Part shown: positions 1 to 64,000 of the stretch, one piece after another
Layout: the number at the start of each line of letters is the position of its first letter
How positions within the stretch are numbered: position 1 is the first letter of the stretch
Source: Magnetospirillum aberrantis SpK
GTDB taxonomy: Bacteria; Pseudomonadota; Alphaproteobacteria; Rhodospirillales; Magnetospirillaceae
Direction of reading: 5' to 3'
DNA length: 64,000 nucleotides
Assembly (NCBI RefSeq): GCF_011022235.1
Contig: NZ_JAAIYP010000026.1
Coordinates: 1-64,000, forward strand
Translations under genes and position numbers: made by a program
Notes under the pieces: generated by a model
The model's database searches: none
The model's input: the letters and a program-made list of their open reading frames with translations, nothing else
Told to the model about the DNA's origin: nothing

Positions 1-194
1 AACAGCTCGGCCAGTGCGTGCGGCTCGAAAATCGCCCCCGACAAAATGTGCGCCCCGATCTCGGACCCCTTTTCCAGGACGCAAACCGAAAGATCCGGGC
101 AAAGCTGTTTCAGACGGATCGCCGACGACAGACCCGAAGGACCCCCGCCAACAACAACTACGTCGAATTCCATGCTTTCGCGGGCGTCGTTCAT
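1..194 (-). CDS. Electron-transfer flavoprotein:ubiquinone oxidoreductase, N-terminal part (cut by window start)
   Basis: Read on the minus strand from an ATG at 194 preceded by GGAAGG, the 64 visible residues start MNDARESMEFDVVVVGGGPS and continue with the GxGxxG FAD-binding fold and the segment GSEIGAHILSGA that is characteristic of ETF-QO. The enzyme passes electrons from acyl-CoA dehydrogenases, through ETF, to the membrane quinone pool. That fits the acyl-CoA dehydrogenase genes a few kb away. The rest of the gene (usually about 540 residues in all) lies outside the window. Confidence 0.85.
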   Translation of the reverse strand, partial: MNDARESMEFDVVVVGGGPSGLSSAIRLKQLCPDLSVCVLEKGSEIGAHILSGAIFEPHALAEL

Positions 195-233
195 GGCCGG
201 GACCTTCCGATGTTCCAGTTCAGGAAAAAAGGA

Positions 234-274
234 AGAGGGCGGGCCAGATTGCCATTCGGGAAAGCCCGCCCTCT
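234..274 (-). terminator. Hairpin followed by a T run on the minus strand
   Basis: An 11-bp perfect stem (234-244 with 264-274) with a 19-nt loop is followed on the minus strand by TTTTTT within 5 nt. It looks like a rho-independent terminator but lies upstream of the ETF-QO start. It may stop read-through from the acetate permease operon. The 305 bp between 194 and 500 hold this and the next hairpin, and no gene. Confidence 0.5.
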
Positions 275-441
275 CCAAGGTGCGGCCTCAGGGCTTAGGA
301 GGGCCGCTTAACCAGGAAACGCCGCTGCGATGGAAGGACCGCAGCCAACGACCCCAACGTTAGGCCAGCCGAGGGCGGGGATAAATGTCGCCATCACTCA
401 AAATGCACGCCGGAATTTGCAACATCGGTGAAACGCTCACG

Positions 442-473
442 AAAAAAGGCCAGGCGGGTCGCCCCGCCTGGCC
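442..473 (-). terminator. Rho-independent terminator of the actP operon
   Basis: An 11-bp perfect GC-rich stem (448-458 with 463-473) with a 4-nt loop is followed on the minus strand by six T residues (complement of 442-447). It lies 27 bp beyond the stop of the acetate permease gene. Confidence 0.85.
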
Positions 474-499
474 GATTTCCAACAAACCCCGGCGACCGG

Positions 500-2167
500 T
501 CAGTGCGAAGCCGCACCCTCGGCGCCCAGGCCGGTCTGGGCCCGGACGAACTGGTCGTCGAAGATTTCACGTTCCTTGGCTGCGCCGACGCTGCTGTCCA
601 GCTTGGACACCACGAAGGCCATCAGGAACGCCGCCGGCATGGAGAACAGCGCCGGCTGGTCATAGGGGAACAGCGCCTGGGCATGGCCCAGCACGGTCTT
701 CCACACCGCCGGCCCCAGGATCACCAGAACCACGGCGGTGGTCAGGCCGGTAAGACCGCCCAGCAACGCGCCACGGGTGGTCAGCCCCTTCCAGAACATG
801 GACAGGAACAGCACCGGGAAGTTGGCCGAAGCCGCCACGCCGAAGGTCAGACCGACCATGAACACCAGATTCTGCTTTTCGAACAATACGGCCAGCAGGA
901 CGGCGATGGTACCAAGGGTCATCGAGGCGATCTTGGAAGCACGCACTTCGGCACGTTCCGAGGCCTTGCCCTTCATGATGACGTTGGCGAACAGATCATG
1001 CGAGATGGCCGAGGCGCCGGCCAGCACCAGACCCGCCACCACGGCGAGGATGGTGGCGAAGGCCACCGCCGACAAGAAGCCCAACATGACGTCGCCACCC
1101 AACGCCTTGGCCAGGTGCATGACCGGCATGTTGTTGCCGCCGATCAGCTTGCCGCCGACCACGCCGCCTTCGAAGTAGGAAGGATCGGTGCCGACGATGG
1201 TGACCGCGGCCAGACCCAGGATGCACACCACCATGAAGAAGTAGCCGATGACGCCGGTGGCGTAGAGCACCGACTTGCGCGCCGCCTTGGCGTCGGCCAC
1301 GGTAAAGAAGCGCATCAGGATGTGCGGCAAGCCGGCGGTGCCGAACATCAGACCCAGCGACAGCGACACGGCGGAAACCGGGTCGGACAGCAAGGTGCCG
1401 GGTCCCATGATCTTGAGACCGTCCTTGTGCACCGAGATGGCGCGGTCGGCCATGGTCTCGAAGCTGAAGTCGAACTGGGCGAACGCCAGATACAGCAACA
1501 GCGTGCCGCCGCCCAGCAACAGGCAGGCCTTGATGATCTGGACCCAGGTGGTGGCCAGCATGCCGCCGAAGGTCACGTAGATCATCATCAGCGCGCCGAC
1601 GATGATCACCGCGTAGATGTAGTCGAGGCCGAACAGAAGCTGGATCAACTGGCCGGCGCCGACCATCTGGATGATCAGGTAGAACACGCACACGGTCAGC
1701 GAGCCGACGGCCGCGAAGGTGCGGATCTTGGTCTGATCCAGGCGATAGGACGCGATGTCGGCGAAGGTGAACTTACCGAGGTTGCGCAGGCGTTCCGCCA
1801 TCAGGAACAGGATGATCGGCCAGCCGACGAAGAAGCCGATGGTGTAGACGAAGCCGTCGAAGCCCTTGAAGTAGACCATGGACGACAGGCCCAGCAAGGT
1901 GGCCGCCGACATGTAGTCGCCAGCGATGGCCAGACCGTTCTGCCAGCCGGTGATGCCACCGCCGGCGGTGTAGAAGTCGGCCGCCGAACGGGTGCGGGTG
2001 GCGGCCCAATAGGTGATGCCCAACGTCACCGCCACGATGGCCAGGAACATGGCGATGGCGGGAATGTTCATGGCTTGCTTTTGCACCTCGCCTACGGCGG
2101 GGCCGGCATAGGCCGCGTTGGCCGCCAGCAAGGCGGGAACGGCGAGAGCGGCGATCAGACGGTTCAT
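500..2167 (-). CDS. actP: Cation/acetate symporter ActP
   Basis: 555 residues with many hydrophobic helices and a signal-like N-terminus ending in AYAGPAVG. It contains sodium:solute symporter (SSS) family segments such as [20 protein letters not shown] and a [11 protein letters not shown] helix typical of ActP/YjcG. It is an inner-membrane permease for acetate and related short carboxylates. The start overlaps by one base the stop of the DUF485 gene upstream, the usual yjcH-actP pairing. A strong terminator follows at 442-473. Confidence 0.93.
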
Positions 2168-2472
2168 CACAGCGACTCCCGCAGGATTTCGTTGTTCAGG
2201 GTGTCGAGCTGGGTGTTGGCCCGACGCACGTAAAGCGCGGTCAACACCCACGACAGCACGACGATGCCGAACCCGAGGACGACGCCCCAGGTGGTCCGGC
2301 CCGACGACAACGGCATGTGCAGGACCTGCGGCGCGAACGCCACCAGCGAGACGAAGCCGTAATAGGCGCCCAGCACCACCGCGGCGAACAGCCACGACAT
2401 GCGGGTCCGCTTCGTCACCAATTCCTTGAACTTGGGATTGGCGCGAATGCGCTCATAAGTCAGCTTGGACAT
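2167..2472 (-). CDS. DUF485 family membrane protein, YjcH-like
   Basis: 101 residues with two transmembrane helices (about 28-50 and 60-82) after a basic N-terminus ([19 protein letters not shown]). DUF485 proteins are almost always encoded directly before acetate permease genes, and may assist or associate with the permease. The start is well set by AAAGGAGG 5 nt before the ATG. The overlap with actP suggests translational coupling. Confidence 0.9.
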
Positions 2473-2788
2473 TCAGCCTCCTTTGCTTTTGCGGCCCTTC
2501 AGTTTCCCCCTGAGCGCCGCTTTCCCTAATCTCGGGGCATGAAGCTCCGATCATGGAGGCCGATCCTAGACGAGCCTATTCTTTCGAACGATGCCTCTCC
2601 CACTCAGATACCGTGATTGTTTTTGCCACACTTGCATTTTCAACTTTCATTCCTTCAAGAATACATGAATAAGTATTTTCCCGTGGCTTTTCCCACCACG
2701 CCGTTGAGCGCTCTGGACATTGCCGCCGCCGCTCGGCCGCCGCTAGCCTGGGGGCAATATCCACAGGTCTGCCAAGGAGCAAGCGCCC
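2473..2788. other. Intergenic region between divergent operons
   Basis: 316 bp between the minus-strand acetate operon and the plus-strand acyl-CoA dehydrogenase. The part at 2570-2700 is clearly richer in A/T than its surroundings, as expected for promoters in a high-GC genome. No convincing gene, riboswitch or specific operator is seen. An AAGGAG ribosome-binding site at 2773-2778 serves the plus-strand gene. Confidence 0.6.
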
Positions 2789-4579
2789 ATGACCGCCTTC
2801 TCTCCCAACATCCGCGACATGGAATTCGTGCTGGCCGAACTGGCCGGTCTGGACGAGGTCGCGGCGCTGCCCGGATACGAGGAGGCCAGCCGCGAACTGG
2901 TCCATTCCGTGCTGGAAGAGGCCGGCCGCATCGCCGCGGAGGTACTGGCACCATTGAACGCCGTGGGCGACCGCCAGGGCGCCAAGCTGGTGGACGGCAA
3001 GGTCGCCCTGCCCGAGGGCTGGGAAGGCGCCTTCCGTACCATGGTCGAGGGCAACTGGACCGGCCTGCCCTTCCCCGCCGAATGGGGCGGCATGGGGCTG
3101 CCGGGCGTGGTCAACGTGGCGGTGGCCGAGATGTGGCAGGCGGCCAACATGGCCTTCACCCTGTGCCCGATGCTGACGCAAGGCGCGGTGCATGCCATCC
3201 TTGAATGCGCGTCCGAGGAGCAAAAGGCCGTCTACCTGCCCAAGCTGGTGACCGGCGAATGGGCCGGCACCATGAATCTGACCGAATCCTCGGCCGGGTC
3301 CGACCTGGGCGCCATCCGCACCAAGGCGGTGCCCCAGGCCGACGGCAGCTACCTGATCAGCGGCCAGAAGATTTTCATCACCTATGGCGACCATGAACTG
3401 GCGGAAAACATCATCCATCTGGTGCTGGCCCGCCTTCCCGACGCGCCGCCCGGCGTCAAGGGCATCTCGCTGTTCATCGTGCCCAAATTCATGGTGAGCG
3501 CCGATGGAACCTTGGGCGCGCGCAACGACGTCGCCGCCGTGTCCCTGGAACACAAGCTGGGCATCCACGCCAGCCCCACCTGCGTCATGAGCTTCGGCGA
3601 CAATGGCGGCGCCACCGGCTTCCTGGTCGGCCAGGAAAACCGCGGCCTGGAATACATGTTCGTGATGATGAACCATGCCCGCCTGAACGTCGGCGTCCAG
3701 GGCCTGGGCATCGCCGAACGCGCCTATCAGCAGGCCCGCGCCTATGCCCGCGAGCGTGTGCAGGGCAAGCCGGCCGGCGCGGCGGCCGTCACCCCCATCG
3801 TCGACCATGCGGACGTGCGCCGCATGCTCATGACCATCAAGGCCAATGTCGAGGCCATGCGCGCACTGGCCTATGTGGAAGCGGCCGAACTGGACAAGGC
3901 CCACGCCGAACCCGACGCGGACAAGCGCGCCCAATCGTTCCGTCTGGCCGAGTTCCTGAACCCGGTGGTCAAGGGCTGGTCCACCGAGACCGGTTTCGAC
4001 ATGGCGTCCCTGGGCGTCCAGGTCCATGGCGGCATGGGCTATGTGGAGGAAACCGGCGCCGCCCAGCATTTGCGCGACGCCCGCATCACCGCCATCTACG
4101 AAGGCACCACCGCCATCCAGGCCAATGATCTGGTCAACCGCAAAATCCTGCGCGACAAGGGGGCCACGGCCAAGCTGGTCCTGGACGAACTGGCCGCGCT
4201 GGCCGACGAACTGGCCGCCGCGTCCGATTCCCGGCTCAAGGCCATCGGCACCGAACTGGCCGAGGGCCGCCGCGCCGCCGCCGACGCGGTGGAATGGATT
4301 TTGTCCGCCGCGCCCCAGGACCCCCGCCTGCCCGCCGCCGCCGCCGTGCCGTTGCTCAAGCTGATGGGGGTGGTGCTGGGCGGCTATCAGATGGCTCGTG
4401 CCGCCAAGGTCGCGCGGGCCCGGCTGGATGCCGGCGAAGGCGACCTGGACTTCTTCGAGGCCAAGCTCAACACCGCCTGGTTCTACGCCGAGCACGTCCT
4501 GCCGCAGGCTCCGGCCTTCCTGGCCTCGATCACCCGTGGCGCCGACGCGGTGATGACCGTTCCCGCCGACCAGTTGTAA
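2789..4579 (+). CDS. Acyl-CoA dehydrogenase, long form (DmdC-like)
   Basis: 596 residues, about 200 longer than ordinary acyl-CoA dehydrogenases, with the extra C-terminal domain of the DmdC/AidB-like group. Visible are the FAD-binding segment MNLTESSAGSDLG (about 160-172), the GIHASPTCVMSFG strand and a C-terminal GMGYVEETGAAQHLRDARI motif followed by IYEGTTAIQ. It would oxidise an acyl-CoA to the enoyl-CoA using ETF as acceptor; 3-methylmercaptopropionyl-CoA or a fatty acyl-CoA are both possible substrates. It heads a plus-strand run with a nitroreductase and a thioesterase. Confidence 0.85.
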   Translation: MTAFSPNIRDMEFVLAELAGLDEVAALPGYEEASRELVHSVLEEAGRIAAEVLAPLNAVGDRQGAKLVDGKVALPEGWEGAFRTMVEGNWTGLPFPAEWGGMGLPGVVNVAVAEMWQAANMAFTLCPMLTQGAVHAILECASEEQKAVYLPKLVTGEWAGTMNLTESSAGSDLGAIRTKAVPQADGSYLISGQKIFITYGDHELAENIIHLVLARLPDAPPGVKGISLFIVPKFMVSADGTLGARNDVAAVSLEHKLGIHASPTCVMSFGDNGGATGFLVGQENRGLEYMFVMMNHARLNVGVQGLGIAERAYQQARAYARERVQGKPAGAAAVTPIVDHADVRRMLMTIKANVEAMRALAYVEAAELDKAHAEPDADKRAQSFRLAEFLNPVVKGWSTETGFDMASLGVQVHGGMGYVEETGAAQHLRDARITAIYEGTTAIQANDLVNRKILRDKGATAKLVLDELAALADELAAASDSRLKAIGTELAEGRRAAADAVEWILSAAPQDPRLPAAAAVPLLKLMGVVLGGYQMARAAKVARARLDAGEGDLDFFEAKLNTAWFYAEHVLPQAPAFLASITRGADAVMTVPADQL

Positions 4580-4594
4580 AAAGGGGGAAAAGCC

Positions 4595-5302
4595 GTGACC
4601 CATCAGGACCTCACCGACACCAAGGCCCGATGCGACGTGTTCGAGGCCATGGCCAGCCGCCGCGCCGTCCGCGCCTTCCTGCCCGATCCGGTGGATCGGG
4701 CGACGGTTGAACGCATCCTGGCCCTGGCCGCCCGCGCCCCCAGCGGCACCAACATCCAGCCGTGGCGGGTGTGGGTGCTGTCGGGCGCGCCGCTCAAGCG
4801 GCTGACCGGCAAGATCATGGCCGCCCATGACGCCGACGCGCCGGGATATGACGAGGAATATCCCTATTATCCCGGCGAATGGGTCGAGCCCTATATCTCG
4901 CGCCGGCGCAAGCTGGGGCGCGACCTTTATGCCCTGCTTGGCATCGGCAAGGGCGATTCCGAGCGCATGAAACACCAGTTCGGCCGCAACTACCTGTTCT
5001 TCGACGCCCCCGTCGGCCTGTTCGTCACCATCGACAAGGCCATGAACACCGGTTCCTGGTTCGACCTGGGCACCTTCTTGCAGTCCATCTTGCTGGCGGC
5101 GCGCGGCTTTGGCCTGCATAGCTGTCCGCAACAGGCGTTCAGCAAATACCATCGGATTATCCACGAAGACCTTGGTATTCCCGACAGCCAAGTGATTGCC
5201 TGTGGCGTCGCTCTTGGGTACGAAGACCCTGACGCGCCGGAAAACAAGCTGGAGACCGAGCGCGAACCGGTATCCAGCTTTGCCACCTTCGACTGGGAGT
5301 AG
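4595..5302 (+). CDS. Nitroreductase family flavoprotein
   Basis: 235 residues. The N-terminal motif ASRRAVRAFLPDPVDRATVERIL and ARAPSGTNIQPWRVWVLSG are classic FMN-binding features of NfsB-type nitroreductases, and the C-terminal LGYEDPDAPEN segment also fits. The start is GTG at 4595, set by AAGGGGGAAA just upstream. The gene lies 15 bp after the acyl-CoA dehydrogenase and 5 bp before a thioesterase, so it is probably in one operon. The natural substrate cannot be read from the sequence. Confidence 0.85.
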   Translation: MTHQDLTDTKARCDVFEAMASRRAVRAFLPDPVDRATVERILALAARAPSGTNIQPWRVWVLSGAPLKRLTGKIMAAHDADAPGYDEEYPYYPGEWVEPYISRRRKLGRDLYALLGIGKGDSERMKHQFGRNYLFFDAPVGLFVTIDKAMNTGSWFDLGTFLQSILLAARGFGLHSCPQQAFSKYHRIIHEDLGIPDSQVIACGVALGYEDPDAPENKLETEREPVSSFATFDWE

Positions 5303-5307
5303 TTGCC

Positions 5308-5778
5308 ATGGCCGTGCGCGAAATCGTCCTCAAGCACCTGTCCGGTGCCGCCGACTGGATCGCGCCGGTCCAGAACTTCAGTTCGCTGGTGGGGATGTCC
5401 ATGGAGGAATGGCGGAAAGACTTCGCCCGCATCCGCCTGGACATCCGCCCGGAACACGCCAATGGTTTCGGCTATGTCCACGGCGGCGTGCTGCTGACCC
5501 TGTTGGACACCGTGTCGGGATTTTCCGGCATCCATGCCGAGGAAGGGGCCGACCCGGTCGGCTGTTTCACCGTGGCGCTGAACACCAAGTTCATCAGCCC
5601 GGCCCATTCCGGCACCCTGATCGCCCAATCCCACGCCCAGGGCGGCGGCAAGTCGATCTTCTTCACCTATGCCGAAATCCGTGACGAGGCCGGCAAGCTG
5701 GTGGCCACCGGCGACGGCACCTTCCGCTATCGCCGGCTGCCGCCCGAACTGGTGGAAATGATCAAAACGCAGCTTTAG
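5308..5778 (+). CDS. PaaI-type hotdog thioesterase
   Basis: 156 residues of hotdog fold with the PaaI/YdiI signature HANGFGYVHGGVLLTLLDT (about 51-69), in which the HGG loop and the following acidic residue form the active site. It should hydrolyse acyl-CoA thioesters, consistent with the acyl-CoA dehydrogenase in the same operon. The last 17 bp overlap the convergent AraC-family gene. Confidence 0.85.
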   Translation: MAVREIVLKHLSGAADWIAPVQNFSSLVGMSMEEWRKDFARIRLDIRPEHANGFGYVHGGVLLTLLDTVSGFSGIHAEEGADPVGCFTVALNTKFISPAHSGTLIAQSHAQGGGKSIFFTYAEIRDEAGKLVATGDGTFRYRRLPPELVEMIKTQL

Positions 5779-6790
5779 CCGGCACGCACACGCTGCGGCG
5801 GTATTCGCCGGGATTGGCCCCCGTCCATTTCTTGAAGGCACGGTGGAAAGCGCTGGTTTCGGCGAAACCCAGTTCAGCGGCGATGTCCATCACGCTCATG
5901 GTCGAATCCGACAACAGCGTGATCGCCATGTCGCGGCGCAGATGGTCCTTGATCGCCTGATAGGATTGCCCTTCCGCCTCCATGCGGCGACGCAGCGTCG
6001 AAGCCGAGGTGCGCATGTCGTCGGCGATCTGGTCGAATCCCGGCCAATCGGCCGGGGGCAAGTCGCGCAGCCGGCGTTGAATCTGGGACGCCAGCGAATT
6101 GCTGTCCTTGTATTGGACCAACAAATTCTCGGGCGCAACCGACAGGAATTCCTTGAGCGATTGCGCGGTCCGCACCACCGGCAGGTCAAGATATTTGACG
6201 TCGAAGGCGACCGCGGTGTGGTCCTGGCCGAAGCTCAGCTCGGACGTGAACATCAGCGGGTATTCGCTCAACGCCTGCGGCGGTTCCGCGTAACGGAACG
6301 CCGCCCATTGCAGGGGAATGCGGCGGTTGACCAGCCAACACGCCAGACGGTGCACGAACATCAGATAGGTTTCGTGGGCAAAGACATGCGGCACGACCCC
6401 TTCGGCGTCCTTCAGCGTCAAAAGCGCCATGCCGTCGCCGTCACGACACAACGTGCCGCGCAGGTCGTCCAAGGCCAGGTCGAAAAAGCGCAGAACCCGC
6501 TTCAGCGCCCTTTCCAGGGTCCGGCAATGGACCACCGCATGACACATCATGGCGAAGCTGCCGACCTTCATGCGCCGCGAATCCTGGCCGAAGAACTCGT
6601 CGTCCAGCACCTGGGCGATCAGGCGCAACAGCATGGTATAGGCGTCGGACGACACCCGCGCATGGGGAAGATTCAACAGGCTGGGCGAAAGCCCGATCTG
6701 TTCCAGCAACTCGTCGGAGTCGAATCCCTTGCGGCGAAGACCATCGAGAACGGCCTCCACGAACAGGATCGAAATTGTTCCTTTTTCCAT
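5762..6790 (-). CDS. AraC-family transcriptional regulator
   Basis: 342 residues with an N-terminal ligand-sensing domain of the Arabinose_bd type (HARVSSDAYTMLLRL and later segments) and a C-terminal double helix-turn-helix (about 240-340) ending in DIAAELGFAETSAFHRAFKKWTG, the standard AraC second HTH. It lies convergent with the thioesterase and divergent from the SDR-thiolase operon that starts at 6965. It is therefore a plausible regulator of these fatty-acid oxidation genes (inference from position). Confidence 0.88.
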   Translation of the reverse strand: MEKGTISILFVEAVLDGLRRKGFDSDELLEQIGLSPSLLNLPHARVSSDAYTMLLRLIAQVLDDEFFGQDSRRMKVGSFAMMCHAVVHCRTLERALKRVLRFFDLALDDLRGTLCRDGDGMALLTLKDAEGVVPHVFAHETYLMFVHRLACWLVNRRIPLQWAAFRYAEPPQALSEYPLMFTSELSFGQDHTAVAFDVKYLDLPVVRTAQSLKEFLSVAPENLLVQYKDSNSLASQIQRRLRDLPPADWPGFDQIADDMRTSASTLRRRMEAEGQSYQAIKDHLRRDMAITLLSDSTMSVMDIAAELGFAETSAFHRAFKKWTGANPGEYRRSVCVPAKAAF

Positions 6791-6964
6791 ACTCTTCCCG
6801 ATGACGCGCCTCTTGTTATGTTGGGGGCGCGTTTATCCTGGTTCCAGGCACACTAGCGCAAGCGGCAAAATCTGTCAGGAATTTTGAGCGCTCGCGACAT
6901 CGCTTGGCCGCCGCCGCCGCTATAGGCTTCGCGCAAAACCCCATTTGCTGGAGAGCGAAACGCG

Positions 6965-7732
6965 ATGCTGATCAAGGACAACGTCTTCATCGTCACCGGT
7001 GGCGGTTCGGGTCTGGGCGCCGCGGCGGCCCGCATGATCGTGGACAATGGCGGCAAGGTGGTCCTGGCCGACGTCAACGAAGCCACCGGCGCCGCCACGG
7101 CCGCCGAACTGGGCGCCTCGGCCGCGTTCTGCAAGACCGACGTGGCCGACGAAGCCTCGGCCTCGGCCTGCGTCGACTTCGCGGTCGCGACTTTCGGCCG
7201 GCTCAACGGCCTGATCAACTGCGCCGGCATCTGCCCCGGCGAAAAGGTGGTGGGCCGCGACGGGCCGCACGCGCTTTCCACCTTCTCCCGCACCGTGACC
7301 ATCAACCTGGTCGGCACCTTCAACATGATCCGTCTGGCCGCCACCGCCATGAGCAAGGGTGAAGCCAACGACAAGGGCGAGCGCGGCGTCATCATCAACA
7401 CCGCCTCGATCGCCGCCATGGACGGACAGATCGGCCAGGCCGCCTATGCCGCCTCCAAGGGCGGAATCGTCGGCATGACGCTGCCCATCGCCCGCGAGTT
7501 GGCGCGCTTCGGCATCCGCATCATGACCATCGCGCCCGGCATCTTCGCCACCCCCATGGTCCAGGCCATGCCACAGGAAGTGCAGGACAGCTTGGGCAAG
7601 CTGGTGCCCTTCCCGCCCCGTCTGGGCGTGCCGTCGGAATTCGCCGACCTGTGTCGCGCCATTCTCGACAACACCATGCTGAACGGCGAGGTCATCCGTC
7701 TGGATGGCGCCGTGCGCATGGCCGCGAAGTAA
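6965..7732 (+). CDS. Short-chain dehydrogenase, 3-hydroxyacyl-CoA dehydrogenase type
   Basis: 255 residues with the NAD-binding GGGSGLGAA motif (about 11-19), NCAG, and the catalytic Ser...Tyr-x-x-x-Lys as YAASKGG. It closely resembles the HSD17B10/type II 3-hydroxyacyl-CoA dehydrogenase group, including [13 protein letters not shown] and the C-terminal [16 protein letters not shown]. It heads an operon with a thiolase and an acyl-CoA dehydrogenase, giving three beta-oxidation steps. GGAGAG lies 9 nt before the ATG. Confidence 0.9.
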
Positions 7733-7745
7733 GGGAGTCCCATCC

Positions 7746-8939
7746 ATGACCAATACCAACACCGATCCCGTCGTCATCGTCGGCGCCGCCCGGACCGCCA
7801 TGGGCGGTCTTCAGGGCGACTTCAAGGACGTGAGCGCCACCCGCCTCGGCGCCGCCGCCATCAAGGCCGCCGTCGAACGTTCCGGCCTCAAGCCGGAACA
7901 GATCGAGGAAGTGATCATGGGCTGCGTGCTGCCCGCCGGCCAGGGCCAGGCCCCGGCCCGCCAGGCCAGCCTGGGCGCCGGCCTGCCGCTGTCGGCCGGA
8001 TGCACCACCGTCAACAAGATGTGCGGCTCGGGCATGAAGGCCGCCATGCTGGCCCATGACCTGCTGTTGGCCGGCACCAACGACATCATGGTGGCGGGCG
8101 GCATGGAAAGCATGACCAACGCCCCCTATCTGCTGGAAAAGGCGCGCGGCGGCTTCCGCCTGGGCCATGGCAAGATCATGGACCACATGTTCCTGGACGG
8201 CCTTGAGGACGCCTACGACAAGGGCCGCCTGATGGGCACCTTCGCCGAGGATTGCGCCCAATCCTATGGCTTCACCCGCGAGGAGCAGGACCGCTGGGCC
8301 ATCCTGTCGCTGACCCGCGCGCAAAAGGCCATCACCGAGGGGTGGTTCAAGTCCGAGATCACCCCGGTCACCGTCAAGGCTGGCAAGAGCGAGCGCGTGG
8401 TGGACAGCGACGAACAGCCGCCCAAGGCCAACCCGGACAAGATTCCGACGCTCAAGCCCGCCTTCCGCGAGGGGGGAACGGTGACTCCGGCCAATTCGTC
8501 CTCCATCTCGGACGGCGCCGCCGCGCTGACCCTGATGCGGCTGTCCACCGCCCGGAAGCTGGGCCTGACCCCGATCGCCGCCATCCGCGCCCATTCGACC
8601 CACGCGCACGAACCCAACCTGTTCGCCACCGCCCCCATCGGCGCCGTGCAGAAGGTTCTGGCCAAGGCCGGCTGGAACAAGGATCAGGTCGATCTGTACG
8701 AGATCAACGAAGCCTTCGCCGTGGTCGCCATGGCCGCCATCAAGGATCTGGCGCTCGACGAGGCCAAGGTCAACGTGCACGGCGGCGCTTGCGCGCTGGG
8801 CCATCCCATCGGCGCCTCGGGCGCGCGTATCCTGGTGACCCTGTTGGCGGCGCTGAAGCAATACGGCGGCAAGAAGGGCGTGGCCAGCTTGTGCATCGGC
8901 GGCGGCGAAGCCACCGCCATGGCCGTGGAGATGCTGTAG
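7746..8939 (+). CDS. Thiolase (acetyl-CoA C-acetyltransferase)
   Basis: 397 residues. The catalytic Cys is in [10 protein letters not shown] (about 85-95), the His in EINEAFAVV is near 345 and the second Cys/His region is [18 protein letters not shown]. It cleaves or forms 3-ketoacyl-CoA. ATG 7746 ([10 protein letters not shown]) follows GGGAGT and is preferred over an in-frame ATG at 7704 inside the SDR gene. The next gene starts 2 bp after the stop. Confidence 0.92.
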
Positions 8940-8941
8940 CC

Positions 8942-10069
8942 ATGATCCCGACCGAAGAACAGAGCCTGATCCGCGACACCGCGCGGGCCTTCGCCCGCGA
9001 GCGGCTGGCCCCCAACGCCGAGAAATGGGACCGCGAGGCCACCTTCCCGCGCGGCGCGGTGGCCGAGATGGCGGAACTGGGTTTCCTTGGCATGCTGCTG
9101 CCCGAGGAACTGGGCGGCAGCTATACCGGCCATGTCGCCTACGCCATGGCCCTGGAAGAGGTCGCCGCCGGCTGCGGCGCCCTGTCCACGGTGATGAGCG
9201 TGCACAATTCCGTCGCCTGCATGCCCATCTTCAAGTTCGGCACCGAGGATCAGAAAGCCCGCTTCCTGCCCAAGATGGCGTCGGGCGAATGGCTGGGCGG
9301 TTTCGCCCTGACCGAACCGCATGCCGGTTCCGACGCCTCGTCGCTCAAGGTCCGCGCGGTGCGTGACGGCGACGACTACATCCTGAACGGCACCAAGCAG
9401 TTCGTCACCTCGGGCAAGTCGGCCCAGGTGCTGGTGGTGTTCGCCGTCACCGACCCGGCCGCCGGCAAAAAGGGCATCACCGGCTTCATCGTCCCCACCG
9501 ACACCCCCGGTTTCAGCGTCGCCCGCATCGAGGAGAAGATGGGCCAGCACGCCTCGGACACCGCCCAGGTGGTGTTCGAGGACATGCGCATCCCGGCCGG
9601 CCTGAGGCTGGGCGAGGAAGGCCAGGGCTACAAGATCGCGCTCAGCAACCTTGAAGGCGGCCGTATCGGCATTGCCTCGCAATGCGTCGGCATGGCCCGC
9701 GCCGCGTTGGAGGCCGCCGCCGCCTACGCCAAGGAGCGGGTGACCTTTGGTCAGCCGCTGATCGAGCATCAGGCCATCGCCCAAAAGCTGGCCGACATGG
9801 CGACCCAGGTGGCCGCCGCCCGGCTCATGGTGTTGCATGCCGCCGACCTGCGCGACGCCGGCCTGCCCTGCCTGACCGAGGCGTCGCAAGCCAAGCTGTT
9901 CGCTTCCGAAATGGCCGAGCGCGTGGCCTCGGGCGCCATCCAGGTGTTGGGCGGGTACGGCTATCTCAAGGATTTCCCGGTGGAGCGCATCTACCGCGAT
10001 GTCCGCGTCTGCCAGATCTATGAGGGCGCCAGCGAAATCCAGCGCATGCTGATCGCCCGCTCGCTGTAA
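8942..10069 (+). CDS. Acyl-CoA dehydrogenase (short/branched-chain type)
   Basis: 375 residues, the normal length of the family. It shows [16 protein letters not shown] (FAD/substrate loop, about 120-135), [13 protein letters not shown], and the C-terminal [29 protein letters not shown] with the catalytic-region Glu. It is the last gene of the SDR-thiolase-dehydrogenase operon and feeds electrons to ETF. The strong palindrome at 10085-10118 closes the operon. Confidence 0.92.
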
Positions 10070-10084
10070 AAGTTACCTGAACGC

Positions 10085-10118
10085 ACGGTCGCCGCTCTTT
10101 CGAAAGAGCGGCGACCGT
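10085..10118. terminator. Perfect 34-bp palindrome between convergent genes
   Basis: Every base of 10085-10118 pairs in an uninterrupted inverted repeat centred on TTCGAA. It lies 16 bp after the acyl-CoA dehydrogenase stop and 9 bp after the convergent hypothetical gene. There is no long T run on either side, but the stem is strong enough for a bidirectional terminator. Confidence 0.65.
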
Positions 10119-10126
10119 TGCCGGGA

Positions 10127-10378
10127 TCAGCTTTGGAAGAAATGTTTGATCCGGTCGAGGAAACTCGAGGATTCAGCCGGAGCCTCAGGCTTGTCCAGGC
10201 CGAATTCGCCATCGCTGAACAAGGGGATATCAACGACGTCTTCCACCCGCCGCCCGTCCAGTTCGACGGGCGTCTTGCGATGATGGACGGCGACGAGGCG
10301 GTGCGCCAGATTTTCCAGAGCGCTCGCCGCGTTCACTCCATCGGGATGTTGGAGCGGCGATATATCCATAGCCTTCAT
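10127..10378 (-). CDS. Small hypothetical protein
   Basis: 83 residues, mostly soluble, with an N-terminal helix-rich part (ALENLAHRLVAVHHRK) and an acidic C-terminus ending in SSFLDRIKHFFQS, which looks amphipathic. I recognise no family. It follows another small gene on the same strand by 55 bp. Two convergent features (palindrome and the dehydrogenase stop) bound it, and codon usage looks native. Confidence 0.55.
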   Translation of the reverse strand: MKAMDISPLQHPDGVNAASALENLAHRLVAVHHRKTPVELDGRRVEDVVDIPLFSDGEFGLDKPEAPAESSSFLDRIKHFFQS

Positions 10379-10433
10379 AGGGTATCACAAATTACGCACA
10401 GGCTCCAGAACCACAGCCTGAAAGCGAAAACGC

Positions 10434-10823
10434 TCACCCGAACAGACGCTTGACCATCCGGTCGATGATGCTGGCCGGCTTGCCTTCCCTGAGGATGGCT
10501 GTCACCTCCTCGTTCAAGGCCGTCCCGAAATCCGTGGTCGAACTCGAATCGGTTTTTTCCGACTTGAACTGTGCCACGAAATTGTCGGTGATCTGACGCG
10601 CCTGTTTCAACGACGCGGTCAGTTGATCGACGTCGCCGCTTTCCTTGAAATCGGCGGCCATCTTGGCGATGTCGGACAAATCCACGCTGTCGCTGACCGT
10701 CCGGCCGCCACTTTCGCTGGTGGCGGTTTTGGAGGATTTGCGCGCAGCCGCGGTCAGCACCTCCGCCACGCTGGACGGAGAGGCAACGCGACCATTTGCC
10801 GAGGATGCCGATACGTCAACCAT
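10434..10823 (-). CDS. Hypothetical protein with low-complexity N-terminus
   Basis: 129 residues: a Ser/Ala/Thr-rich first half, then a helical part (VDLSDIAKMAADFKESGDVDQLTASLKQARQITDNFV) and a basic end (SIIDRMVKRLFG). The overall pattern faintly recalls small flagellar export or anti-sigma (FlgM-like) proteins, but no motif settles it. It probably shares a transcript with the 83-residue gene downstream. Confidence 0.5.
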   Translation of the reverse strand: MVDVSASSANGRVASPSSVAEVLTAAARKSSKTATSESGGRTVSDSVDLSDIAKMAADFKESGDVDQLTASLKQARQITDNFVAQFKSEKTDSSSTTDFGTALNEEVTAILREGKPASIIDRMVKRLFG

Positions 10824-10855
10824 GCCTCAGCATAGCACTAGTGACCCTGGCTTTT

Positions 10856-12004
10856 CTAGCGCCGCCACTCCTGCAACCGCCGCGCCGCCGTGACCATGTC
10901 GTCGGTGGCGCCGGCAAAGGAAAAGCGCAAGGTCCGATGTCCCTGATAGGGATCGAAATCCATACCCGGCGTGCACGCCACCCCAGTTTCCGTCAGCATC
11001 CGACGGCAGAATTCCGCGCTGTCGTTGGTCAGTTCGGCGACGTCGGCATAAAGGTAGAAAGCGCCGTCGGACGGAGCCAGCCGGGTGAATCCGGCCTTGG
11101 GCAACTCGTTCAGCAAAACGTCGCGGTTGGCACGGTAGATGGCGACACGGGAATCCAGTTCCTCGACACAGTCGAACACCGCCTGGGCGGCGATCTGCGA
11201 CAAGGTCGGCGGCGAGATGAACAGGTTCTGCGCCAGACACTCCACCGCCCGCAACAGGTCGGGCGGCACCACCATCCAGCCCAGCCGCCAACCGGTCATG
11301 GCGTAATATTTGGAGAAGCTGTTGACGATGAGCGCATGGCCGCCCGCCCCCGCCGCCGTTCCGGCCGGCGCGCCATAGGTGATGCCATGATAGATCTCGT
11401 CGGACACCAGACGGATGCCCTTGAGTTCGCACCACGCCGCCAGTTCCGCCACCTCGTGCGCCGACAGCATGGAACCGGTGGGGTTGCTGGGACTGGCCAC
11501 CACCACCCCGTCAAGACGGCCCTCGACCTGTTCCAGAACTTCGACGGTCAATTGCCAGCGCGAGGCGGCACCCACCGGCACCGCCACCACCTCGATCCCC
11601 AGGGCTTCAAGGATGTTGCGATAGGCGGGATAACCGGGCGCCGCCACCGCCACCCGGTCACCGACGTCGAAGGCCGCCAGGAACGCCAGCAGAAAGGCCC
11701 CGGACGATCCCGTGGTCACCGCGACGTTCTGCGGATCGACGGCGACGCCGTAGGCGTGACGATAATGCCCGGCGATGCGTTCACGCAATTGCGGCAGGCC
11801 CAACGCCTCGGTATAGCCAAGACCATGCCCGTCAAGCGCGTTCCGCGCCGCTGCCAGCACACGGGTCGGCGCTTGCCCCGAAGGCTGGCCGACCTCGAGA
11901 TGGATAACGTCGCCGCCCTGGGCCGCGCGTTCGTTGGCGGCCCGCATCACGTCCATGACGATAAACGGGGCGATGGCGCCACGCGTGGCGACCTTGAACT
12001 CCAT
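10856..12004 (-). CDS. Aspartate/tyrosine-type aminotransferase (class I/II, PLP)
   Basis: 382 residues. The PLP lysine is in NSFSKYYAMTGWRLGW (about 236-251), preceded by VVASPSNPTGS and DEIYHGITYG, all standard for fold-type I aminotransferases. The donor and acceptor are not predictable from this alone. It starts 5 bp after the stop of the gamma-glutamyltransferase-like gene on the same strand, so the two are probably co-transcribed. ATG 12004 gives the natural N-terminus (MEFKVATRGAIAPFIVMDVM). Confidence 0.85.
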   Translation of the reverse strand: MEFKVATRGAIAPFIVMDVMRAANERAAQGGDVIHLEVGQPSGQAPTRVLAAARNALDGHGLGYTEALGLPQLRERIAGHYRHAYGVAVDPQNVAVTTGSSGAFLLAFLAAFDVGDRVAVAAPGYPAYRNILEALGIEVVAVPVGAASRWQLTVEVLEQVEGRLDGVVVASPSNPTGSMLSAHEVAELAAWCELKGIRLVSDEIYHGITYGAPAGTAAGAGGHALIVNSFSKYYAMTGWRLGWMVVPPDLLRAVECLAQNLFISPPTLSQIAAQAVFDCVEELDSRVAIYRANRDVLLNELPKAGFTRLAPSDGAFYLYADVAELTNDSAEFCRRMLTETGVACTPGMDFDPYQGHRTLRFSFAGATDDMVTAARRLQEWRR

Positions 12005-12009
12005 GACCG

Positions 12010-13617
12010 TCAATCCTTGCCGACAATGACACCCAGGCCATAACCGCGTGGATCGCTGCTCACCGAACACTTCTTGAAATCCGGGGACCCGGAACCGCAG
12101 GCCAGAGCCTGGACGCGGCTGGGAATGGCCACCGCCTTGACCTCGTGCCCACGCGACGCCAGCGGCGCCGGATCGAACGCCCGCTCGCCGTTCTCGACGA
12201 AAACGAAATCGGGAGCGCCGGAATGGTGAACACGCGGCTGGGCCACCGCCGCCTCGAGCGGCATCTTGTCCACGAGGTTCCCCATCATGGTCTGAACCAG
12301 GGCGGTGGGCGAGGTCACGCCGCCGCTGGCGGCCGCCACGAAACGCACCTCTCGCGTCGGCAGGTTGACCACCACCACCGGTCCGACCGAACCGGGACCG
12401 CTGGACAGGCCGGGCACGGCGGCCAGCATCATGCCGGTGCCCGGCGCCATGCGGCCGTTGCCGAACAGACCATAGGTGGTGACGTTGCACGCCACGGCGT
12501 TGCCATAGGAATCCATGACCGCCAGACTGGCGGCGGGAATGGCGTCCGTTGGCTTGGCCGCCTCGACCGGCTGGTGCTTGGCCGGGTTGTATCCGGCCAT
12601 CAGCTTGTCGGCCAGTTCCTTGCTGCCCAGGTTGCCGGCCTGATCGTTGGGCCAGCCGTGCGGCAACATCCAGCGCGACCGGTCGGAAAAGGCCCGCGCG
12701 GCCGCTTCCGCCAACAGGTGGGGCTTTTCATCGGCGGCGGCGCTTCCCCAGCGGTCGGCCACTTCGGCGGCGATGGTGGCGCCGACACCGCCCGCCACCG
12801 CCGGCGGCGGGGGGAAGATCGCCGTCTCGGAACCGATCTCGACCTGGATCCCGTCGCGCATGAGCGGGCGGAAGTCACGCAGGTCGTCGATGGTCAGCGA
12901 ACCGCCGGCCTGGGCCACCGCCTGGACCAGATCGCGGGCCAGCGGGCCGGAATAGAATTCGCCCGCCCCACGGCGCAGGCGGCCCAGCAAGGCGGCGAGA
13001 TCGTATTGCTGGAAATTCTGCCCCTCGGCCAAGGGCCGTCCACCGGGCAGGAACACCTGACGTGCCGCGGGGTCCGCCGCCAGCAACGGCGCGGCGCGGG
13101 CAACGTCGGCGGCGAAGGCGCGCGATACCGGGATGCCGGATCGCGCCATGTATTCTGGCCCCGACAGCAATTGTTCCCACCGGAACTTGCCGTAGAACGC
13201 GTGTAAGGCATAAAATCCACGCACGTTGCCCGGCACGGCGCTGGGATTGCGGGACATGGACACGGCGGCCGACGGCGGCGCCATGAAATCGACAACTTCG
13301 GCGCGTTTCTTGTCCTTGTCGTAAACCACGCAGACACCGCCACCGCCAAGACTGGCTGTTGACGGCTGGGTCACCGCCATCGTGAAATAGGCGACCACCG
13401 CAGCGTCGGCGGCGGTGCCGCCGGCGGACAGAATGTCGCGGGCAGCCAGCACTGCGCGGGGTTCGTCGGCGGCGACCATGCCGCCGAAACCGCTGACGTA
13501 ACCGATGGTGCCCACCGGCTTGCTTTCGCCGCATCCGGCCAGCAGGGCCAGCAGGGAAACCGCGCAAGCGGCGCGGCGAGACAGACGACCGACCGACGGA
13601 GTAAGGCTCTTGTTCAC
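12010..13617 (-). CDS. Gamma-glutamyltransferase-like lipoprotein lacking the catalytic threonine motif
   Basis: 535 residues. A lipobox (LAGC, Cys29) marks it as a lipoprotein. The fold is that of gamma-glutamyltransferase (MVAADEPRAVLAARDILSAGGTAADAAV near the start; SLGGGG; DLRDFRPL), but where active enzymes have TTHxS before the small-subunit start, this protein has PAASLAVMD (361-369). The Thr needed both for self-cleavage and catalysis is not visible. It may be a non-catalytic relative. The start overlaps by 8 bp the proposed start of the divergent peptidase gene. Confidence 0.75.
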   Translation of the reverse strand: MNKSLTPSVGRLSRRAACAVSLLALLAGCGESKPVGTIGYVSGFGGMVAADEPRAVLAARDILSAGGTAADAAVVAYFTMAVTQPSTASLGGGGVCVVYDKDKKRAEVVDFMAPPSAAVSMSRNPSAVPGNVRGFYALHAFYGKFRWEQLLSGPEYMARSGIPVSRAFAADVARAAPLLAADPAARQVFLPGGRPLAEGQNFQQYDLAALLGRLRRGAGEFYSGPLARDLVQAVAQAGGSLTIDDLRDFRPLMRDGIQVEIGSETAIFPPPPAVAGGVGATIAAEVADRWGSAAADEKPHLLAEAAARAFSDRSRWMLPHGWPNDQAGNLGSKELADKLMAGYNPAKHQPVEAAKPTDAIPAASLAVMDSYGNAVACNVTTYGLFGNGRMAPGTGMMLAAVPGLSSGPGSVGPVVVVNLPTREVRFVAAASGGVTSPTALVQTMMGNLVDKMPLEAAVAQPRVHHSGAPDFVFVENGERAFDPAPLASRGHEVKAVAIPSRVQALACGSGSPDFKKCSVSSDPRGYGLGVIVGKD

Positions 13618-14971
13618 ACGCTTGTTCCTTCTGGCAACCCTGGTGCTGACGCTGGTCGCGCCCGTCCCCGCTACGGCTCAGCAAACCGCTAGGCGGAGCT
13701 TCATTCGCGACGCGGAGGTGGAAAATACCATCCGAGCTTACGCGACGCCACTGTTCCAGGCGGCCGGCCTGGACCCGGACGCGGTCCGCATCCATCTTCT
13801 GGTGGATCCCACCCTGAACGCCTTCGTCGCCGGCGGACAGAACATGTTCTTTCACACCGGCCTGTTGATCCGTTCCGAACGTCCCAGCCAGTTGATCGGC
13901 GTCATCGCCCACGAAACCGGCCACATTTCCGGCGGCCATCTGATCCGCATCCAGGACGCGGTGGGCAACGCCGCGACCGAGGCGGTGATGGGCATGCTGC
14001 TGGGCGCGGCGTTGGGCGCCGCCTCGGGCCGCGGCGACCTGGGTTCGGCGGTGATGATGGGCAGCCAGGAAATCGCCACCCGCAACCTGATGGCATTCTC
14101 GCGCACCCAGGAAGGCTCGGCCGATCAGGCGGCGCTTTCCTTCCTCGATACCACCCGGCAATCGGCCAAGGGCTTCCTTGAGTTCTTCGAGATCCTGGGC
14201 GACCAGGAATTGCTGGTGTCGACCCGCCAGGACCCCTATGTGCGCACCCACCCCCTGACCCGTGACCGTGTCGCCAACGTGCGCGAGCACGTGGCCAGCT
14301 CGCCTTACAGCAACAATCCCGACAGCCCCGAATTCATCGAAATGCACAAGCGCATGCGGGCCAAGCTGTTCGCCTTCCTGGAATCGCCGGTGCGCACCCT
14401 CCAGCGGTACAAGGAAAACGACAACAGCCTGGATTCGCGGTACGCGCGGGCCATCGCCGCCTATCGCAAGCCGGACATGGACACCGCTTTGCCGCTGATC
14501 GACGGGCTGATCGCCGAACGGCCCAAAGACCCCTATTTCTGGGAACTGAAAGGCCAGATGCTGTTCGAGAACGGCCGCGGCATCGAAGCGCTGGAGCCCT
14601 ATCGTCAGGCGGTGTCGCTGTTGCCCGACAACGCGCTGTTGCGCATCGGTCTGGCCCAGGTCGAGGTGGAACAGGAAGACCCGTCCCTTCTGGAGGACGC
14701 GAAAGCCCAACTCAACAAGGCGCTGCAAAGCGAGCCCGAAAACCACAGCGCCTGGCGTCTTTTGGGCATCACGTACAACCGGCTCGGCGAGGAAGGCATG
14801 GCCGCCTATGCCATGGCCGAACAGACCTTGCTCGAAGGCCGGGCCTCGGACGCCGCCTACCACGCGGGCAAGGCCGAACGGCTGTTGCCCCACACCGGTT
14901 CCATCTGGCTGCGGATACAAGACATCAAGGAACGCGCCGCCCAAGCCCAGAAACAGCAACCCCGGCGCTGA
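13610..14971 (+). CDS. Periplasmic M48 zinc metallopeptidase with TPR repeats (BepA/YfgC-like)
   Basis: About 453 residues. A hydrophobic signal peptide (LFLLATLVLTLVAPVPATAQQ) leads to the M48 motif HETGH in IGVIAHETGHISGGHL and a second ligand region (EGSADQAALSFLD). The C-terminal half carries tetratricopeptide repeats. BepA-type enzymes assist or degrade outer-membrane proteins. The start is uncertain: TTG at 13610 has GGAG about 9 nt before it and gives a clean signal peptide, while the ATG at 13505 would lie inside the divergent gene and put 35 polar residues first. Confidence 0.82.
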   Translation: MFTRLFLLATLVLTLVAPVPATAQQTARRSFIRDAEVENTIRAYATPLFQAAGLDPDAVRIHLLVDPTLNAFVAGGQNMFFHTGLLIRSERPSQLIGVIAHETGHISGGHLIRIQDAVGNAATEAVMGMLLGAALGAASGRGDLGSAVMMGSQEIATRNLMAFSRTQEGSADQAALSFLDTTRQSAKGFLEFFEILGDQELLVSTRQDPYVRTHPLTRDRVANVREHVASSPYSNNPDSPEFIEMHKRMRAKLFAFLESPVRTLQRYKENDNSLDSRYARAIAAYRKPDMDTALPLIDGLIAERPKDPYFWELKGQMLFENGRGIEALEPYRQAVSLLPDNALLRIGLAQVEVEQEDPSLLEDAKAQLNKALQSEPENHSAWRLLGITYNRLGEEGMAAYAMAEQTLLEGRASDAAYHAGKAERLLPHTGSIWLRIQDIKERAAQAQKQQPRR

Positions 14972-15053
14972 ACGCCGCACCATCGGGGGGCTTGTCCCCG
15001 GCCCCCCGATCAGCCAATATGCCCCGGCTTTCGCGAATGGAGTTCCATCCCCG

Positions 15054-15839
15054 ATGATCCGCAAGTCCTTTGCCGCCTTCGGCGCCCTTCTTCTGGGCCT
15101 TGCCGTGGCCGTTCCCGCCGCCCGCGCCCAGGAAGACCAGACCAGCTTCAACAAGCAGCAGACCGAAGACATCCGCAAGATCGTCCAGGTCTACCTGATG
15201 GAGCACCCCGAGGTGATCGGCGACGCCATCGAGGCCCTGCGCGAGAAGATGCGCGCCCAGGCCGAGGTCGAAGCCCAAAAGGCCATCGAGGCCCGCAAGG
15301 ACGAGATCTTCAACGCCAAGGACGATCCGACGGTCGGCAACGCCAAGGGCGACGTGGTGGTGGTCGAGTTCTTCGACTACAACTGCCCCTATTGCAAGGT
15401 GGTGCTCGACCCCATGCTGGAAGCGGTCAAGGCCGACGAAAAGAGCCGGGTCGTCTTCAAGGAAATGCCGATCCTGTCCGAGGATTCGGTGACGGCCGCC
15501 CGCGTCGCCCTGGCCGCCAAGAAACAAGGCAAGTACGAGGAAGTGCACCGCGCCTTCATGAAGTTCCGCGGCAAGCTGGATGAAAAGACCATCTTCCGTC
15601 TGGCGGGCGAGGCCGGTGCCAACGTCGACCAGATCAAGAAGGAAATGATGGCGCCCGAAATCGCCGCCCAGCTCAAGAAGAACGTCGAGCTGGCGCACGC
15701 GTTGGACATTTCCTCGACCCCCAGCTTCATCGTCGCCGGTGCCGGTGGTCAGGCGGCCCGGACCTTGTCCGGCGCGGTCGAGGGTCAGGTGTTCAGCCAG
15801 TTGATCAAGATCACCCGCAACGGCGGCAAGCTGCAATAA
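15054..15839 (+). CDS. DsbA-family thiol:disulfide oxidoreductase, periplasmic (Com1-like)
   Basis: 261 residues: signal peptide (cleavage near ARAQEDQ), a helical region at 35-90, and a thioredoxin fold with the redox pair Cys111-Pro-Tyr-Cys114 and the cis-Pro region SSTPSFIV. It resembles the ScsC/BcfH/Com1 group of DsbA-like proteins, in which the N-terminal helices can drive oligomerisation. It follows the M48 peptidase by 82 bp and precedes a strong terminator. Confidence 0.85.
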   Translation: MIRKSFAAFGALLLGLAVAVPAARAQEDQTSFNKQQTEDIRKIVQVYLMEHPEVIGDAIEALREKMRAQAEVEAQKAIEARKDEIFNAKDDPTVGNAKGDVVVVEFFDYNCPYCKVVLDPMLEAVKADEKSRVVFKEMPILSEDSVTAARVALAAKKQGKYEEVHRAFMKFRGKLDEKTIFRLAGEAGANVDQIKKEMMAPEIAAQLKKNVELAHALDISSTPSFIVAGAGGQAARTLSGAVEGQVFSQLIKITRNGGKLQ

Positions 15840-15861
15840 ACGCCGTTACGGCCAAACGAAA

Positions 15862-15892
15862 GGGGGATCCGCCGACGCGGATCCCCCTTTTT
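15862..15892. terminator. Bidirectional rho-independent terminator
   Basis: An 11-bp perfect stem (15862-15872 with 15877-15887) and a 4-nt loop are followed by TTTTT on the plus strand; on the minus strand CTTTCGTTT follows. It separates the convergent DsbA-like and flagellar hook genes. Confidence 0.9.
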
Positions 15893-15913
15893 CATTGAGC
15901 CGGCGCGAACAGC

Positions 15914-17587
15914 CTAGCGTTTCAGGTCCCGCACCACCGTCGTCATGTCGTCGGCCGTCTGGAACACCTTGGAATTCATGCTGTAGGCCTTTTGCGTCAT
16001 GATCATGCGGGTGAACTCGTCCTCGACCTCGACGGTCGAGTTCTCGAGCGACGAGGTCGCGAAGCTGGAGGCCCCCGGCGCGTCCTCGATGGCGGAAACG
16101 GTCAACTCTCCGGCTGCCGCAGTACGGCGGAACATCGTGCCGGAAACGGCTTCCAACGCATTGTCCGCGACGAAATTGGCGACCGGCACCTTGAACAGGG
16201 TCCGGGTGCGGCCGTTGTCGTAATACCCCCGCAATTCGCCCTGTTCGTTGAACGTGGTGCTGAGAAGGGTACCGCGGGCATAGCCGTCCTGGCTGGTGGT
16301 CTTGATGAAAAGATCGTCGTCGTCGTATTGCGAGATGGCGCTCATGTCGAAATCGACCGTCGCCGAACCCGTTTCTGTTCCCGAAGTCCACGAGAACGAA
16401 CCGTTGAAAAGACCGTCGGCCGGCGAGATCATCTTGCCGTTGCCGTCGAACGTCACCTCGACCGGGTCCGGCGTGGCGGTGGCGTCGGTGCCGGCATCGG
16501 CGAACATGTACCATTGATTGTTGCCGGTTCGCTCGAACCTCAACGTCACCGTATGCTCGGTGTAGTTCTCGTCGAAGACGGAAATCGGAATGTTGTGGAC
16601 GTCGCCCCGCGTCGGCGGGGAACTGACGGAAACGGCAGTGCCGAAGGTCGTGGCACCGCCGCCGGTGGCGTCCCAGTCGATGTCGACCGTCGGATCGGAG
16701 GTCGGCGAGATCACCGCGCCGGTGGAATCCACCTCCACGTCCCACGCGGTACCGGCCGGGAAAGTGCCATGCGAGGTCGAGGGAATGACGGTGTAGGTGT
16801 AGGCGCCTGTCCGCTCCCAGGTCAGGGTGACCGTCTGGTCGTTCCCCAAGGCGTCTTGTACCGTCAGCGTCGAGCTATTACCGCCAACGGAAGAATCGCG
16901 CGGCAAATTGGCGATGATGCTGGCGGTGGTGGTGGCACGCCCCGGCATGGTGATGGCTGTCGGGTCCGAGGTGCTGGTTGCGTCCACCGCCGCCGTGCCA
17001 TTGTTGGCGATGGGGCGCGCCGTCAGGGTATAGACCGGCTGCAACGTGGCATTGGCGGGAATGGTTCCGGTGTCGTCGGCCATCCAGCCCAGAAGGTACG
17101 AGCCGTCGCCGCTCAGGAAATAGGAGCGCGCCAGGGTGGGATCGGTGTCTGGGCCATAAGCGCGGCTCCAGGCGCCGGCGCGGGTATAAAGAACGGAGCC
17201 GGGATCGTCGGTGCTGAAACTGGTGGGAACGTTGGTCGCCCCCGCCCCGGCCGTCGCGGCGGTGGTCGCCGCCGTGCCCGCCGTGGGACGCGCCACCATG
17301 AAGAATCCCTGGCCGTTGATGGCCAGGTCGCTCCAGGTGGTGGACGGCGTGATCACGCCCTGGGCGTCGATCAGGTTGCGCTGGGTGGCCTGGACGCTGA
17401 AGATGTTCAGCCCGTTCAGGTAGCTGGTCGGCGTCGCCTTATGTTCCGACATCACGGTCGAGAACATCATTTCCTGGCGTTTGTAGCCGGTGGTGTTGAC
17501 GTTGGCGATGTTCTGACTGATCGATCCCAGATCGGTCGTGAACACCTGCATCGCCGCACTAGCGTTGTTGAACGCGCCCCACAACAT
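15914..17587 (-). CDS. flgE: Flagellar hook protein FlgE
   Basis: 557 residues. The N-terminal FNNASAAMQVFTTDLGSISQ followed by NIANVNTTGYKRQEMMFST is the flagellar rod/hook signature, and the C-terminal end (SVEVEDEFTRMI then MTQKAYSMNSKVFQTADDM) is the matching helix that forms the D0 domain. The middle is rich in Thr, Ser and Gly with repeated beta-domain-like segments. ATG 17587 has AAAGGAGG 6 nt upstream. It stands apart from other flagellar genes in this window. Confidence 0.9.
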   Translation of the reverse strand: MLWGAFNNASAAMQVFTTDLGSISQNIANVNTTGYKRQEMMFSTVMSEHKATPTSYLNGLNIFSVQATQRNLIDAQGVITPSTTWSDLAINGQGFFMVARPTAGTAATTAATAGAGATNVPTSFSTDDPGSVLYTRAGAWSRAYGPDTDPTLARSYFLSGDGSYLLGWMADDTGTIPANATLQPVYTLTARPIANNGTAAVDATSTSDPTAITMPGRATTTASIIANLPRDSSVGGNSSTLTVQDALGNDQTVTLTWERTGAYTYTVIPSTSHGTFPAGTAWDVEVDSTGAVISPTSDPTVDIDWDATGGGATTFGTAVSVSSPPTRGDVHNIPISVFDENYTEHTVTLRFERTGNNQWYMFADAGTDATATPDPVEVTFDGNGKMISPADGLFNGSFSWTSGTETGSATVDFDMSAISQYDDDDLFIKTTSQDGYARGTLLSTTFNEQGELRGYYDNGRTRTLFKVPVANFVADNALEAVSGTMFRRTAAAGELTVSAIEDAPGASSFATSSLENSTVEVEDEFTRMIMTQKAYSMNSKVFQTADDMTTVVRDLKR

Positions 17588-17811
17588 CGCGTGCCTCCTT
17601 TGGCCCACCGAACGCAAACTATCCCGACATCCGGAGATGCAGGCGGCGTGCCAAAAGAGGATCCCTGTATTTCCAAACAGTTAGCGGGTTTCGACCTCGG
17701 CAAGGACGGCCCAGTGGGCGGAAATTCCCCAGCGCCCCCGGCAAGTTCTTCCCACATTCCACCCCGTGACGGTGATACGGATGCCGGACGCAATCCGGGC
17801 GCACAAAAGAC

Positions 17812-17843
17812 GAAGGGGACGCGGATTTTTCCGCGTCCCCTTC
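17812..17843 (-). terminator. Terminator of the ornithine decarboxylase gene
   Basis: A 14-bp perfect stem (17812-17825 with 17830-17843) with a 4-nt loop is followed on the minus strand by GTCTTTTGTG. It lies 53 bp beyond the decarboxylase stop. Confidence 0.85.
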
Positions 17844-17895
17844 CACAGGCTTGCTCGGCCCCCCGGCGGGGCGCAGGCCGCCGCCACAGGCCCGC

Positions 17896-19026
17896 TTAGA
17901 TGAAGTAGGCCTTCAAGGGCGCGAAGCCGTTGAAGTTCACCGCCGAGTAGGACGTGGTGTAGGCCCCGGTGGACAGGATGCGCACCTTGTCGCCGACGCG
18001 CAGCCCGACCGGCATTTCGTAACCGGCCTTTTCATAAAGGATGTCGGCCGAATCACAGGTGGGACCGGCCAGGATGACCGGCGCCGTCTCGCTGCCGTCG
18101 TGAGGGGTCAGGATACGGTACTTGATGGCCTCGTCCATGGTTTCGGCCAAGCCGCCGAACTTGCCGATATCCAGATAGACCCAGCGGGTGTCGTCGTCGT
18201 AGCCTTTTTGCGAGATCAGCACCACCTCGGTTTCCAAGATGCCGGCGTCGCCAACCAGCGAACGCCCCGGCTCGATGATCATGGCCGGCAAGGCATTGCC
18301 GAAATGGTTGGTCATGGCGGTCATCACCGCGTCGGCATATTGCTCGACGGCGGGAATGTTGGTGCGGTACTGGGCGGGGAAACCACCGCCCATGTTGACC
18401 ATGCGCAATTCGATGCCGGCTTCGTCAAGCGCGGTGAACAGCATGGCCACCTTGCCCACCGCGATGTCCCATTGCCGCAGGTCGGTCTGTTGCGAGCCGA
18501 CGTGGAACGACACGCCATAGGGATCAAGCCCCATCTCGCGGGCCTTGACCAAAAGGTCGCGGGCCATTTCCACCTCACAGCCGAACTTGCGCGACAGCGG
18601 CCACTCGGCGCCGTCACAGGTCATGAGAATGCGGCAGAACACGCGCGAACCGGGCGCCGATTGCGCCAGCTTTTCCAGTTCGCACAGCGAATCGAAGGCG
18701 TAAAGGCGCACGCCTTTGTCATAGGCGTAGGCGATGTCCGACTGTTTCTTGATGGTGTTGCCGAACGAGATGTTGTCGGCCCGAACGCCATTGGCCAGGC
18801 ACAGGTCGATCTCGCCGCGCGAGGCGACGTCGAAGGACGAGCCCATTTCGGCCAGCATGCGCACGATCTCGGGCGCCGGATTGGCCTTGACCGCGTAATA
18901 AACCTCGGCCAACGGCAACCAGTGACGCAAACCCAGATAGTTTTCACGCACCACGTCAAGGTCGACCACGACGCAGGGGGTGACGGGGCGGACTTCTTCC
19001 AGGAAACGCACAATCTTCGCGGTCAT
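17896..19026 (-). CDS. Ornithine/lysine decarboxylase, fold-type III PLP enzyme
   Basis: 376 residues of the alanine-racemase-like (eukaryotic ODC-type) family. The PLP lysine is in EVYYAVKANPAPEIV (about 41-55), the phosphate-binding GGG motif is MVNMGGGFPAQY, EPGRSLVGDAG follows, and the active-site Cys lies in GPTCDSADILYE. It decarboxylates ornithine to putrescine (in this family often lysine too). A 41-codon ORF lies upstream on the same strand, which may matter for regulation. Confidence 0.9.
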   Translation of the reverse strand: MTAKIVRFLEEVRPVTPCVVVDLDVVRENYLGLRHWLPLAEVYYAVKANPAPEIVRMLAEMGSSFDVASRGEIDLCLANGVRADNISFGNTIKKQSDIAYAYDKGVRLYAFDSLCELEKLAQSAPGSRVFCRILMTCDGAEWPLSRKFGCEVEMARDLLVKAREMGLDPYGVSFHVGSQQTDLRQWDIAVGKVAMLFTALDEAGIELRMVNMGGGFPAQYRTNIPAVEQYADAVMTAMTNHFGNALPAMIIEPGRSLVGDAGILETEVVLISQKGYDDDTRWVYLDIGKFGGLAETMDEAIKYRILTPHDGSETAPVILAGPTCDSADILYEKAGYEMPVGLRVGDKVRILSTGAYTTSYSAVNFNGFAPLKAYFI

Positions 19027-19121
19027 CGCGAAACATCCTCCGGCTGTCCGGGCGACGCCCGGAACGAACAAAGCAGACAAAAGCCCTTGCCGCCGCCACA
19101 CGGGCGACGATCAGGTCAGGC

Positions 19122-19143
19122 GACAACACTTCGGGACGTTGTC
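19122..19143 (-). promoter_or_regulatory. Hairpin overlapping the stop codon of the leader ORF
   Basis: GACAAC (19122-19127) pairs with GTTGTC (19138-19143), with a 10-nt loop. The stem contains part of the TGA of the 41-codon ORF (19142-19144), placing a structure where a ribosome that terminates or stalls would disrupt it. A second short dyad (TCCGGGC/GCCCGGA) lies near 19047-19063, just before the decarboxylase start. Confidence 0.4.
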
Positions 19144-19267
19144 AGATCCGCCGGAAGGTACTTCGGACGTCACGCCACAGCAGGGTATAGGCCTGCCGCG
19201 GGCGGAACCCTTTGGAAAACAGGGGATGGGAGTCCATCGACAGCATGTGCCGAGCCACCACGTTCAT
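19142..19267 (-). CDS. 41-residue ORF upstream of ornithine decarboxylase, possible leader peptide
   Basis: The ORF starts MNVVARHMLSMDSHPLFSKG and ends in LLWRDVRSTFRRI. The ATG at 19267 has GAGGAA about 10 nt upstream. It ends 115 bp before the ornithine decarboxylase. Alphaproteobacterial ODC genes are known to carry a conserved leader (the speF motif), and enterobacterial speF has an ornithine-sensing arrest peptide; whether this ORF is of that kind is inference. The remaining stretch 19268-19593 has no other gene, only promoter-like AT-rich sequence near 19380-19440 and the accC terminator. Confidence 0.5.
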   Translation of the reverse strand: MNVVARHMLSMDSHPLFSKGFRPRQAYTLLWRDVRSTFRRI

Positions 19268-19556
19268 AGCCAGTTCCTCTAAGCACCGAGGGCTTTCACC
19301 CCGCTTGCACCCAGAAGACGCCTTGGACGTCGTTGCTTAAACCGCTTGAGGGCCAGAGGCACGTGCGCTGTACGTCTCGTATGACGGCGCTATATACGCC
19401 GTTTTCAGGGAATGAAAAGAGATAATTCACGCGGACCGATTCTTTTTTCGCGCCTGCGGCATCCACCCGGTTTTCATCAAGCGGTTGGGGGCGGCGGAAA
19501 CAAAAAACGCGACCGGATGTGGTCGCGCGAAACGATTGGATCAACGAGAAAACGGC

Positions 19557-19585
19557 CGCGCGGGGACGGATGCCGCCCCCGCGCG
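19557..19585 (-). terminator. Terminator of the aroQ-accB-accC operon
   Basis: CGCGCGGGG (19557-19565) pairs with CCCCGCGCG (19577-19585). On the minus strand GGCCGTTTTCTCG follows. It lies 8 bp beyond the accC stop. Confidence 0.7.
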
Positions 19586-19593
19586 AAACCGCC

Positions 19594-20937
19594 TCAATTA
19601 TGGCTCGCCACCCACTTTTCCAGCCAGTGGATGTCGTAATTGCCGTCACAGAATTCGGCATCCCCCACCAGACGGACATGCAACGGCAAGGTGGTCTTGA
19701 CCCCGTCGATGACATATTCGCCCAAGGCGCGGCGCAGCCGCATCAGGGCTTCGTTCCGGTTCTTTCCCGACACGATCAGCTTGGCGATCATGCTGTCGTA
19801 ATGGGGCGGAATACGGTACCCGGCGTAAAGCGCCGAATCGACACGAACGCCCAGACCGCCAGGAGCATGGTAGCCGACCACGCGCCCCGGCGACGGGGTG
19901 AAGGTCACCGCATCCTCGGCGTTGACGCGGCATTCGATGGCATGCCCCTGGAACACCACGTCCTGCTGTTCGTAGCCCAGGGTCTCGCCAGCGGCGATAC
20001 GGATCTGCTCGCGCACCAGATCGATGCCGGTGACGGCCTCGGTGACCGGATGCTCGACCTGAAGGCGGGTGTTCATTTCGATGAAATAGAACTTCCCGTC
20101 CTCGTACAGATATTCGATGGTGCCGGCGTTGCGATAGCCCAGCTTGGCGATGGCCGTGCGGGTGGTCTCGCCGATGGCGATACGCTGTTCCGGGGAAAGA
20201 GCCGGCGACGGCGCCTCTTCCAGAACCTTCTGGTGGCGACGCTGAAGCGAGCAGTCGCGCTCGCCCAGATGCACCACGTTGCCGTAATTGTCGGCCAGGA
20301 CCTGCATCTCGATGTGCCGGGGCTTGCCGAGATACTTTTCCATATAGACGTCGGGATTGCCGAACGCCGCCTTGGCCTCGTTGCGGGCCAGACGGAACGC
20401 CTCGCGCAGTTCATCGGCGTTGCGGGCCACCTTCATGCCCTTGCCGCCGCCACCGGCGGTGGCCTTGATCAACACTGGATAACCGATGCTCTCGGCGCAT
20501 TCGAGCGCGTCCTGATCGGTGTCCAGCGCCCCTTCGGACCCCGGAACACACGGGATGCCGGCCGACTTCACCGCCTGCTTGGCGGTGATCTTGTCGCCCA
20601 TCATGCGGATGTGGTCCGGGCTGGGGCCGATGAAGGTGAAGCCGTGTTCTTCGACCATGGCGGCGAAGTCGGCGTTTTCCGACAGGAAGCCGTAACCGGG
20701 ATGGATGGCGTCCGCCCCGGTGATGGTCGCCGCCGACAGGATCGCCGCCTTGTTGAGGTACGAGTCCTTGCCGGACGGCGGACCGATGCACACCGCCTCG
20801 TCGGCAAGACGCACGTGCATGGCGTCGTTGTCGGCTGTGGAGTGCACGGCCACCGTGCGGATGCCCATCTCACGGCAGGCGCGATGGATACGCAGAGCGA
20901 TTTCGCCGCGATTGGCGATCAGGACCTTCTCGAACAT
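19594..20937 (-). CDS. accC: Acetyl-CoA carboxylase, biotin carboxylase subunit
   Basis: 447 residues, normal length. [20 protein letters not shown] at the start, the ATP-grasp loop [12 protein letters not shown] (about 160-171) and the catalytic segment [18 protein letters not shown] are all present. It carboxylates the biotin on AccB in the first step of fatty-acid synthesis. It is last in the operon aroQ-accB-accC, the common alphaproteobacterial order, and is followed by the hairpin at 19557-19585. Confidence 0.96.
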
Positions 20938-20945
20938 GCGAGTCC

Positions 20946-21401
20946 CTATTCGATAATGACCAGGGGCTCGCCGAATTCGACCGGCTGGCCGTCGCTGACC
21001 AGGAGACGGGTAACCTTGCCGCCGCGCGGGGCGCGGATCGGGTTGAAGGTCTTCATCGCCTCGATCAGCATCAGGGTCTGGCCCTCGGAAACCGAGGCGC
21101 CGACGTCGATGAACTTGGCCGCGCCGGGCTCGGGCGCCAGATAGGCGACACCGACCATGGGCGACGTCACCGCGCCGGGATGGCTGGCGTCGTCGGGGAC
21201 GGCTGCCGCCGGCTGGGCGACAGGCGCGGCGGCAACGGCGGGCGCCGCCGGGATGGCGTGGTGGACGGCCATGGGCAGGCCCTGGCGAGCAACGCGGATA
21301 CGAACCGAACCGGTATCGTATTCGATCTCGGTAAGGTTGGTTTCGTCGAGCAGGTGCGCGAGTTCGCGCACCGTTTCGGAATCGATGGATTTGGTGGCCA
21401 T
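20946..21401 (-). CDS. accB: Acetyl-CoA carboxylase, biotin carboxyl carrier protein
   Basis: 151 residues. A helical N-terminus, an Ala/Pro-rich linker (about 50-75) and a biotinyl domain with the biotin-accepting lysine in IEAMKTFN (about 115-122). ATG 21401 ([11 protein letters not shown]) is chosen; an in-frame TTG 12 bp upstream has no better ribosome-binding site. It is 8 bp from both neighbours. Confidence 0.95.
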
Positions 21402-21409
21402 GTGCCTCT

Positions 21410-21856
21410 TCAACTTCCCCTGATCAGGCGCGCCAGCGCGTCAATCGCCAGAATGTAGCCGTGGCTTCCGAAGCCGCAGATCATCCCCTTGGCCGCCTTG
21501 GACACGAAGGAATGGTGGCGGAAATCTTCCCGCTGGTGGATGTTGGACAAATGCACCTCGACACACGGAACCTCGGCGGACAAAAGCGCGTCGAGGATGG
21601 CGATCGAAGTGTGGGTATAGGCCCCGGCATTGATGACGATGCCGGCCGCCCGTTCCCGTGCCCCCTGGATCCAATCCACCAGGTCGCCCTCGTGGTTGGA
21701 TTGGCGAAACTCCACGTCCAGTCCGGCCAGACCCGCGTGGCGGATGCATGCCGCCTCGATGTCGGCCAGCGTTTCACGGCCATAAACCTCGGGCTGGCGC
21801 TTGCCGAGCATGTTGAGGTTGGGGCCGTTGACGATCAGGATGATGGGGTTCGCCAT
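21410..21856 (-). CDS. aroQ: 3-Dehydroquinate dehydratase, type II
   Basis: 148 residues. [19 protein letters not shown] at the N-terminus, [31 protein letters not shown] and [18 protein letters not shown] are the family signature, with the catalytic Tyr and His present. It performs the third step of the shikimate pathway. It is first in the operon with accB and accC. Confidence 0.95.
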
Positions 21857-22033
21857 GGGGCATTCTTATACGGCGGCGCTAGGTCCGGCGCAACGGGAAC
21901 CTGAGAGCTACGAAATATTGTTTCCCACACATTGATCGCATGGCGGCATCCCTGCGGGGTAGCCCCCGTGGCCCGGCCGTGGCACACTTGCCGCCGCGTC
22001 ATTTGGGCTGCGACTTCATTCGGGGAGATGATC

Positions 22034-22798
22034 ATGCGCAAGGTGGCAATCATTGGCGGCGGTGCCGCCGCCGTGGTGTTGGCGTTGGTGGTGGGAATCG
22101 CCGTCTTCGTCTTTTCGTCGCTCGACAGCTTGGTGAAAACCGCCATCGAGAAAGTGGGAAGCGAGGTCGCCGGCGTTCCGGTCACCGTATCCGAGGTCAA
22201 GATTTCGCTCAGCGACGGCAAGGCTTCGATCAAGGGTCTGGCTGTCGGCAATCCCAAGGGCTTCACCACCCCCAAGGCCATGAGCTTCGGCGAAATCGCC
22301 GTCGCCATCGACACCGGCTCGGTCACCGGCAATCCAGTGGTCATCAAGGACATCACGGTCGCCTCGCCCGAGATAACCGTGGAACTGGGTGAAAAAGGCA
22401 GCAATCTCGACGTCATCCAAGCCAACATCGCCGGCAAGGGCGGGAAATCCGGCGGAGAGGCTTCTTCTTCGTCCTCCTCTTCCGGTGGCGAGGAAAAGAA
22501 GCTGGTCATCGACCGGCTGGCGCTCACCAACGGCACGGTTCGCCTTGCCACCGCCCTGCCCGACGTGCAAAGCAGCGCCAAGATGGGCGACATCGTGCTG
22601 ACCGGCATCGGCCGCAAGTCGGGTGGCGCCTCCGCCTCCGAAGTGGCCGAACAATTGCTGGACGCGGTCGCCAAGAGCGCCGTCAAGAGCGCCAAGAACC
22701 TGGGCGTCGGCAATCTGGTCGATGGCGTCGCCAAGAAGGCCGGGGGCGTGGTGCCCAGCGGCACGAGCGATGCGCTGAAGGGCATGTTCGGCAAGTAA
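22034..22798 (+). CDS. AsmA-like envelope protein
   Basis: 254 residues: one N-terminal transmembrane anchor ([24 protein letters not shown], about 4-27), then beta-rich sequence with segments that recall the AsmA N-terminal domain ([27 protein letters not shown] and [13 protein letters not shown]), a Ser-rich linker near 147-155 and an Ala/Lys/Gly C-terminus. AsmA-type proteins act at the envelope in lipid or outer-membrane homeostasis. GGGGAG lies 6 nt before ATG 22034; an ATG two codons earlier is also possible. Confidence 0.65.
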
Positions 22799-22810
22799 GC
22801 CGAGGATCAA

Positions 22811-22838
22811 AGGATGCGGCGTTGCAATGCCGCATCCT
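22811..22838 (+). terminator. Hairpin between the AsmA-like gene and thiSG
   Basis: AGGATGCGGC (22811-22820) pairs perfectly with GCCGCATCCT (22829-22838) over an 8-nt loop. No T run follows, so termination is possible but not certain. It does not resemble a TPP riboswitch. Confidence 0.55.
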
Positions 22839-22892
22839 GCGCCCCATACTCCCGACCCAGATATGTCCTTGGGCTGGTTTTTCGAGGATTTC

Positions 22893-23879
22893 ATGAAGGT
22901 CAGGATCAACGGCGAGGAGCGCGTTTTCGACGCGCCCATGAGCGTCGAGGCGCTGTTGCGTCAATTGGGCATCGACCCCCGCAAGGTGGCGGTCGAGCGC
23001 AATCTGGAGATCGTTCCCAAATCCACCTACGACGCGGTGACGGTCGGCGACGGCGACCGTCTCGAGGTGGTGCACTTCATTGGTGGCGGTTCAGGAGAGC
23101 ATTTCATGGAAGATGATTTCTTCGAGGTCGCCGGGCGCAAGTTCCATTCGCGCCTGTTGGTCGGCACCGGCAAGTACAAAGATTTCGAGGAGACCGCGCG
23201 AGCCATCGAGGCATCGGGCGCCGAAATCGTCACCGTCGCGGTACGCCGCGTCAATCTGACCGATCCCAGCCAGCCCATGCTGGTGGATTACGTCAGCCCC
23301 AAGAAATACACCTTCCTGCCCAACACCGCCGGCTGCTACACCGCCGACGACGCGGTGCGCACCCTGCGCCTCGCGCGCGAGGCCGGCGGCTGGGATCTGG
23401 TCAAGCTTGAGGTCCTGGGCGATCAGAAGACCCTTTATCCCAACATGCCCGAGACGCTGAAGGCCGCCGAGGCGCTGATCCAGGACGGCTTCAAGGTCAT
23501 GGTTTATTGCTCGGACGATCCGATCCAGGCCAAGACCCTGGAACAGATGGGATGCGTGGCCATCATGCCGTTGGGCTCGCTGATCGGTTCGGGCCTGGGC
23601 ATCGTCAACCCCATCAACGTCCGCCTGATCAAGGAAAGCGTCGCCGTTCCGGTGTTGGTCGATGCCGGCGTCGGCACCGCGTCCGACGCCGCGGTGGCCA
23701 TGGAACTGGGATGCGACGGCGTCTTGATGAACACCGCCATCGCCCAGGCCAAGGACCCGATCAAGATGGCCCGCGCCATGAAGCTGGCCATCGAGGCCGG
23801 CCGCCTGGCCTATCAGGCCGGGCGCATGCCGCGGAAGCTGTACGCCGACCCCAGCTCGCCCCTGGCCGGCCTGATCTGA
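22893..23879 (+). CDS. thiSG: Fused sulfur carrier ThiS / thiazole synthase ThiG
   Basis: 328 residues in one frame. Residues 1-70 are ThiS ([15 protein letters not shown] ... [13 protein letters not shown], with the Gly-Gly that is normally the C-terminus). The rest is ThiG ([20 protein letters not shown]; the imine-forming Lys region [37 protein letters not shown]). Such bifunctional proteins are known in alphaproteobacteria. ThiS cannot have a free Gly-Gly end unless the fusion is processed. ATG 22893 is the ThiS start; a longer N-terminus from 22827 is unlikely. Confidence 0.93.
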
Positions 23880-23922
23880 CCCACCCGGTCCCCCGCCCGC
23901 GGCAAACGCCACGGGCGGGATT

Positions 23923-24327
23923 TCAGGGATTGGTCAGCAAGTTGACGTCGTGCAATCCGTGGCGTTGGATGGACGCCATCACCGTCATGGTCCGGCCGTA
24001 GCGAACCGCGTCATGGACACGGAGATAGAGGGCCGGCGGCTCGCCTTGAGCGGCCAGTTGCGCAAGGCGCAGGTCCAAACCGTCCGCATTGTCCAACCTT
24101 TCGCCGTTCCAAAACAAAGTGCCGTCGGCGTCCAGCGTCAGCCGCACCGGCGGTTGTTTCGGCGGCACCGCCGCGCTGTCCGACGGCAACGCGGTGGACA
24201 GGCTGTGCAATGGAACGGGAATGGTGACGATCAGCATGACCAGCAACACCAGCAACACGTCGATCAGCGGCGTGGTGTTGATGTCGGGAGAAGCCCCCCC
24301 GTCGTCGTCCCGGAAATAACCTTCCAT
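23923..24327 (-). CDS. exbD: ExbD-type biopolymer transport protein (second copy)
   Basis: 134 residues: short acidic N-terminus, one transmembrane helix with the essential Asp in PDINTTPLIDVLLVLLVMLI (about 13-32), then a periplasmic domain. ExbD couples the proton gradient with ExbB to energise TonB. It is the last gene of the nine-gene metal-uptake operon that begins with the TonB-dependent receptor at 32491. Two different ExbD proteins in a row are also known for Tol/Exb variants in which a heteromeric ExbD forms. Confidence 0.88.
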   Translation of the reverse strand: MEGYFRDDDGGASPDINTTPLIDVLLVLLVMLIVTIPVPLHSLSTALPSDSAAVPPKQPPVRLTLDADGTLFWNGERLDNADGLDLRLAQLAAQGEPPALYLRVHDAVRYGRTMTVMASIQRHGLHDVNLLTNP

Positions 24328-24333
24328 CGGGCG

Positions 24334-24750
24334 TCACTCCGGTCGCAGCACGAACCCCAGCCGGGTCAACCCGGCTTGGCGGCATGCATCCATGATTTTG
24401 GCCACGGCGGCGAACGGCAAGTCGGCATCGCCGCGCAATTGGATCGCCGGATGGGCCGCGGCCACCAGACGAAGCCGGTCTTGCAATTCCTCGAACCCGG
24501 ACAACGGCGTATCGTCCCAAAAGAGCCGCCCGTCGCCATCCAGGCTGAGGATCACGGTCCCGGCATCCCCCAGCAACGGCGCGGCCTGTTCCCGTGGCAG
24601 GTTGACCGGCACGCCGACGCTGATCACCGGCACGGTGATCAGGAAGATGATCAACAGGACCAACATCACGTCCACCAGCGGTGTGGTGTTGATGTCCACC
24701 ATCACCGCCTCGTCATCGTCGCCGTCGTCGGGCGGAACAGACACGGCCAT
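24334..24750 (-). CDS. exbD: ExbD-type biopolymer transport protein (first copy)
   Basis: 138 residues. The same layout as the copy downstream: MVDINTTPLVDVMLVLLIIF contains the membrane helix and the proton-carrying Asp, followed by a periplasmic domain. It lies 2 bp after exbB and 6 bp before the second exbD. Identity to the neighbour outside the helix is low, so this is an old duplication or two distinct subunits. Confidence 0.88.
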   Translation of the reverse strand: MAVSVPPDDGDDDEAVMVDINTTPLVDVMLVLLIIFLITVPVISVGVPVNLPREQAAPLLGDAGTVILSLDGDGRLFWDDTPLSGFEELQDRLRLVAAAHPAIQLRGDADLPFAAVAKIMDACRQAGLTRLGFVLRPE

Positions 24751-24752
24751 GA

Positions 24753-25466
24753 TCAGGCTGTCCGCGACGCCAGAACCGGCGCGACGGCCGGGCGTTGCCC
24801 CGGTTCGGCCCGTTCGCTCACCCGCCCGGCCAGCAACAGGACATGGGCCCCGGCGGTGAAGTCGCGCAGACTGTCCCCGGCAATTTTGTTGCGCCGATTG
24901 AGCCAGTTGTAGGCCAGCACGGCGGGGACCGCCACCGCCAACCCCAAGGCGGTCATCACCAGCGCCTCGCCCACCGGACCGGCCACCTTGTCGATGGCCG
25001 CCTGCCCCGAACGGCCGATGGCTGTCAATGCATGGTGGATGCCCCACACCGTGCCGAACAGGCCGACGAAGGGCGCGGTGGAGGCGATGGTCGCCAAAGC
25101 CGCCAGCCCCCCTTGCAATCGCCCCAAGGATCGGGCCAACGCCCGGTTCAGACCCAACGACAACATTGCATTGCGGTCCAGTTCGATGGTGGCGCCGTCA
25201 TGGCGGCGCAACGCCTCCAGACCGCTTTGGGCAATGGCGAAAAACAGCCCGTCCTCGGGCAGCGCCTCCAACGACAGACAATTGCCCAGGGCCGCCATGG
25301 CTTGTCGGGACTGTCGCAGCAGGCGGACCTGTTCCACCAGCTTGACCACCAGCACGGTCCACGAGGTCACCGACATAAGCAGCAACAGCGCCAGGGTGGC
25401 GCGGGCGACCACGTCCCCTTGGGCCCACAATTCGGGCAGACTGGTCGAGAATTCCTGCGAGATCAT
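24753..25466 (-). CDS. exbB: ExbB-type proton channel protein
   Basis: 237 residues with three transmembrane helices (about 20-42, 130-155, 170-195). The MotA/TolQ/ExbB signature is GGLAALATIASTAPFVGLFG, followed by TVWGIHHALTAIG, then VAGPVGEALVMTALGLAVAVPAV. It works with the two ExbD proteins and the TonB encoded just upstream. Confidence 0.9.
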   Translation of the reverse strand: MISQEFSTSLPELWAQGDVVARATLALLLLMSVTSWTVLVVKLVEQVRLLRQSRQAMAALGNCLSLEALPEDGLFFAIAQSGLEALRRHDGATIELDRNAMLSLGLNRALARSLGRLQGGLAALATIASTAPFVGLFGTVWGIHHALTAIGRSGQAAIDKVAGPVGEALVMTALGLAVAVPAVLAYNWLNRRNKIAGDSLRDFTAGAHVLLLAGRVSERAEPGQRPAVAPVLASRTA

Positions 25467-25470
25467 GGCA

Positions 25471-26103
25471 TCACTCCAGTTTCCAGACATAACGCAACCG
25501 TACCCAGGCCTGCCGGGGACGGCCGTCCGCCGTACCGGGCGAAAAGCGACAGCGCGACAGGGCGGACAAAGCCGCCTGATCCAGGCTTTCCGAACCGCTT
25601 GACGCTTCCAGGCGCCGGTCGGCGACCCCGCCGTCCTCGTCAATCAACAGCGCCAGCGTCACCACGCCGGTTTCATGCCGCCGCCTGGCGTCCGCCGGAT
25701 AGGCCGGTATGCGGCAAGAGATGGCCGCCGGTTCACGCCGTATCGGCCGGGACGCGACACTGGGCACGGCGGCGGGCGCGATTGTGGGTGCGGCGGCGAC
25801 CGCAGGCGCGGCACTTGCTTCGGCGGAGGGCAAAACAGATGCCGGAGATGGCGAAGGTGACGGCATCGCGGCGGAGCGCGGCCGGGATCGCGGCTTTGGG
25901 GGGCGTATTGTCGGCTTGGGCGGCGGCTCGACGACAGGCGCCGGGGCTGGGGAGGCTGGCTCGGGCTCAGCGATCAGCCGCGCTTCCAGAACGGGCAAGG
26001 TGACCTTTGGTGGCACCGTGTCGCGACCGGGGGCCAGCGCCGCCACGGCCGCCGCATGCAGACCACAAATTCCGGCCAACACCGCCCAGCGCCAACGTCT
26101 CAT
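25471..26103 (-). CDS. tonB: TonB-like energy transducer
   Basis: 210 residues: N-terminal membrane anchor (WAVLAGICGLHAAAVAALAPG), a Pro-rich spacer (about 47-110) and a C-terminal TonB domain (about 125-210: IPAYPADARRRHETGVVTLALLIDEDG, then DQAALSALSRCRF). It spans the periplasm to energise outer-membrane receptors. Its ATG overlaps the stop of the NifE-like gene by 4 bp. With ExbB and two ExbD it gives this operon its own TonB system. Confidence 0.88.
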   Translation of the reverse strand: MRRWRWAVLAGICGLHAAAVAALAPGRDTVPPKVTLPVLEARLIAEPEPASPAPAPVVEPPPKPTIRPPKPRSRPRSAAMPSPSPSPASVLPSAEASAAPAVAAAPTIAPAAVPSVASRPIRREPAAISCRIPAYPADARRRHETGVVTLALLIDEDGGVADRRLEASSGSESLDQAALSALSRCRFSPGTADGRPRQAWVRLRYVWKLE

Positions 26104-27404
26104 GCTCCACCGCCCCGCGCCCGGTGCCAGGGCGCGGCCACGCCGCCGGGGCGGCGCAAGGGATGGCGCAAGGCGCGCCGGATCTCGCCCCCCAGATTGA
26201 CCATGCCGTCATAGCCGGACAGGGCGACGCGGCGGCCGTGGGTAACATCGACCCACGGGATTCCGGTGCGAAAGGCCAGGTGACGCAAGCCATCCGACCC
26301 CAGAACCACGTCAACGCCCCCACCGGCCAGTTCGGCCTCGACCTGGGAGTCGGCGCCGCCGCCCCGAACACACTCCTCGCCCAGCAAGCGGACGGCACGG
26401 CGGCAATCCTCGTCCGAGGCCTTGCGCAGCGTGCTGCCCGCCACCTCCATTCCCAGTTCCCGCAAGGCGCCGGCCAACGCCCAGGTCTTGATGCCGCCGG
26501 CCAGCAACAGGGCACGGCGCCCCCGCAGATCGGCGAGCAAAGGCCGCAGCCGCGTCCGGGTGCTGGCCTCAAGGGCGGCGACCAAGGAATCGGCACGGGC
26601 CGGCAAATCGGTGGGACCACCCCGGTCGGCCAGCAGGTGGCAAAGCGCACGCAAGGTGGCCGCGATATTGCCCATGCCATAGAAACTGCCCTGTACGAAG
26701 GGGACGCCATGGCGTTCCCATAACCCTTCGGCCAATCCGCCCATGGCCTGTGAGCACAAGGTGACGGCGGCTCGCGCCCGATGGGCGGTGGCGATGGCGC
26801 CGATCCGGCCATCGCCGGGGATCGAGGCCAGCACCCGGATACCCAGGGCCCGCAACAGTCCCGTGGCCTGCCACACCTCGCCGGCGACGTTGTATTCACC
26901 GATCAGCACGACGTCGGTGGTGGTGGTGTGTTCCGGTTCGCGGGTGCCGATCACCTGATCCAACAGAACCCGACCCGCGGCATCCGCGCCGGTGTCGCGA
27001 CCGCCGGCAAAGCCGGGAACGTCCACCGCCACCACCGGGCGGTGGAATTGCCGGCTGAGACGGCGGCACAGGCCGTGGACGTCGTCGCCGACCATGGCCG
27101 GGACACAGGTCTGGTACACGAACACCCCAGCCGGATCGCGGGCGGCGACGACCGCCGCCACCGCCGCTTGCAGCCGGGCCTCGCCGCCGCCGATGACATC
27201 CATCTCGCGCAGATCGGTCGCCATGGCGTGGCGATGGTGGTCGGGGCCGGACCCTGGGGTCGGCCGCACCTCCCAGGCCAAGCCCTGACAGGTCACCGGA
27301 CCATGCACCAGATGCACGGCGTCGGCGATGGGCTGCAACGCCATCTTGGCGCCGCGAAAGGCGCATCCGCCCGAAGCCATCTTACGACACTTGCCACTCG
27401 TCAC
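26100..27404 (-). CDS. Orphan NifE/VnfE-like protein in a TonB/FecBCD uptake operon
   Basis: 434 residues from a GTG at 27404 that follows GGGGGGGAAC; an ATG at 27380 would remove one conserved Cys. The whole protein aligns with NifE: GGCAFRGAKMALQPIADAVH, then LVHGPVTCQG, VYQTCVPAMVGDDV, LIGEYNVAGEVW and VPFVQGSFYGMGNIAATLR. Cys6, Cys14, Cys39 and Cys100 correspond to NifE Cys25, 37, 62 and 124, so the metal-cluster ligands are kept. No NifN-like partner is beside it. It lies between the periplasmic binding protein and TonB. A scaffold or sensor for the imported metal is possible (inference); the ordinary vnfE at 42547 is a separate gene. Confidence 0.85.
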   Translation of the reverse strand: MTSGKCRKMASGGCAFRGAKMALQPIADAVHLVHGPVTCQGLAWEVRPTPGSGPDHHRHAMATDLREMDVIGGGEARLQAAVAAVVAARDPAGVFVYQTCVPAMVGDDVHGLCRRLSRQFHRPVVAVDVPGFAGGRDTGADAAGRVLLDQVIGTREPEHTTTTDVVLIGEYNVAGEVWQATGLLRALGIRVLASIPGDGRIGAIATAHRARAAVTLCSQAMGGLAEGLWERHGVPFVQGSFYGMGNIAATLRALCHLLADRGGPTDLPARADSLVAALEASTRTRLRPLLADLRGRRALLLAGGIKTWALAGALRELGMEVAGSTLRKASDEDCRRAVRLLGEECVRGGGADSQVEAELAGGGVDVVLGSDGLRHLAFRTGIPWVDVTHGRRVALSGYDGMVNLGGEIRRALRHPLRRPGGVAAPWHRARGGGA

Positions 27405-27421
27405 CGTTCCCCCCCTTCCCG

Positions 27422-28462
27422 TCAGTTGTTCATGGGGTTGCGGCGGCTGCCGTCGGGCGAACGGCCCTGCAACAACTGGCTCACGTCGCCATCGGACAGG
27501 GTCACGCGGTAGAAACGGGCGTAATAGGCCTTCACCTCGGCGGCCAGGTCGAAATCGCGGAACAGGTCGGGATAGAGCAGCTTGGCCATGAACTGCATCA
27601 GCAGAACGTTTTCCGGGCCGCCATCCCAATAAAACACCCCTTCCGGGGTGGAATGGACGCGCCCCGAGCGTACCGCCGCGACGTCTTTCCAGCGCGGATC
27701 GTCCAGCACCAGTTCCAGCGGATACTGGCGCCCCACCAGGATGACCTCGGGATCCCAGCCCAGCATGTCCTCCATGGACACGCCGCCCTTGTCGGCCAGG
27801 GACGCCCGCCCCACCACCATGTCGGCCCCGGCCAGCAATCCGGCGCCATAGGTGTAGCTGCCACGCCCCTGGGTGCTCAGCGCCTGGGGACCGCGCACGT
27901 AATAAAGCCGGGTGCGCCGCGCGGGCGGCACCTTGGCGACCCGTCCGGCGACGAAACGCACCCGCTCGTCGAAATAGGCGCACCATTCCTCGGCCCGCCG
28001 TTCGGCCTCGCCGCCCAGCGCCTTGCCGAACAGCCGCACCATGGCCTTGGCCTCGTCGGCGAATCCCTGGCCGTCGGGGCGGGCATGGCTCAGCGGCTGC
28101 GACAACAGGGCGGGAACCCCCAGTTCCGCCAGCTTGGCCCGCGTCCGTTCGGGCGCATACCGGAAAAAGGCCAATTGGGCGCCACGGGCCAACACTTCTT
28201 CCATGTTGACCTCGGCTCCGACACGCGGAATGGCGGCGGCGGCCGGGTTGGTGGCGACCAGCCAGGGGGCGGCGTTGTCGGTCATCAGCACCACCCGGTC
28301 GGCGGCCCCCAACATCAGCATCTTGGGATAGCACAGCACCTCCAGACAGGCGACGCGGTCGGCGTGGTCGGGCACCGACACCACCCGGCCGGCCATGTCC
28401 TCGATCTCGCGTCCCCAGGCCGGAGCGGCAAGCACCGTCAAAAGGATCAGCAGACGGCGCAT
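27422..28462 (-). CDS. Periplasmic binding protein, FecB/BtuF class (metal-chelate uptake)
   Basis: 346 residues: signal peptide MRRLLILLTVLAAPAWG, then a class III binding-protein fold (IEDMAGRVVSVPDHADRVACLEVLCY; WDPEVILVGRQYPLEL; VRSGRVHSTP). It would carry a ligand from the outer membrane to the permease encoded upstream. Ligands in this class include siderophores, haem, cobalamin and, for MolA, molybdate or tungstate. Its start overlaps the ATPase stop by 16 bp. It contains several Cys near the N-terminus (ACLEVLC), unusual for a periplasmic protein. Confidence 0.85.
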   Translation of the reverse strand: MRRLLILLTVLAAPAWGREIEDMAGRVVSVPDHADRVACLEVLCYPKMLMLGAADRVVLMTDNAAPWLVATNPAAAAIPRVGAEVNMEEVLARGAQLAFFRYAPERTRAKLAELGVPALLSQPLSHARPDGQGFADEAKAMVRLFGKALGGEAERRAEEWCAYFDERVRFVAGRVAKVPPARRTRLYYVRGPQALSTQGRGSYTYGAGLLAGADMVVGRASLADKGGVSMEDMLGWDPEVILVGRQYPLELVLDDPRWKDVAAVRSGRVHSTPEGVFYWDGGPENVLLMQFMAKLLYPDLFRDFDLAAEVKAYYARFYRVTLSDGDVSQLLQGRSPDGSRRNPMNN

Positions 28463-29259
28463 GACGTCCCCCCCTCCTCCCGCCCCAGCGGCAGGCACAG
28501 GCGGCGGCGTTCGTCCACCGCCACCAGACGGGTGGCGACCCCATAGGTCAGCCGCAGGTAATCCTCGGTCACCATGGCGGCCGGCGTTCCGACCCGCAAC
28601 CGCCCGGAGCGCTCCAGACAGGCGACGCGGTCGGCGTAGCACAGGGCGTGATTGGGATCGTGGGTGGTCAGCACCACCGCCATGCCCTTGTCGGCGGCCA
28701 GGGCGCGGATGCGTTCCAGCACCAGGATCTGGTTGCCGAAATCCAGGTTGGACGTCGGCTCGTCCATCACCAGCACCGCCGGCTGCTGGGCCAGGGCACG
28801 GGCAATCAGCGTCAACTGGCGCTCGCCGCCGCTGATCTCGGTATAGGCCCGTCCGGCCAAGGTGCCGACCCCCATGTCGTCCAGGGCGGCCCGCGCCAAG
28901 TCGACGTCGCGGCGCGATGGTTGGGCGAAAGGACCAAGGTGGGCGGCCCGTCCCATGGTCACCACGTCCAGCACCGAGAAAGGAAACGGCGGAGAATGGG
29001 CCTGGGGGACATATCCCATCTCGGTCGCCAGCCGCGTGGCCGGCCAGCGCGCCACGTCATGGCCGCGAACCTTGACGACCCCCGCCAACGGCGGTTGCAG
29101 CCGCAGCATGGTTTTGAACAGCGTGGTCTTGCCGATGCCGTTGGGACCAAGCAGACACAGAACCTCGCCACCACGGACGATCAGGTTGACGTGACGCAGC
29201 ACCGCCCGGCCGCCATAGCCGCAGGTGACGCCGTCCAATTCCACGAGCGGGGGGATCAT
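28447..29259 (-). CDS. FecE/BtuD-type ABC transporter ATPase
   Basis: 270 residues. Walker A GPNGIGKTT (about 37-45), signature ISGGERQLTLIARALAQ, Walker B VLVMDEPTSNLD and the H-loop TTHDPNHA. The family feature MGYVPQAHSPPFPFSVLDVVTMGR matches metal-chelate importers. The C-terminus ends CAVC, a possible extra metal site. ATG 29259 is chosen; an ATG 12 bp upstream is an alternative. It overlaps both neighbours. Confidence 0.9.
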   Translation of the reverse strand: MIPPLVELDGVTCGYGGRAVLRHVNLIVRGGEVLCLLGPNGIGKTTLFKTMLRLQPPLAGVVKVRGHDVARWPATRLATEMGYVPQAHSPPFPFSVLDVVTMGRAAHLGPFAQPSRRDVDLARAALDDMGVGTLAGRAYTEISGGERQLTLIARALAQQPAVLVMDEPTSNLDFGNQILVLERIRALAADKGMAVVLTTHDPNHALCYADRVACLERSGRLRVGTPAAMVTEDYLRLTYGVATRLVAVDERRRLCLPLGREEGGTSCAVC

Positions 29260-30299
29260 GACCGTGTCCATCCCTTGGCTCCGTTGCGCAACAGGATCAG
29301 GAAGACCGGAGCGCCGACCAGCGAGGTCAGGATGCCCAGCGGCACCTCGCCCGCTGTCAGGACCCGAGCCAGATCGTCCACCACCAACAGGAAAGCGGCA
29401 CCCAAAACCGTGCTGGTCGGCAGCAGAACCCGGTAATCCGGCCCCACCAACAGCCGGACCAGATGGGGGACGATCAACCCGACCAACCCGATGATGCCGG
29501 CCAACGCCACCGCCGAGGCGGTCATCAGGGTCGCGGCGACGATGACGATTGCCCGCAGCCGGATGACGTCCACGCCCAGGGCGCGGGCCTCCTCGTCGCC
29601 GAAGGTCAAGAGGTTGAGACGCCAGCGCAGCCCCAGCAACGGCAACAGGCCGGCGGCCATGGGCAAGGCGGCAACACCGAGATCGCGCAGCGACACCGAG
29701 GCCAGACTGCCCATCAGCCAGAAGGTGATGGCCGGCAAGGTGTTGTGCGGATCGGCCACGTATTTGGTGAAGGCGATGCCGGCTGAAGCCACGGTGCCGA
29801 CGATGATGCCGGCCAGGACCAGGGTCAGGACGCCGCCGCTGCGGTCGCCGGCACCGATCCCATAGGTCGCCGCCACCGCCACCAGACCGCCGCCGAAGGC
29901 GCAGAACTGGACACCGCCGCCGCCCATGCCCGACAGGATGCCCAAGGCGGCACCGAATCCGGCCCCGGCCGCCACCCCCAACAGGTCGGGGGAAACCATG
30001 GGATTGCGGAACACCCCCTGGAAGGCGGCACCCGAAGCCGACAGCGCCGCCCCCACCGCCATTGCCGCCAGGATGCGCGGCAGACGGATGGCCCACACCA
30101 CCGTTTCCGCCTGCGACGGCCAGAACGGCGTCAGCGGCACCAGCTTGGCCGCCAGGATGGCGACCACCGTATGCGGAGCCACCGGATAGCGGCCGACCAG
30201 GAACGAGGCCAGGAAGACGGCCGCCAGAACGGCCGCCACCCCCAGCGGGCGCATCAGCACCCGCCCCCGAACGGCCACAAGCGGCGAAGCGGCGGCCAT
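29256..30299 (-). CDS. FecCD/BtuC-type ABC transporter permease
   Basis: 347 residues with about ten transmembrane helices. The family segments RLPRILAAMAVGAALSASGAAFQ followed by GVFRNPMVSPDLLG, TFWLMGSLASVSL, LTFGDEEARALGVDV and GIIGLVGLIVPHLVRLLVGPDYR are all present. It is the inner-membrane channel of the importer encoded by its two downstream neighbours. The start lies 5 bp after the receptor gene. Confidence 0.92.
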   Translation of the reverse strand: MAAASPLVAVRGRVLMRPLGVAAVLAAVFLASFLVGRYPVAPHTVVAILAAKLVPLTPFWPSQAETVVWAIRLPRILAAMAVGAALSASGAAFQGVFRNPMVSPDLLGVAAGAGFGAALGILSGMGGGGVQFCAFGGGLVAVAATYGIGAGDRSGGVLTLVLAGIIVGTVASAGIAFTKYVADPHNTLPAITFWLMGSLASVSLRDLGVAALPMAAGLLPLLGLRWRLNLLTFGDEEARALGVDVIRLRAIVIVAATLMTASAVALAGIIGLVGLIVPHLVRLLVGPDYRVLLPTSTVLGAAFLLVVDDLARVLTAGEVPLGILTSLVGAPVFLILLRNGAKGWTRS

Positions 30300-30304
30300 G
30301 GCCC

Positions 30305-32491
30305 TTACCACTCGGTCCGCACCGACAGGGAAAACACCCGTGGCGCCCCCAGCACCAGACCGTCGGAACTGCGGTAATAGGCCCAGTAGGCGGTGTCGAA
30401 CACGTTGCTGACATTCAGGTTGACGGTGACGGGGTGGCCGTAGAGTTCGGGGGTGTAACGCAAGCCGGCATCGAAGATGGTGGCGCCGTCCATGTACTGG
30501 GTGTTCAGGCTGTCCACCGGACGTTCGCCGTAATAATTCATGCCGCCGGTCACGCTCAGGTCGGGAACGAACGGCAAGGCGTATTCCACCCACAACCGGG
30601 CCATCTCTTCCGGCACGTTGATCGGGGTCTTGCCTTTGGTGGCCGGGGCCGCCTGGGCCTTTTCGATGTGGGCATCCATCACCGTGAAGCCGCCGCCCAG
30701 GGTCAACCGGTCGGTCAACTTGCCGATGGCGGTGACTTCAAGCCCCTGATGAATTTCGCGCCCGTCCTGTTTGTACATGTGGTCCGACGGGTCGATCCCG
30801 GCGTTGACCTTGTCGATATGGAACAAGGCGCCGGTCAGGTCCATTTCGCCGATGCGGGCTTTGACGCCGGTTTCGTATTGCTTGCTGATGGAAGGCGGCA
30901 AAACCTGGTTGGCGTTGACAGCGGTGGCGTCCGAGGTGCTGTCGCCTTGCTGCAAGGCCTCCACGTAGGAAGCATAGAGGGAAGCCTCGGGAACCGGCTT
31001 GAACACCACGCCGACACTGGGAGTGTTGGCCTCGGCCTTGTAGTTCGAGGTGCTGATGGTGGTGCCGCGGCCCCAGGCATGCTGATCGTAACGGGCATGG
31101 GTGATGCCCAGCAGCAGCTTCCATTGCTCGTTCAGGGTCAGGGTGTCGCCCAACAGATAATTATTGTTGTAGGTTTGCTGAAAATTGTTGTTCGGGGCGA
31201 AGGTATAGGCGGTGGCGGACAGGGAATAGCTGGGCTGGCTTGAGAACGAGGCGTTGCCGAGAGTCTGGGTGTTCTTGTTGGCCCGCTTGTAGTACATGTC
31301 GGTGCCGGTATAGCCGAAGGTCACTTCGTGGCCGATGCCGAACGTGCCGAACTTGGCGTCCATCAAGGCATAGGCCGAGTGGTATTGCTCGCTCTGCGTC
31401 GGCTCGATGTTGGCGACTTCGCTGTAATTGCCCGAATTGTCCAGCAAGACCGCGTTCACATAGGTGTCGCGGCGCCACATGGTGGCGTAACGATAGCCGG
31501 TGCGCAGGGTGAACGTGTCGTTCAACTTGCTGTCCAGGCCGGTCCCCACCACCGTCTTTTCCGATTGGTTGTAGGTCCAGGGCTGAGTGTACTGGGTGGA
31601 CGGGTCAAGATCCTTGGCGTCGGGCACGCGAATGCCGGTGCCCGACCAGTTGCCGCCGTTGGGACGGAAATAGGTGCTCAGGCCCTGCACCTTGTAGTCC
31701 TGGTGCCACATGTCGGCACGAACCACGGTGTCGGGGGCCAATTGATAGGTCAACACGCCCGACACCAGGGCGCGGTCCTGTTCGCCGCCGTCGATGAAAG
31801 TGCTGCCGTTTTCACGGTAGGCGTTGAAACGATAGCCCAGCCGGTTTCCAGTGCTCGCCACCTTGCCGCCCAGGTCGGCGTGGACATAGCCGATGCCGCC
31901 GCCATAGACACCCGCCGTGGCGCTGGTCAGGGTCTTTTCTGTCGGCATCTTGCTGACATAGTTGATGGTGCCGCCCGGTGCCGAGAAGCCGTAGAGGAAG
32001 CCGTTGAAACCGTTCAGCACCTCGATGCGGTCGACGATTTCCATAGGCGGGAAGGTGAAACTGCGATCCACCAGACCGTCACGCAACTCGCCGCCATCGG
32101 CCGCGGTGAAGCCGCGGATCATCATGCGGGTCAGCGAGTTGATACCGTTGGAATTAAGCAGCGAGGCCACGGTCGGATTGGGTTTCAGCGCTTCTTCCAG
32201 GGTGTGGGCTTCGCGGTTGCGCATCATCTCACCCGAGGTGACGTGCAGCGAATAGGGCGTGTCCTGAAGCGAGGTCTTGCCCAGCGGCCCCAAATTGCCG
32301 GCGTCGTAGCGATAGCCGTTTTCAACGCTGCCTTCGGGCGTTTCCTGCTGATCGGTGACCACCACTTCGGCGGTCGCTTCGGTTTCGGAGGAAGCCGTCT
32401 GCGCGGCGGCCGGAGAGAAGGCGGACAACACCAGGGACATGGCGGTGCCGGCGGTCAGGGCAAAGGATCGGGAAACGGATTGGGGGCGCAT
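30305..32491 (-). CDS. TonB-dependent outer-membrane receptor (siderophore type)
   Basis: 728 residues: signal peptide (MRPQSVSRSFALTAGTAM...AAAQ), a TonB-box-like VVVTDQQ, a plug domain (LQDTPYSLHVTSGEMMRN; RIEVLNGFNGFLYGFSAPGGTINYVSKMP) and a 22-strand barrel ending in the aromatic-terminated VFSLSVRTEW. It is the first gene of the operon receptor-permease-ATPase-binding protein-NifE-like-tonB-exbB-exbD-exbD. The plug resembles receptors for ferric siderophores; here the ligand may be another metal chelate. ATG 32491 follows ATGGAG; an ATG at 32503 has no ribosome-binding site. Confidence 0.88.
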   Translation of the reverse strand: MRPQSVSRSFALTAGTAMSLVLSAFSPAAAQTASSETEATAEVVVTDQQETPEGSVENGYRYDAGNLGPLGKTSLQDTPYSLHVTSGEMMRNREAHTLEEALKPNPTVASLLNSNGINSLTRMMIRGFTAADGGELRDGLVDRSFTFPPMEIVDRIEVLNGFNGFLYGFSAPGGTINYVSKMPTEKTLTSATAGVYGGGIGYVHADLGGKVASTGNRLGYRFNAYRENGSTFIDGGEQDRALVSGVLTYQLAPDTVVRADMWHQDYKVQGLSTYFRPNGGNWSGTGIRVPDAKDLDPSTQYTQPWTYNQSEKTVVGTGLDSKLNDTFTLRTGYRYATMWRRDTYVNAVLLDNSGNYSEVANIEPTQSEQYHSAYALMDAKFGTFGIGHEVTFGYTGTDMYYKRANKNTQTLGNASFSSQPSYSLSATAYTFAPNNNFQQTYNNNYLLGDTLTLNEQWKLLLGITHARYDQHAWGRGTTISTSNYKAEANTPSVGVVFKPVPEASLYASYVEALQQGDSTSDATAVNANQVLPPSISKQYETGVKARIGEMDLTGALFHIDKVNAGIDPSDHMYKQDGREIHQGLEVTAIGKLTDRLTLGGGFTVMDAHIEKAQAAPATKGKTPINVPEEMARLWVEYALPFVPDLSVTGGMNYYGERPVDSLNTQYMDGATIFDAGLRYTPELYGHPVTVNLNVSNVFDTAYWAYYRSSDGLVLGAPRVFSLSVRTEW

Positions 32492-32596
32492 GCCGGGCTC
32501 CATCGCGCCACGCCAAGGCGTGGTCGGTAACGATTGAAGAACCGGCTCAGGCCGTGCTCCGCCCGGTTTTCGCCAAAGGCGCCAGGCCAGGGAGAT

Positions 32597-32623
32597 AGGA
32601 TTTTTTACTCAGGAAAAAATCCT
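32597..32623. promoter_or_regulatory. AT-rich 10-bp inverted repeat upstream of the receptor operon
   Basis: AGGATTTTTT (32597-32606) and AAAAAATCCT (32614-32623) are separated by 7 nt. It lies about 105 bp before the TonB receptor start and 160 bp after the phnE-like stop. It could be an operator for the receptor operon or a terminator for the vnfDGK operon. The rest of 32492-32783 is unusually AT-rich for this genome, holds no gene and shows no clear Fur box or sigma-54 site. Confidence 0.45.
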
Positions 32624-32783
32624 GCCCATATCGTTTGCCATATTTTCCGCACACGTCAAGCATTAATAAGAACCGTTAGCAATAAATACCATTTCGTTGA
32701 AAGTTCATTTTTGTAAAATTCCCGCACATCACAACCATAACCCCATATACAAGAGAATAAGTCACACAAAAGAACCATGTTTT

Positions 32784-33590
32784 TCATCGATTCTGACTGA
32801 CAAACCGCTTGCGGATGAACGCACTGGCACCGTTCAGGAGAGTGACCATGGCCAACAACACCAGCACCAGGGCGGCGGCCTCGCGATATTCGAACAGGTG
32901 AAAGGCGGTGACGATCTCCAACCCCAATCCCCCCGCTCCGACCACCCCCAGCGTGGTGGCGGCGCGCACGTTGTGTTCCCATCGATAGATGGTGGCATCC
33001 ATCAGACGCGGCAGTACCTGCGGCCAGACGCCAAAGCGGAACACCCCCAAGGGCGACACGCCATGGGCACGCAGGGCGTTGCCGGGAGCCCGGTCCACAT
33101 GTTCGAAGATTTCCGAATAGAACTTGCCCAATACGCCGGTGGAATGGGCGGCCAGGGCGAAGATGCCGGGCAACGGGCCAAAGCCGACGGCGGCAACGAA
33201 CAGCACCCCCCAGATCAGGCCGGGGATCGACCGCATGGCATTGAGCAACAGGCGTACCGGCTCGCCCGCCCAATTGGGCGCCACGTTCCGTGCCGCCACC
33301 CCCGCCAGCGGCAGGGCGATCAGACCGCCCAGCACGGTTCCGGCAATGCTCATGGCCAGGGTTTCCACCAGCGGCTTGCCCCATTTGGTCCACCGGCTGA
33401 AATCAGGCGGCGTGGCGTCGCCGGCCAAGGTCAGGATGGTGGTCAGCGCCCCGCGATAACGGGCCGGGTCGAACACCCCGGCATAGGCGAACGCCAACAT
33501 GATGACCCCCACCCCCATGGCCGAACCCAGGGCGTTGTGTCGCAACGACCGCCGCCCGGCGGCCAGAACCATGCCCACGCGGTCGGTCAT
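32784..33590 (-). CDS. PhnE-type ABC transporter permease, candidate vanadate importer subunit
   Basis: 268 residues with about six transmembrane helices and the permease EAA-like loop EHVDRAPGNALRAHGVSPLGVF followed by RFGVWPQVLPR, as in phosphonate/phosphate-analogue permeases (NVRAATTLGVVGAGGLGLEI is the PhnE signature). The matching ATPase and binding protein lie 16 kb away at 49664-51356. It starts 4 bp after a NifX-like gene and closes the vnfDGK minus-strand run. Vanadate is chemically like phosphate, so vanadate import is a reasonable inference; phosphonate import is the alternative. Confidence 0.8.
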   Translation of the reverse strand: MTDRVGMVLAAGRRSLRHNALGSAMGVGVIMLAFAYAGVFDPARYRGALTTILTLAGDATPPDFSRWTKWGKPLVETLAMSIAGTVLGGLIALPLAGVAARNVAPNWAGEPVRLLLNAMRSIPGLIWGVLFVAAVGFGPLPGIFALAAHSTGVLGKFYSEIFEHVDRAPGNALRAHGVSPLGVFRFGVWPQVLPRLMDATIYRWEHNVRAATTLGVVGAGGLGLEIVTAFHLFEYREAAALVLVLLAMVTLLNGASAFIRKRFVSQNR

Positions 33591-33594
33591 GACC

Positions 33595-34077
33595 TCATTC
33601 CTCCTGCAAATCCAGGCTGACGCCGATGCGGTTGCCGTCCTTGTCGCGCAACAGACGACGCAGCCACAGCGGCGGAGTGTCGCGCATCATGTGCTGGACG
33701 TTGGCGATGACCTCGTCGATGGAGCGGGATTTCTCGGACTTGACCGGAAACACCTTGATGGCGTGAACCCGCACCGCCGCCAGATCGGACAGCCCCATGG
33801 TGAACAGCACCGAACAATCGGCCAAGGACGCCACCCGTTCGGTCATGGGGTCGAAACCGGTGCCGTCGTCGTCTTCCATGTCGTCCATGACACAGCCCTT
33901 CCCGCCGCCCGGCCCCTTCTTGGCCTTGCCCGAGCGCGAGAAGTGCACCACGTCGACGAATTCCGAAGCGTCGCGCGACACGTCGTAGAACACCATCTGC
34001 CGGGCGGCGACGAAATTGGCGTCGAGCGCGACCAGGCTGTTGGTGGTGATGGCGATACGCAAATGGGTGTCGTTCAT
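33595..34077 (-). CDS. NifX-family cofactor-binding protein with acidic insertion
   Basis: 160 residues. The NifX/NafY fold is seen in LRIAITTNSLVALDANFVAARQMVFYDV, LADCSVLFTMGLSDLAAVRVHAIKVFPVK and the NifX-type C-terminal TPPLWLRRLL. The His of the usual DxHF motif, which in NafY binds FeMo-co, is replaced by Asn (LDANF). A Lys/Gly-rich then strongly acidic insertion (GGGKGCVMDDMEDDDGTG, about 76-93) is unusual and could bind metal. It lies between the 296-residue unknown and the PhnE-like permease, and resembles the NifX-like protein at 49279. Confidence 0.8.
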   Translation of the reverse strand: MNDTHLRIAITTNSLVALDANFVAARQMVFYDVSRDASEFVDVVHFSRSGKAKKGPGGGKGCVMDDMEDDDGTGFDPMTERVASLADCSVLFTMGLSDLAAVRVHAIKVFPVKSEKSRSIDEVIANVQHMMRDTPPLWLRRLLRDKDGNRIGVSLDLQEE

Positions 34078-34088
34078 CGCGAGTCCCC

Positions 34089-34979
34089 TCAGGTCATGGG
34101 CAGGCCGGGCACGTTGACCTCGCGCCCGAAACGCTGGCGAAACTCGGCCGGCAGGGTCAGGCCGTCGTCCAGACGGGCCCGCCAACGCGGCAACTCGTCC
34201 AGCGGCAGGGCAAAGTCGCGCAACGCCTCGACCGGTACGATGTAGAGAGCGCGGTCATAGACCACGTAGAAATCGATGGGCGTGCGCGCCGGGTCGCGAT
34301 GCAGGGCGCCGACCTCGAAGGCGATGCGGCCGTCCGCGATCTGAATCTTGGGATTGTCGCAATCGAAACGGAAATGCCGGTTGAAGAAGAACGCCGGCTT
34401 GTACTGGTAAAGGATACGGTCCTCGTCGGCGAAACGCTTCACCTCGGCCACGATGTCGGCCAGGTATTGCAGCATCATCGCGTCCACATAAGCGTCGGGA
34501 TAAGGCTGGCCGGCGGATTCCAGATAATAGGCCGCCGCCGCCTCCAACAGCCCCAGGCCGGCCGGCGTGATTTCCAAGGACAGCGCCACAAGGTCGATGG
34601 CGCCGTTGACACGGACGATGCCGTCGTCGAATTCGATATGGCCGTGACGGTGCACCGCCACCGCGCGCACCACGCGCAGCATGCGGAACAATTCGCCGGC
34701 CACCTTTTCGGACGGGGTCTTGCGCGGCAGGCTCTGGTATTTCTGCCAGCCGCTCTTGTTCTGGGCTTCGGGACACCGGCTCTCAAGCGCCATGTCCAAC
34801 AGCGACGACGCCCACAACGCCCGCGCCACCAATCCCACCGCCGGGGAACGAGGTGCCGGATCGGCGAAGCTCAGGGCCTTCTTCTTGGTGTAAAGCTCGA
34901 CCTGCCGGTATTCGGTACGGCGCGGCCGGTCGCCGGCCAGGGCGTACAGCCCGGCCGCAAGGTCATCGAACAGATCCAT
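34089..34979 (-). CDS. Unknown protein following vnfK
   Basis: 296 residues, soluble, no signal peptide and no motif that I recognise. Visible are a basic N-terminal third (YRQVELYTKKKALSF), a helical middle with two Glu-rich turns (KRFADEDRILYQYKPAFFFN) and a pair of segments with many aromatic residues (FFFNRHFRFDCDN, DFYVVYDRALYIV). It is co-oriented with vnfDGK, 61 bp after vnfK, across a strong hairpin, and 11 bp before a NifX-like gene. Context suggests a part in V-nitrogenase maturation; it does not resemble AnfO. Confidence 0.7.
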   Translation of the reverse strand: MDLFDDLAAGLYALAGDRPRRTEYRQVELYTKKKALSFADPAPRSPAVGLVARALWASSLLDMALESRCPEAQNKSGWQKYQSLPRKTPSEKVAGELFRMLRVVRAVAVHRHGHIEFDDGIVRVNGAIDLVALSLEITPAGLGLLEAAAAYYLESAGQPYPDAYVDAMMLQYLADIVAEVKRFADEDRILYQYKPAFFFNRHFRFDCDNPKIQIADGRIAFEVGALHRDPARTPIDFYVVYDRALYIVPVEALRDFALPLDELPRWRARLDDGLTLPAEFRQRFGREVNVPGLPMT

Positions 34980-35005
34980 GGATCGAACCCTTTCGCAAGC
35001 GGATC

Positions 35006-35029
35006 GGGGGCCGGCCGCCGCCGGCCCCC
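35006..35029 (-). other. Perfect GC hairpin between vnfK and the next gene
   Basis: GGGGGCCGGC (35006-35015) pairs with GCCGGCCCCC (35020-35029) across a 4-nt loop. There is no T run, so it more likely stabilises the 3' end of the vnfDGK message or slows read-through, giving more structural than accessory protein. Confidence 0.55.
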
Positions 35030-35040
35030 AGGAACGGCGC

Positions 35041-38209
<3,169 letters not shown>

Positions 38210-38280
38210 TTAAGCCTTGTTGCTGATATTCATCGCAAACCGGCCATTTGCTTTACGCGGAAGCTGATGGCGACATAAAA

Positions 38281-38295
38281 GCACGAAGCGTGCCA
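38281..38295 (-). promoter_or_regulatory. Sigma-54 (-24/-12) promoter candidate for vnfDGK
   Basis: On the minus strand the sequence is TGGCACGCTTCGTGC: a perfect -24 element and a -12 element with one mismatch (GTGC for TTGC). It lies 84 bp before the vnfD start and about 100 bp from the GTAC dyad at 38393, the spacing expected for an enhancer-dependent promoter. Confidence 0.7.
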
Positions 38296-38392
38296 AAGCC
38301 ATCCAGCCCCACCCAACGGCGCGTCACGCCTAGGAAAACCGCCCTTTTCAGGAAGTCCCGCCCCCCACGGCGGCGACGGCATTCGATAGTTC

Positions 38393-38406
38393 GTACCGGT
38401 ACGTTC
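38393..38406. promoter_or_regulatory. VnfA-type enhancer candidate (GTAC-N6-GTTC)
   Basis: GTACCGGTACGTTC contains the palindrome GTACCGGTAC and fits the GTAC-N6-GTAC/GAAC pattern that I recall for Azotobacter VnfA. It sits about 100 bp upstream of the vnfD promoter and 68-81 bp upstream of the divergent promoter at 38474, so it could serve both. Confidence 0.55.
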
Positions 38407-38473
38407 CACCGCCCGAGAGTTCGACGGCGTGCGTCAAAGGTGGAAAACCCCAATTCATCCGCCACTTTCGCCC

Positions 38474-38488
38474 TGGCACGCCGGTTGC
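38474..38488 (+). promoter_or_regulatory. Sigma-54 promoter of the NifX-GloA fusion gene
   Basis: TGGCACGCCGGTTGC is a full match to the -24/-12 consensus TGGCAC-N5-TTGC. Transcription would start near 38500, 37 bp before the ATG at 38537. Confidence 0.85.
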
Positions 38489-38498
38489 CTTAAGAAAA

Positions 38499-38512
38499 GT
38501 ACGGGCCGGTAC
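38499..38512. promoter_or_regulatory. Perfect GTAC-N6-GTAC dyad
   Basis: GTACGGGCCGGTAC fits the VnfA half-site arrangement exactly. It lies over the expected start site of the plus-strand promoter at 38474 and about 205 bp upstream of the vnfD promoter. It may activate vnfD and hinder the fusion gene, a possible built-in balance. Confidence 0.55.
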
Positions 38513-38536
38513 GCCCGCGAACGGCAAGGAGCGAAA

Positions 38537-40259
<1,723 letters not shown>

Positions 40260-40268
40260 TCCCTCTCC

Positions 40269-40294
40269 GGCCCCTCCCCCCTGCGGGAGGGGCC
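40269..40294 (+). other. Perfect GC hairpin between vnfH and the Nif11 gene
   Basis: GGCCCCTCCC (40269-40278) pairs with GGGAGGGGCC (40285-40294) over a 6-nt loop, 9 bp after the vnfH stop. It probably protects the vnfH message or attenuates read-through, as hairpins after nifH do in other diazotrophs. Confidence 0.6.
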
Positions 40295-40315
40295 TGCCTT
40301 TTCGGGAGACCCGCC

Positions 40316-40513
40316 ATGTCCGTGGAATCCGCCGTCGCCTACATCAAGCGCATGCGCTCCGACGACACCTTCCGTCAGACCATGAACGACCTGAGCGAGG
40401 ACGAGGACGCCAGTTGGAACCACATCCGCGCCAGCGGCTTTGAATTCACCATGCAGGAATTCAAGAAGGCCCAGGACGAAATGTACAAGGAACACGGCGT
40501 CACGCCGATGTAG
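40316..40513 (+). CDS. Nif11 domain small protein
   Basis: 65 residues (MSVESAVAYIKRMRSDDTFR ... FEFTMQEFKKAQDEMYKEHG) match the Nif11 domain found in many diazotrophs and as leader peptides of some modified peptides. There is no variable C-terminal core after the domain, so it is the stand-alone Nif11 type of unknown function. GGGAG lies 9 nt before the ATG. It is probably co-transcribed with vnfH through the hairpin. Confidence 0.85.
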   Translation: MSVESAVAYIKRMRSDDTFRQTMNDLSEDEDASWNHIRASGFEFTMQEFKKAQDEMYKEHGVTPM

Positions 40514-40518
40514 GAAAA

Positions 40519-40541
40519 GCGAGGGGGTGTTCCCCCCTCGC
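40519..40541. terminator. Bidirectional terminator between Nif11 gene and vnfA
   Basis: GCGAGGGGG (40519-40527) pairs with CCCCCTCGC (40533-40541) over a 5-nt loop. Plus-strand sequence continues CCCTATTTCTT and minus-strand sequence TTTTCC. It separates two convergent genes. Confidence 0.8.
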
Positions 40542-40543
40542 CC

Positions 40544-42145
40544 CTATTTCTTGCGGAAAGCCTTGTAATCCAGGCCGTATCGCTCCATGCGCAGACCGAG
40601 GATACGGCGGGTCAATCCCAGATCCTTGGCCGCCTCGGTCACGTTGCCCACATGGGTCTTCAGCGCCTCGACGATCATCTCGTATTCCACCGCCGCCAGC
40701 TTGGCCTCGATTCCACAGCCGAAACTGGTGCCGCTTTCCACCGAGGTCTGTAGCGAAGGGGGCAGGTTGTAGCCGTGGATGACACCGTCTTCCGACAAGA
40801 TCACCGAACGCTCGATGACGTTTTCCAGCTCACGCACGTTGCCCGGCCAGTGATAGGCCATCAGCATGTTGAGCGCGGGGGTCGAGATGCGCTTGGCCTC
40901 GCGCCCGCTTTCCTCGGCGTATTGGGCGACGAAATAGTCAGCCAGCAAGATGACGTCGGAACCGCGTTCGCGCAGTGGCGGAATGGTGATGGGAAAGACG
41001 TTGAGGCGGTAATACAGATCCTCGCGGAACGTTCCTTGCTCGACCATTTGCGGAAGATCGCGGTTGGTGGCGGCGATGATGCGCAGATCCACCTTGACCG
41101 GACGGGCACCGCCCACTCGTTCGAAGGTCTTTTCCTGAAGCACCCGCAACAGCTTGGCCTGCATTGAGAGGCTAAGCTCTCCCACTTCGTCCAGGAAGAT
41201 GGTGCCGCCGTCAGCCAACTCGAAACGGCCCTTGCGCATGGCGGCGGCGCCGGTGAACGAGCCCTTTTCGTGACCGAACAATTCCGACTCGACGATGCTT
41301 TCGGGCAAGGCTGCGCAATTGAACTTGATGAACGGACCGTCGGCGGTGGTGCTGTTGTAGTGGATGGCGTTGGCCACCAGTTCCTTGCCGACGCCGCTTT
41401 CGCCCAGCACCAGCACGGTGGCCTTGGTCACCGCCACCTTGTGGATCAATTCGTACACTTCCTGCATCGGTTTCGAATTACCGATGATGTTGCTGGGCTT
41501 GAAGCGTTGCTTGAGCGCGGCGCTCAGGCGCTGGTTCTCGGCCTCGAGCCGGACCTTGTCGATGTTTTCCAGAAGGTACAGTTCGACCGCCGGAGCGATC
41601 ATCGAGGCAATGGTCGCCATCAGTTCCACGTCCTGCTTGAGCAGGCGGCGATTGGCATAGACCCGTTCGGCGCTGATGGTCCCCAGAACCTTGCGCCCAT
41701 GCAGGATAGGCACACAGAAGAACGAGAAATTGAGGTCGGTTCCGTCGGTACGGGCCTGGGTGCGGTTGAGGAAACTGGGATTGTTGCGCAGTTCGGGCAC
41801 GATGATGGCCTTGCCGGCCTCGACCACCTGGCCGGTGATGCCCTCACCCGGCGCATAGGTGCCGCGGGCCTTTTGTTCCTCGGTCAAACCGAAACTCTCG
41901 TGAATGAAGATGTTGCCGCCTTCGCGGTCATAAAGGCTGACGGCACCACGCACGATCCGCATGCGGCTTTGCATCACCTTAAGGATCAGCGCCAGGGAAC
42001 TGGGCAGGTCCTCGCTTTCGGTGATGATCTGACTGATCTGGAACAGGATCGGCAGGACGTTGACGCGACACTCCCCGGTTTTGCAATCGGTGAAGTCATC
42101 GACGAAATCGTCCAGGTCGATGGCGTAAGTGTAGTCCATGTGCAT
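40544..42145 (-). CDS. vnfA: Sigma-54-dependent activator VnfA
   Basis: 533 residues: an N-terminal Cys pair (Cys21 and Cys26 in [11 protein letters not shown]), a GAF domain (about 40-190), a sigma-54 AAA+ domain (about 215-450; Walker [24 protein letters not shown] loop, [12 protein letters not shown], then [12 protein letters not shown]) and a Fis-type HTH at the C-terminus ([22 protein letters not shown]). It activates the vnf promoters. It is closer in layout to VnfA/AnfA than to NifA, as it lacks the Cys linker of alphaproteobacterial NifA. ATG 42145 follows GGGGA. Confidence 0.88.
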
Positions 42146-42206
42146 CTCGTGTCCCCGAGGCCTGATGCCCGAAAACAGTTCGTACGCGGTGGAACATGCC
42201 ACCATC

Positions 42207-42232
42207 CGTCATATACAGATAACACATAACGA
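42207..42232 (-). promoter_or_regulatory. Molybdate-responsive (ModE/Mop) box candidate upstream of vnfA
   Basis: CGTCATATA, 7 nt, then CACATAACGA resembles the ModE/Mo-box layout CGnTATATA-N6/7-TATATAACGA, with about two mismatches in each half. It lies 62-87 bp before the vnfA ATG. V-nitrogenase is generally shut off by molybdenum, and in Rhodobacter the analogous anfA is repressed through such boxes. Confidence 0.4.
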
Positions 42233-42281
42233 AAGATAACAGTCAACATAAACGTCATTTTCCAACAGATACCATCAGCAT

Positions 42282-42297
42282 TGTCGCATTCCATACA
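42282..42297 (+). promoter_or_regulatory. NifA-type UAS (TGT-N10-ACA) within a pair of direct repeats
   Basis: TGT-CGCATTCCAT-ACA fits the NifA enhancer consensus and lies about 195 bp upstream of the vnfE promoter. It overlaps the first of two identical TTGTCGCATTC repeats (42281-42291 and 42303-42313) spaced 22 bp, or two helical turns, apart, which suggests a protein array. Confidence 0.45.
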
Positions 42298-42391
42298 TGT
42301 TGTTGTCGCATTCACGACGCGGAATGCCGCATAAACACCACCAGTCTCAAAGCGCACCTTTAACGCAGGATTCTTCTACCAACCAAAGAAC

Positions 42392-42405
42392 ATACAAAAA
42401 CGTAC
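42392..42405 (+). promoter_or_regulatory. VnfA-type half-dyad upstream of vnfE (ATAC-N6-GTAC)
   Basis: ATACAAAAACGTAC has one mismatch to GTAC-N6-GTAC. A second near match, GCAC-N6-GTAC, is at 42422-42435. Both lie 57-100 bp upstream of the vnfE sigma-54 promoter. The 401-bp region 42146-42546 holds these sites and no gene. Confidence 0.45.
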
Positions 42406-42491
42406 ATTCCTGATCATGCGAGCACACATCCGTACAGCCTTCTGCTACCGACATTCTTGGAAATCGAGACATCGCACGGACCTGCCGACGA

Positions 42492-42506
42492 TGGCACGTC
42501 GTTTGC
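42492..42506 (+). promoter_or_regulatory. Sigma-54 promoter of vnfENX
   Basis: TGGCACGTCGTTTGC followed by T is a perfect -24/-12 match, 40 bp before the vnfE ATG. It settles the vnfE start: an in-frame ATG at 42457 lies upstream of the promoter and cannot be used from it. Confidence 0.9.
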
Positions 42507-42546
42507 TGGTCTTCTCTCCGACTTTTGGCGCAACCGGGAGAGCGGC

Positions 42547-43923
42547 ATGAACGCGGACGACATCCAGGCCCTGTTGAACGAACCGGCCTGCGCCCACAAC
42601 GACAAGACCAAATCGGGGTGCGCCCGCCCCAAGCCGGGGGCGACGCAGGGCGGCTGTTGCTTCGACGGCGCCCGCAACGCGCTCCTGCCCATCGCCGACG
42701 TCGCCCATGTGGTGCACGGCCCCATCGGCTGCGCCGGATCGTCGTGGGACAACCGCGGCACCCGGTCCTCCGGCGCCAGCCTGTACCGCGTCGGCATGAC
42801 CACCGACCTGAGCGAATTGGACGTGATCATGGGCCAGGGCGAAAAACGCCTCTATCGCTCGATCCGACAGGCGGTGGAAAGTCATGCTCCGGCGGCGGTG
42901 TTCGTCTACACCACCTGTGTCCCGGCCTTGCACGGCGACGACGTCGAGGCGGTGTGCAAGACCGCCGCCCAACGCCTGGGCGTACCGGTGGTGCCGGTGG
43001 ACGCCGCCGGCTTCTATGGCAACAAGAACCTGGGCAACCGCATCGCCGGCGACGTCGTCTACCGACACGTCATCGGCAGCCGTGAACCCGCCCCCTATCC
43101 CCATGCGGCACGCCGTCCCGGCATCACCCCCCACGACATCAACCTGATCGGCGAATGGAACGTCGGCGGCGAATATTGGAACGTGGCGCCGCTGTTGGAC
43201 GAACTGGGCCTGCGGGTGCTGTGCACGTTCTCGGGCGATGCACGTTTCGCCGAGGTGCAGACCATGCACCGGGCCGAGGCCAACATGGTGGTGTGCTCCA
43301 AGGCCATGCTGCATGTGGCGCGCAAGCTGAACGAGGATTGGGGCACACCCTTCTTCGAGGGAAGCTTCTATGGCCTGCGCGACACCAGCCAGGCGCTACG
43401 CGACATCGCCCGGCTGTTGGGCGACCCGGACCTGACCGAACGCACCGAAGCGCTGATCGCGCGCGAAGAGGCCCGCGTCGAGGCGGAACTGGCGCCGTTG
43501 CGACAACGGCTGACGGGCAAGCGGGTGCTGATCTTCACCGGCGGCTACAAATCGTGGTCCATCGTTTCCGCCATGCAGGACCTTGGGCTGGTGGTGGTGG
43601 CCACCGGCACCGAGAAATCGACCGAGGAAGACAAGGCCCGCATCAAGGACCTGATGGGGCCCGACGCCCGCATGATCGCCGACAACGACCAGCACGCCCT
43701 GATCGCCACCTTTCACGAAACCGGCGCCCACATCCTGGTGGCCGGCGACCGCTACATCTATCCGACGCTGAAATCGCGGCTGCCATTCCTCGACATCGAC
43801 CATGTCCGTTCCATCGGCTACGCCGGCTATGACGGGATGATCGAACTGGCACGCAACCTGTGCCGATCAGTGGAAAGTCCGGTCTGGGCCAAAGTGCGCG
43901 CCCCGGCCCGCTGGGCTGCCTGA
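42547..43923 (+). CDS. vnfE: Cofactor scaffold protein VnfE
   Basis: 458 residues, NifE family. The N-terminus has [20 protein letters not shown] and [20 protein letters not shown]; the cluster ligands correspond to Cys37, Cys62 ([17 protein letters not shown]) and the [14 protein letters not shown] Cys. [12 protein letters not shown] and [20 protein letters not shown] are further family blocks. With VnfN it carries the NifB-derived cluster while vanadium and homocitrate are added. Start 42547 follows GGGAG and the sigma-54 promoter. Confidence 0.92.
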
Positions 43924-43940
43924 GGGGGAGAGCAAGGGAC

Positions 43941-45320
43941 ATGGCCGAAATCATCCACCCCGGAAAACCGCTTGCCGTCAACCCGCTGAAGGTCAGCCAG
44001 CCGGTGGGAGCCTCTCTGGCCTTTCTCGGGCTGGCCGCCACCATGCCTTTGGAGCACGGAGCCCGTGGCTGCGCCAGTTTCAACAAACTGTTCTTCATGC
44101 GCCATTTCCGCGAGCCCATCGCGCTCCAGACCACCGCCATGGATCAGGTGACCACGGTGATCGGCGCCGACGACAACGTGGTCGAGGCCCTGGCCACCAT
44201 CTGCGCCAAGGATACCCCCGCCGTCATCGGCCTGATCACCACCGGCCTGTCGGAAACCCAGGGAGCCGACATTCCCCGCACCATCAAGGCGTTCCGCGCG
44301 GCCTATCCGCAATACGCCGCCATAACGGTGGTGCCGGTCAACGCCACCGACACCCAAGGGTGCCTGGAAACCGGTTTCGCCCTGGCGATGGAAGCCATCA
44401 TCGCCACCATGGTTCCCGCGCAACCGGCCAAGATCCGCCGTCCGCGCCAGATCAACGTGCTGGCTTCGTCCATGCTGACGCCGGGTGACGTCGAGCATCT
44501 CAAGGACTGGATCGAAGCGTTCGGGTTGACGGCCATCGTCCTGCCCGACCTCGCCGATTCCCTGGATGGCCACCTGATCGACGAGGGCTATTCGACACTG
44601 ACCTATGGCGGCACCCGCGCCGCCGACATCGCGGCCTTGGGCGAATCGGCGGCGACCTTGGTCGTCGGCCGCTCGCTGGGCCGTGCCGCCGACCTGTTGC
44701 GGACCCGCACCGGCGTACCGGACCATCGCTTCCCCGGCCTGATGGGGTTGGACGAATGCGACGCCTTCACCCACGTCCTGGCACGGCTGTCGGGGCGCCC
44801 GGTGCCCGAACGGCTGGAGCGCAAGCGTTCGCAACTGCTCGACGCCATGGTGGATTGTCATTTCACCCTGGGCGGCACCCGCGTCGCCATCGCCGCCGAC
44901 CCCGACCTTTTGGCCGGCATGGTGCGGTTCTGCGCCGACATGGGCATGGAAGTGGTGGGCGCGGTGGGCGCGGCCAAGGCACCGGCGCTGGCCGGGTTGT
45001 CGGTGGACCGGGTGGTGGTCGGCGACCTCGAGGATCTGGAGGTCATGGCCAAGGGCGCCAAGGCGGAACTGATCGTCACCAACTCGCACGGCACCGATAT
45101 CGCCGCCCGGCTGGGCGTGCCGCTGTTGCGCGCCGGTTTCCCGTTGTACGACATCTATGGCGGCCCGGCGCAGTGCTGGGTGGGGTATGACGGCAGCCGC
45201 CACACCCTGTTTCAGTTGGCCAATCTGCTGACCACCTTCCACCAGGAAATCTCTCCCTACCGCCCGGCCTATTGGCAGGGCACGCCCCGCGACCAGGAGA
45301 ACGGAGCCACCCCATGCTGA
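43941..45320 (+). CDS. vnfN: Cofactor scaffold protein VnfN
   Basis: 459 residues of the NifN family: NPLKVSQPVGASLAFLG at the start, Cys44 in HGARGCASFNKLFFMRHFREP, TGLSETQGADI, VVPVNATDTQGCLETGFA and a C-terminal QCWVGYDGSRHTLFQLANLL. It forms the scaffold tetramer with VnfE. GAGAGCAAGGG lies just before ATG 43941. Its stop overlaps the vnfX start by 7 bp. Confidence 0.92.
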   Translation: MAEIIHPGKPLAVNPLKVSQPVGASLAFLGLAATMPLEHGARGCASFNKLFFMRHFREPIALQTTAMDQVTTVIGADDNVVEALATICAKDTPAVIGLITTGLSETQGADIPRTIKAFRAAYPQYAAITVVPVNATDTQGCLETGFALAMEAIIATMVPAQPAKIRRPRQINVLASSMLTPGDVEHLKDWIEAFGLTAIVLPDLADSLDGHLIDEGYSTLTYGGTRAADIAALGESAATLVVGRSLGRAADLLRTRTGVPDHRFPGLMGLDECDAFTHVLARLSGRPVPERLERKRSQLLDAMVDCHFTLGGTRVAIAADPDLLAGMVRFCADMGMEVVGAVGAAKAPALAGLSVDRVVVGDLEDLEVMAKGAKAELIVTNSHGTDIAARLGVPLLRAGFPLYDIYGGPAQCWVGYDGSRHTLFQLANLLTTFHQEISPYRPAYWQGTPRDQENGATPC

Positions 45321-45775
45321 GAGTGGCCTTCGCCTCGACCGACCGCGTTCATGTGGACCTGCATTTCGGCGGTGCCGAAAGTCTGGTGATCTTCGACGTG
45401 GCGCCCGGCCAAGCCGATCTGGTGGGCGTGGCTGAGTTCGTCAAGGCCGAACAGGTCGGCACCGACGGCCGCGCCGGACTGGCCGGCACCACCCAGGACA
45501 AGGTCATCCCCAAGCTGGATTTCGTCCAGGGCTGCGCCGCCGTCTACGCGGCCTCGATCGGCGCCAATTCCATCAAGCGGCTGATGGCGCTGGGGGTCCA
45601 ACCGATCATCGTCGATGCGGGACACGACATCTTGGACCTGTTGAACGAAGTCAGCCTGGCGCTGGTCTATGGCGGCCTGCCCTGGGTCGAGCGAGCCAAG
45701 GCGGCGGGGACCACCGCGTCCCCCATCGATGGCGACACCCGCCGGCTGGTCGCCTCGGAGGATGAGTTGGCATGA
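45314..45775 (+). CDS. vnfX: NifX-family cofactor carrier VnfX
   Basis: 153 residues. LRVAFASTDRVHVDLHFGGAESLVIFDV holds the DxHFG motif with its cofactor-binding His, followed by YAASIGANSIKRLMALGVQPIIV and a NifX-like LPWVERA. In Azotobacter VnfX binds the cofactor precursor and passes clusters between NifB, VnfEN and the apo-enzyme. It overlaps vnfN by 7 bp and the next gene by 4 bp. It keeps the His that two other NifX-like proteins in the island have lost. Confidence 0.88.
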   Translation: MLRVAFASTDRVHVDLHFGGAESLVIFDVAPGQADLVGVAEFVKAEQVGTDGRAGLAGTTQDKVIPKLDFVQGCAAVYAASIGANSIKRLMALGVQPIIVDAGHDILDLLNEVSLALVYGGLPWVERAKAAGTTASPIDGDTRRLVASEDELA

Positions 45776-46566
45776 AACTCTGCATCTCCAACCTGGCCCT
45801 GCCCGCCTTCGACCACCAATATCTGTTTCCCCAGGTCAAGGGCATGGGCGTCGATGGCATCGAAATCGTCCCGTCCCACACCTGGGCCGACCCCGACGCG
45901 GTCTGCGCCGCCGAGATCAACGCGTTCCGCCGCACTGCCGAGGCCTCGGACCTGCGGGTGGTGGGGCTGCACGGACTGGACGGGACGGCCATGTTCGCCG
46001 ACCGCGACAGCCAGGAGCGTCTGATCGACACCGTGGTCGCCCGCTCGGCCTTATGTCGGGACCTGGGTGGCCGCACCTTGATCCTGGGAGCGCGCTGGCG
46101 TCACGACCTGTCCGACCGCGCGGCGTGGCTGGCTGGCCGCGACTTCCTGGAACGTCTGCTGCCACGCATCGAACCCCATGGCACCGTACTGTGTCTGGCC
46201 CCCGGCCAGGGCGATTTCTGCGTCACCGCCAAGGAATGCTATCTGCTGGTCAACGCCGTGGACCACCCGGCCCTGGGACTGCATCTGTCGGCGGCCGCGC
46301 TGACCGCCAGCGGCGAGATGGGGCACGCCACCTTCGCCGCCGTCCGTGGCCGTCTTGACCATTTCCATGCCGACGAACCAAACCTGGAGACCGCCGGCGG
46401 CTCGGGCCGGGTGGACCACGTGGACATGCGCCGCCACCTCGCCGCCATCAGTTATTTCGATTGGGTGTCGGTGGTACAGCGTCAGGTTCCCGGCCTGTCC
46501 ATGGAAGCGTTATGCATGGGAACCCGCTACGTCGCCCAAACCTATCTTCCCGCTGATACCCGCTAA
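45772..46566 (+). CDS. TIM-barrel (AP endonuclease 2 / sugar isomerase-like) protein in the vnfENX operon
   Basis: 264 residues. It has the xylose-isomerase-like TIM-barrel pattern: MKLCISNLALPAFDHQYLFP, GVDGIEIVPSHTWAD, TLILGARWRH, GTVLCLAPG, HPALGLHLS and RLDHFHADEPNLE at strand ends, with His and Glu residues placed as metal ligands. The start is coupled to vnfX by a 4-bp overlap, so a job in V-nitrogenase is likely, but the substrate is unknown; a role with homocitrate or another small organic ligand is only a guess. Confidence 0.75.
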   Translation: MKLCISNLALPAFDHQYLFPQVKGMGVDGIEIVPSHTWADPDAVCAAEINAFRRTAEASDLRVVGLHGLDGTAMFADRDSQERLIDTVVARSALCRDLGGRTLILGARWRHDLSDRAAWLAGRDFLERLLPRIEPHGTVLCLAPGQGDFCVTAKECYLLVNAVDHPALGLHLSAAALTASGEMGHATFAAVRGRLDHFHADEPNLETAGGSGRVDHVDMRRHLAAISYFDWVSVVQRQVPGLSMEALCMGTRYVAQTYLPADTR

Positions 46567-46579
46567 AGGAGCGCGTCGC

Positions 46580-46627
46580 ATGATCGATGCCACCCACCCC
46601 GCCTTTGCCGCCCAGGTCACGAACTGA
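46580..46627 (+). CDS. 15-codon minigene between the TIM-barrel and DUF364 genes
   Basis: MIDATHPAFAAQVTN followed by TGA. It has an AAAGGAG ribosome-binding site at 46565-46571, better than that of the next gene, whose ATG (46629) begins 1 bp after the stop. The next gene may therefore be translated by re-initiation. It may also be the remnant of a lost gene. Too short to judge on composition. Confidence 0.35.
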   Translation: MIDATHPAFAAQVTN

Positions 46628-46628
46628 C

Positions 46629-47810
46629 ATGTTCCAGCCCGCCCAAGCTCCTTGGATCAATCCCGGCGTGGTCATCCACGACGCCGGCGCGCCCGTGGAC
46701 GAACTGATCGCCAAATTCGCCAATTCCGCGGCACGCCGTGGATTCTTGGTCGCCGCCTGTGCCCAACGTGGGGAAACCATGGTGGATCTGGTCAGCGGCG
46801 AGCCCCTGGCGGGCACGCCGCTTGAAGTGGCGGCCCGCACCTTGCGTGTCGCCATGCGCGACGACGCCGATCTGGCGGTGATCGGCGGGTTCGATGGATT
46901 CCGTCATGCCGCCGTCGAACTGACCGCGTCCATCGGACAAGGGGCGACCCAGGGCATGCCGGTGCTGACCACCATTCCCGATGGCCGGGTGCTGGAATGG
47001 CACGATTTCATCGGCCACGGCGGCACCATGATCGCGCCGACCACCCGCGCGCTGTGGCGGTGGTGGGGGCCGGAACGGCTGTACCGCGACCTTGCCTTGG
47101 GGGTCGCCGCCGACGAAGTGCGGCAGATCGCCGTGGGACCGCGCTGGCTGATGGTGCAAGGACCGGCCGGCGCCGGTCTGGCCTATCTGCCGCGCAATTC
47201 GCGCGAGTTGGTGGGACGCATCGCCGAACTCAAGCGTAAAAGTCTGCGCCAACTGGCGGAACTGTCGGGATCGTGGGACCCGCTGGAGATGGCGGTCGGC
47301 ATCGCCGCCATCAACGCCCATTACAACCGCTTCGACCTGGAAGGGGAAATGGGCAATGGCGCCAGCGCCTTCGGCCACGAAGCCGGCCGGGTCGTGGTGA
47401 TCGGCGCCTTTCCCGGCCTGTCGGAAACCCTGTCCAACCCCCAGGTGATCGAGGCCGACCCCCGCCCCGGCGAGTATCCCACGGTAGCCATGGACAGCCT
47501 GTTGCCCGGCTGCGCGGCTGCGGTGGTCGCGTCCTCCACCCTGATCAACCGCAACCTGCCGCGCATCCTGCGGCTGGCCCAGGGATCGCGTATCGCCCTG
47601 GTCGGGCCGGCGACACCGCTGACCCACCGCCTGTTTCATTATGGCTGCGAGATTCTGGGCGGTTTGGTGGTGCGCGACGCCCGTGGCCTGGGCGAAGCCA
47701 TCCGCGCCGGCGCGTTGCCGCGCGAATTCGGCCGTTTCGGCCACTATCTGCACCTCAAACGAGAGGATGCCCCGGCCGAGAGCGGTTGCCGGTTCCGAGC
47801 ACGGCCATGA
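46629..47810 (+). CDS. DUF2478-DUF364 fusion protein, first copy
   Basis: 393 residues. The N-terminal 165 resemble DUF2478 (VIHDAGAPVDELIAKFANSA; RGFLVAACAQRGETMVDLVS; MREDADL-type segment), a domain met in molybdate-transport operons. The C-terminal 210 are a DUF364 putative heavy-metal chelation domain (GRVVVIGAFPGLSETL; DPRPGEYPTVAMDSLLPGC; STLINRNLPRILRLA). It is cytosolic. It lies in the vnfENX operon and is followed by a paralogue, and fits metal delivery to the FeV-cofactor (inference). Confidence 0.78.
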   Translation: MFQPAQAPWINPGVVIHDAGAPVDELIAKFANSAARRGFLVAACAQRGETMVDLVSGEPLAGTPLEVAARTLRVAMRDDADLAVIGGFDGFRHAAVELTASIGQGATQGMPVLTTIPDGRVLEWHDFIGHGGTMIAPTTRALWRWWGPERLYRDLALGVAADEVRQIAVGPRWLMVQGPAGAGLAYLPRNSRELVGRIAELKRKSLRQLAELSGSWDPLEMAVGIAAINAHYNRFDLEGEMGNGASAFGHEAGRVVVIGAFPGLSETLSNPQVIEADPRPGEYPTVAMDSLLPGCAAAVVASSTLINRNLPRILRLAQGSRIALVGPATPLTHRLFHYGCEILGGLVVRDARGLGEAIRAGALPREFGRFGHYLHLKREDAPAESGCRFRARP

Positions 47811-47835
47811 CGACGTCGACCAACGGGAGCACGCC

Positions 47836-49065
47836 ATGAACGTCCATTCCCGCCCTTGCGGCCGCACCGAGGCCGCCCCCGCCGAATCGCTGTCGGTGCT
47901 GTCTCCGGTACAGGCGCCGTGGCTGCGTCCCGGCGTGGTGGTGCACGAGGCCCGTACCCCGGTGGACGGCCTGTTGGCGGAATTCGCCCTGCGTTTGCGG
48001 GATCGCGGCTTCAACGTTACCGGCTACGTTCAGCGCAACAACGCCGCCGGGGCCGAAATGGGACTTGGCTGTGCCGCCCGCATCGAATTCTTCGACGTCG
48101 CCAGCGGCCAAGTGTTGGCCGCCACCCGCGCCGAGGCGGAATTCCATCTGCGCAAGGCCATGCGCGAGGATGCCGATCTGTTGGTCATCAGCCGCTTCCA
48201 AGCCTTTCACTCGGCGTCGGCCAATGTCAACGCCGCCATCGCCGCCGGCCCCGCCCAGGGCATGCCGGTGCTGACCTCGATCGCCGGGCGCTGCGTCCAG
48301 AAGCTGGGCCTGGATGGCGCCATGATCGCCCCCGATCCGGCGGCCCTGTGGCGGTGGTGGGGACCGGAGCGGCTGTACCAGGATCTTGCCCTGGGCGTGG
48401 CCGAAGACGAGGTGCGGACCGTCGCCGTGGGCGGCCGCTGGATCATGGTGGACGGCCCCCATGGTTCGGGCGTGGCCTATCTGCCGCGTTCGGCGCGGGA
48501 TCTGCTGCCGCGTCTGGAAGTGCTGCGCCGCCACAGCCTGCGCAAGCTGGCCGGTCTGGTGCGATCCTGGGACCCGGCCGAGATGGCGCTGGGAATCGCC
48601 GCCATCAACGCTCATTACAACCGCCGCGACCGCGACCTGTCGGCGGGCAACGGCGCCCGTGCCCTGTCCGGTGCCGCCGGACGCGTGGTGGTGATCGGCG
48701 CCTTTCCCGGACTGGCCGACATTCTGCCCAATTCCGCGGTGATCGAAACCGACCCGCGCCCCGGCGAGTTCCCGCCGGTGGCCATGGACACCTTGTTGCC
48801 CGGTTGCGGCGGCGCGGTGGTCAATTCCTCGGCCCTGATCAACCGCTCGCTGCCGCGCATCCTGCGGCTGGCTCAAGGTGCGCCGATGGCGTTGATCGGT
48901 CCCTCGACGCCGTTGACCGAGCGCTTGCACGATTACGGAATCGGCATCCTGGGGGGATTGGTGGTGGACAACCCCGTCGGACTGGCGGCGACCATCCGCG
49001 CCGGTGGCGGCCCGCGCGAATTCACCCGTTTCGGTCGCTATGTCCATCTGCGCCGACGAAAGTGA
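47836..49065 (+). CDS. DUF2478-DUF364 fusion protein, second copy
   Basis: 409 residues, a clear paralogue of the preceding protein along its whole length: AAINAHYNR, GRVVVIGAFPGL, DPRPGEFPPVAMDTLLPGC and INRSLPRILRLAQG recur. The main differences are a 24-residue N-terminal extension with one Cys (SRPCGRTE) and small changes in the middle. The tandem pair may form a heterodimer. It is probably the last gene of the operon that starts at 42547. Confidence 0.78.
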   Translation: MNVHSRPCGRTEAAPAESLSVLSPVQAPWLRPGVVVHEARTPVDGLLAEFALRLRDRGFNVTGYVQRNNAAGAEMGLGCAARIEFFDVASGQVLAATRAEAEFHLRKAMREDADLLVISRFQAFHSASANVNAAIAAGPAQGMPVLTSIAGRCVQKLGLDGAMIAPDPAALWRWWGPERLYQDLALGVAEDEVRTVAVGGRWIMVDGPHGSGVAYLPRSARDLLPRLEVLRRHSLRKLAGLVRSWDPAEMALGIAAINAHYNRRDRDLSAGNGARALSGAAGRVVVIGAFPGLADILPNSAVIETDPRPGEFPPVAMDTLLPGCGGAVVNSSALINRSLPRILRLAQGAPMALIGPSTPLTERLHDYGIGILGGLVVDNPVGLAATIRAGGGPREFTRFGRYVHLRRRK

Positions 49066-49278
49066 TTTCGTTCGCCGCCGTACAATGAACGGATATGTTC
49101 TTTTTATAAATCAACGTACTAGCGTTGACATGAGAATATAGATCAGTAACACTGACTTTGTTGACGGGATGTTTTCGCCACCCCGTCGGATGACGGCCTG
49201 AGCCGGACCAGACACCGCCCCATGCGCGCGTTTCCATCACGCGTCGTGTCGGGTGCGCACAGTCCCGGACGGCCGCGC
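49066..49278. other. Intergenic region with GTAC motifs
   Basis: 213 bp, with an AT-rich centre (49095-49150). GTAC occurs at 49080 and at 49116 inside CAACGTACTAGCGTTG, a dyad with 5-bp arms that also reads GTAC-N6-TGAC. No perfect sigma-54 promoter is seen. These could be weak VnfA sites for the NifX-phnC-phnD operon. No terminator is evident. Confidence 0.4.
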
Positions 49279-49677
49279 ATGCTTGATCCCGCCCCCCACC
49301 TTAAAGCCGCCTTCGCCACCGACAGCCGCAACTGGGTGGATGCCGACCTCGCATGGTCCCGGCATCTGATGGTCTACGACGTCACCCTTGGCGGCAGCGA
49401 CCTGCTCCACGCTCGCGATTACCGCACGGGCGACGCGGCCGATCAGTTGGCGGCCAAACTGCGGGTGTTGGGCGGCTGTGGCGTCCTGTTCAGCACCGGC
49501 CTGTCCGACCAGACCGCCCTGACCTTGTCCCAGGCGGGAATTTTCCCGGTGGTGCTGGAACAGCGCCGGCCCATTTCCGCGGTGCTGTCCCGTCTGCAAA
49601 CCCTGATGCGCCGCGACCCGCCTTTGTGGATGTGCCGCGTGCTGCGCTACGGAGCCCCCCTCCATGACCCACTTTGA
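49279..49677 (+). CDS. NifX-family protein, second lineage, linked to transporter genes
   Basis: 132 residues from ATG 49279; an in-frame ATG at 49222 would add 19 unlikely residues and neither start has a strong ribosome-binding site. NifX fold: LKAAFATDSRNWVDADLAWSRHLMVYDV, GGCGVLFSTGLSDQTALTL and the terminal RRDPPLWMCRVL. The DxHF motif reads VDADL, so the cofactor-binding His is missing, as in the protein at 33595. It overlaps phnC-like by 14 bp. Confidence 0.75.
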   Translation: MLDPAPHLKAAFATDSRNWVDADLAWSRHLMVYDVTLGGSDLLHARDYRTGDAADQLAAKLRVLGGCGVLFSTGLSDQTALTLSQAGIFPVVLEQRRPISAVLSRLQTLMRRDPPLWMCRVLRYGAPLHDPL

Positions 49678-50473
49678 CGGCTCTCCCCCGGTGATCGACC
49701 ATGACCGCCAAGCCCCCGCCGTTTCCGGCGACATCCTGGTGCTGCATGGCGTGACGGTGCGGCGTGGCGACAATTGGGTGCTGAAAGGCATCGACCTTCG
49801 CATTCCCGCCGGCCGCATCACCGCCGTGGTCGGACGTTCCGGCGTCGGCAAGAGCACCTTGGTAGCGACGCTGAACGGCCTGTTGCTCCCCGACCGGGGC
49901 AGCATCCAGGCACCGGACCTGGGCGACCTGGCCGATTCCGCCGTATTGCGCAACCACCGCCGCCGCACGGCCACCATCTTCCAAGATCACGCCCTGATCG
50001 ACCGTCTTAGCGCCATCGACAACGTGTTGCTGGGACTGGCCGACCAGCGTCATCCGCTGTCGCCGCTGCCATGGTCCGAGGCACTGCGCCGCCGCGCCGC
50101 CGAGGCTCTGGACGAAGTGGGCCTGTTGCATCGCGCCACCGCCCGCACCGCGAGCCTGAGCGGTGGCGAGCGGCAGCGGGTCGGCGTCGCCCGTGCCCTG
50201 GTGCGGCGCCCCCGCCTGTTGTTGGGGGACGAACCCTTCGCCTCGGTGGATCCCTCATTGGTCCGCCAGATGAGCGCCGATTTCCGCACCCTGACCCAAC
50301 GCCACGGTCTGAGCGTGGTGCTGGTGCTGCACCAATTGGAAACCGCCCGTTTCTTGGCCGACCGCATCGTCGGCCTGGTCGATGGGTGCGTCGCCTTCGA
50401 TGGCCCGGCCACGGCATTCGACGCCGAAACCGAGGCAACCATCTTTCCCTTTGTTCCCAATAACGAGGACTGA
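49664..50473 (+). CDS. PhnC-type ABC transporter ATPase, candidate vanadate importer
   Basis: 269 residues. Walker A GRSGVGKST (about 62-70), signature LSGGERQRVGVARALVRR, Walker B LLLGDEPFASVDPSL and the H-loop VLVLHQLETA. The family is that of phosphonate/phosphate-analogue importers. It is followed 4 bp later by the binding protein, while the permease lies alone at 32784-33590 on the other strand. Overlap with a NifX-like gene links the importer to V-nitrogenase. Confidence 0.85.
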   Translation: MTHFDGSPPVIDHDRQAPAVSGDILVLHGVTVRRGDNWVLKGIDLRIPAGRITAVVGRSGVGKSTLVATLNGLLLPDRGSIQAPDLGDLADSAVLRNHRRRTATIFQDHALIDRLSAIDNVLLGLADQRHPLSPLPWSEALRRRAAEALDEVGLLHRATARTASLSGGERQRVGVARALVRRPRLLLGDEPFASVDPSLVRQMSADFRTLTQRHGLSVVLVLHQLETARFLADRIVGLVDGCVAFDGPATAFDAETEATIFPFVPNNED

Positions 50474-50477
50474 CCCC

Positions 50478-51356
50478 ATGCGTCCGCTGCTGAAAAATCT
50501 CTGTCTGGCCGCCACCTTGTGCGTCGCCGGCGCCCTGTCCCCCCAGGCCGCCGAGAAGCCCGAAAAGCTGGTGGTCGGCCTGTTGCCGGGCGAATCCGCC
50601 CCCACCGTCATGCGGTTGAACGAACCGTTGCGCGCCTATCTGGAAAAGCGCCTGGGACTGCCGGTCGAACTGGTGGTCGGGGCCAATTATGCCGCCACCG
50701 GCGAGGCGTTGCGCTTCGGCCGCCTCGACATCGCCTATCTGGGGCCGGTGACCTATATCCTGCAAAGCAAGCATTCCAAACTGGAACCGTTCGCCCGCCC
50801 CTCGCACGAGGTGGTCGGCCCAACCTTCCAGGCGGTGGTCATCGTTCCGGCCGACAGCCCGGCCAAAAACTTGGCCGACCTCAAGGGTAAGGACGTGGCC
50901 TTCGGCGATCCCGCCTCGACCTCCGGCACCTGGGTTCCGCGCTACATGTTCGCCGACGCCGGCCTGGTATCGGAGCGTGACTACACGCTTCGGGTCCTGG
51001 GCGCCCACGACGCGGTGGCACTGGCGGTCGCCAACAAGAAAGCCGACGCCGGCGGCCTGTCCATGCCCATCTACAAGCGCCTGTTGAAGGAAGGCAAGCT
51101 TGACCCCAACGCCGTGCGCGTACTGGCCGAATCTCCCGCCATCCCGGAATACATGTGGACCTTCCGCCAGGGGCTTGACCCGGCGTTCAAGGAGGAAATC
51201 CGCAAGGCCTTCATCTCGGTCAGCGATCCCGAGGCGCTCAAGGTGTTCCGCGCCGAAGCCTTCATTCCATGCGTCGATTCCGACGTCGATCGCGTGCGCA
51301 TCTGGGTCAACGCCATCACCAAGGACCGTCCCGACGCCACATCCATCGTCAAGTGA
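50478..51356 (+). CDS. PhnD-type periplasmic binding protein, candidate vanadate binding
   Basis: 292 residues: signal peptide (cleavage near SPQAAEKPEK), then a type II binding protein of the PhnD family: LVVGLLPGESAPTVMR, RFGRLDIAYLGPVTYI and KDVAFGDPASTSGTWVPRYMF, in which the Ser/Thr-Ser-Gly loop binds phosphate-like oxyanions. Vanadate shares size and charge with phosphate, so vanadate is a plausible ligand given the neighbours; phosphonate or phosphite are the alternatives. Confidence 0.83.
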   Translation: MRPLLKNLCLAATLCVAGALSPQAAEKPEKLVVGLLPGESAPTVMRLNEPLRAYLEKRLGLPVELVVGANYAATGEALRFGRLDIAYLGPVTYILQSKHSKLEPFARPSHEVVGPTFQAVVIVPADSPAKNLADLKGKDVAFGDPASTSGTWVPRYMFADAGLVSERDYTLRVLGAHDAVALAVANKKADAGGLSMPIYKRLLKEGKLDPNAVRVLAESPAIPEYMWTFRQGLDPAFKEEIRKAFISVSDPEALKVFRAEAFIPCVDSDVDRVRIWVNAITKDRPDATSIVK

Positions 51357-51508
51357 CTCCCTGGCGCGGTGGCCATCGCGCCATCGCGCTTAGCCCCCCC
51401 ACCATCACGACAGATGCCGGCACCATCGGCACCGGAGGCAGGCCTGAGCCTGGAAACCATCCCCCGCGTCCTTTTGCGCGAAAAAACTCCCTGGAAGGAT
51501 TGCATGCA

Positions 51509-53716
51509 ATGGTTCGCCAGTTCCCCGTTTCCCCGCTCGTGTGCCGTCTGACCGCGACCAGTTCGTTCGCCGTGTTGATGACCCTGGCCCCGCTGGCGCA
51601 TGCTCAGGTCGCCGCCACCGACGACGAAGCTGCGGCCGTCACCGTTGTCGTGACCTCCAACAAAAACACCGGCTCCGAGGCCGATGGCTACCGGGTCAGC
51701 GATTTCGGCCTGGGGCCGCTGGGTGACCGACCGGCACTGGACACCCCCTATGCCGTCCAAACCGTGCCGCAGGACCTGATTCAGAATCAGGGGGTCACGG
51801 ACAATTGGGAATTGCTGAAATACCTGCCGTCGACCCAGATCGAATATCGCGGCGGCTCCGAGGTTGGACGTCCGCAAAGCCGCGGCTTCGAGGCGGATTT
51901 GTTGGGCAACACCCGCATCGACGGCTTCGCCGTGCAGTCGCATATTCCGCAGCCCATCGAGATGACCGACCACATCGACGTGCTGAGCGGCCTGTCTGGC
52001 GCCCTGTATGGCCCCATGAACCCGGCCGGCGTATTCAACTATGTACTCAAGCGCCCAACCGAGACCACGCTGAACCGGGTCGGCCTGGCCTATCAGTCGG
52101 ACGGCAACCTCACCACCCGCGCCGACCTGGGCGGCCGCGCCGGCAAGGACAACATGTTCGGTTATCGCCTGAACGTGGCCCACACCGATGGCGAGACCTT
52201 CTCCGACACCAGCAACCTGCGCCGCGAGGTTGCCAGTCTGGCGGTGGACGCCCGCCTGCCGTCCGACACGGTGCTGGAAGCCAGCGCCGGCCGCTACGTC
52301 TACGACCGCAACGGCTATCCCGGTTCCTTCTCCGTCGCCACCGGCGCCGGCGCTCAACTGCCCGATGCCGGCAAGCTGGACCAAAAGGGATACAGCTACG
52401 ACTGGGCTGGCGTACAGACCACCATCGACTATTACACCGCCAAGCTCACCCACCACTTCAACCAGGATTGGAAGATCACCGGCGGCCTGATGCGCCAGAA
52501 CACCACCCGCGTCATGCGTAGCGTCAGCAACACCTTGTCCACCGACGCCGGCAGCTACCGGGCCCGGGCCAGCGAGGCCTACGCCCATTGGGAACTGACA
52601 TCGAACCAGCTTTACCTGAACGGCCGAACCGAGCTGGCCGGGATGGAACACGAACTGACCTTCGGCACCAACGGCTACGTCAATCCCGGTTTCGCCGCCA
52701 ACAACGGCAACAACGCCGCCACCAACACCAGCGCGTGGTGCGACATCGGCAACACGTCGTGTGCGGTCTCGCCGCTGAACTGGAAAACAGACGGCGGCTT
52801 CTACCGTACCGGCACCGAAGACCGCTACCAGACCGCCATCATCGGCGACACCGTCACCATCAACGACCAATGGTCGGTGCTGGGGGTGGTCAGCAACGGC
52901 TGGATCACCGCGGAAAGCACCACCCCGGCGCAGGCGATCGACGAGGACGACGCCCTGTCCTACACCGGCGCCGTCATGTACAAGCCGCGGCCGGACATGA
53001 CCGTCTACCTCAACTACGCCTCTAGCGTGCTGCCCGGCGAACGTGCCCCCAGTTCCGGCGCCAACCTGCCGGCCAACGCCGGCCAGCCCATGGACCCTTA
53101 CGAAGCCACCCAATGGGAAATGGGCTACAAGGTGGAATTGTCGGGGTTGGACGTGAACGTCGCCGCCTTCCACATCAAACGGCCCACCGCCTATGCCGGC
53201 ACCGACAACGTCTACCGGGTCCAGGGGCAACAGCGCAACCAGGGCCTGGAACTGATGACCAAGGGCAAGCTGGCCGACGACATCACCATCTTCGGCGGCG
53301 TCACCTGGTTGGACACCAAGGTATCGGAGACAGACAGCGTCGCCACCGAAGGGAAACAGGCCATCGGCGTTCCCGAATGGCAGGCCAACCTGTTGACTGA
53401 ATACAAGCTGCCCGAATCCCTGGTGCCCGGCACCACCGCCAGCCTGAACCTGCACTATACCGGCGAGCGCGCCGCCAACGCCTACAACACCGCCTGGGCA
53501 GACGGCTACACCACCGTCGACATCGGCCTGCGTTTCAGTGGCGAGGCCGTCGGCCGCAAGCTGACGGCGCGGCTGGGGATCACCAACCTGTTCGACGAAC
53601 GCTATTGGGCGTCGATCATGCCCAGCAACGTGGCCGGCGATTCCACCACCTCGGGCTCCAGCGCCTTCCTGGGCGAACCACGGACGTTCAAGGCCTCGGT
53701 TTCCATGGACTTCTGA
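51509..53716 (+). CDS. TonB-dependent outer-membrane receptor (siderophore type), second
   Basis: 735 residues: signal peptide (MVRQFPVSPLVCRLTATSSF...AHAQ), TonB-box-like TVVVTSN, plug (LDTPYAVQTVPQDLIQNQG; HIDVLSGLSGALYGPMNPAGVFN) and a barrel ending in the aromatic FKASVSMDF. ATG 51509 follows GGAAGGA and gives a regular signal peptide. It heads the operon with a binding protein, a permease and an ATPase, 153 bp after the phnD-like gene. It differs from the first receptor in most of the barrel. Confidence 0.87.
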   Translation: MVRQFPVSPLVCRLTATSSFAVLMTLAPLAHAQVAATDDEAAAVTVVVTSNKNTGSEADGYRVSDFGLGPLGDRPALDTPYAVQTVPQDLIQNQGVTDNWELLKYLPSTQIEYRGGSEVGRPQSRGFEADLLGNTRIDGFAVQSHIPQPIEMTDHIDVLSGLSGALYGPMNPAGVFNYVLKRPTETTLNRVGLAYQSDGNLTTRADLGGRAGKDNMFGYRLNVAHTDGETFSDTSNLRREVASLAVDARLPSDTVLEASAGRYVYDRNGYPGSFSVATGAGAQLPDAGKLDQKGYSYDWAGVQTTIDYYTAKLTHHFNQDWKITGGLMRQNTTRVMRSVSNTLSTDAGSYRARASEAYAHWELTSNQLYLNGRTELAGMEHELTFGTNGYVNPGFAANNGNNAATNTSAWCDIGNTSCAVSPLNWKTDGGFYRTGTEDRYQTAIIGDTVTINDQWSVLGVVSNGWITAESTTPAQAIDEDDALSYTGAVMYKPRPDMTVYLNYASSVLPGERAPSSGANLPANAGQPMDPYEATQWEMGYKVELSGLDVNVAAFHIKRPTAYAGTDNVYRVQGQQRNQGLELMTKGKLADDITIFGGVTWLDTKVSETDSVATEGKQAIGVPEWQANLLTEYKLPESLVPGTTASLNLHYTGERAANAYNTAWADGYTTVDIGLRFSGEAVGRKLTARLGITNLFDERYWASIMPSNVAGDSTTSGSSAFLGEPRTFKASVSMDF

Positions 53717-53730
53717 CGGAGACGCCAACG

Positions 53731-54744
53731 ATGACCCTTCGTCGTTTCACCATGCCGCCCATGCTGTTGTTCTTGTGTCTCGTCCTGGCTCCCGCCCAGG
53801 CGCGCGAGGTCACCGACATGGCCGGCCGCACGGTGACGGTGCCAGAGCATGTCCATGGCATCTACGCCATGTCGCATTCCCTGGCCATCGTCACCGCCTT
53901 GGCCCCCGACCTGCTGGTGGGTCTGCCGTTTCCGTTCAAGCGCAACCCAGAGGCCGAACGTTACCTGCCCGCCCGCTACGCCAGCCTGCCGCAACTGGAC
54001 GGCAACCTGGAGCAGCTCAAGGCCCTGGCCCCCGACTTCGCCCTGGGCTGGACCACGCCCGCGTTCGTGCGCGACCGGGTCGGCCAGTTCGACCGCATCG
54101 CCCTGCCGACGGTGCTGGTGGACGTGGACCGCCAGGAACAATATCCCGCCACCTTCCGTTTCCTCGGCCGTCTGCTGAAGCGTGAGGAACGGGCCGAGGC
54201 GTTGGCCAGTCATCTCGAACGGCTGATGACGGAAACGGCGGCCATGGTGGCCGCCATCCCCCAGGAGCGGCGGCTTCGGGTCTATTACGCCGAAAGCGTC
54301 GATGGCCTGACCAGCCAATGCGACAGTTCGGACCGCAGCGACGTCATCTTGCGGGGGGGCGGGATCAACGCCCTGCATTGTTCCAACCCGCTGACCCCGG
54401 CCGACAACATGCCGGTCGACCAGGAAACCCTGTTGGCCGCCGATCCTGACGTCATCGTGACCCGCTTTGCCCAGACCGCGCGGGCCATCGTCGCCGACCC
54501 TCGCTGGGCACAGGTGAGAGCGGTACGGACGGGCCGGGTGTACGCCGTCCCCGCGCTGCCGTTCAACTGGTTCGACCGGCCGCCGTCGTTCATGCGCGCA
54601 CTGGGGGCACGTTGGCTGTTTGAACAGCTTTATCCCGACCACGCCACGGGTACCTTGGCCGAGGAAACGCGGCGCTTTTACCAGCAATTCTTCAACCTGC
54701 GACTGGACGAGGAGGATCTGGGCCGGATCCTGGCCCGTCCATGA
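53731..54744 (+). CDS. Periplasmic binding protein, FecB/BtuF class, second
   Basis: 337 residues: signal peptide (MTLRRFTMPPMLLFLCLVLAPAQA), EVTDMAGRTVTVPEHVHGIY, two lobes joined by a helix (LEQLKALAPDFALGW, ADPDVIVTRFAQTA) and VRTGRVYAVPALPFNWF. It belongs to the group that binds metal chelates. It is 14 bp after the receptor and overlaps the permease gene by 4 bp. Confidence 0.86.
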   Translation: MTLRRFTMPPMLLFLCLVLAPAQAREVTDMAGRTVTVPEHVHGIYAMSHSLAIVTALAPDLLVGLPFPFKRNPEAERYLPARYASLPQLDGNLEQLKALAPDFALGWTTPAFVRDRVGQFDRIALPTVLVDVDRQEQYPATFRFLGRLLKREERAEALASHLERLMTETAAMVAAIPQERRLRVYYAESVDGLTSQCDSSDRSDVILRGGGINALHCSNPLTPADNMPVDQETLLAADPDVIVTRFAQTARAIVADPRWAQVRAVRTGRVYAVPALPFNWFDRPPSFMRALGARWLFEQLYPDHATGTLAEETRRFYQQFFNLRLDEEDLGRILARP

Positions 54745-55802
54745 GCCGCACCGCAGAAATATCTCTGCCCCAGACCTGCCGCCGCCGCTTGGCGACGACG
54801 ATCGCATGGCCGCTGGCCTTGGCCGTGCTGGTAACGGCGGCCATGCTGACCGCGCTTTCCATCGGCCGGTTTCCGGTGTCGTGGGCGGAAATCCTGCATT
54901 TCCTGGCGACCGCCGCCGGCCTGTCCACCATGGAACAGACGCGGTTCGACGCCTTGCGCAACATCTTGGTGGACATCCGTTTGCCGCGAGTATTGGCGGC
55001 TGCGCTGGTCGGCATGGCGCTGGCCAGTTCGGGCGCCGCGTTCCAGGCGGTGTTCCGCAACCCGCTGGTGTCGCCCGGCCTGTTGGGCGTATTGGCCGGT
55101 TCCGCCTTCGGGGCCGCGCTGGCCATGGTGCTGGACGGATCGTGGCTGCTGGTGCAGACGCTGTCCTTCACCATGGGCTTGGCGGCGGTGGCGCTGGGTG
55201 TGGGCATCGCCCACATCTTCGGTAGCGCTACCATGGTGGTGCTGGTGCTGGGCGGCATCGTCAGCAGCGCCCTGTTCGCCGCCTTGTTGTCGGTGGTCAA
55301 GTACGTGGCCGATCCACTGAACCAGTTGCCGGCCATCGTCTATTGGCTGATGGGGACCCTGGCCCATGCCAGCCTCGACCAACTGGCTTGGACGGCGCCG
55401 CCGCTGCTGGTCGCCGTGACGGCCATGTCCGCCTGTGGCCGGGCGTTGGACGCCTTGTCCATGGGCGACGACGAGGCACGTTCGCTGGGAGTGCCGGTCA
55501 CAGCCCTGCGCTATGGTGTCATCGCGGCGGCCACCCTGGCCTCGGCGCTGACCGTGTCCATCGCCGGCACCATCGGCTGGGTCGGCCTGATCATTCCCCA
55601 CGTCGCCCGATTGCTGCTGGGGCCGGGCAACCAGTTGTTGCTGCCGGCCAGCGCCTTGCTGGGCGCCGGCTTCCTGATCGGCGCCGACTGCCTGGCCCGC
55701 ACCGTGGCGGAAGTGGAGATACCCATCGGCATCGTCACCGAGATGGTGGGAATTCCGCTGTTCCTTTTGGTGCTGCACCGCTCGCGCCGGGGGTGGCTGT
55801 GA
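54741..55802 (+). CDS. FecCD/BtuC-type ABC transporter permease, second
   Basis: 353 residues and about ten helices. IRLPRVLAAALVGMALASSG followed by AAFQAVFRNPLVSPGLLG, YWLMGTLAHAS, LSMGDDEARSLGVPV and GTIGWVGLIIPHVARLLLGPGNQ mark the family. It is paralogous to the permease at 29256. Its stop overlaps the ATPase ATG by one base. Confidence 0.92.
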   Translation: MSRTAEISLPQTCRRRLATTIAWPLALAVLVTAAMLTALSIGRFPVSWAEILHFLATAAGLSTMEQTRFDALRNILVDIRLPRVLAAALVGMALASSGAAFQAVFRNPLVSPGLLGVLAGSAFGAALAMVLDGSWLLVQTLSFTMGLAAVALGVGIAHIFGSATMVVLVLGGIVSSALFAALLSVVKYVADPLNQLPAIVYWLMGTLAHASLDQLAWTAPPLLVAVTAMSACGRALDALSMGDDEARSLGVPVTALRYGVIAAATLASALTVSIAGTIGWVGLIIPHVARLLLGPGNQLLLPASALLGAGFLIGADCLARTVAEVEIPIGIVTEMVGIPLFLLVLHRSRRGWL

Positions 55803-56560
55803 TGGCCGACACCTTGGCCGGATGCGGAGTGTGTTACCGCCGTCAGGGCCGGAGCGTGCTGAACGGCGTCGACCTGAAGCTGTGTCAAGGCGATCTGGTG
55901 TCGCTGTTGGGAGCCAACGGCGCCGGCAAGACCACCTTGTTGCGCCTGTTATTGGGGTTCGAGGCGCCCCATGGCGGCGAAGTCCGCCTGAACGGTGCCG
56001 CCATGGCCGGACAGAACCGGCGCCGGATCGCCCGCGCCGTCGCTTACGTGCCCCAGGCCCATGCCGCCCCCTTTCCCTATCGGGTGGACGAGGTGGTGGC
56101 GTTGGGCCGCCTGCCGCGAAGCGGTCTGTTCGGCCCGCCGTCGCAGCACGACCGCGCATTGGTGGCCGCGACGCTGGAACGGCTGGGCATCGCCCATCTG
56201 GCCACGCGCCCTTACACCGCCCTGTCCGGCGGCGAACGTCAACTGGCCCTGATCGCCCGAGCCCTGGCCCAGGAAGCACGACTGTTGATCATGGACGAAC
56301 CGCTGAGCGGATTGGATTACGGCAACCAGATCCGTCTGCTCGACCAATTGGGGCGGCTGGCCGCCGATGGTTTCGGCATTCTGATGACCACCCACCATCC
56401 AGACCATGCGGCCAATTGTTCGACCCGTGTCGCCGTGCTGATCGACGGCCGGATCGAGCGTGACGGCCCACCCGCCGAAGTGGTCACCATCGACACCATC
56501 CACCGCCTGTACGGTGTCCGTGTGCCGCAGGACCGCCTTCGCTTCCGTCTTGCCCCCTGA
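55802..56560 (+). CDS. FecE/BtuD-type ABC transporter ATPase, second
   Basis: 252 residues. Walker A GANGAGKTT, AYVPQAHAAPFPYRVDEVVALGR, signature LSGGERQLALIARALAQ, Walker B LLIMDEPLSGLDYGNQ and H-loop TTHHPDHA. It is a close relative of the ATPase at 28447. It ends one base before the stop of a convergent small gene. Confidence 0.91.
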   Translation: MADTLAGCGVCYRRQGRSVLNGVDLKLCQGDLVSLLGANGAGKTTLLRLLLGFEAPHGGEVRLNGAAMAGQNRRRIARAVAYVPQAHAAPFPYRVDEVVALGRLPRSGLFGPPSQHDRALVAATLERLGIAHLATRPYTALSGGERQLALIARALAQEARLLIMDEPLSGLDYGNQIRLLDQLGRLAADGFGILMTTHHPDHAANCSTRVAVLIDGRIERDGPPAEVVTIDTIHRLYGVRVPQDRLRFRLAP

Positions 56561-56902
56561 TCAGCGCCGGTAGGTCAGCACCCGCTCGCCCCGGGCGGCG
56601 AAATGCTCGCAGACCTCGCGCGCCAGTTCCGGCGACAGCGGCACGCCGAAGCGGCCGGCCTTCGTCACCAGTTCCTCGCCGCTGATCGTCTGAAGTGACC
56701 CCAGCCCGGCATTGGCCAGGGCGGTCACCCGCTGGCGCAGGCCGGCATCGGTGACACGGGCCAGCCAGCCGTCGCGCACCATGCCGGGGCGGTAGTCGCC
56801 GTCGCAAACCGGACGGCCGCCGTCCAGCGTGGCAATCGCCATGGCCATGGCGATATCGGCCAGGATCAGATGGAAGCGTTGGTTGTCGGTCAGGGCGTTC
56901 AT
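56561..56902 (-). CDS. Small unknown protein after the GTPase/nitroreductase unit
   Basis: 113 residues, soluble, Ala/Leu-rich with two helical segments (FHLILADIAMAMAIATL; LRQRVTALANAGLGSL) and no recognised motif. It contains two Cys. It starts 9 bp after the nitroreductase gene on the same strand and is therefore likely part of the same operon (60123 to 56561). No family could be named. Confidence 0.6.
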   Translation of the reverse strand: MNALTDNQRFHLILADIAMAMAIATLDGGRPVCDGDYRPGMVRDGWLARVTDAGLRQRVTALANAGLGSLQTISGEELVTKAGRFGVPLSPELAREVCEHFAARGERVLTYRR

Positions 56903-56911
56903 GTCGGTCCT

Positions 56912-57469
56912 TCAGAGCCAGTGAATCAGGGGGGAATGGTCCTCGGCCGGCGCCGGCGCCGGTTGCGCCGAAGGCGTACCGAGATACAGGAAGCCGACGA
57001 TGCGCTCGCCTTCGGCCAGTCCAAGCTCGCGGTGGAAGCCGTCGTCGTGCATCAGCCAACCCGACCGCCACACCCCGCCGAAGCCCTGGGCCTGGGCCGC
57101 CATCTGCATGGCCATGACCGTGCAGCCGGCGGACAGGATCTGGTCGAACACCGGGACCACGTCGCTGACCCGTGGCACGGCCACCACGATGACGACCAAC
57201 GGCGCGCGATGGGGCAAACGCGGCGCACGTTCCACCACCGCGTCGGGTTTGCCGGCGGCCAGGGCGGCACGCAACATGGCCTGTCCCAGACGGTCACGAC
57301 CATCGCCACCCGCCACCAAAAAACGGAACGGCCGCAAATGCAGGAAGTCGGGCACCCGCAACGCCGCCTGGAAGATGGCGTCCAGCGCCGCCCCGTCCGG
57401 CCCCGGTTCGGTCAACGCATGGCACGAGCGACGGTTGAGCAGCAACGACAGGCCAGGACTCAGCTCCAT
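56912..57469 (-). CDS. Nitroreductase-family flavoprotein (YdjA-like)
   Basis: 185 residues, short form: LLNRRSCHALTEPGPDGAAL, RVPDFLHLRPFRFLV, GCTVMAMQMAAQAQGFGGVW and GERIVGFLYLG are FMN-binding and dimer segments of the family. It lies in an operon of overlapping genes with a soluble ABC ATPase, a GTPase and a binding-protein-like protein. A redox step on a metal or a chelate is possible. BluB (cobalamin lower ligand) was considered but its typical motifs are not seen. Confidence 0.8.
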   Translation of the reverse strand: MELSPGLSLLLNRRSCHALTEPGPDGAALDAIFQAALRVPDFLHLRPFRFLVAGGDGRDRLGQAMLRAALAAGKPDAVVERAPRLPHRAPLVVIVVAVPRVSDVVPVFDQILSAGCTVMAMQMAAQAQGFGGVWRSGWLMHDDGFHRELGLAEGERIVGFLYLGTPSAQPAPAPAEDHSPLIHWL

Positions 57470-58446
57470 GACGGCAAATCCTCCTCGATACGGCCGCCGT
57501 GACGCAGGCGGTCGCGCAGTTCCATCAGGCCGGCATCCACCCGTTCCAGACGTTGCAGCGCACGGCGTTCCGCCGCCGACGTTTCCAGGATTTCGGCGAT
57601 GCCGCCGCCGCGCAGCACCACACGGCGGTCGCCACGCAACGCCAGCAACGGGTCGTGGGTGGCGACCAACACGATCTTGTCGCCCGCCACCAACAGGCCC
57701 AGCGCCCGTGAACGATCCACCCCGGCGTTCTCGATCTCGTCGATCAGCACCACCGGCGATTCCGACAGCAACGCCACGTCGGCGATCATCAGCGCCCGCG
57801 TCTGGCCGCCCGACAATTGAGTCAGCGCGGTGTCGGGAGCGAATTTCTCGCCGGTCAGGTCGTTGGCGCAGGCGATGACACGGGCGGTGACCGCCTCCAC
57901 CTCCGTCACGCCGCGGACCTGGGCATGCATGGCGACGAATTCCGCCACCGGAAGATCGACCACGAAATTCATGTTTTGCGACAATTGCGCCACCAGCTTG
58001 CATTCGGGGGCGAATCGCGCCTGCGGCGACGGCGGCGCGCCGTCCACCAGCACCACCCGGCCGGTGGGGGTGTCGCCTTGGGCGAGGCATTCGATGTCGG
58101 CCAACAGGCGGCTTTTCCCCGAGCCGGTGGGGCCGACGATGCAGGTAGTCTGGCCGGGACGCAGGACCAGTTCGGCCACTTCCGGCTGTCCGTGGCGATC
58201 GTGGCCGCCGCGCAGCACCAGATTGCGCGGAGCCGAGGCCACGCTTTTTTTCCGCCCCATCAAACGCGCCACATGGTCGGCCAGTTGCTCGCCGTCCAGT
58301 CCCAGTTCGGCCAGTTCCTCCTCGCCCAACCCGGCCAGCCACTCGTCCAACGTCAGCTCGGGCCGCAACGGCAACGGCAACCCGGCCAGGAACTCGGCCA
58401 CGGCGGCATGCGCCGCCATCAGCATCCCAAGGCTATGGGAGGTCAT
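57460..58446 (-). CDS. Soluble ABC-type ATPase of unknown function
   Basis: 328 residues with a 95-residue N-terminal region (DEWLAGLGEEELAELGLDGEQ) that is not part of the ABC fold, then Walker A GPTGSGKS, signature LSGGQTRALMIADVALL, Walker B VVLIDEIENAG and the H-loop VATHDP. No membrane partner is nearby on this strand. It overlaps the nitroreductase gene by 10 bp and the GTPase gene by 14 bp, so the four proteins are probably made together. Confidence 0.75.
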   Translation of the reverse strand: MTSHSLGMLMAAHAAVAEFLAGLPLPLRPELTLDEWLAGLGEEELAELGLDGEQLADHVARLMGRKKSVASAPRNLVLRGGHDRHGQPEVAELVLRPGQTTCIVGPTGSGKSRLLADIECLAQGDTPTGRVVLVDGAPPSPQARFAPECKLVAQLSQNMNFVVDLPVAEFVAMHAQVRGVTEVEAVTARVIACANDLTGEKFAPDTALTQLSGGQTRALMIADVALLSESPVVLIDEIENAGVDRSRALGLLVAGDKIVLVATHDPLLALRGDRRVVLRGGGIAEILETSAAERRALQRLERVDAGLMELRDRLRHGGRIEEDLPSWS

Positions 58447-59137
58447 CGAACCTCATCCTCTTGACGTTGCCGCGATGATGAACGTCACCGATGGCGGTTT
58501 CGCCCACGCAATAGGGACACACCGCCGACGGCATGGCGAAACGCAACCGGCGACCGTCCAGCGTTTCCACTTGTGGGGCACGGGCCAGATGCCATGCCAC
58601 CTCCATTGCCCCCTGGCCGGTGATGCCGTTGCAGAACACCGTGGCGGCACGGGGATTGGCCAGACGCAGGTTGAAGGCGAAGACCTCACGTTCGGCCTGG
58701 CTGACGATGTCGCCCTTGGTCACCACCACCAGATCGGCCAGACGCAGCATGGGGCCGATCTTGGCCGGAGTACGGATTCCCGCCAGCACGTCCACCACGC
58801 ACACCGCCAGGACACCATCAAGATGGGGCGAACAGCGGTTGCACAGGCCGGCACTCTCACTGACCAGCAAATCCAGTCCCCGCCGTTCGCCCCAGGCCAG
58901 ACAGGCCTCGATGTTGGTGACGAAGAAATGATCCGGGCATAATCCACCCGACAAACCGACCCGCGACGGCAGCCCGGCCCGCGCATACAAATCCTGGTCG
59001 GCGGTGGACAGGGAATCGAACTTCACCACCCCGGCCGCGACGCCGTCGTCGCGCAGCACGGCCAGCGCCCGCGAGATGACCGAGGTCTTGCCCACCGAGG
59101 GCGGCCCGGCGACAGTGACCAACCGCGGCGGCGCCAT
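58433..59137 (-). CDS. HypB/UreG-like metal-chaperone GTPase
   Basis: 234 residues. P-loop GPPSVGKTS (10-18), G4 motif TKGD, and a G3E-type order of segments. Two Cys pairs stand out: LCNRC (in SESAGLCNRCSPHL) and CPYC followed by two His near the C-terminus (AVCPYCVGETAIGDVHHRGN). Relatives HypB and UreG (nickel) and CobW (cobalt) load metals into enzymes at the cost of GTP. The metal here is unknown; vanadium is a guess from location. Confidence 0.78.
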   Translation of the reverse strand: MAPPRLVTVAGPPSVGKTSVISRALAVLRDDGVAAGVVKFDSLSTADQDLYARAGLPSRVGLSGGLCPDHFFVTNIEACLAWGERRGLDLLVSESAGLCNRCSPHLDGVLAVCVVDVLAGIRTPAKIGPMLRLADLVVVTKGDIVSQAEREVFAFNLRLANPRAATVFCNGITGQGAMEVAWHLARAPQVETLDGRRLRFAMPSAVCPYCVGETAIGDVHHRGNVKRMRFDDLP

Positions 59138-60123
59138 CAGCCGCCCCAGACTTCGAAGAACAGCCGTCCGATTCGTGCCGCGCGCTCGGTCATGCCGCCC
59201 GCCCGCACCCGCTCCCAACCCGGCCATTTCAGCCGCGCGCCCGTCGGGAACGCCCCGGCCAGGGGGGCGATGGTGGGCGGATAACAGTTGCGCGCCAGCA
59301 CGGAACCGAACGCCGCACCGGTCAGCATCTCGACCAACGGCGACAGCCGCTCGGCCGCCTCGGGCCGCAGGGTGAAACCGATGGGCATGGCGTAAGCGCC
59401 GTCCTCGGGCCACACCACCGACACATGACGACGCCGGGGCGCCATCTCCGCCTGCAACCACGGCAACACCATGACCGTGCCGCCCAGGCCACCCGCACCG
59501 CCGGCGGTGCGGGTGCTGACCACATTGTGCTGCAATCCCTTGGTGGCGGCGGCGAAAGCGCAAAGACCGTCGTCTCCGAACTCCTCGGCCAGACAGAACA
59601 ACAGGAACTGGTTGTAATCGCCATAGGGCTGGTCCGCGCCAGGGCGCCAACCGCCGAACACCACTTGGCCCCGCCACTCAGGCGCCAACAGATCGACCCA
59701 CCGCCGGGGCGGCGCACGTCCATCCAAGCGAAGGTGGTCCACCAGGAACACCATGGGAATGGCCGCGAACGTGACGAAGCTCCCCAGGGGGTCCATCAAC
59801 TCGCGACAGGCCGGGTCGGCCGCCGCCACGGCCGGCCCGGCCTGTGCGGCCTCGGCCAGCAGGCGTTCGCATGCCGGCTCGGGCGTCCACGGCGTCACCA
59901 CCATGGAAGGCCAGGATTGGGGGGGCCGCGCCAGGATGTCGAAGGGGGCATACCAGGCGCCGCCCATGGCGGCGGACAGCCGCAGGCGATGCCTTAGAGC
60001 CACCGGCTCCACCGCCTGCTTGAACGGCCGCCGCAGCGGCAACGGCATGCGGGCCAGCAAATCCAGGCCATCGGAAGACGAAGCCTTGCATTCTCCGGCA
60101 ATGTGCGCACGCCCCAGGAACAT
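59137..60123 (-). CDS. Cytosolic protein with ABC binding-protein fold
   Basis: 328 residues from ATG 60123 (GGAGCG 8 nt upstream). No signal peptide is visible, yet the sequence has the pattern of type II periplasmic binding proteins of the ferric/thiamine group: WYAPFDILARPPQSW, LLAPEWRGQVVFGGW, GDYNQFLLFCLAEEFGDDG, GGTVMVLPWL and FTLRPEAAERLSPLVEMLTG. It is first in the operon with the GTPase. A cytosolic ligand carrier would be unusual; longer in-frame starts (to 60192) also give no signal peptide. Confidence 0.65.
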   Translation of the reverse strand: MFLGRAHIAGECKASSSDGLDLLARMPLPLRRPFKQAVEPVALRHRLRLSAAMGGAWYAPFDILARPPQSWPSMVVTPWTPEPACERLLAEAAQAGPAVAAADPACRELMDPLGSFVTFAAIPMVFLVDHLRLDGRAPPRRWVDLLAPEWRGQVVFGGWRPGADQPYGDYNQFLLFCLAEEFGDDGLCAFAAATKGLQHNVVSTRTAGGAGGLGGTVMVLPWLQAEMAPRRRHVSVVWPEDGAYAMPIGFTLRPEAAERLSPLVEMLTGAAFGSVLARNCYPPTIAPLAGAFPTGARLKWPGWERVRAGGMTERAARIGRLFFEVWGG

Positions 60124-60238
60124 CCACTCGCTCCGCACACAACAAAACACTAGACAAGAATTTCTCGAATCTGCAATGAATGTCAACGACAAAACAATAT
60201 ATCAACAAAATAACCATCGTAGCACTTCAAACATTCAA

Positions 60239-60256
60239 ATGTCGAAGATGCGACAT
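60239..60256. promoter_or_regulatory. Dyad ATGTCG-N6-CGACAT in the divergent promoter region
   Basis: A perfect 6-bp inverted repeat with a 6-nt spacer lies in the middle of the 177-bp, AT-rich space (60124-60300) between the GTPase operon and the divergent ATP-grasp gene. A repeated TTACATTG follows (near 60259 and 60274). It is a candidate operator for both transcripts. No sigma-54 promoter is seen here. Confidence 0.4.
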
Positions 60257-60300
60257 CTTACATTGCCGAACTTTTACATTGACGTAAGAAGGGGATAAAA

Positions 60301-61353
60301 ATGTACATTCCCGTCATTTCCGCCACCAAGACACCCTCTGTCCCCTTGCGCTTTCCCACCGAGCCAAAGCGCACCCGCATCCTCTATCTGGCCCGCTTCG
60401 CCCCCGACGAGCCGGTGCTGGCGCAAAAGCCGGATACCCACGCCGCCGGGTATTCCCAATACCATTTCAACCTGTTCACCGAATTGCAGGGCATCGGCTA
60501 CGACGTGCGCTCAAGCTCCAAGCCCTATGCGGCGTGGATGGCGGGCGGCAACGTGGATTTCGTGTTCTCGCTGTTGAACCGCATGCCCATGCGCAATCCC
60601 GAGATTCATGTCCCCTCGGTGTGCGAGTACCAGCACCTGCCCCATCTGGGGGCGCCGCCCAACATCCGGGCTCTGGCCGAAGACAAGTTCCTGAGCAAGC
60701 TGGCCTTCCGCGCTCTTGGCCTGCCGGTGGCCGAAGGCCGGGCCTATGCGCCGGGGCAGGAACTAACGCCACCGGATTTCACCGGCCCCTATTTCGTCAA
60801 GGACCGCTTCGGCGCCGCCTCGGAAGGCATCGCCGCCGACAGTCTGCAAGACAGTTGGCAAGGCACGATACCGGTCATCCAACGTTTCCACGCCCAAGGA
60901 CGCGAGGCCCTGGTCGAGCGCTATTGCCCCGGTGTCGACGTCACCGTGCCGGTGATCGGCCATGCCCCCTATCTGGTCCTTGGCCATGTGGCGCCGCAAT
61001 CGGACGAAGTGGGCGGCATCCTGACCGAAAGCCTGAAGGTGGACGACCATCTCGGCAACCGGCTGGTGAGCCTGGACGCCGCCACCGCCGCCGCCGTGGA
61101 AGAAGACGTCGCGACGCTGTGGCGCAACCTTGGCCCCATCGACTATTTCCGCGTCGATTACCGTTGGAACCCCGCCACCGGCACCCGGACCGTGCTGGAA
61201 ATCAACATCTGTTGCTATTTCGGCCGCCACGGCGCCCTGGCCTTGGCGGGAAGCCAATGGGGGTTCTCGCGCCGCGACCTGCTGGCCCATGTGGTGGAAT
61301 ACAGCCTGGCCCGCCAACACACCACCCATAGCCATTACCGCTGGATGATATGA
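60301..61353 (+). CDS. ATP-grasp ligase of the D-Ala-D-Ala ligase type, unknown substrate
   Basis: 350 residues. The ATP-grasp order is seen: a substrate-binding N-terminal third, PYFVKDRFGAASEGI (ATP lysine and loop), ALVERYCPGVDVTVPVIG, DYFRVDYRWNPATG and the Mg-binding VLEINICC. It does not look like a true Ddl, as flanking motifs differ and two Cys follow the ExN motif. AAGGGGAT lies 6 nt before the ATG. Divergent from the GTPase operon, it may join amino acids or make a chelator. Confidence 0.78.
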   Translation: MYIPVISATKTPSVPLRFPTEPKRTRILYLARFAPDEPVLAQKPDTHAAGYSQYHFNLFTELQGIGYDVRSSSKPYAAWMAGGNVDFVFSLLNRMPMRNPEIHVPSVCEYQHLPHLGAPPNIRALAEDKFLSKLAFRALGLPVAEGRAYAPGQELTPPDFTGPYFVKDRFGAASEGIAADSLQDSWQGTIPVIQRFHAQGREALVERYCPGVDVTVPVIGHAPYLVLGHVAPQSDEVGGILTESLKVDDHLGNRLVSLDAATAAAVEEDVATLWRNLGPIDYFRVDYRWNPATGTRTVLEINICCYFGRHGALALAGSQWGFSRRDLLAHVVEYSLARQHTTHSHYRWMI

Positions 61354-61671
61354 CTTGCAGCGGACACAAAAAGGGGGAGCACGAAGGCAAGGGGTTTACA
61401 CAGCCATTATGCGTCACGACCAAGCTTGGCCCGGCCATCCGCGATGTCCGCTGTGGGCCGGAAGCGGAAGGGCGGGTTTTGGAGGTGGGAGCGGTAAAGC
61501 GGACCTTTGGAATTGGGTGCCGTGGCGCCGTAACTAGATGGGGTGTTGATCGTGCGCGTTTTGCATGGCGCGCGGAACTTGGCGGAGGCATTCGGGAAAG
61601 ATTGACCTGATGCGCTTTTTGATGGAAGCTCCCCGCAAAGTCACAAACACTTCGATCTAAGAGGTTTGGTT
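61354..61671. other. Intergenic region with repeat fragments
   Basis: 318 bp with no convincing gene. TTGGCCCGGCCAT (61426-61438) is half of the hairpin repeated near 62613, and ATGTCCGC...AAGCGGA (61444-61468) resembles a sequence near 62555. It looks like decayed intergenic repeat material at the edge of the vnf island. Confidence 0.45.
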
Positions 61672-61827
61672 ATGGAAAGACGGTATGCGAAACCTCCGCA
61701 AGACCCGCCACTGACGAAGAGCTTGCGCGAAGGGGTGACGAATTCGGCCGATGTGCAACGTCCTCCCGCAAGACCCGCGCCGAAGCCTCCGACACAGCAA
61801 CCGCCTGCCGATACACCAAAGAAGTAG
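61672..61827 (+). CDS. Small Pro-rich protein
   Basis: 51 residues beginning MERRYAKPPQDPPLTKSLRE and ending with a Pro/Gln-rich tail (PPADTPKK). AAGAGG lies 8 nt before the ATG. About one third of residues are Pro in the second half and there is no membrane segment. The stop abuts, without a gap, the stop of the convergent membrane protein gene. No function recognised. Confidence 0.5.
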   Translation: MERRYAKPPQDPPLTKSLREGVTNSADVQRPPARPAPKPPTQQPPADTPKK

Positions 61828-62361
61828 TCAGATGCTGATGGTTGCCTTTGTAGCAGGCCAAAAATGAAGTAGTACCCAAACAGCAACGCCAACAACAGGG
61901 GCGGCGCAAGCAAGCGCAGCCCCTCTCTTTTGGAGCTTACTGCATCGCTTGTTGACACCGATATTGTGATCGATCCGCTCTTGGTAATTTTGTGCATGGT
62001 ATAAAAGGGTTTCTGCACGCGAACCAAACAAAGTCTCGCCATTCAGCCAGCTTTTCGGATGAATGCCCGCGACGTGAAAGTTTGTCGGCCAAAGAGCTGC
62101 GACGCAAAACAGGCTGCCGACGAACAGAAACAGGGCACAAATAACCCCGCCGCCAATGATTGCCGCCCCCATCCCACTACTCACGGCGGCAGCAACGGCG
62201 GCTAAGGTCGCAACGGTTCCCGTGGTAAAAATGCCCGCCAATGTGGCTGCCCTTTGATCTGCAGCAATGCTGATTGTCAGCATGGATTGCAGGTGCAGCT
62301 CCGACAGCCGAATAATTTCTTGGGCGACCTCGACGGGAGCGCGCTTGTAGGCGGAACTCAT
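61828..62361 (-). CDS. Membrane protein of unknown function, three hydrophobic segments
   Basis: 177 residues: a polar N-terminal 45, two adjacent hydrophobic stretches (about 47-70 and 73-97), a polar middle with NFHVAGIHPKSWLNG, and a C-terminal hydrophobic segment (GAALACAAPVVGVAVWVLLHFW). The layout recalls small membrane effectors of cyclic-nucleotide defence systems, but no nucleotide cyclase is near. AGAGGTG lies before ATG 62361. Base composition is a little lower in G+C than around. Confidence 0.6.
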   Translation of the reverse strand: MSSAYKRAPVEVAQEIIRLSELHLQSMLTISIAADQRAATLAGIFTTGTVATLAAVAAAVSSGMGAAIIGGGVICALFLFVGSLFCVAALWPTNFHVAGIHPKSWLNGETLFGSRAETLLYHAQNYQERIDHNIGVNKRCSKLQKRGAALACAAPVVGVAVWVLLHFWPATKATISI

Positions 62362-62779
62362 TACGGCACCTCTTACCTTCACACCTTGTGCGGGGAACGG
62401 AATAACATTTTTTTGCAGGCCGTGATTGCAGGATATTTTCCAGATACGCGGCCCACACGTCGAGGGCACGGCGCTTCTCTGGGACATAGAGTTACGGTGA
62501 CGCTCCACTCAGTTCGGCAAAGTCCGTTATCGGAAACTCTGCGCGCCCTTCGGAATGTCGTAGATGGGCGCAAAGCGGACCATTCGTTCGCGCCAATGCC
62601 CAAATACATGGCTGGCCGGGCCAAGCCCGGCCATGACGTTTTTAGGCTCGAAGATTTCTTCGCTGGTTGAAAACGCCAAAACCGAGAGGGCGCCTCACTC
62701 TCGCGAGGCGCCCTCAACACTTATTGTAAGCCCCTGGGCAGGAGCTCCCCCTTTGGCAAAAGCGACGGTTGCCCGTGCC
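62362..62779. repeat. Gene-free region with palindromic repeat
   Basis: 418 bp without a convincing gene. TGGCCGGGC (62613-62621) pairs with GCCCGGCCA (62625-62633) over a CAA loop and is followed by TGACG, a form of intergenic palindrome common in alphaproteobacteria. The serA terminator lies at 62686-62715. Confidence 0.5.
62686..62715 (-). terminator. Terminator of serA
   Basis: GAGGGCGCCTC (62686-62696) pairs with GAGGCGCCCTC (62705-62715) over an 8-nt loop. The minus strand continues TCGGTTTTGGCGTTTT. It lies 65 bp after the serA stop. Confidence 0.8.
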
Positions 62780-64000
62780 TTAGAACGATAGCGCCTTGGC
62801 CTGGACCACCTGCGGCAGGGCGCGCACTTCCTCAAGGATGACGTCGGTCAACGGCTGATCGACCTGGGTCAACAAGATGGCGTCGCCGCCGGCTTCGGCC
62901 CGGCCCAGATGGAAGGTGGCGATGTTGACGCCATGCTGGCCCAACAGCGAACCGAGCGCGCCGATGAAGCCGGGCTTGTCCTGGTTGGTGACGTAAAGCA
63001 CATGCTCGCCCAGTTCGGCCTCGATCGGAATGCCCTTGATCTCGACCACACGCGGCTTGTCGCCGCCGAACAAGGTGCCTGCCACCGAACGCGAACGCAC
63101 CTCGGTGGTGACGGTGACGCGGATCAGGGTGTGGTAGTCGCCCTCGCGCGCGTTCTTGGTCTCGGACACGTCGATGTTACGGTCCTTGGCGATCACCGGC
63201 GCGTTGACCATGTTGACCGTCTCCACCATGGGCTTCAAAAGCCCCTCGAGGATGATGGCGGTCAGCGGCTTGGTGTTCAGCCCGGCGACGACGCCCACAT
63301 ATTCGATCGACACCGCCTTGAGGGCGTTCTCGGTCAACTGGCCGGCGAAGCTTCCCAACTGGCCGGCAAGCTTCATGTAGGGGCGGAGCTTGGGCGCGTC
63401 CTCGGCCGAAACCGAAGGCATGTTGAGCGCGTTGACCACGGCGCCCGTCAACAGATAATCCGCCATCTGTTCGGCCACCTGAAGCGCCACGTTTTCCTGG
63501 GCTTCCGAGGTCGAGGCGCCGAGATGCGGCGTGCACACCACGTGCTCGTTGCCGAACAGGATGTTCTCCTTGGCCGGCTCGGCCTTGAACACGTCGAGCG
63601 CGGCACCCGCCACCTGACCCGATTCGATGGCCGCCTTGAGGTCTTCCTCGACCAGCAGACCGCCGCGGGCGCAGTTGATGATGCGCACGCCCTTCTTCAT
63701 CTTGGCGATGGCGTCGGCGCTGATGATGTTCTTGGTCGCTTCGGTCAGCGGCGTATGCAGCGTGATGAAGTCGGCCCGCGCGAACAAGGTGTCCAGATCG
63801 ACCTTTTCGATGGTCAGGTCCTTGGCGCGTTCCGCCGACAGGAACGGATCATAGGCCACAACCTTCATGCGCAGGCCCAGCGCGCGGTCGGCGACGATGG
63901 CGCCGATGTTGCCGCAGCCGATGATGCCCAGCGTCTTGCCGGTCAGTTCGACGCCCATGAACTTGGACTTTTCCCACTTGCCGGCGTGGGTCGAGGCGTT
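62780..64000 (-). CDS. serA: D-3-phosphoglycerate dehydrogenase, C-terminal part (cut by window end)
   Basis: 407 codons run in frame to the window end; about 120 N-terminal residues are missing compared with the usual 525. Visible: ASTHAGKWEKSKFMGVEL, the NAD-binding GKTLGIIGCGNIGAIVADRA, catalytic Arg/Glu/His segments (NCARGGLLVEEDL; TPHLGASTSEAQENVALQ), the ASB domain and a C-terminal ACT domain (LYVTNQDKPGFIGALGSLLG). It begins serine synthesis. The ATG at 63958 is internal and is not the start. Confidence 0.95.
   Translation of the reverse strand, partial: NASTHAGKWEKSKFMGVELTGKTLGIIGCGNIGAIVADRALGLRMKVVAYDPFLSAERAKDLTIEKVDLDTLFARADFITLHTPLTEATKNIISADAIAKMKKGVRIINCARGGLLVEEDLKAAIESGQVAGAALDVFKAEPAKENILFGNEHVVCTPHLGASTSEAQENVALQVAEQMADYLLTGAVVNALNMPSVSAEDAPKLRPYMKLAGQLGSFAGQLTENALKAVSIEYVGVVAGLNTKPLTAIILEGLLKPMVETVNMVNAPVIAKDRNIDVSETKNAREGDYHTLIRVTVTTEVRSRSVAGTLFGGDKPRVVEIKGIPIEAELGEHVLYVTNQDKPGFIGALGSLLGQHGVNIATFHLGRAEAGGDAILLTQVDQPLTDVILEEVRALPQVVQAKALSF

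Follow-up and report, generated by a model that had tools for sequence, protein, structure and literature searches.

Downstream of a periplasmic binding-protein gene, the stretch of Magnetospirillum aberrantis SpK DNA analysed here (64,000 nucleotides, referred to as the window) encodes a NifE-like protein, hereafter Q, which is best read as an ancient alpha-type subunit of the NifE family that was recruited into a metal (or metallophore) uptake operon that, among the genomes searched, was found in V-nitrogenase genomes only. The features of the operon and its surroundings, with coordinates in the window, are the following:

26100..27404, minus strand: Q, NifE-like protein of 434 aa (PF00148, 277 bits; five-member clade, support 100/100)
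27422..28462, minus strand: PBP1, periplasmic binding protein of the FecB/BtuF type (PF01497, Peripla_BP_2)
28447..29253, minus strand: ABC1, ATPase of a FecBCD-type importer (PF00005, ABC_tran)
29256..30314, minus strand: FecCD1 permease (PF01032)
30305..32503, minus strand: TBDT1, TonB-dependent siderophore-type receptor (TIGR01783, 262.7 bits against a cut-off of 223.5)
32489..32561 (core 32542-32561), minus strand: conserved leader of the TBDT1-Q operon, its end at the likely start codon of TBDT1
25471..26103, minus strand: TonB (PF03544, TonB_C)
24753..25502, minus strand: ExbB-type energiser, start approximate (PF01618, MotA_ExbB)
24334..24768, minus strand: ExbD, copy 1, start approximate (PF02472)
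23923..24327, minus strand: ExbD, copy 2 (PF02472)
35041..38197, minus strand: vnfK, vnfG and vnfD, V-nitrogenase structural genes, on the same strand as the Q operon (TIGR02932, TIGR02930 and TIGR01860, over cut-offs)
42457..45320, plus strand: vnfE and vnfN, the V scaffold pair of this genome (over the TIGR01283 and TIGR01285 cut-offs)
49187..49281, plus strand: leader copy 2, 5' of NifX-like, PhnC and PhnD genes
51433..51511, plus strand: variant leader copy, 5' of TBDT2, with closing pair A-T instead of C-G

The PBP1 ORF extends to 28642, with a likely start at 28462 as read from its signal-peptide-like N-terminus, and the true start of TBDT1 is likely at 32491. Farther upstream of TBDT1, this strand also carries vnfKGD and genes for a PhnE-type permease and a NifX-like protein, and a gene for VnfH is found near the Q operon. 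Regarding the substrate of the importer, no NCBIfam equivalog cut-off was reached for the listed permease, ATPase and binding-protein models.

The gene for Q runs without interruption from a GTG at 27404, preceded by a purine-rich Shine-Dalgarno-like run and located 17 bases past the stop codon of the PBP1 gene, to a stop codon at 26100-26102, its 3' end overlapping tonB by 4 bp (ATGA). The first-pass annotation, which had placed it in a metal-uptake operon between a binding protein and tonB with this same overlap, was therefore right on this point. The entire protein corresponds to the PF00148 fold (277.1 bits, gathering cut-off 28.6), without any regulatory domain, and its score against the NifE equivalog TIGR01283 was 399.7 bits, under the cut-off of 505.1. 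The genome contains nine PF00148 matches, four of them on contig C11, which read as nifDKEN, and five on the contig of the window (C26), corresponding to vnfD, vnfK, vnfE, vnfN and Q. As the other NifE-type genes are one nifE and one vnfE, Q is indeed the third NifE-like protein, as had been proposed. The operon also lacks a NifN partner, in agreement with the earlier claim, and within the stretches examined no nifN was found beside Q at any of the five loci where it occurs.

These five loci were identified by sequence search and tree in 5 of the 55 genomes of the family (the window's own, G000, and G023, G028, G034 and G052), and across the order (317 genomes) the Q clade was likewise present in five, each of them VnfD-positive. 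Among these 317 genomes, a profile built on the five Q proteins gave 637-763 bits for its members, a match by construction, and 593 bits for the best other protein; in a single-sequence search, the Q orthologs scored at least 427 bits versus 408 for the best NifE, with no clean gap between them. In evenly drawn samples of the class (385 genomes) and the phylum (388 genomes), which do not comprise all V-nitrogenase genomes, Q was detected in a single genome, in both cases the window's own (E 1e-178), and a plasmid search gave nifE at 43% as top matches. A pattern scan of the relatives' contigs, covering close relatives only, retained 80 of 252 loci. VnfD was found over its curated cut-off in ten of 55 genomes of the family, the five Q genomes all among them (Fisher p 7e-5, a value that ignores kinship). 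The other five VnfD genomes of the family are devoid of Q, which is thus dispensable for V-nitrogenase.

The search for this arrangement in other V-nitrogenase genomes, suggested in the first-pass annotation, gave a positive outcome: the order TBDT-FecCD-ABC-PBP-Q was complete in four of the five VnfD-positive Q genomes (G000, G023, G028 and G034), and in G052 the genes ABC-PBP-Q-ExbB were found on a contig of 3.7 kb, too short for the whole order. Q was located directly behind the PBP1 gene at all five loci, and among the 55 genomes of the family, orthologs of PBP1 were detected in these five and in no others (361-821 bits; next best match, 121 bits), that of G028 being in two pieces, the better one with 472 bits. 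TonB-ExbB-ExbD-ExbD followed Q only in G000 and G028, and in G034 this set accompanied a second TBDT operon instead of the Q operon. Directly 3' of Q, tonB was found in two of the five genomes, exbB in a third one and neither of them in the other two, so that linkage with tonB/exb was seen in three of five. As a lasting partner of Q, tonB was ruled out by its absence from two of the five Q loci. The lasting linkage of Q is thus with the FecBCD/PBP operon and not with tonB; the proposed lock into an uptake operon held for the former, but not for tonB, which came directly after Q in only two of five cases. With respect to the vnf cluster, the Q module was adjoining in G000 and G034, about 20 kb off on the same contig in G028, and on a different contig in G023, G052 being too fragmented to place it.

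Maximum-likelihood trees of 63 and of 59 rows both recovered Q as monophyletic, with support 100/100, and Q and VnfE formed separate clades in each. The rows used for the trees and for the residue columns begin at the BLAST start, so the N-termini of Q were trimmed in them and the real starts were read separately; in addition, the branches of the Q rows are long and their composition is unusual. When NifD served as outgroup, Q was placed within NifE (supports of 88/73 and 80/51 at the forks), and with NifD omitted it joined VnfE (support 16/37). A sister relation of Q and VnfE was not rejected (AU p 0.30), and the pairwise scores of all five Q proteins were higher to NifE than to VnfE. A recent copy of vnfE, with the window's Q as sister to the VnfE of its own genome and of G028, was rejected (p-AU 4e-39), as were the whole Q clade beside these VnfE proteins (p-AU 1e-4) and a recent origin of Q from the nifE of the same genome (p-AU 0.018).

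The gene was intact in four of four assemblies other than that of G028, a frame-broken MAG whose Q row spans about 350 residues owing to the change of frame in its gene. Comparison of the window's Q with that of G028 gave dN 0.22 and dS 0.77 (dN/dS about 0.29), the same comparison giving 0.08 and 0.49 for VnfE and 0.18 and 0.64 for PBP1. Q is therefore under purifying selection, looser than that on VnfE and much like that on its PBP neighbour, and a decaying copy of vnfE was ruled out by the intact genes and the dN/dS. Q is an old clade and a maintained protein, in support of the earlier view of a working protein, and the tree analysis, set beforehand as the refuting test, left that view unrefuted, with Q outside vnfE and the arrangement present in relatives.

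Regarding the residues that bind clusters, C14, C39, C100 and C217 of Q correspond to C37, C62, C124 and C250 of Av NifE, so the NifE cysteine ligands recognised at first reading were verified; the O-cluster cysteines (Av C37, C62 and C124), by which NifE binds the interface [4Fe-4S] cluster, and the essential cavity Cys250 were retained in all five Q proteins. At Av position 419, the four alignable Q proteins and all 14 VnfE rows (13 distinct genes) carry His, whereas 106 of 106 NifE rows carry Gln; the NifE bin had 108 rows, from which we left out a divergent nitrogenase-like pair of G035 that we take to be methylthio-alkane-reductase-like (Mar-like). Only 13-26 residues precede the C37 equivalent in Q, with no EPACxHN-type motif, and the numbers of N-terminal cysteines in the five proteins (1, 2, 1, 3 and 1) come with varied spacing and no alignment, compared with at least two in the N-terminal segment of 106 of 106 NifE rows. 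Q is devoid of the conserved N-terminal segment carrying C15/C25, to which NifX delivers NifB-co in NifE. The earlier argument that the GTG start is meaningful because it keeps Cys6 is weak: every Q does have at least one N-terminal Cys, but Cys6 is not an aligned conserved residue.

Twenty of 163 near-invariant NifE columns were lost in all Q proteins, the N-terminal ones partly through row trimming, and just 2-4 of 30 columns diagnostic between NifE and VnfE were VnfE-like in Q. The predicted structure of Q matched the NifE fold with TM 0.84-0.87, as partly expected from the presence of NifE rows in the alignment of the Q model. The available parts of PMC13128457 and PMC13031127 describe the ligand roles of the NifE cysteines and of Gln419, the latter a weak ligand, and the part of PMC13031127 describes a Cys/His pair that anchors the clusters of NifDK and Mar. 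The retention of interface and cavity cysteines argues that Q still carries clusters, and the loss of the transit segment together with the Gln-to-His change argues for a firmer hold on the cluster and against NifB-co intake in the manner of NifE, of which Q may be incapable.

For the role of Q, we favour, with a probability of roughly 40%, an uptake-linked acceptor or insertase of the NifE type that, with VnfN or NifN as partner, channels imported metal, likely V, into cluster chemistry. The metal, most likely V, would enter via TBDT1 and FecBCD-PBP1; cytoplasmic Q would pair with VnfN (or NifN), VnfN being a candidate partner, would hold an [8Fe]-type cluster by its Cys/His pair, and would place the newly imported metal into a cofactor precursor. 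That Q works on the cargo of the importer is suggested by its invariant spot behind one PBP gene in VnfD genomes only. Counting against this role are the five VnfD genomes devoid of Q, the missing N-terminal segment, the 20 lost NifE columns, and the higher scores to NifE together with the few VnfE-like diagnostic columns.

In siderophore operons, a reductase is often encoded beside the importer, and Q could be the cytoplasmic reductase of this uptake system, similar to DPOR or CfbD, with electrons from VnfH or NifH reducing a metal-chelate so that the metal is released. Its invariant place directly behind the PBP gene and the nearby gene for VnfH fit such an activity, as do the interface-cluster cysteines, kept while the NifB-co-receiving segment was lost, and the Cys plus His pair, which suits a firmly held cluster (such a pair anchors the clusters of NifDK and Mar, according to the available part of PMC13031127); but VnfE, a scaffold, has the same His, and the operon encodes no dedicated NifH or beta-type partner, so we regard this option, the main rival, as less likely. 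In contrast to acceptor and reductase, a sensor or store would neither catalyse nor transfer, its occupancy by cluster or metal serving to report metal status or to buffer metal. The conserved placement with uptake genes, the absence of a partner gene from the operon and the lost transit segment are all compatible with it, but a protein that is PF00148 fold from end to end offers no regulatory domain, and such a function seems quite improbable.

The long branches of Q in the tree and its patchy spread over 5 of 10 VnfD genomes could also be the consequence of hitchhiking, with Q as a second-best scaffold derived from an old NifE duplicate, now fast-evolving and retained on a mobile island of vnf and uptake genes for a role that is minor or redundant. 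This seems unlikely in view of the gene being intact in the four assemblies outside the frame-broken MAG, of a dN/dS that resembles that of the PBP neighbour, of ligand cysteines kept in all five proteins, and of the strict co-occurrence with PBP1. The uptake-linked acceptor or insertase remains our preferred reading.

A leader with the core CNGA-N3-CGGCCT(G/A)AGCCGG was found upstream of the Q operon in four of the five Q genomes, ending at the likely TBDT1 start codon in G000, G023, G028 and G034, as well as upstream of other uptake operons of vnf genomes. The core pattern gave 19 matches in the 317 genomes of the order (reversed control, 5). Thirteen of these are in seven vnf-bearing genomes, and every one of the 13 precedes uptake genes, with four at the Q operon, six at NifX-like/PhnCD-type operons, two at TBDT operons of G201 and one at a tonB-exb-TBDT2 operon. 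The remaining six had no uptake-gene neighbour. Variant copies were located 5' of TBDT2 in G000 and G034. No exact match was detected in the whole genomes of G052 (a Q genome), G001, G014, G015, G123 and G125, and the relaxed matches in G015, G052 and G123 had no related uptake gene within about 1.5 kb. In the 13 vnf genomes, the relaxed pattern gave 34 matches, 15 preceding uptake genes and 19 not (reversed control, 9).

A search of the window and six related loci against Rfam 15 at gathering scores gave no match to the leader, the sole match being a tRNA, and when 601 bases were scanned permissively, one unrelated match appeared (E 0.56). RNAalifold on seven leaders returned one 4-bp hairpin and no covariation. 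An anchored hairpin abutting the leader upstream had a combined p of 7e-4, and pairing near the start codon one of 0.013; one change of a closing pair from C-G to A-T was seen, in two orthologous leaders; the fold z was -2.04 for the window's own leader and -0.48 for that of G028, one of the two thus being no better than shuffles. The leader is possibly a regulatory RNA, with weakly supported RNA structure, and equally may be a protein-binding site. The interval from PhnE to TBDT1 showed no site of the sigma-54 or VnfA-like kind, and the sigma-54 scan overall gave 92 matches versus 88 by chance. A broader scheme, in which Q, VnfN or NifN, and VnfH take V, or reductively free it, from the incoming chelate for cofactor assembly, and a V-uptake regulon (the Q operon, the PhnCDE-type transporter and the TBDT2 operon) is controlled by a single leader RNA of undescribed kind that senses metal or cofactor, appears doubtful.

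Other features were observed in the vnf region. Three exact TGGCACN5TTGC sites, presumably sigma-54-like, are located at 38474, 39319 and 42492 (plus strand), 5' of vnfF, vnfH and vnfE, and GTAC-N6-GTAC-like repeats, which we assume to be VnfA-like, cluster at 38389-38522 and 42182-42435 (15 versus 5.6 expected). Positions 46587-47810 and 47809-49065 (plus strand) encode tandem related proteins with DUF2478, DUF4213 and DUF364 ('putative heavy-metal chelation') domains, which have relatives in other vnf clusters and a possible function in metal handling for FeV-co. A PhnC/PhnD/PhnE-type ABC transporter is split over the region (49222-51356, plus strand, and 32784-33590, minus strand); from its context we guess that it is a candidate vanadate importer. 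A second TBDT-PBP-FecCD-ABC uptake system, without a NifE-like gene, lies beside vnf at 51362-56560 (plus strand). Between vnfK and the NifX-like gene, a protein without Pfam match (34089-34979, minus strand) is kept in the vnf clusters of other family genomes. Finally, in G035, which has vnf but no Q, a gene for O-acetylhomoserine sulfhydrylase and the two divergent nitrogenase-like genes mentioned above (locus L196, 2978-7206, minus strand) come directly after PhnE, the place occupied by TBDT1 in the window and in G034.

Compared with NifE, the FeMo-cofactor scaffold subunit of NifEN (PDB 3PDI, 9ONK and 9IAN), Q shares the fold, about 40% identity and the equivalents of C37, C62, C124 and C250, but it scores under the equivalog cut-off, lacks the N-terminal NifB-co segment, has His instead of Gln419, has no adjacent nifN and sits in an uptake operon. 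With VnfE, the FeV-cofactor scaffold subunit, it has in common the His at Av 419 and its occurrence in vnf-bearing genomes; unlike VnfE, which passes the TIGR01283 cut-off, it falls under it, is placed outside the VnfE clade and is devoid of most VnfE-diagnostic residues. The operon has all the component families of a FecBCD/BtuCDF-type uptake operon with a TonB-dependent receptor, and differs from the usual ones in that its last conserved gene encodes a NifE-type protein.

According to the available part of Dos Santos et al. 2012 (PMC3464626), nitrogenase-like genes adjoin ABC transporters in Clostridium and Methanocorpusculum, and a coupling of metal transport to cofactor assembly was suggested there. 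Q, too, is homologous to nitrogenase component 1 and encoded next to an ABC transporter; however, the cases in that part of the paper are divergent paired NifEN-like or NifHEN-like sets from Firmicutes and Archaea, whereas Q, derived from NifE, is encoded by a lone gene within a TonB/FecBCD operon of alphaproteobacteria that have V-nitrogenase. With respect to the coupling idea, as far as that part presents it, Q is a new variant, one that is simpler and amenable to genetics. Our literature search, which covered subscription journals thinly, found no paper that describes either an orphan NifE within a TonB/Fec operon or the leader.

In conclusion, the step from imported V or Mo to the cofactor precursor is poorly known, and a NifE-type protein tied to an importer provides a genetic and biochemical handle on it. 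The Gln-to-His change common to Q and VnfE marks a residue by which cofactor scaffolds may select their metal, and the leader, if a real regulatory RNA, may switch vanadium uptake in response to metal.
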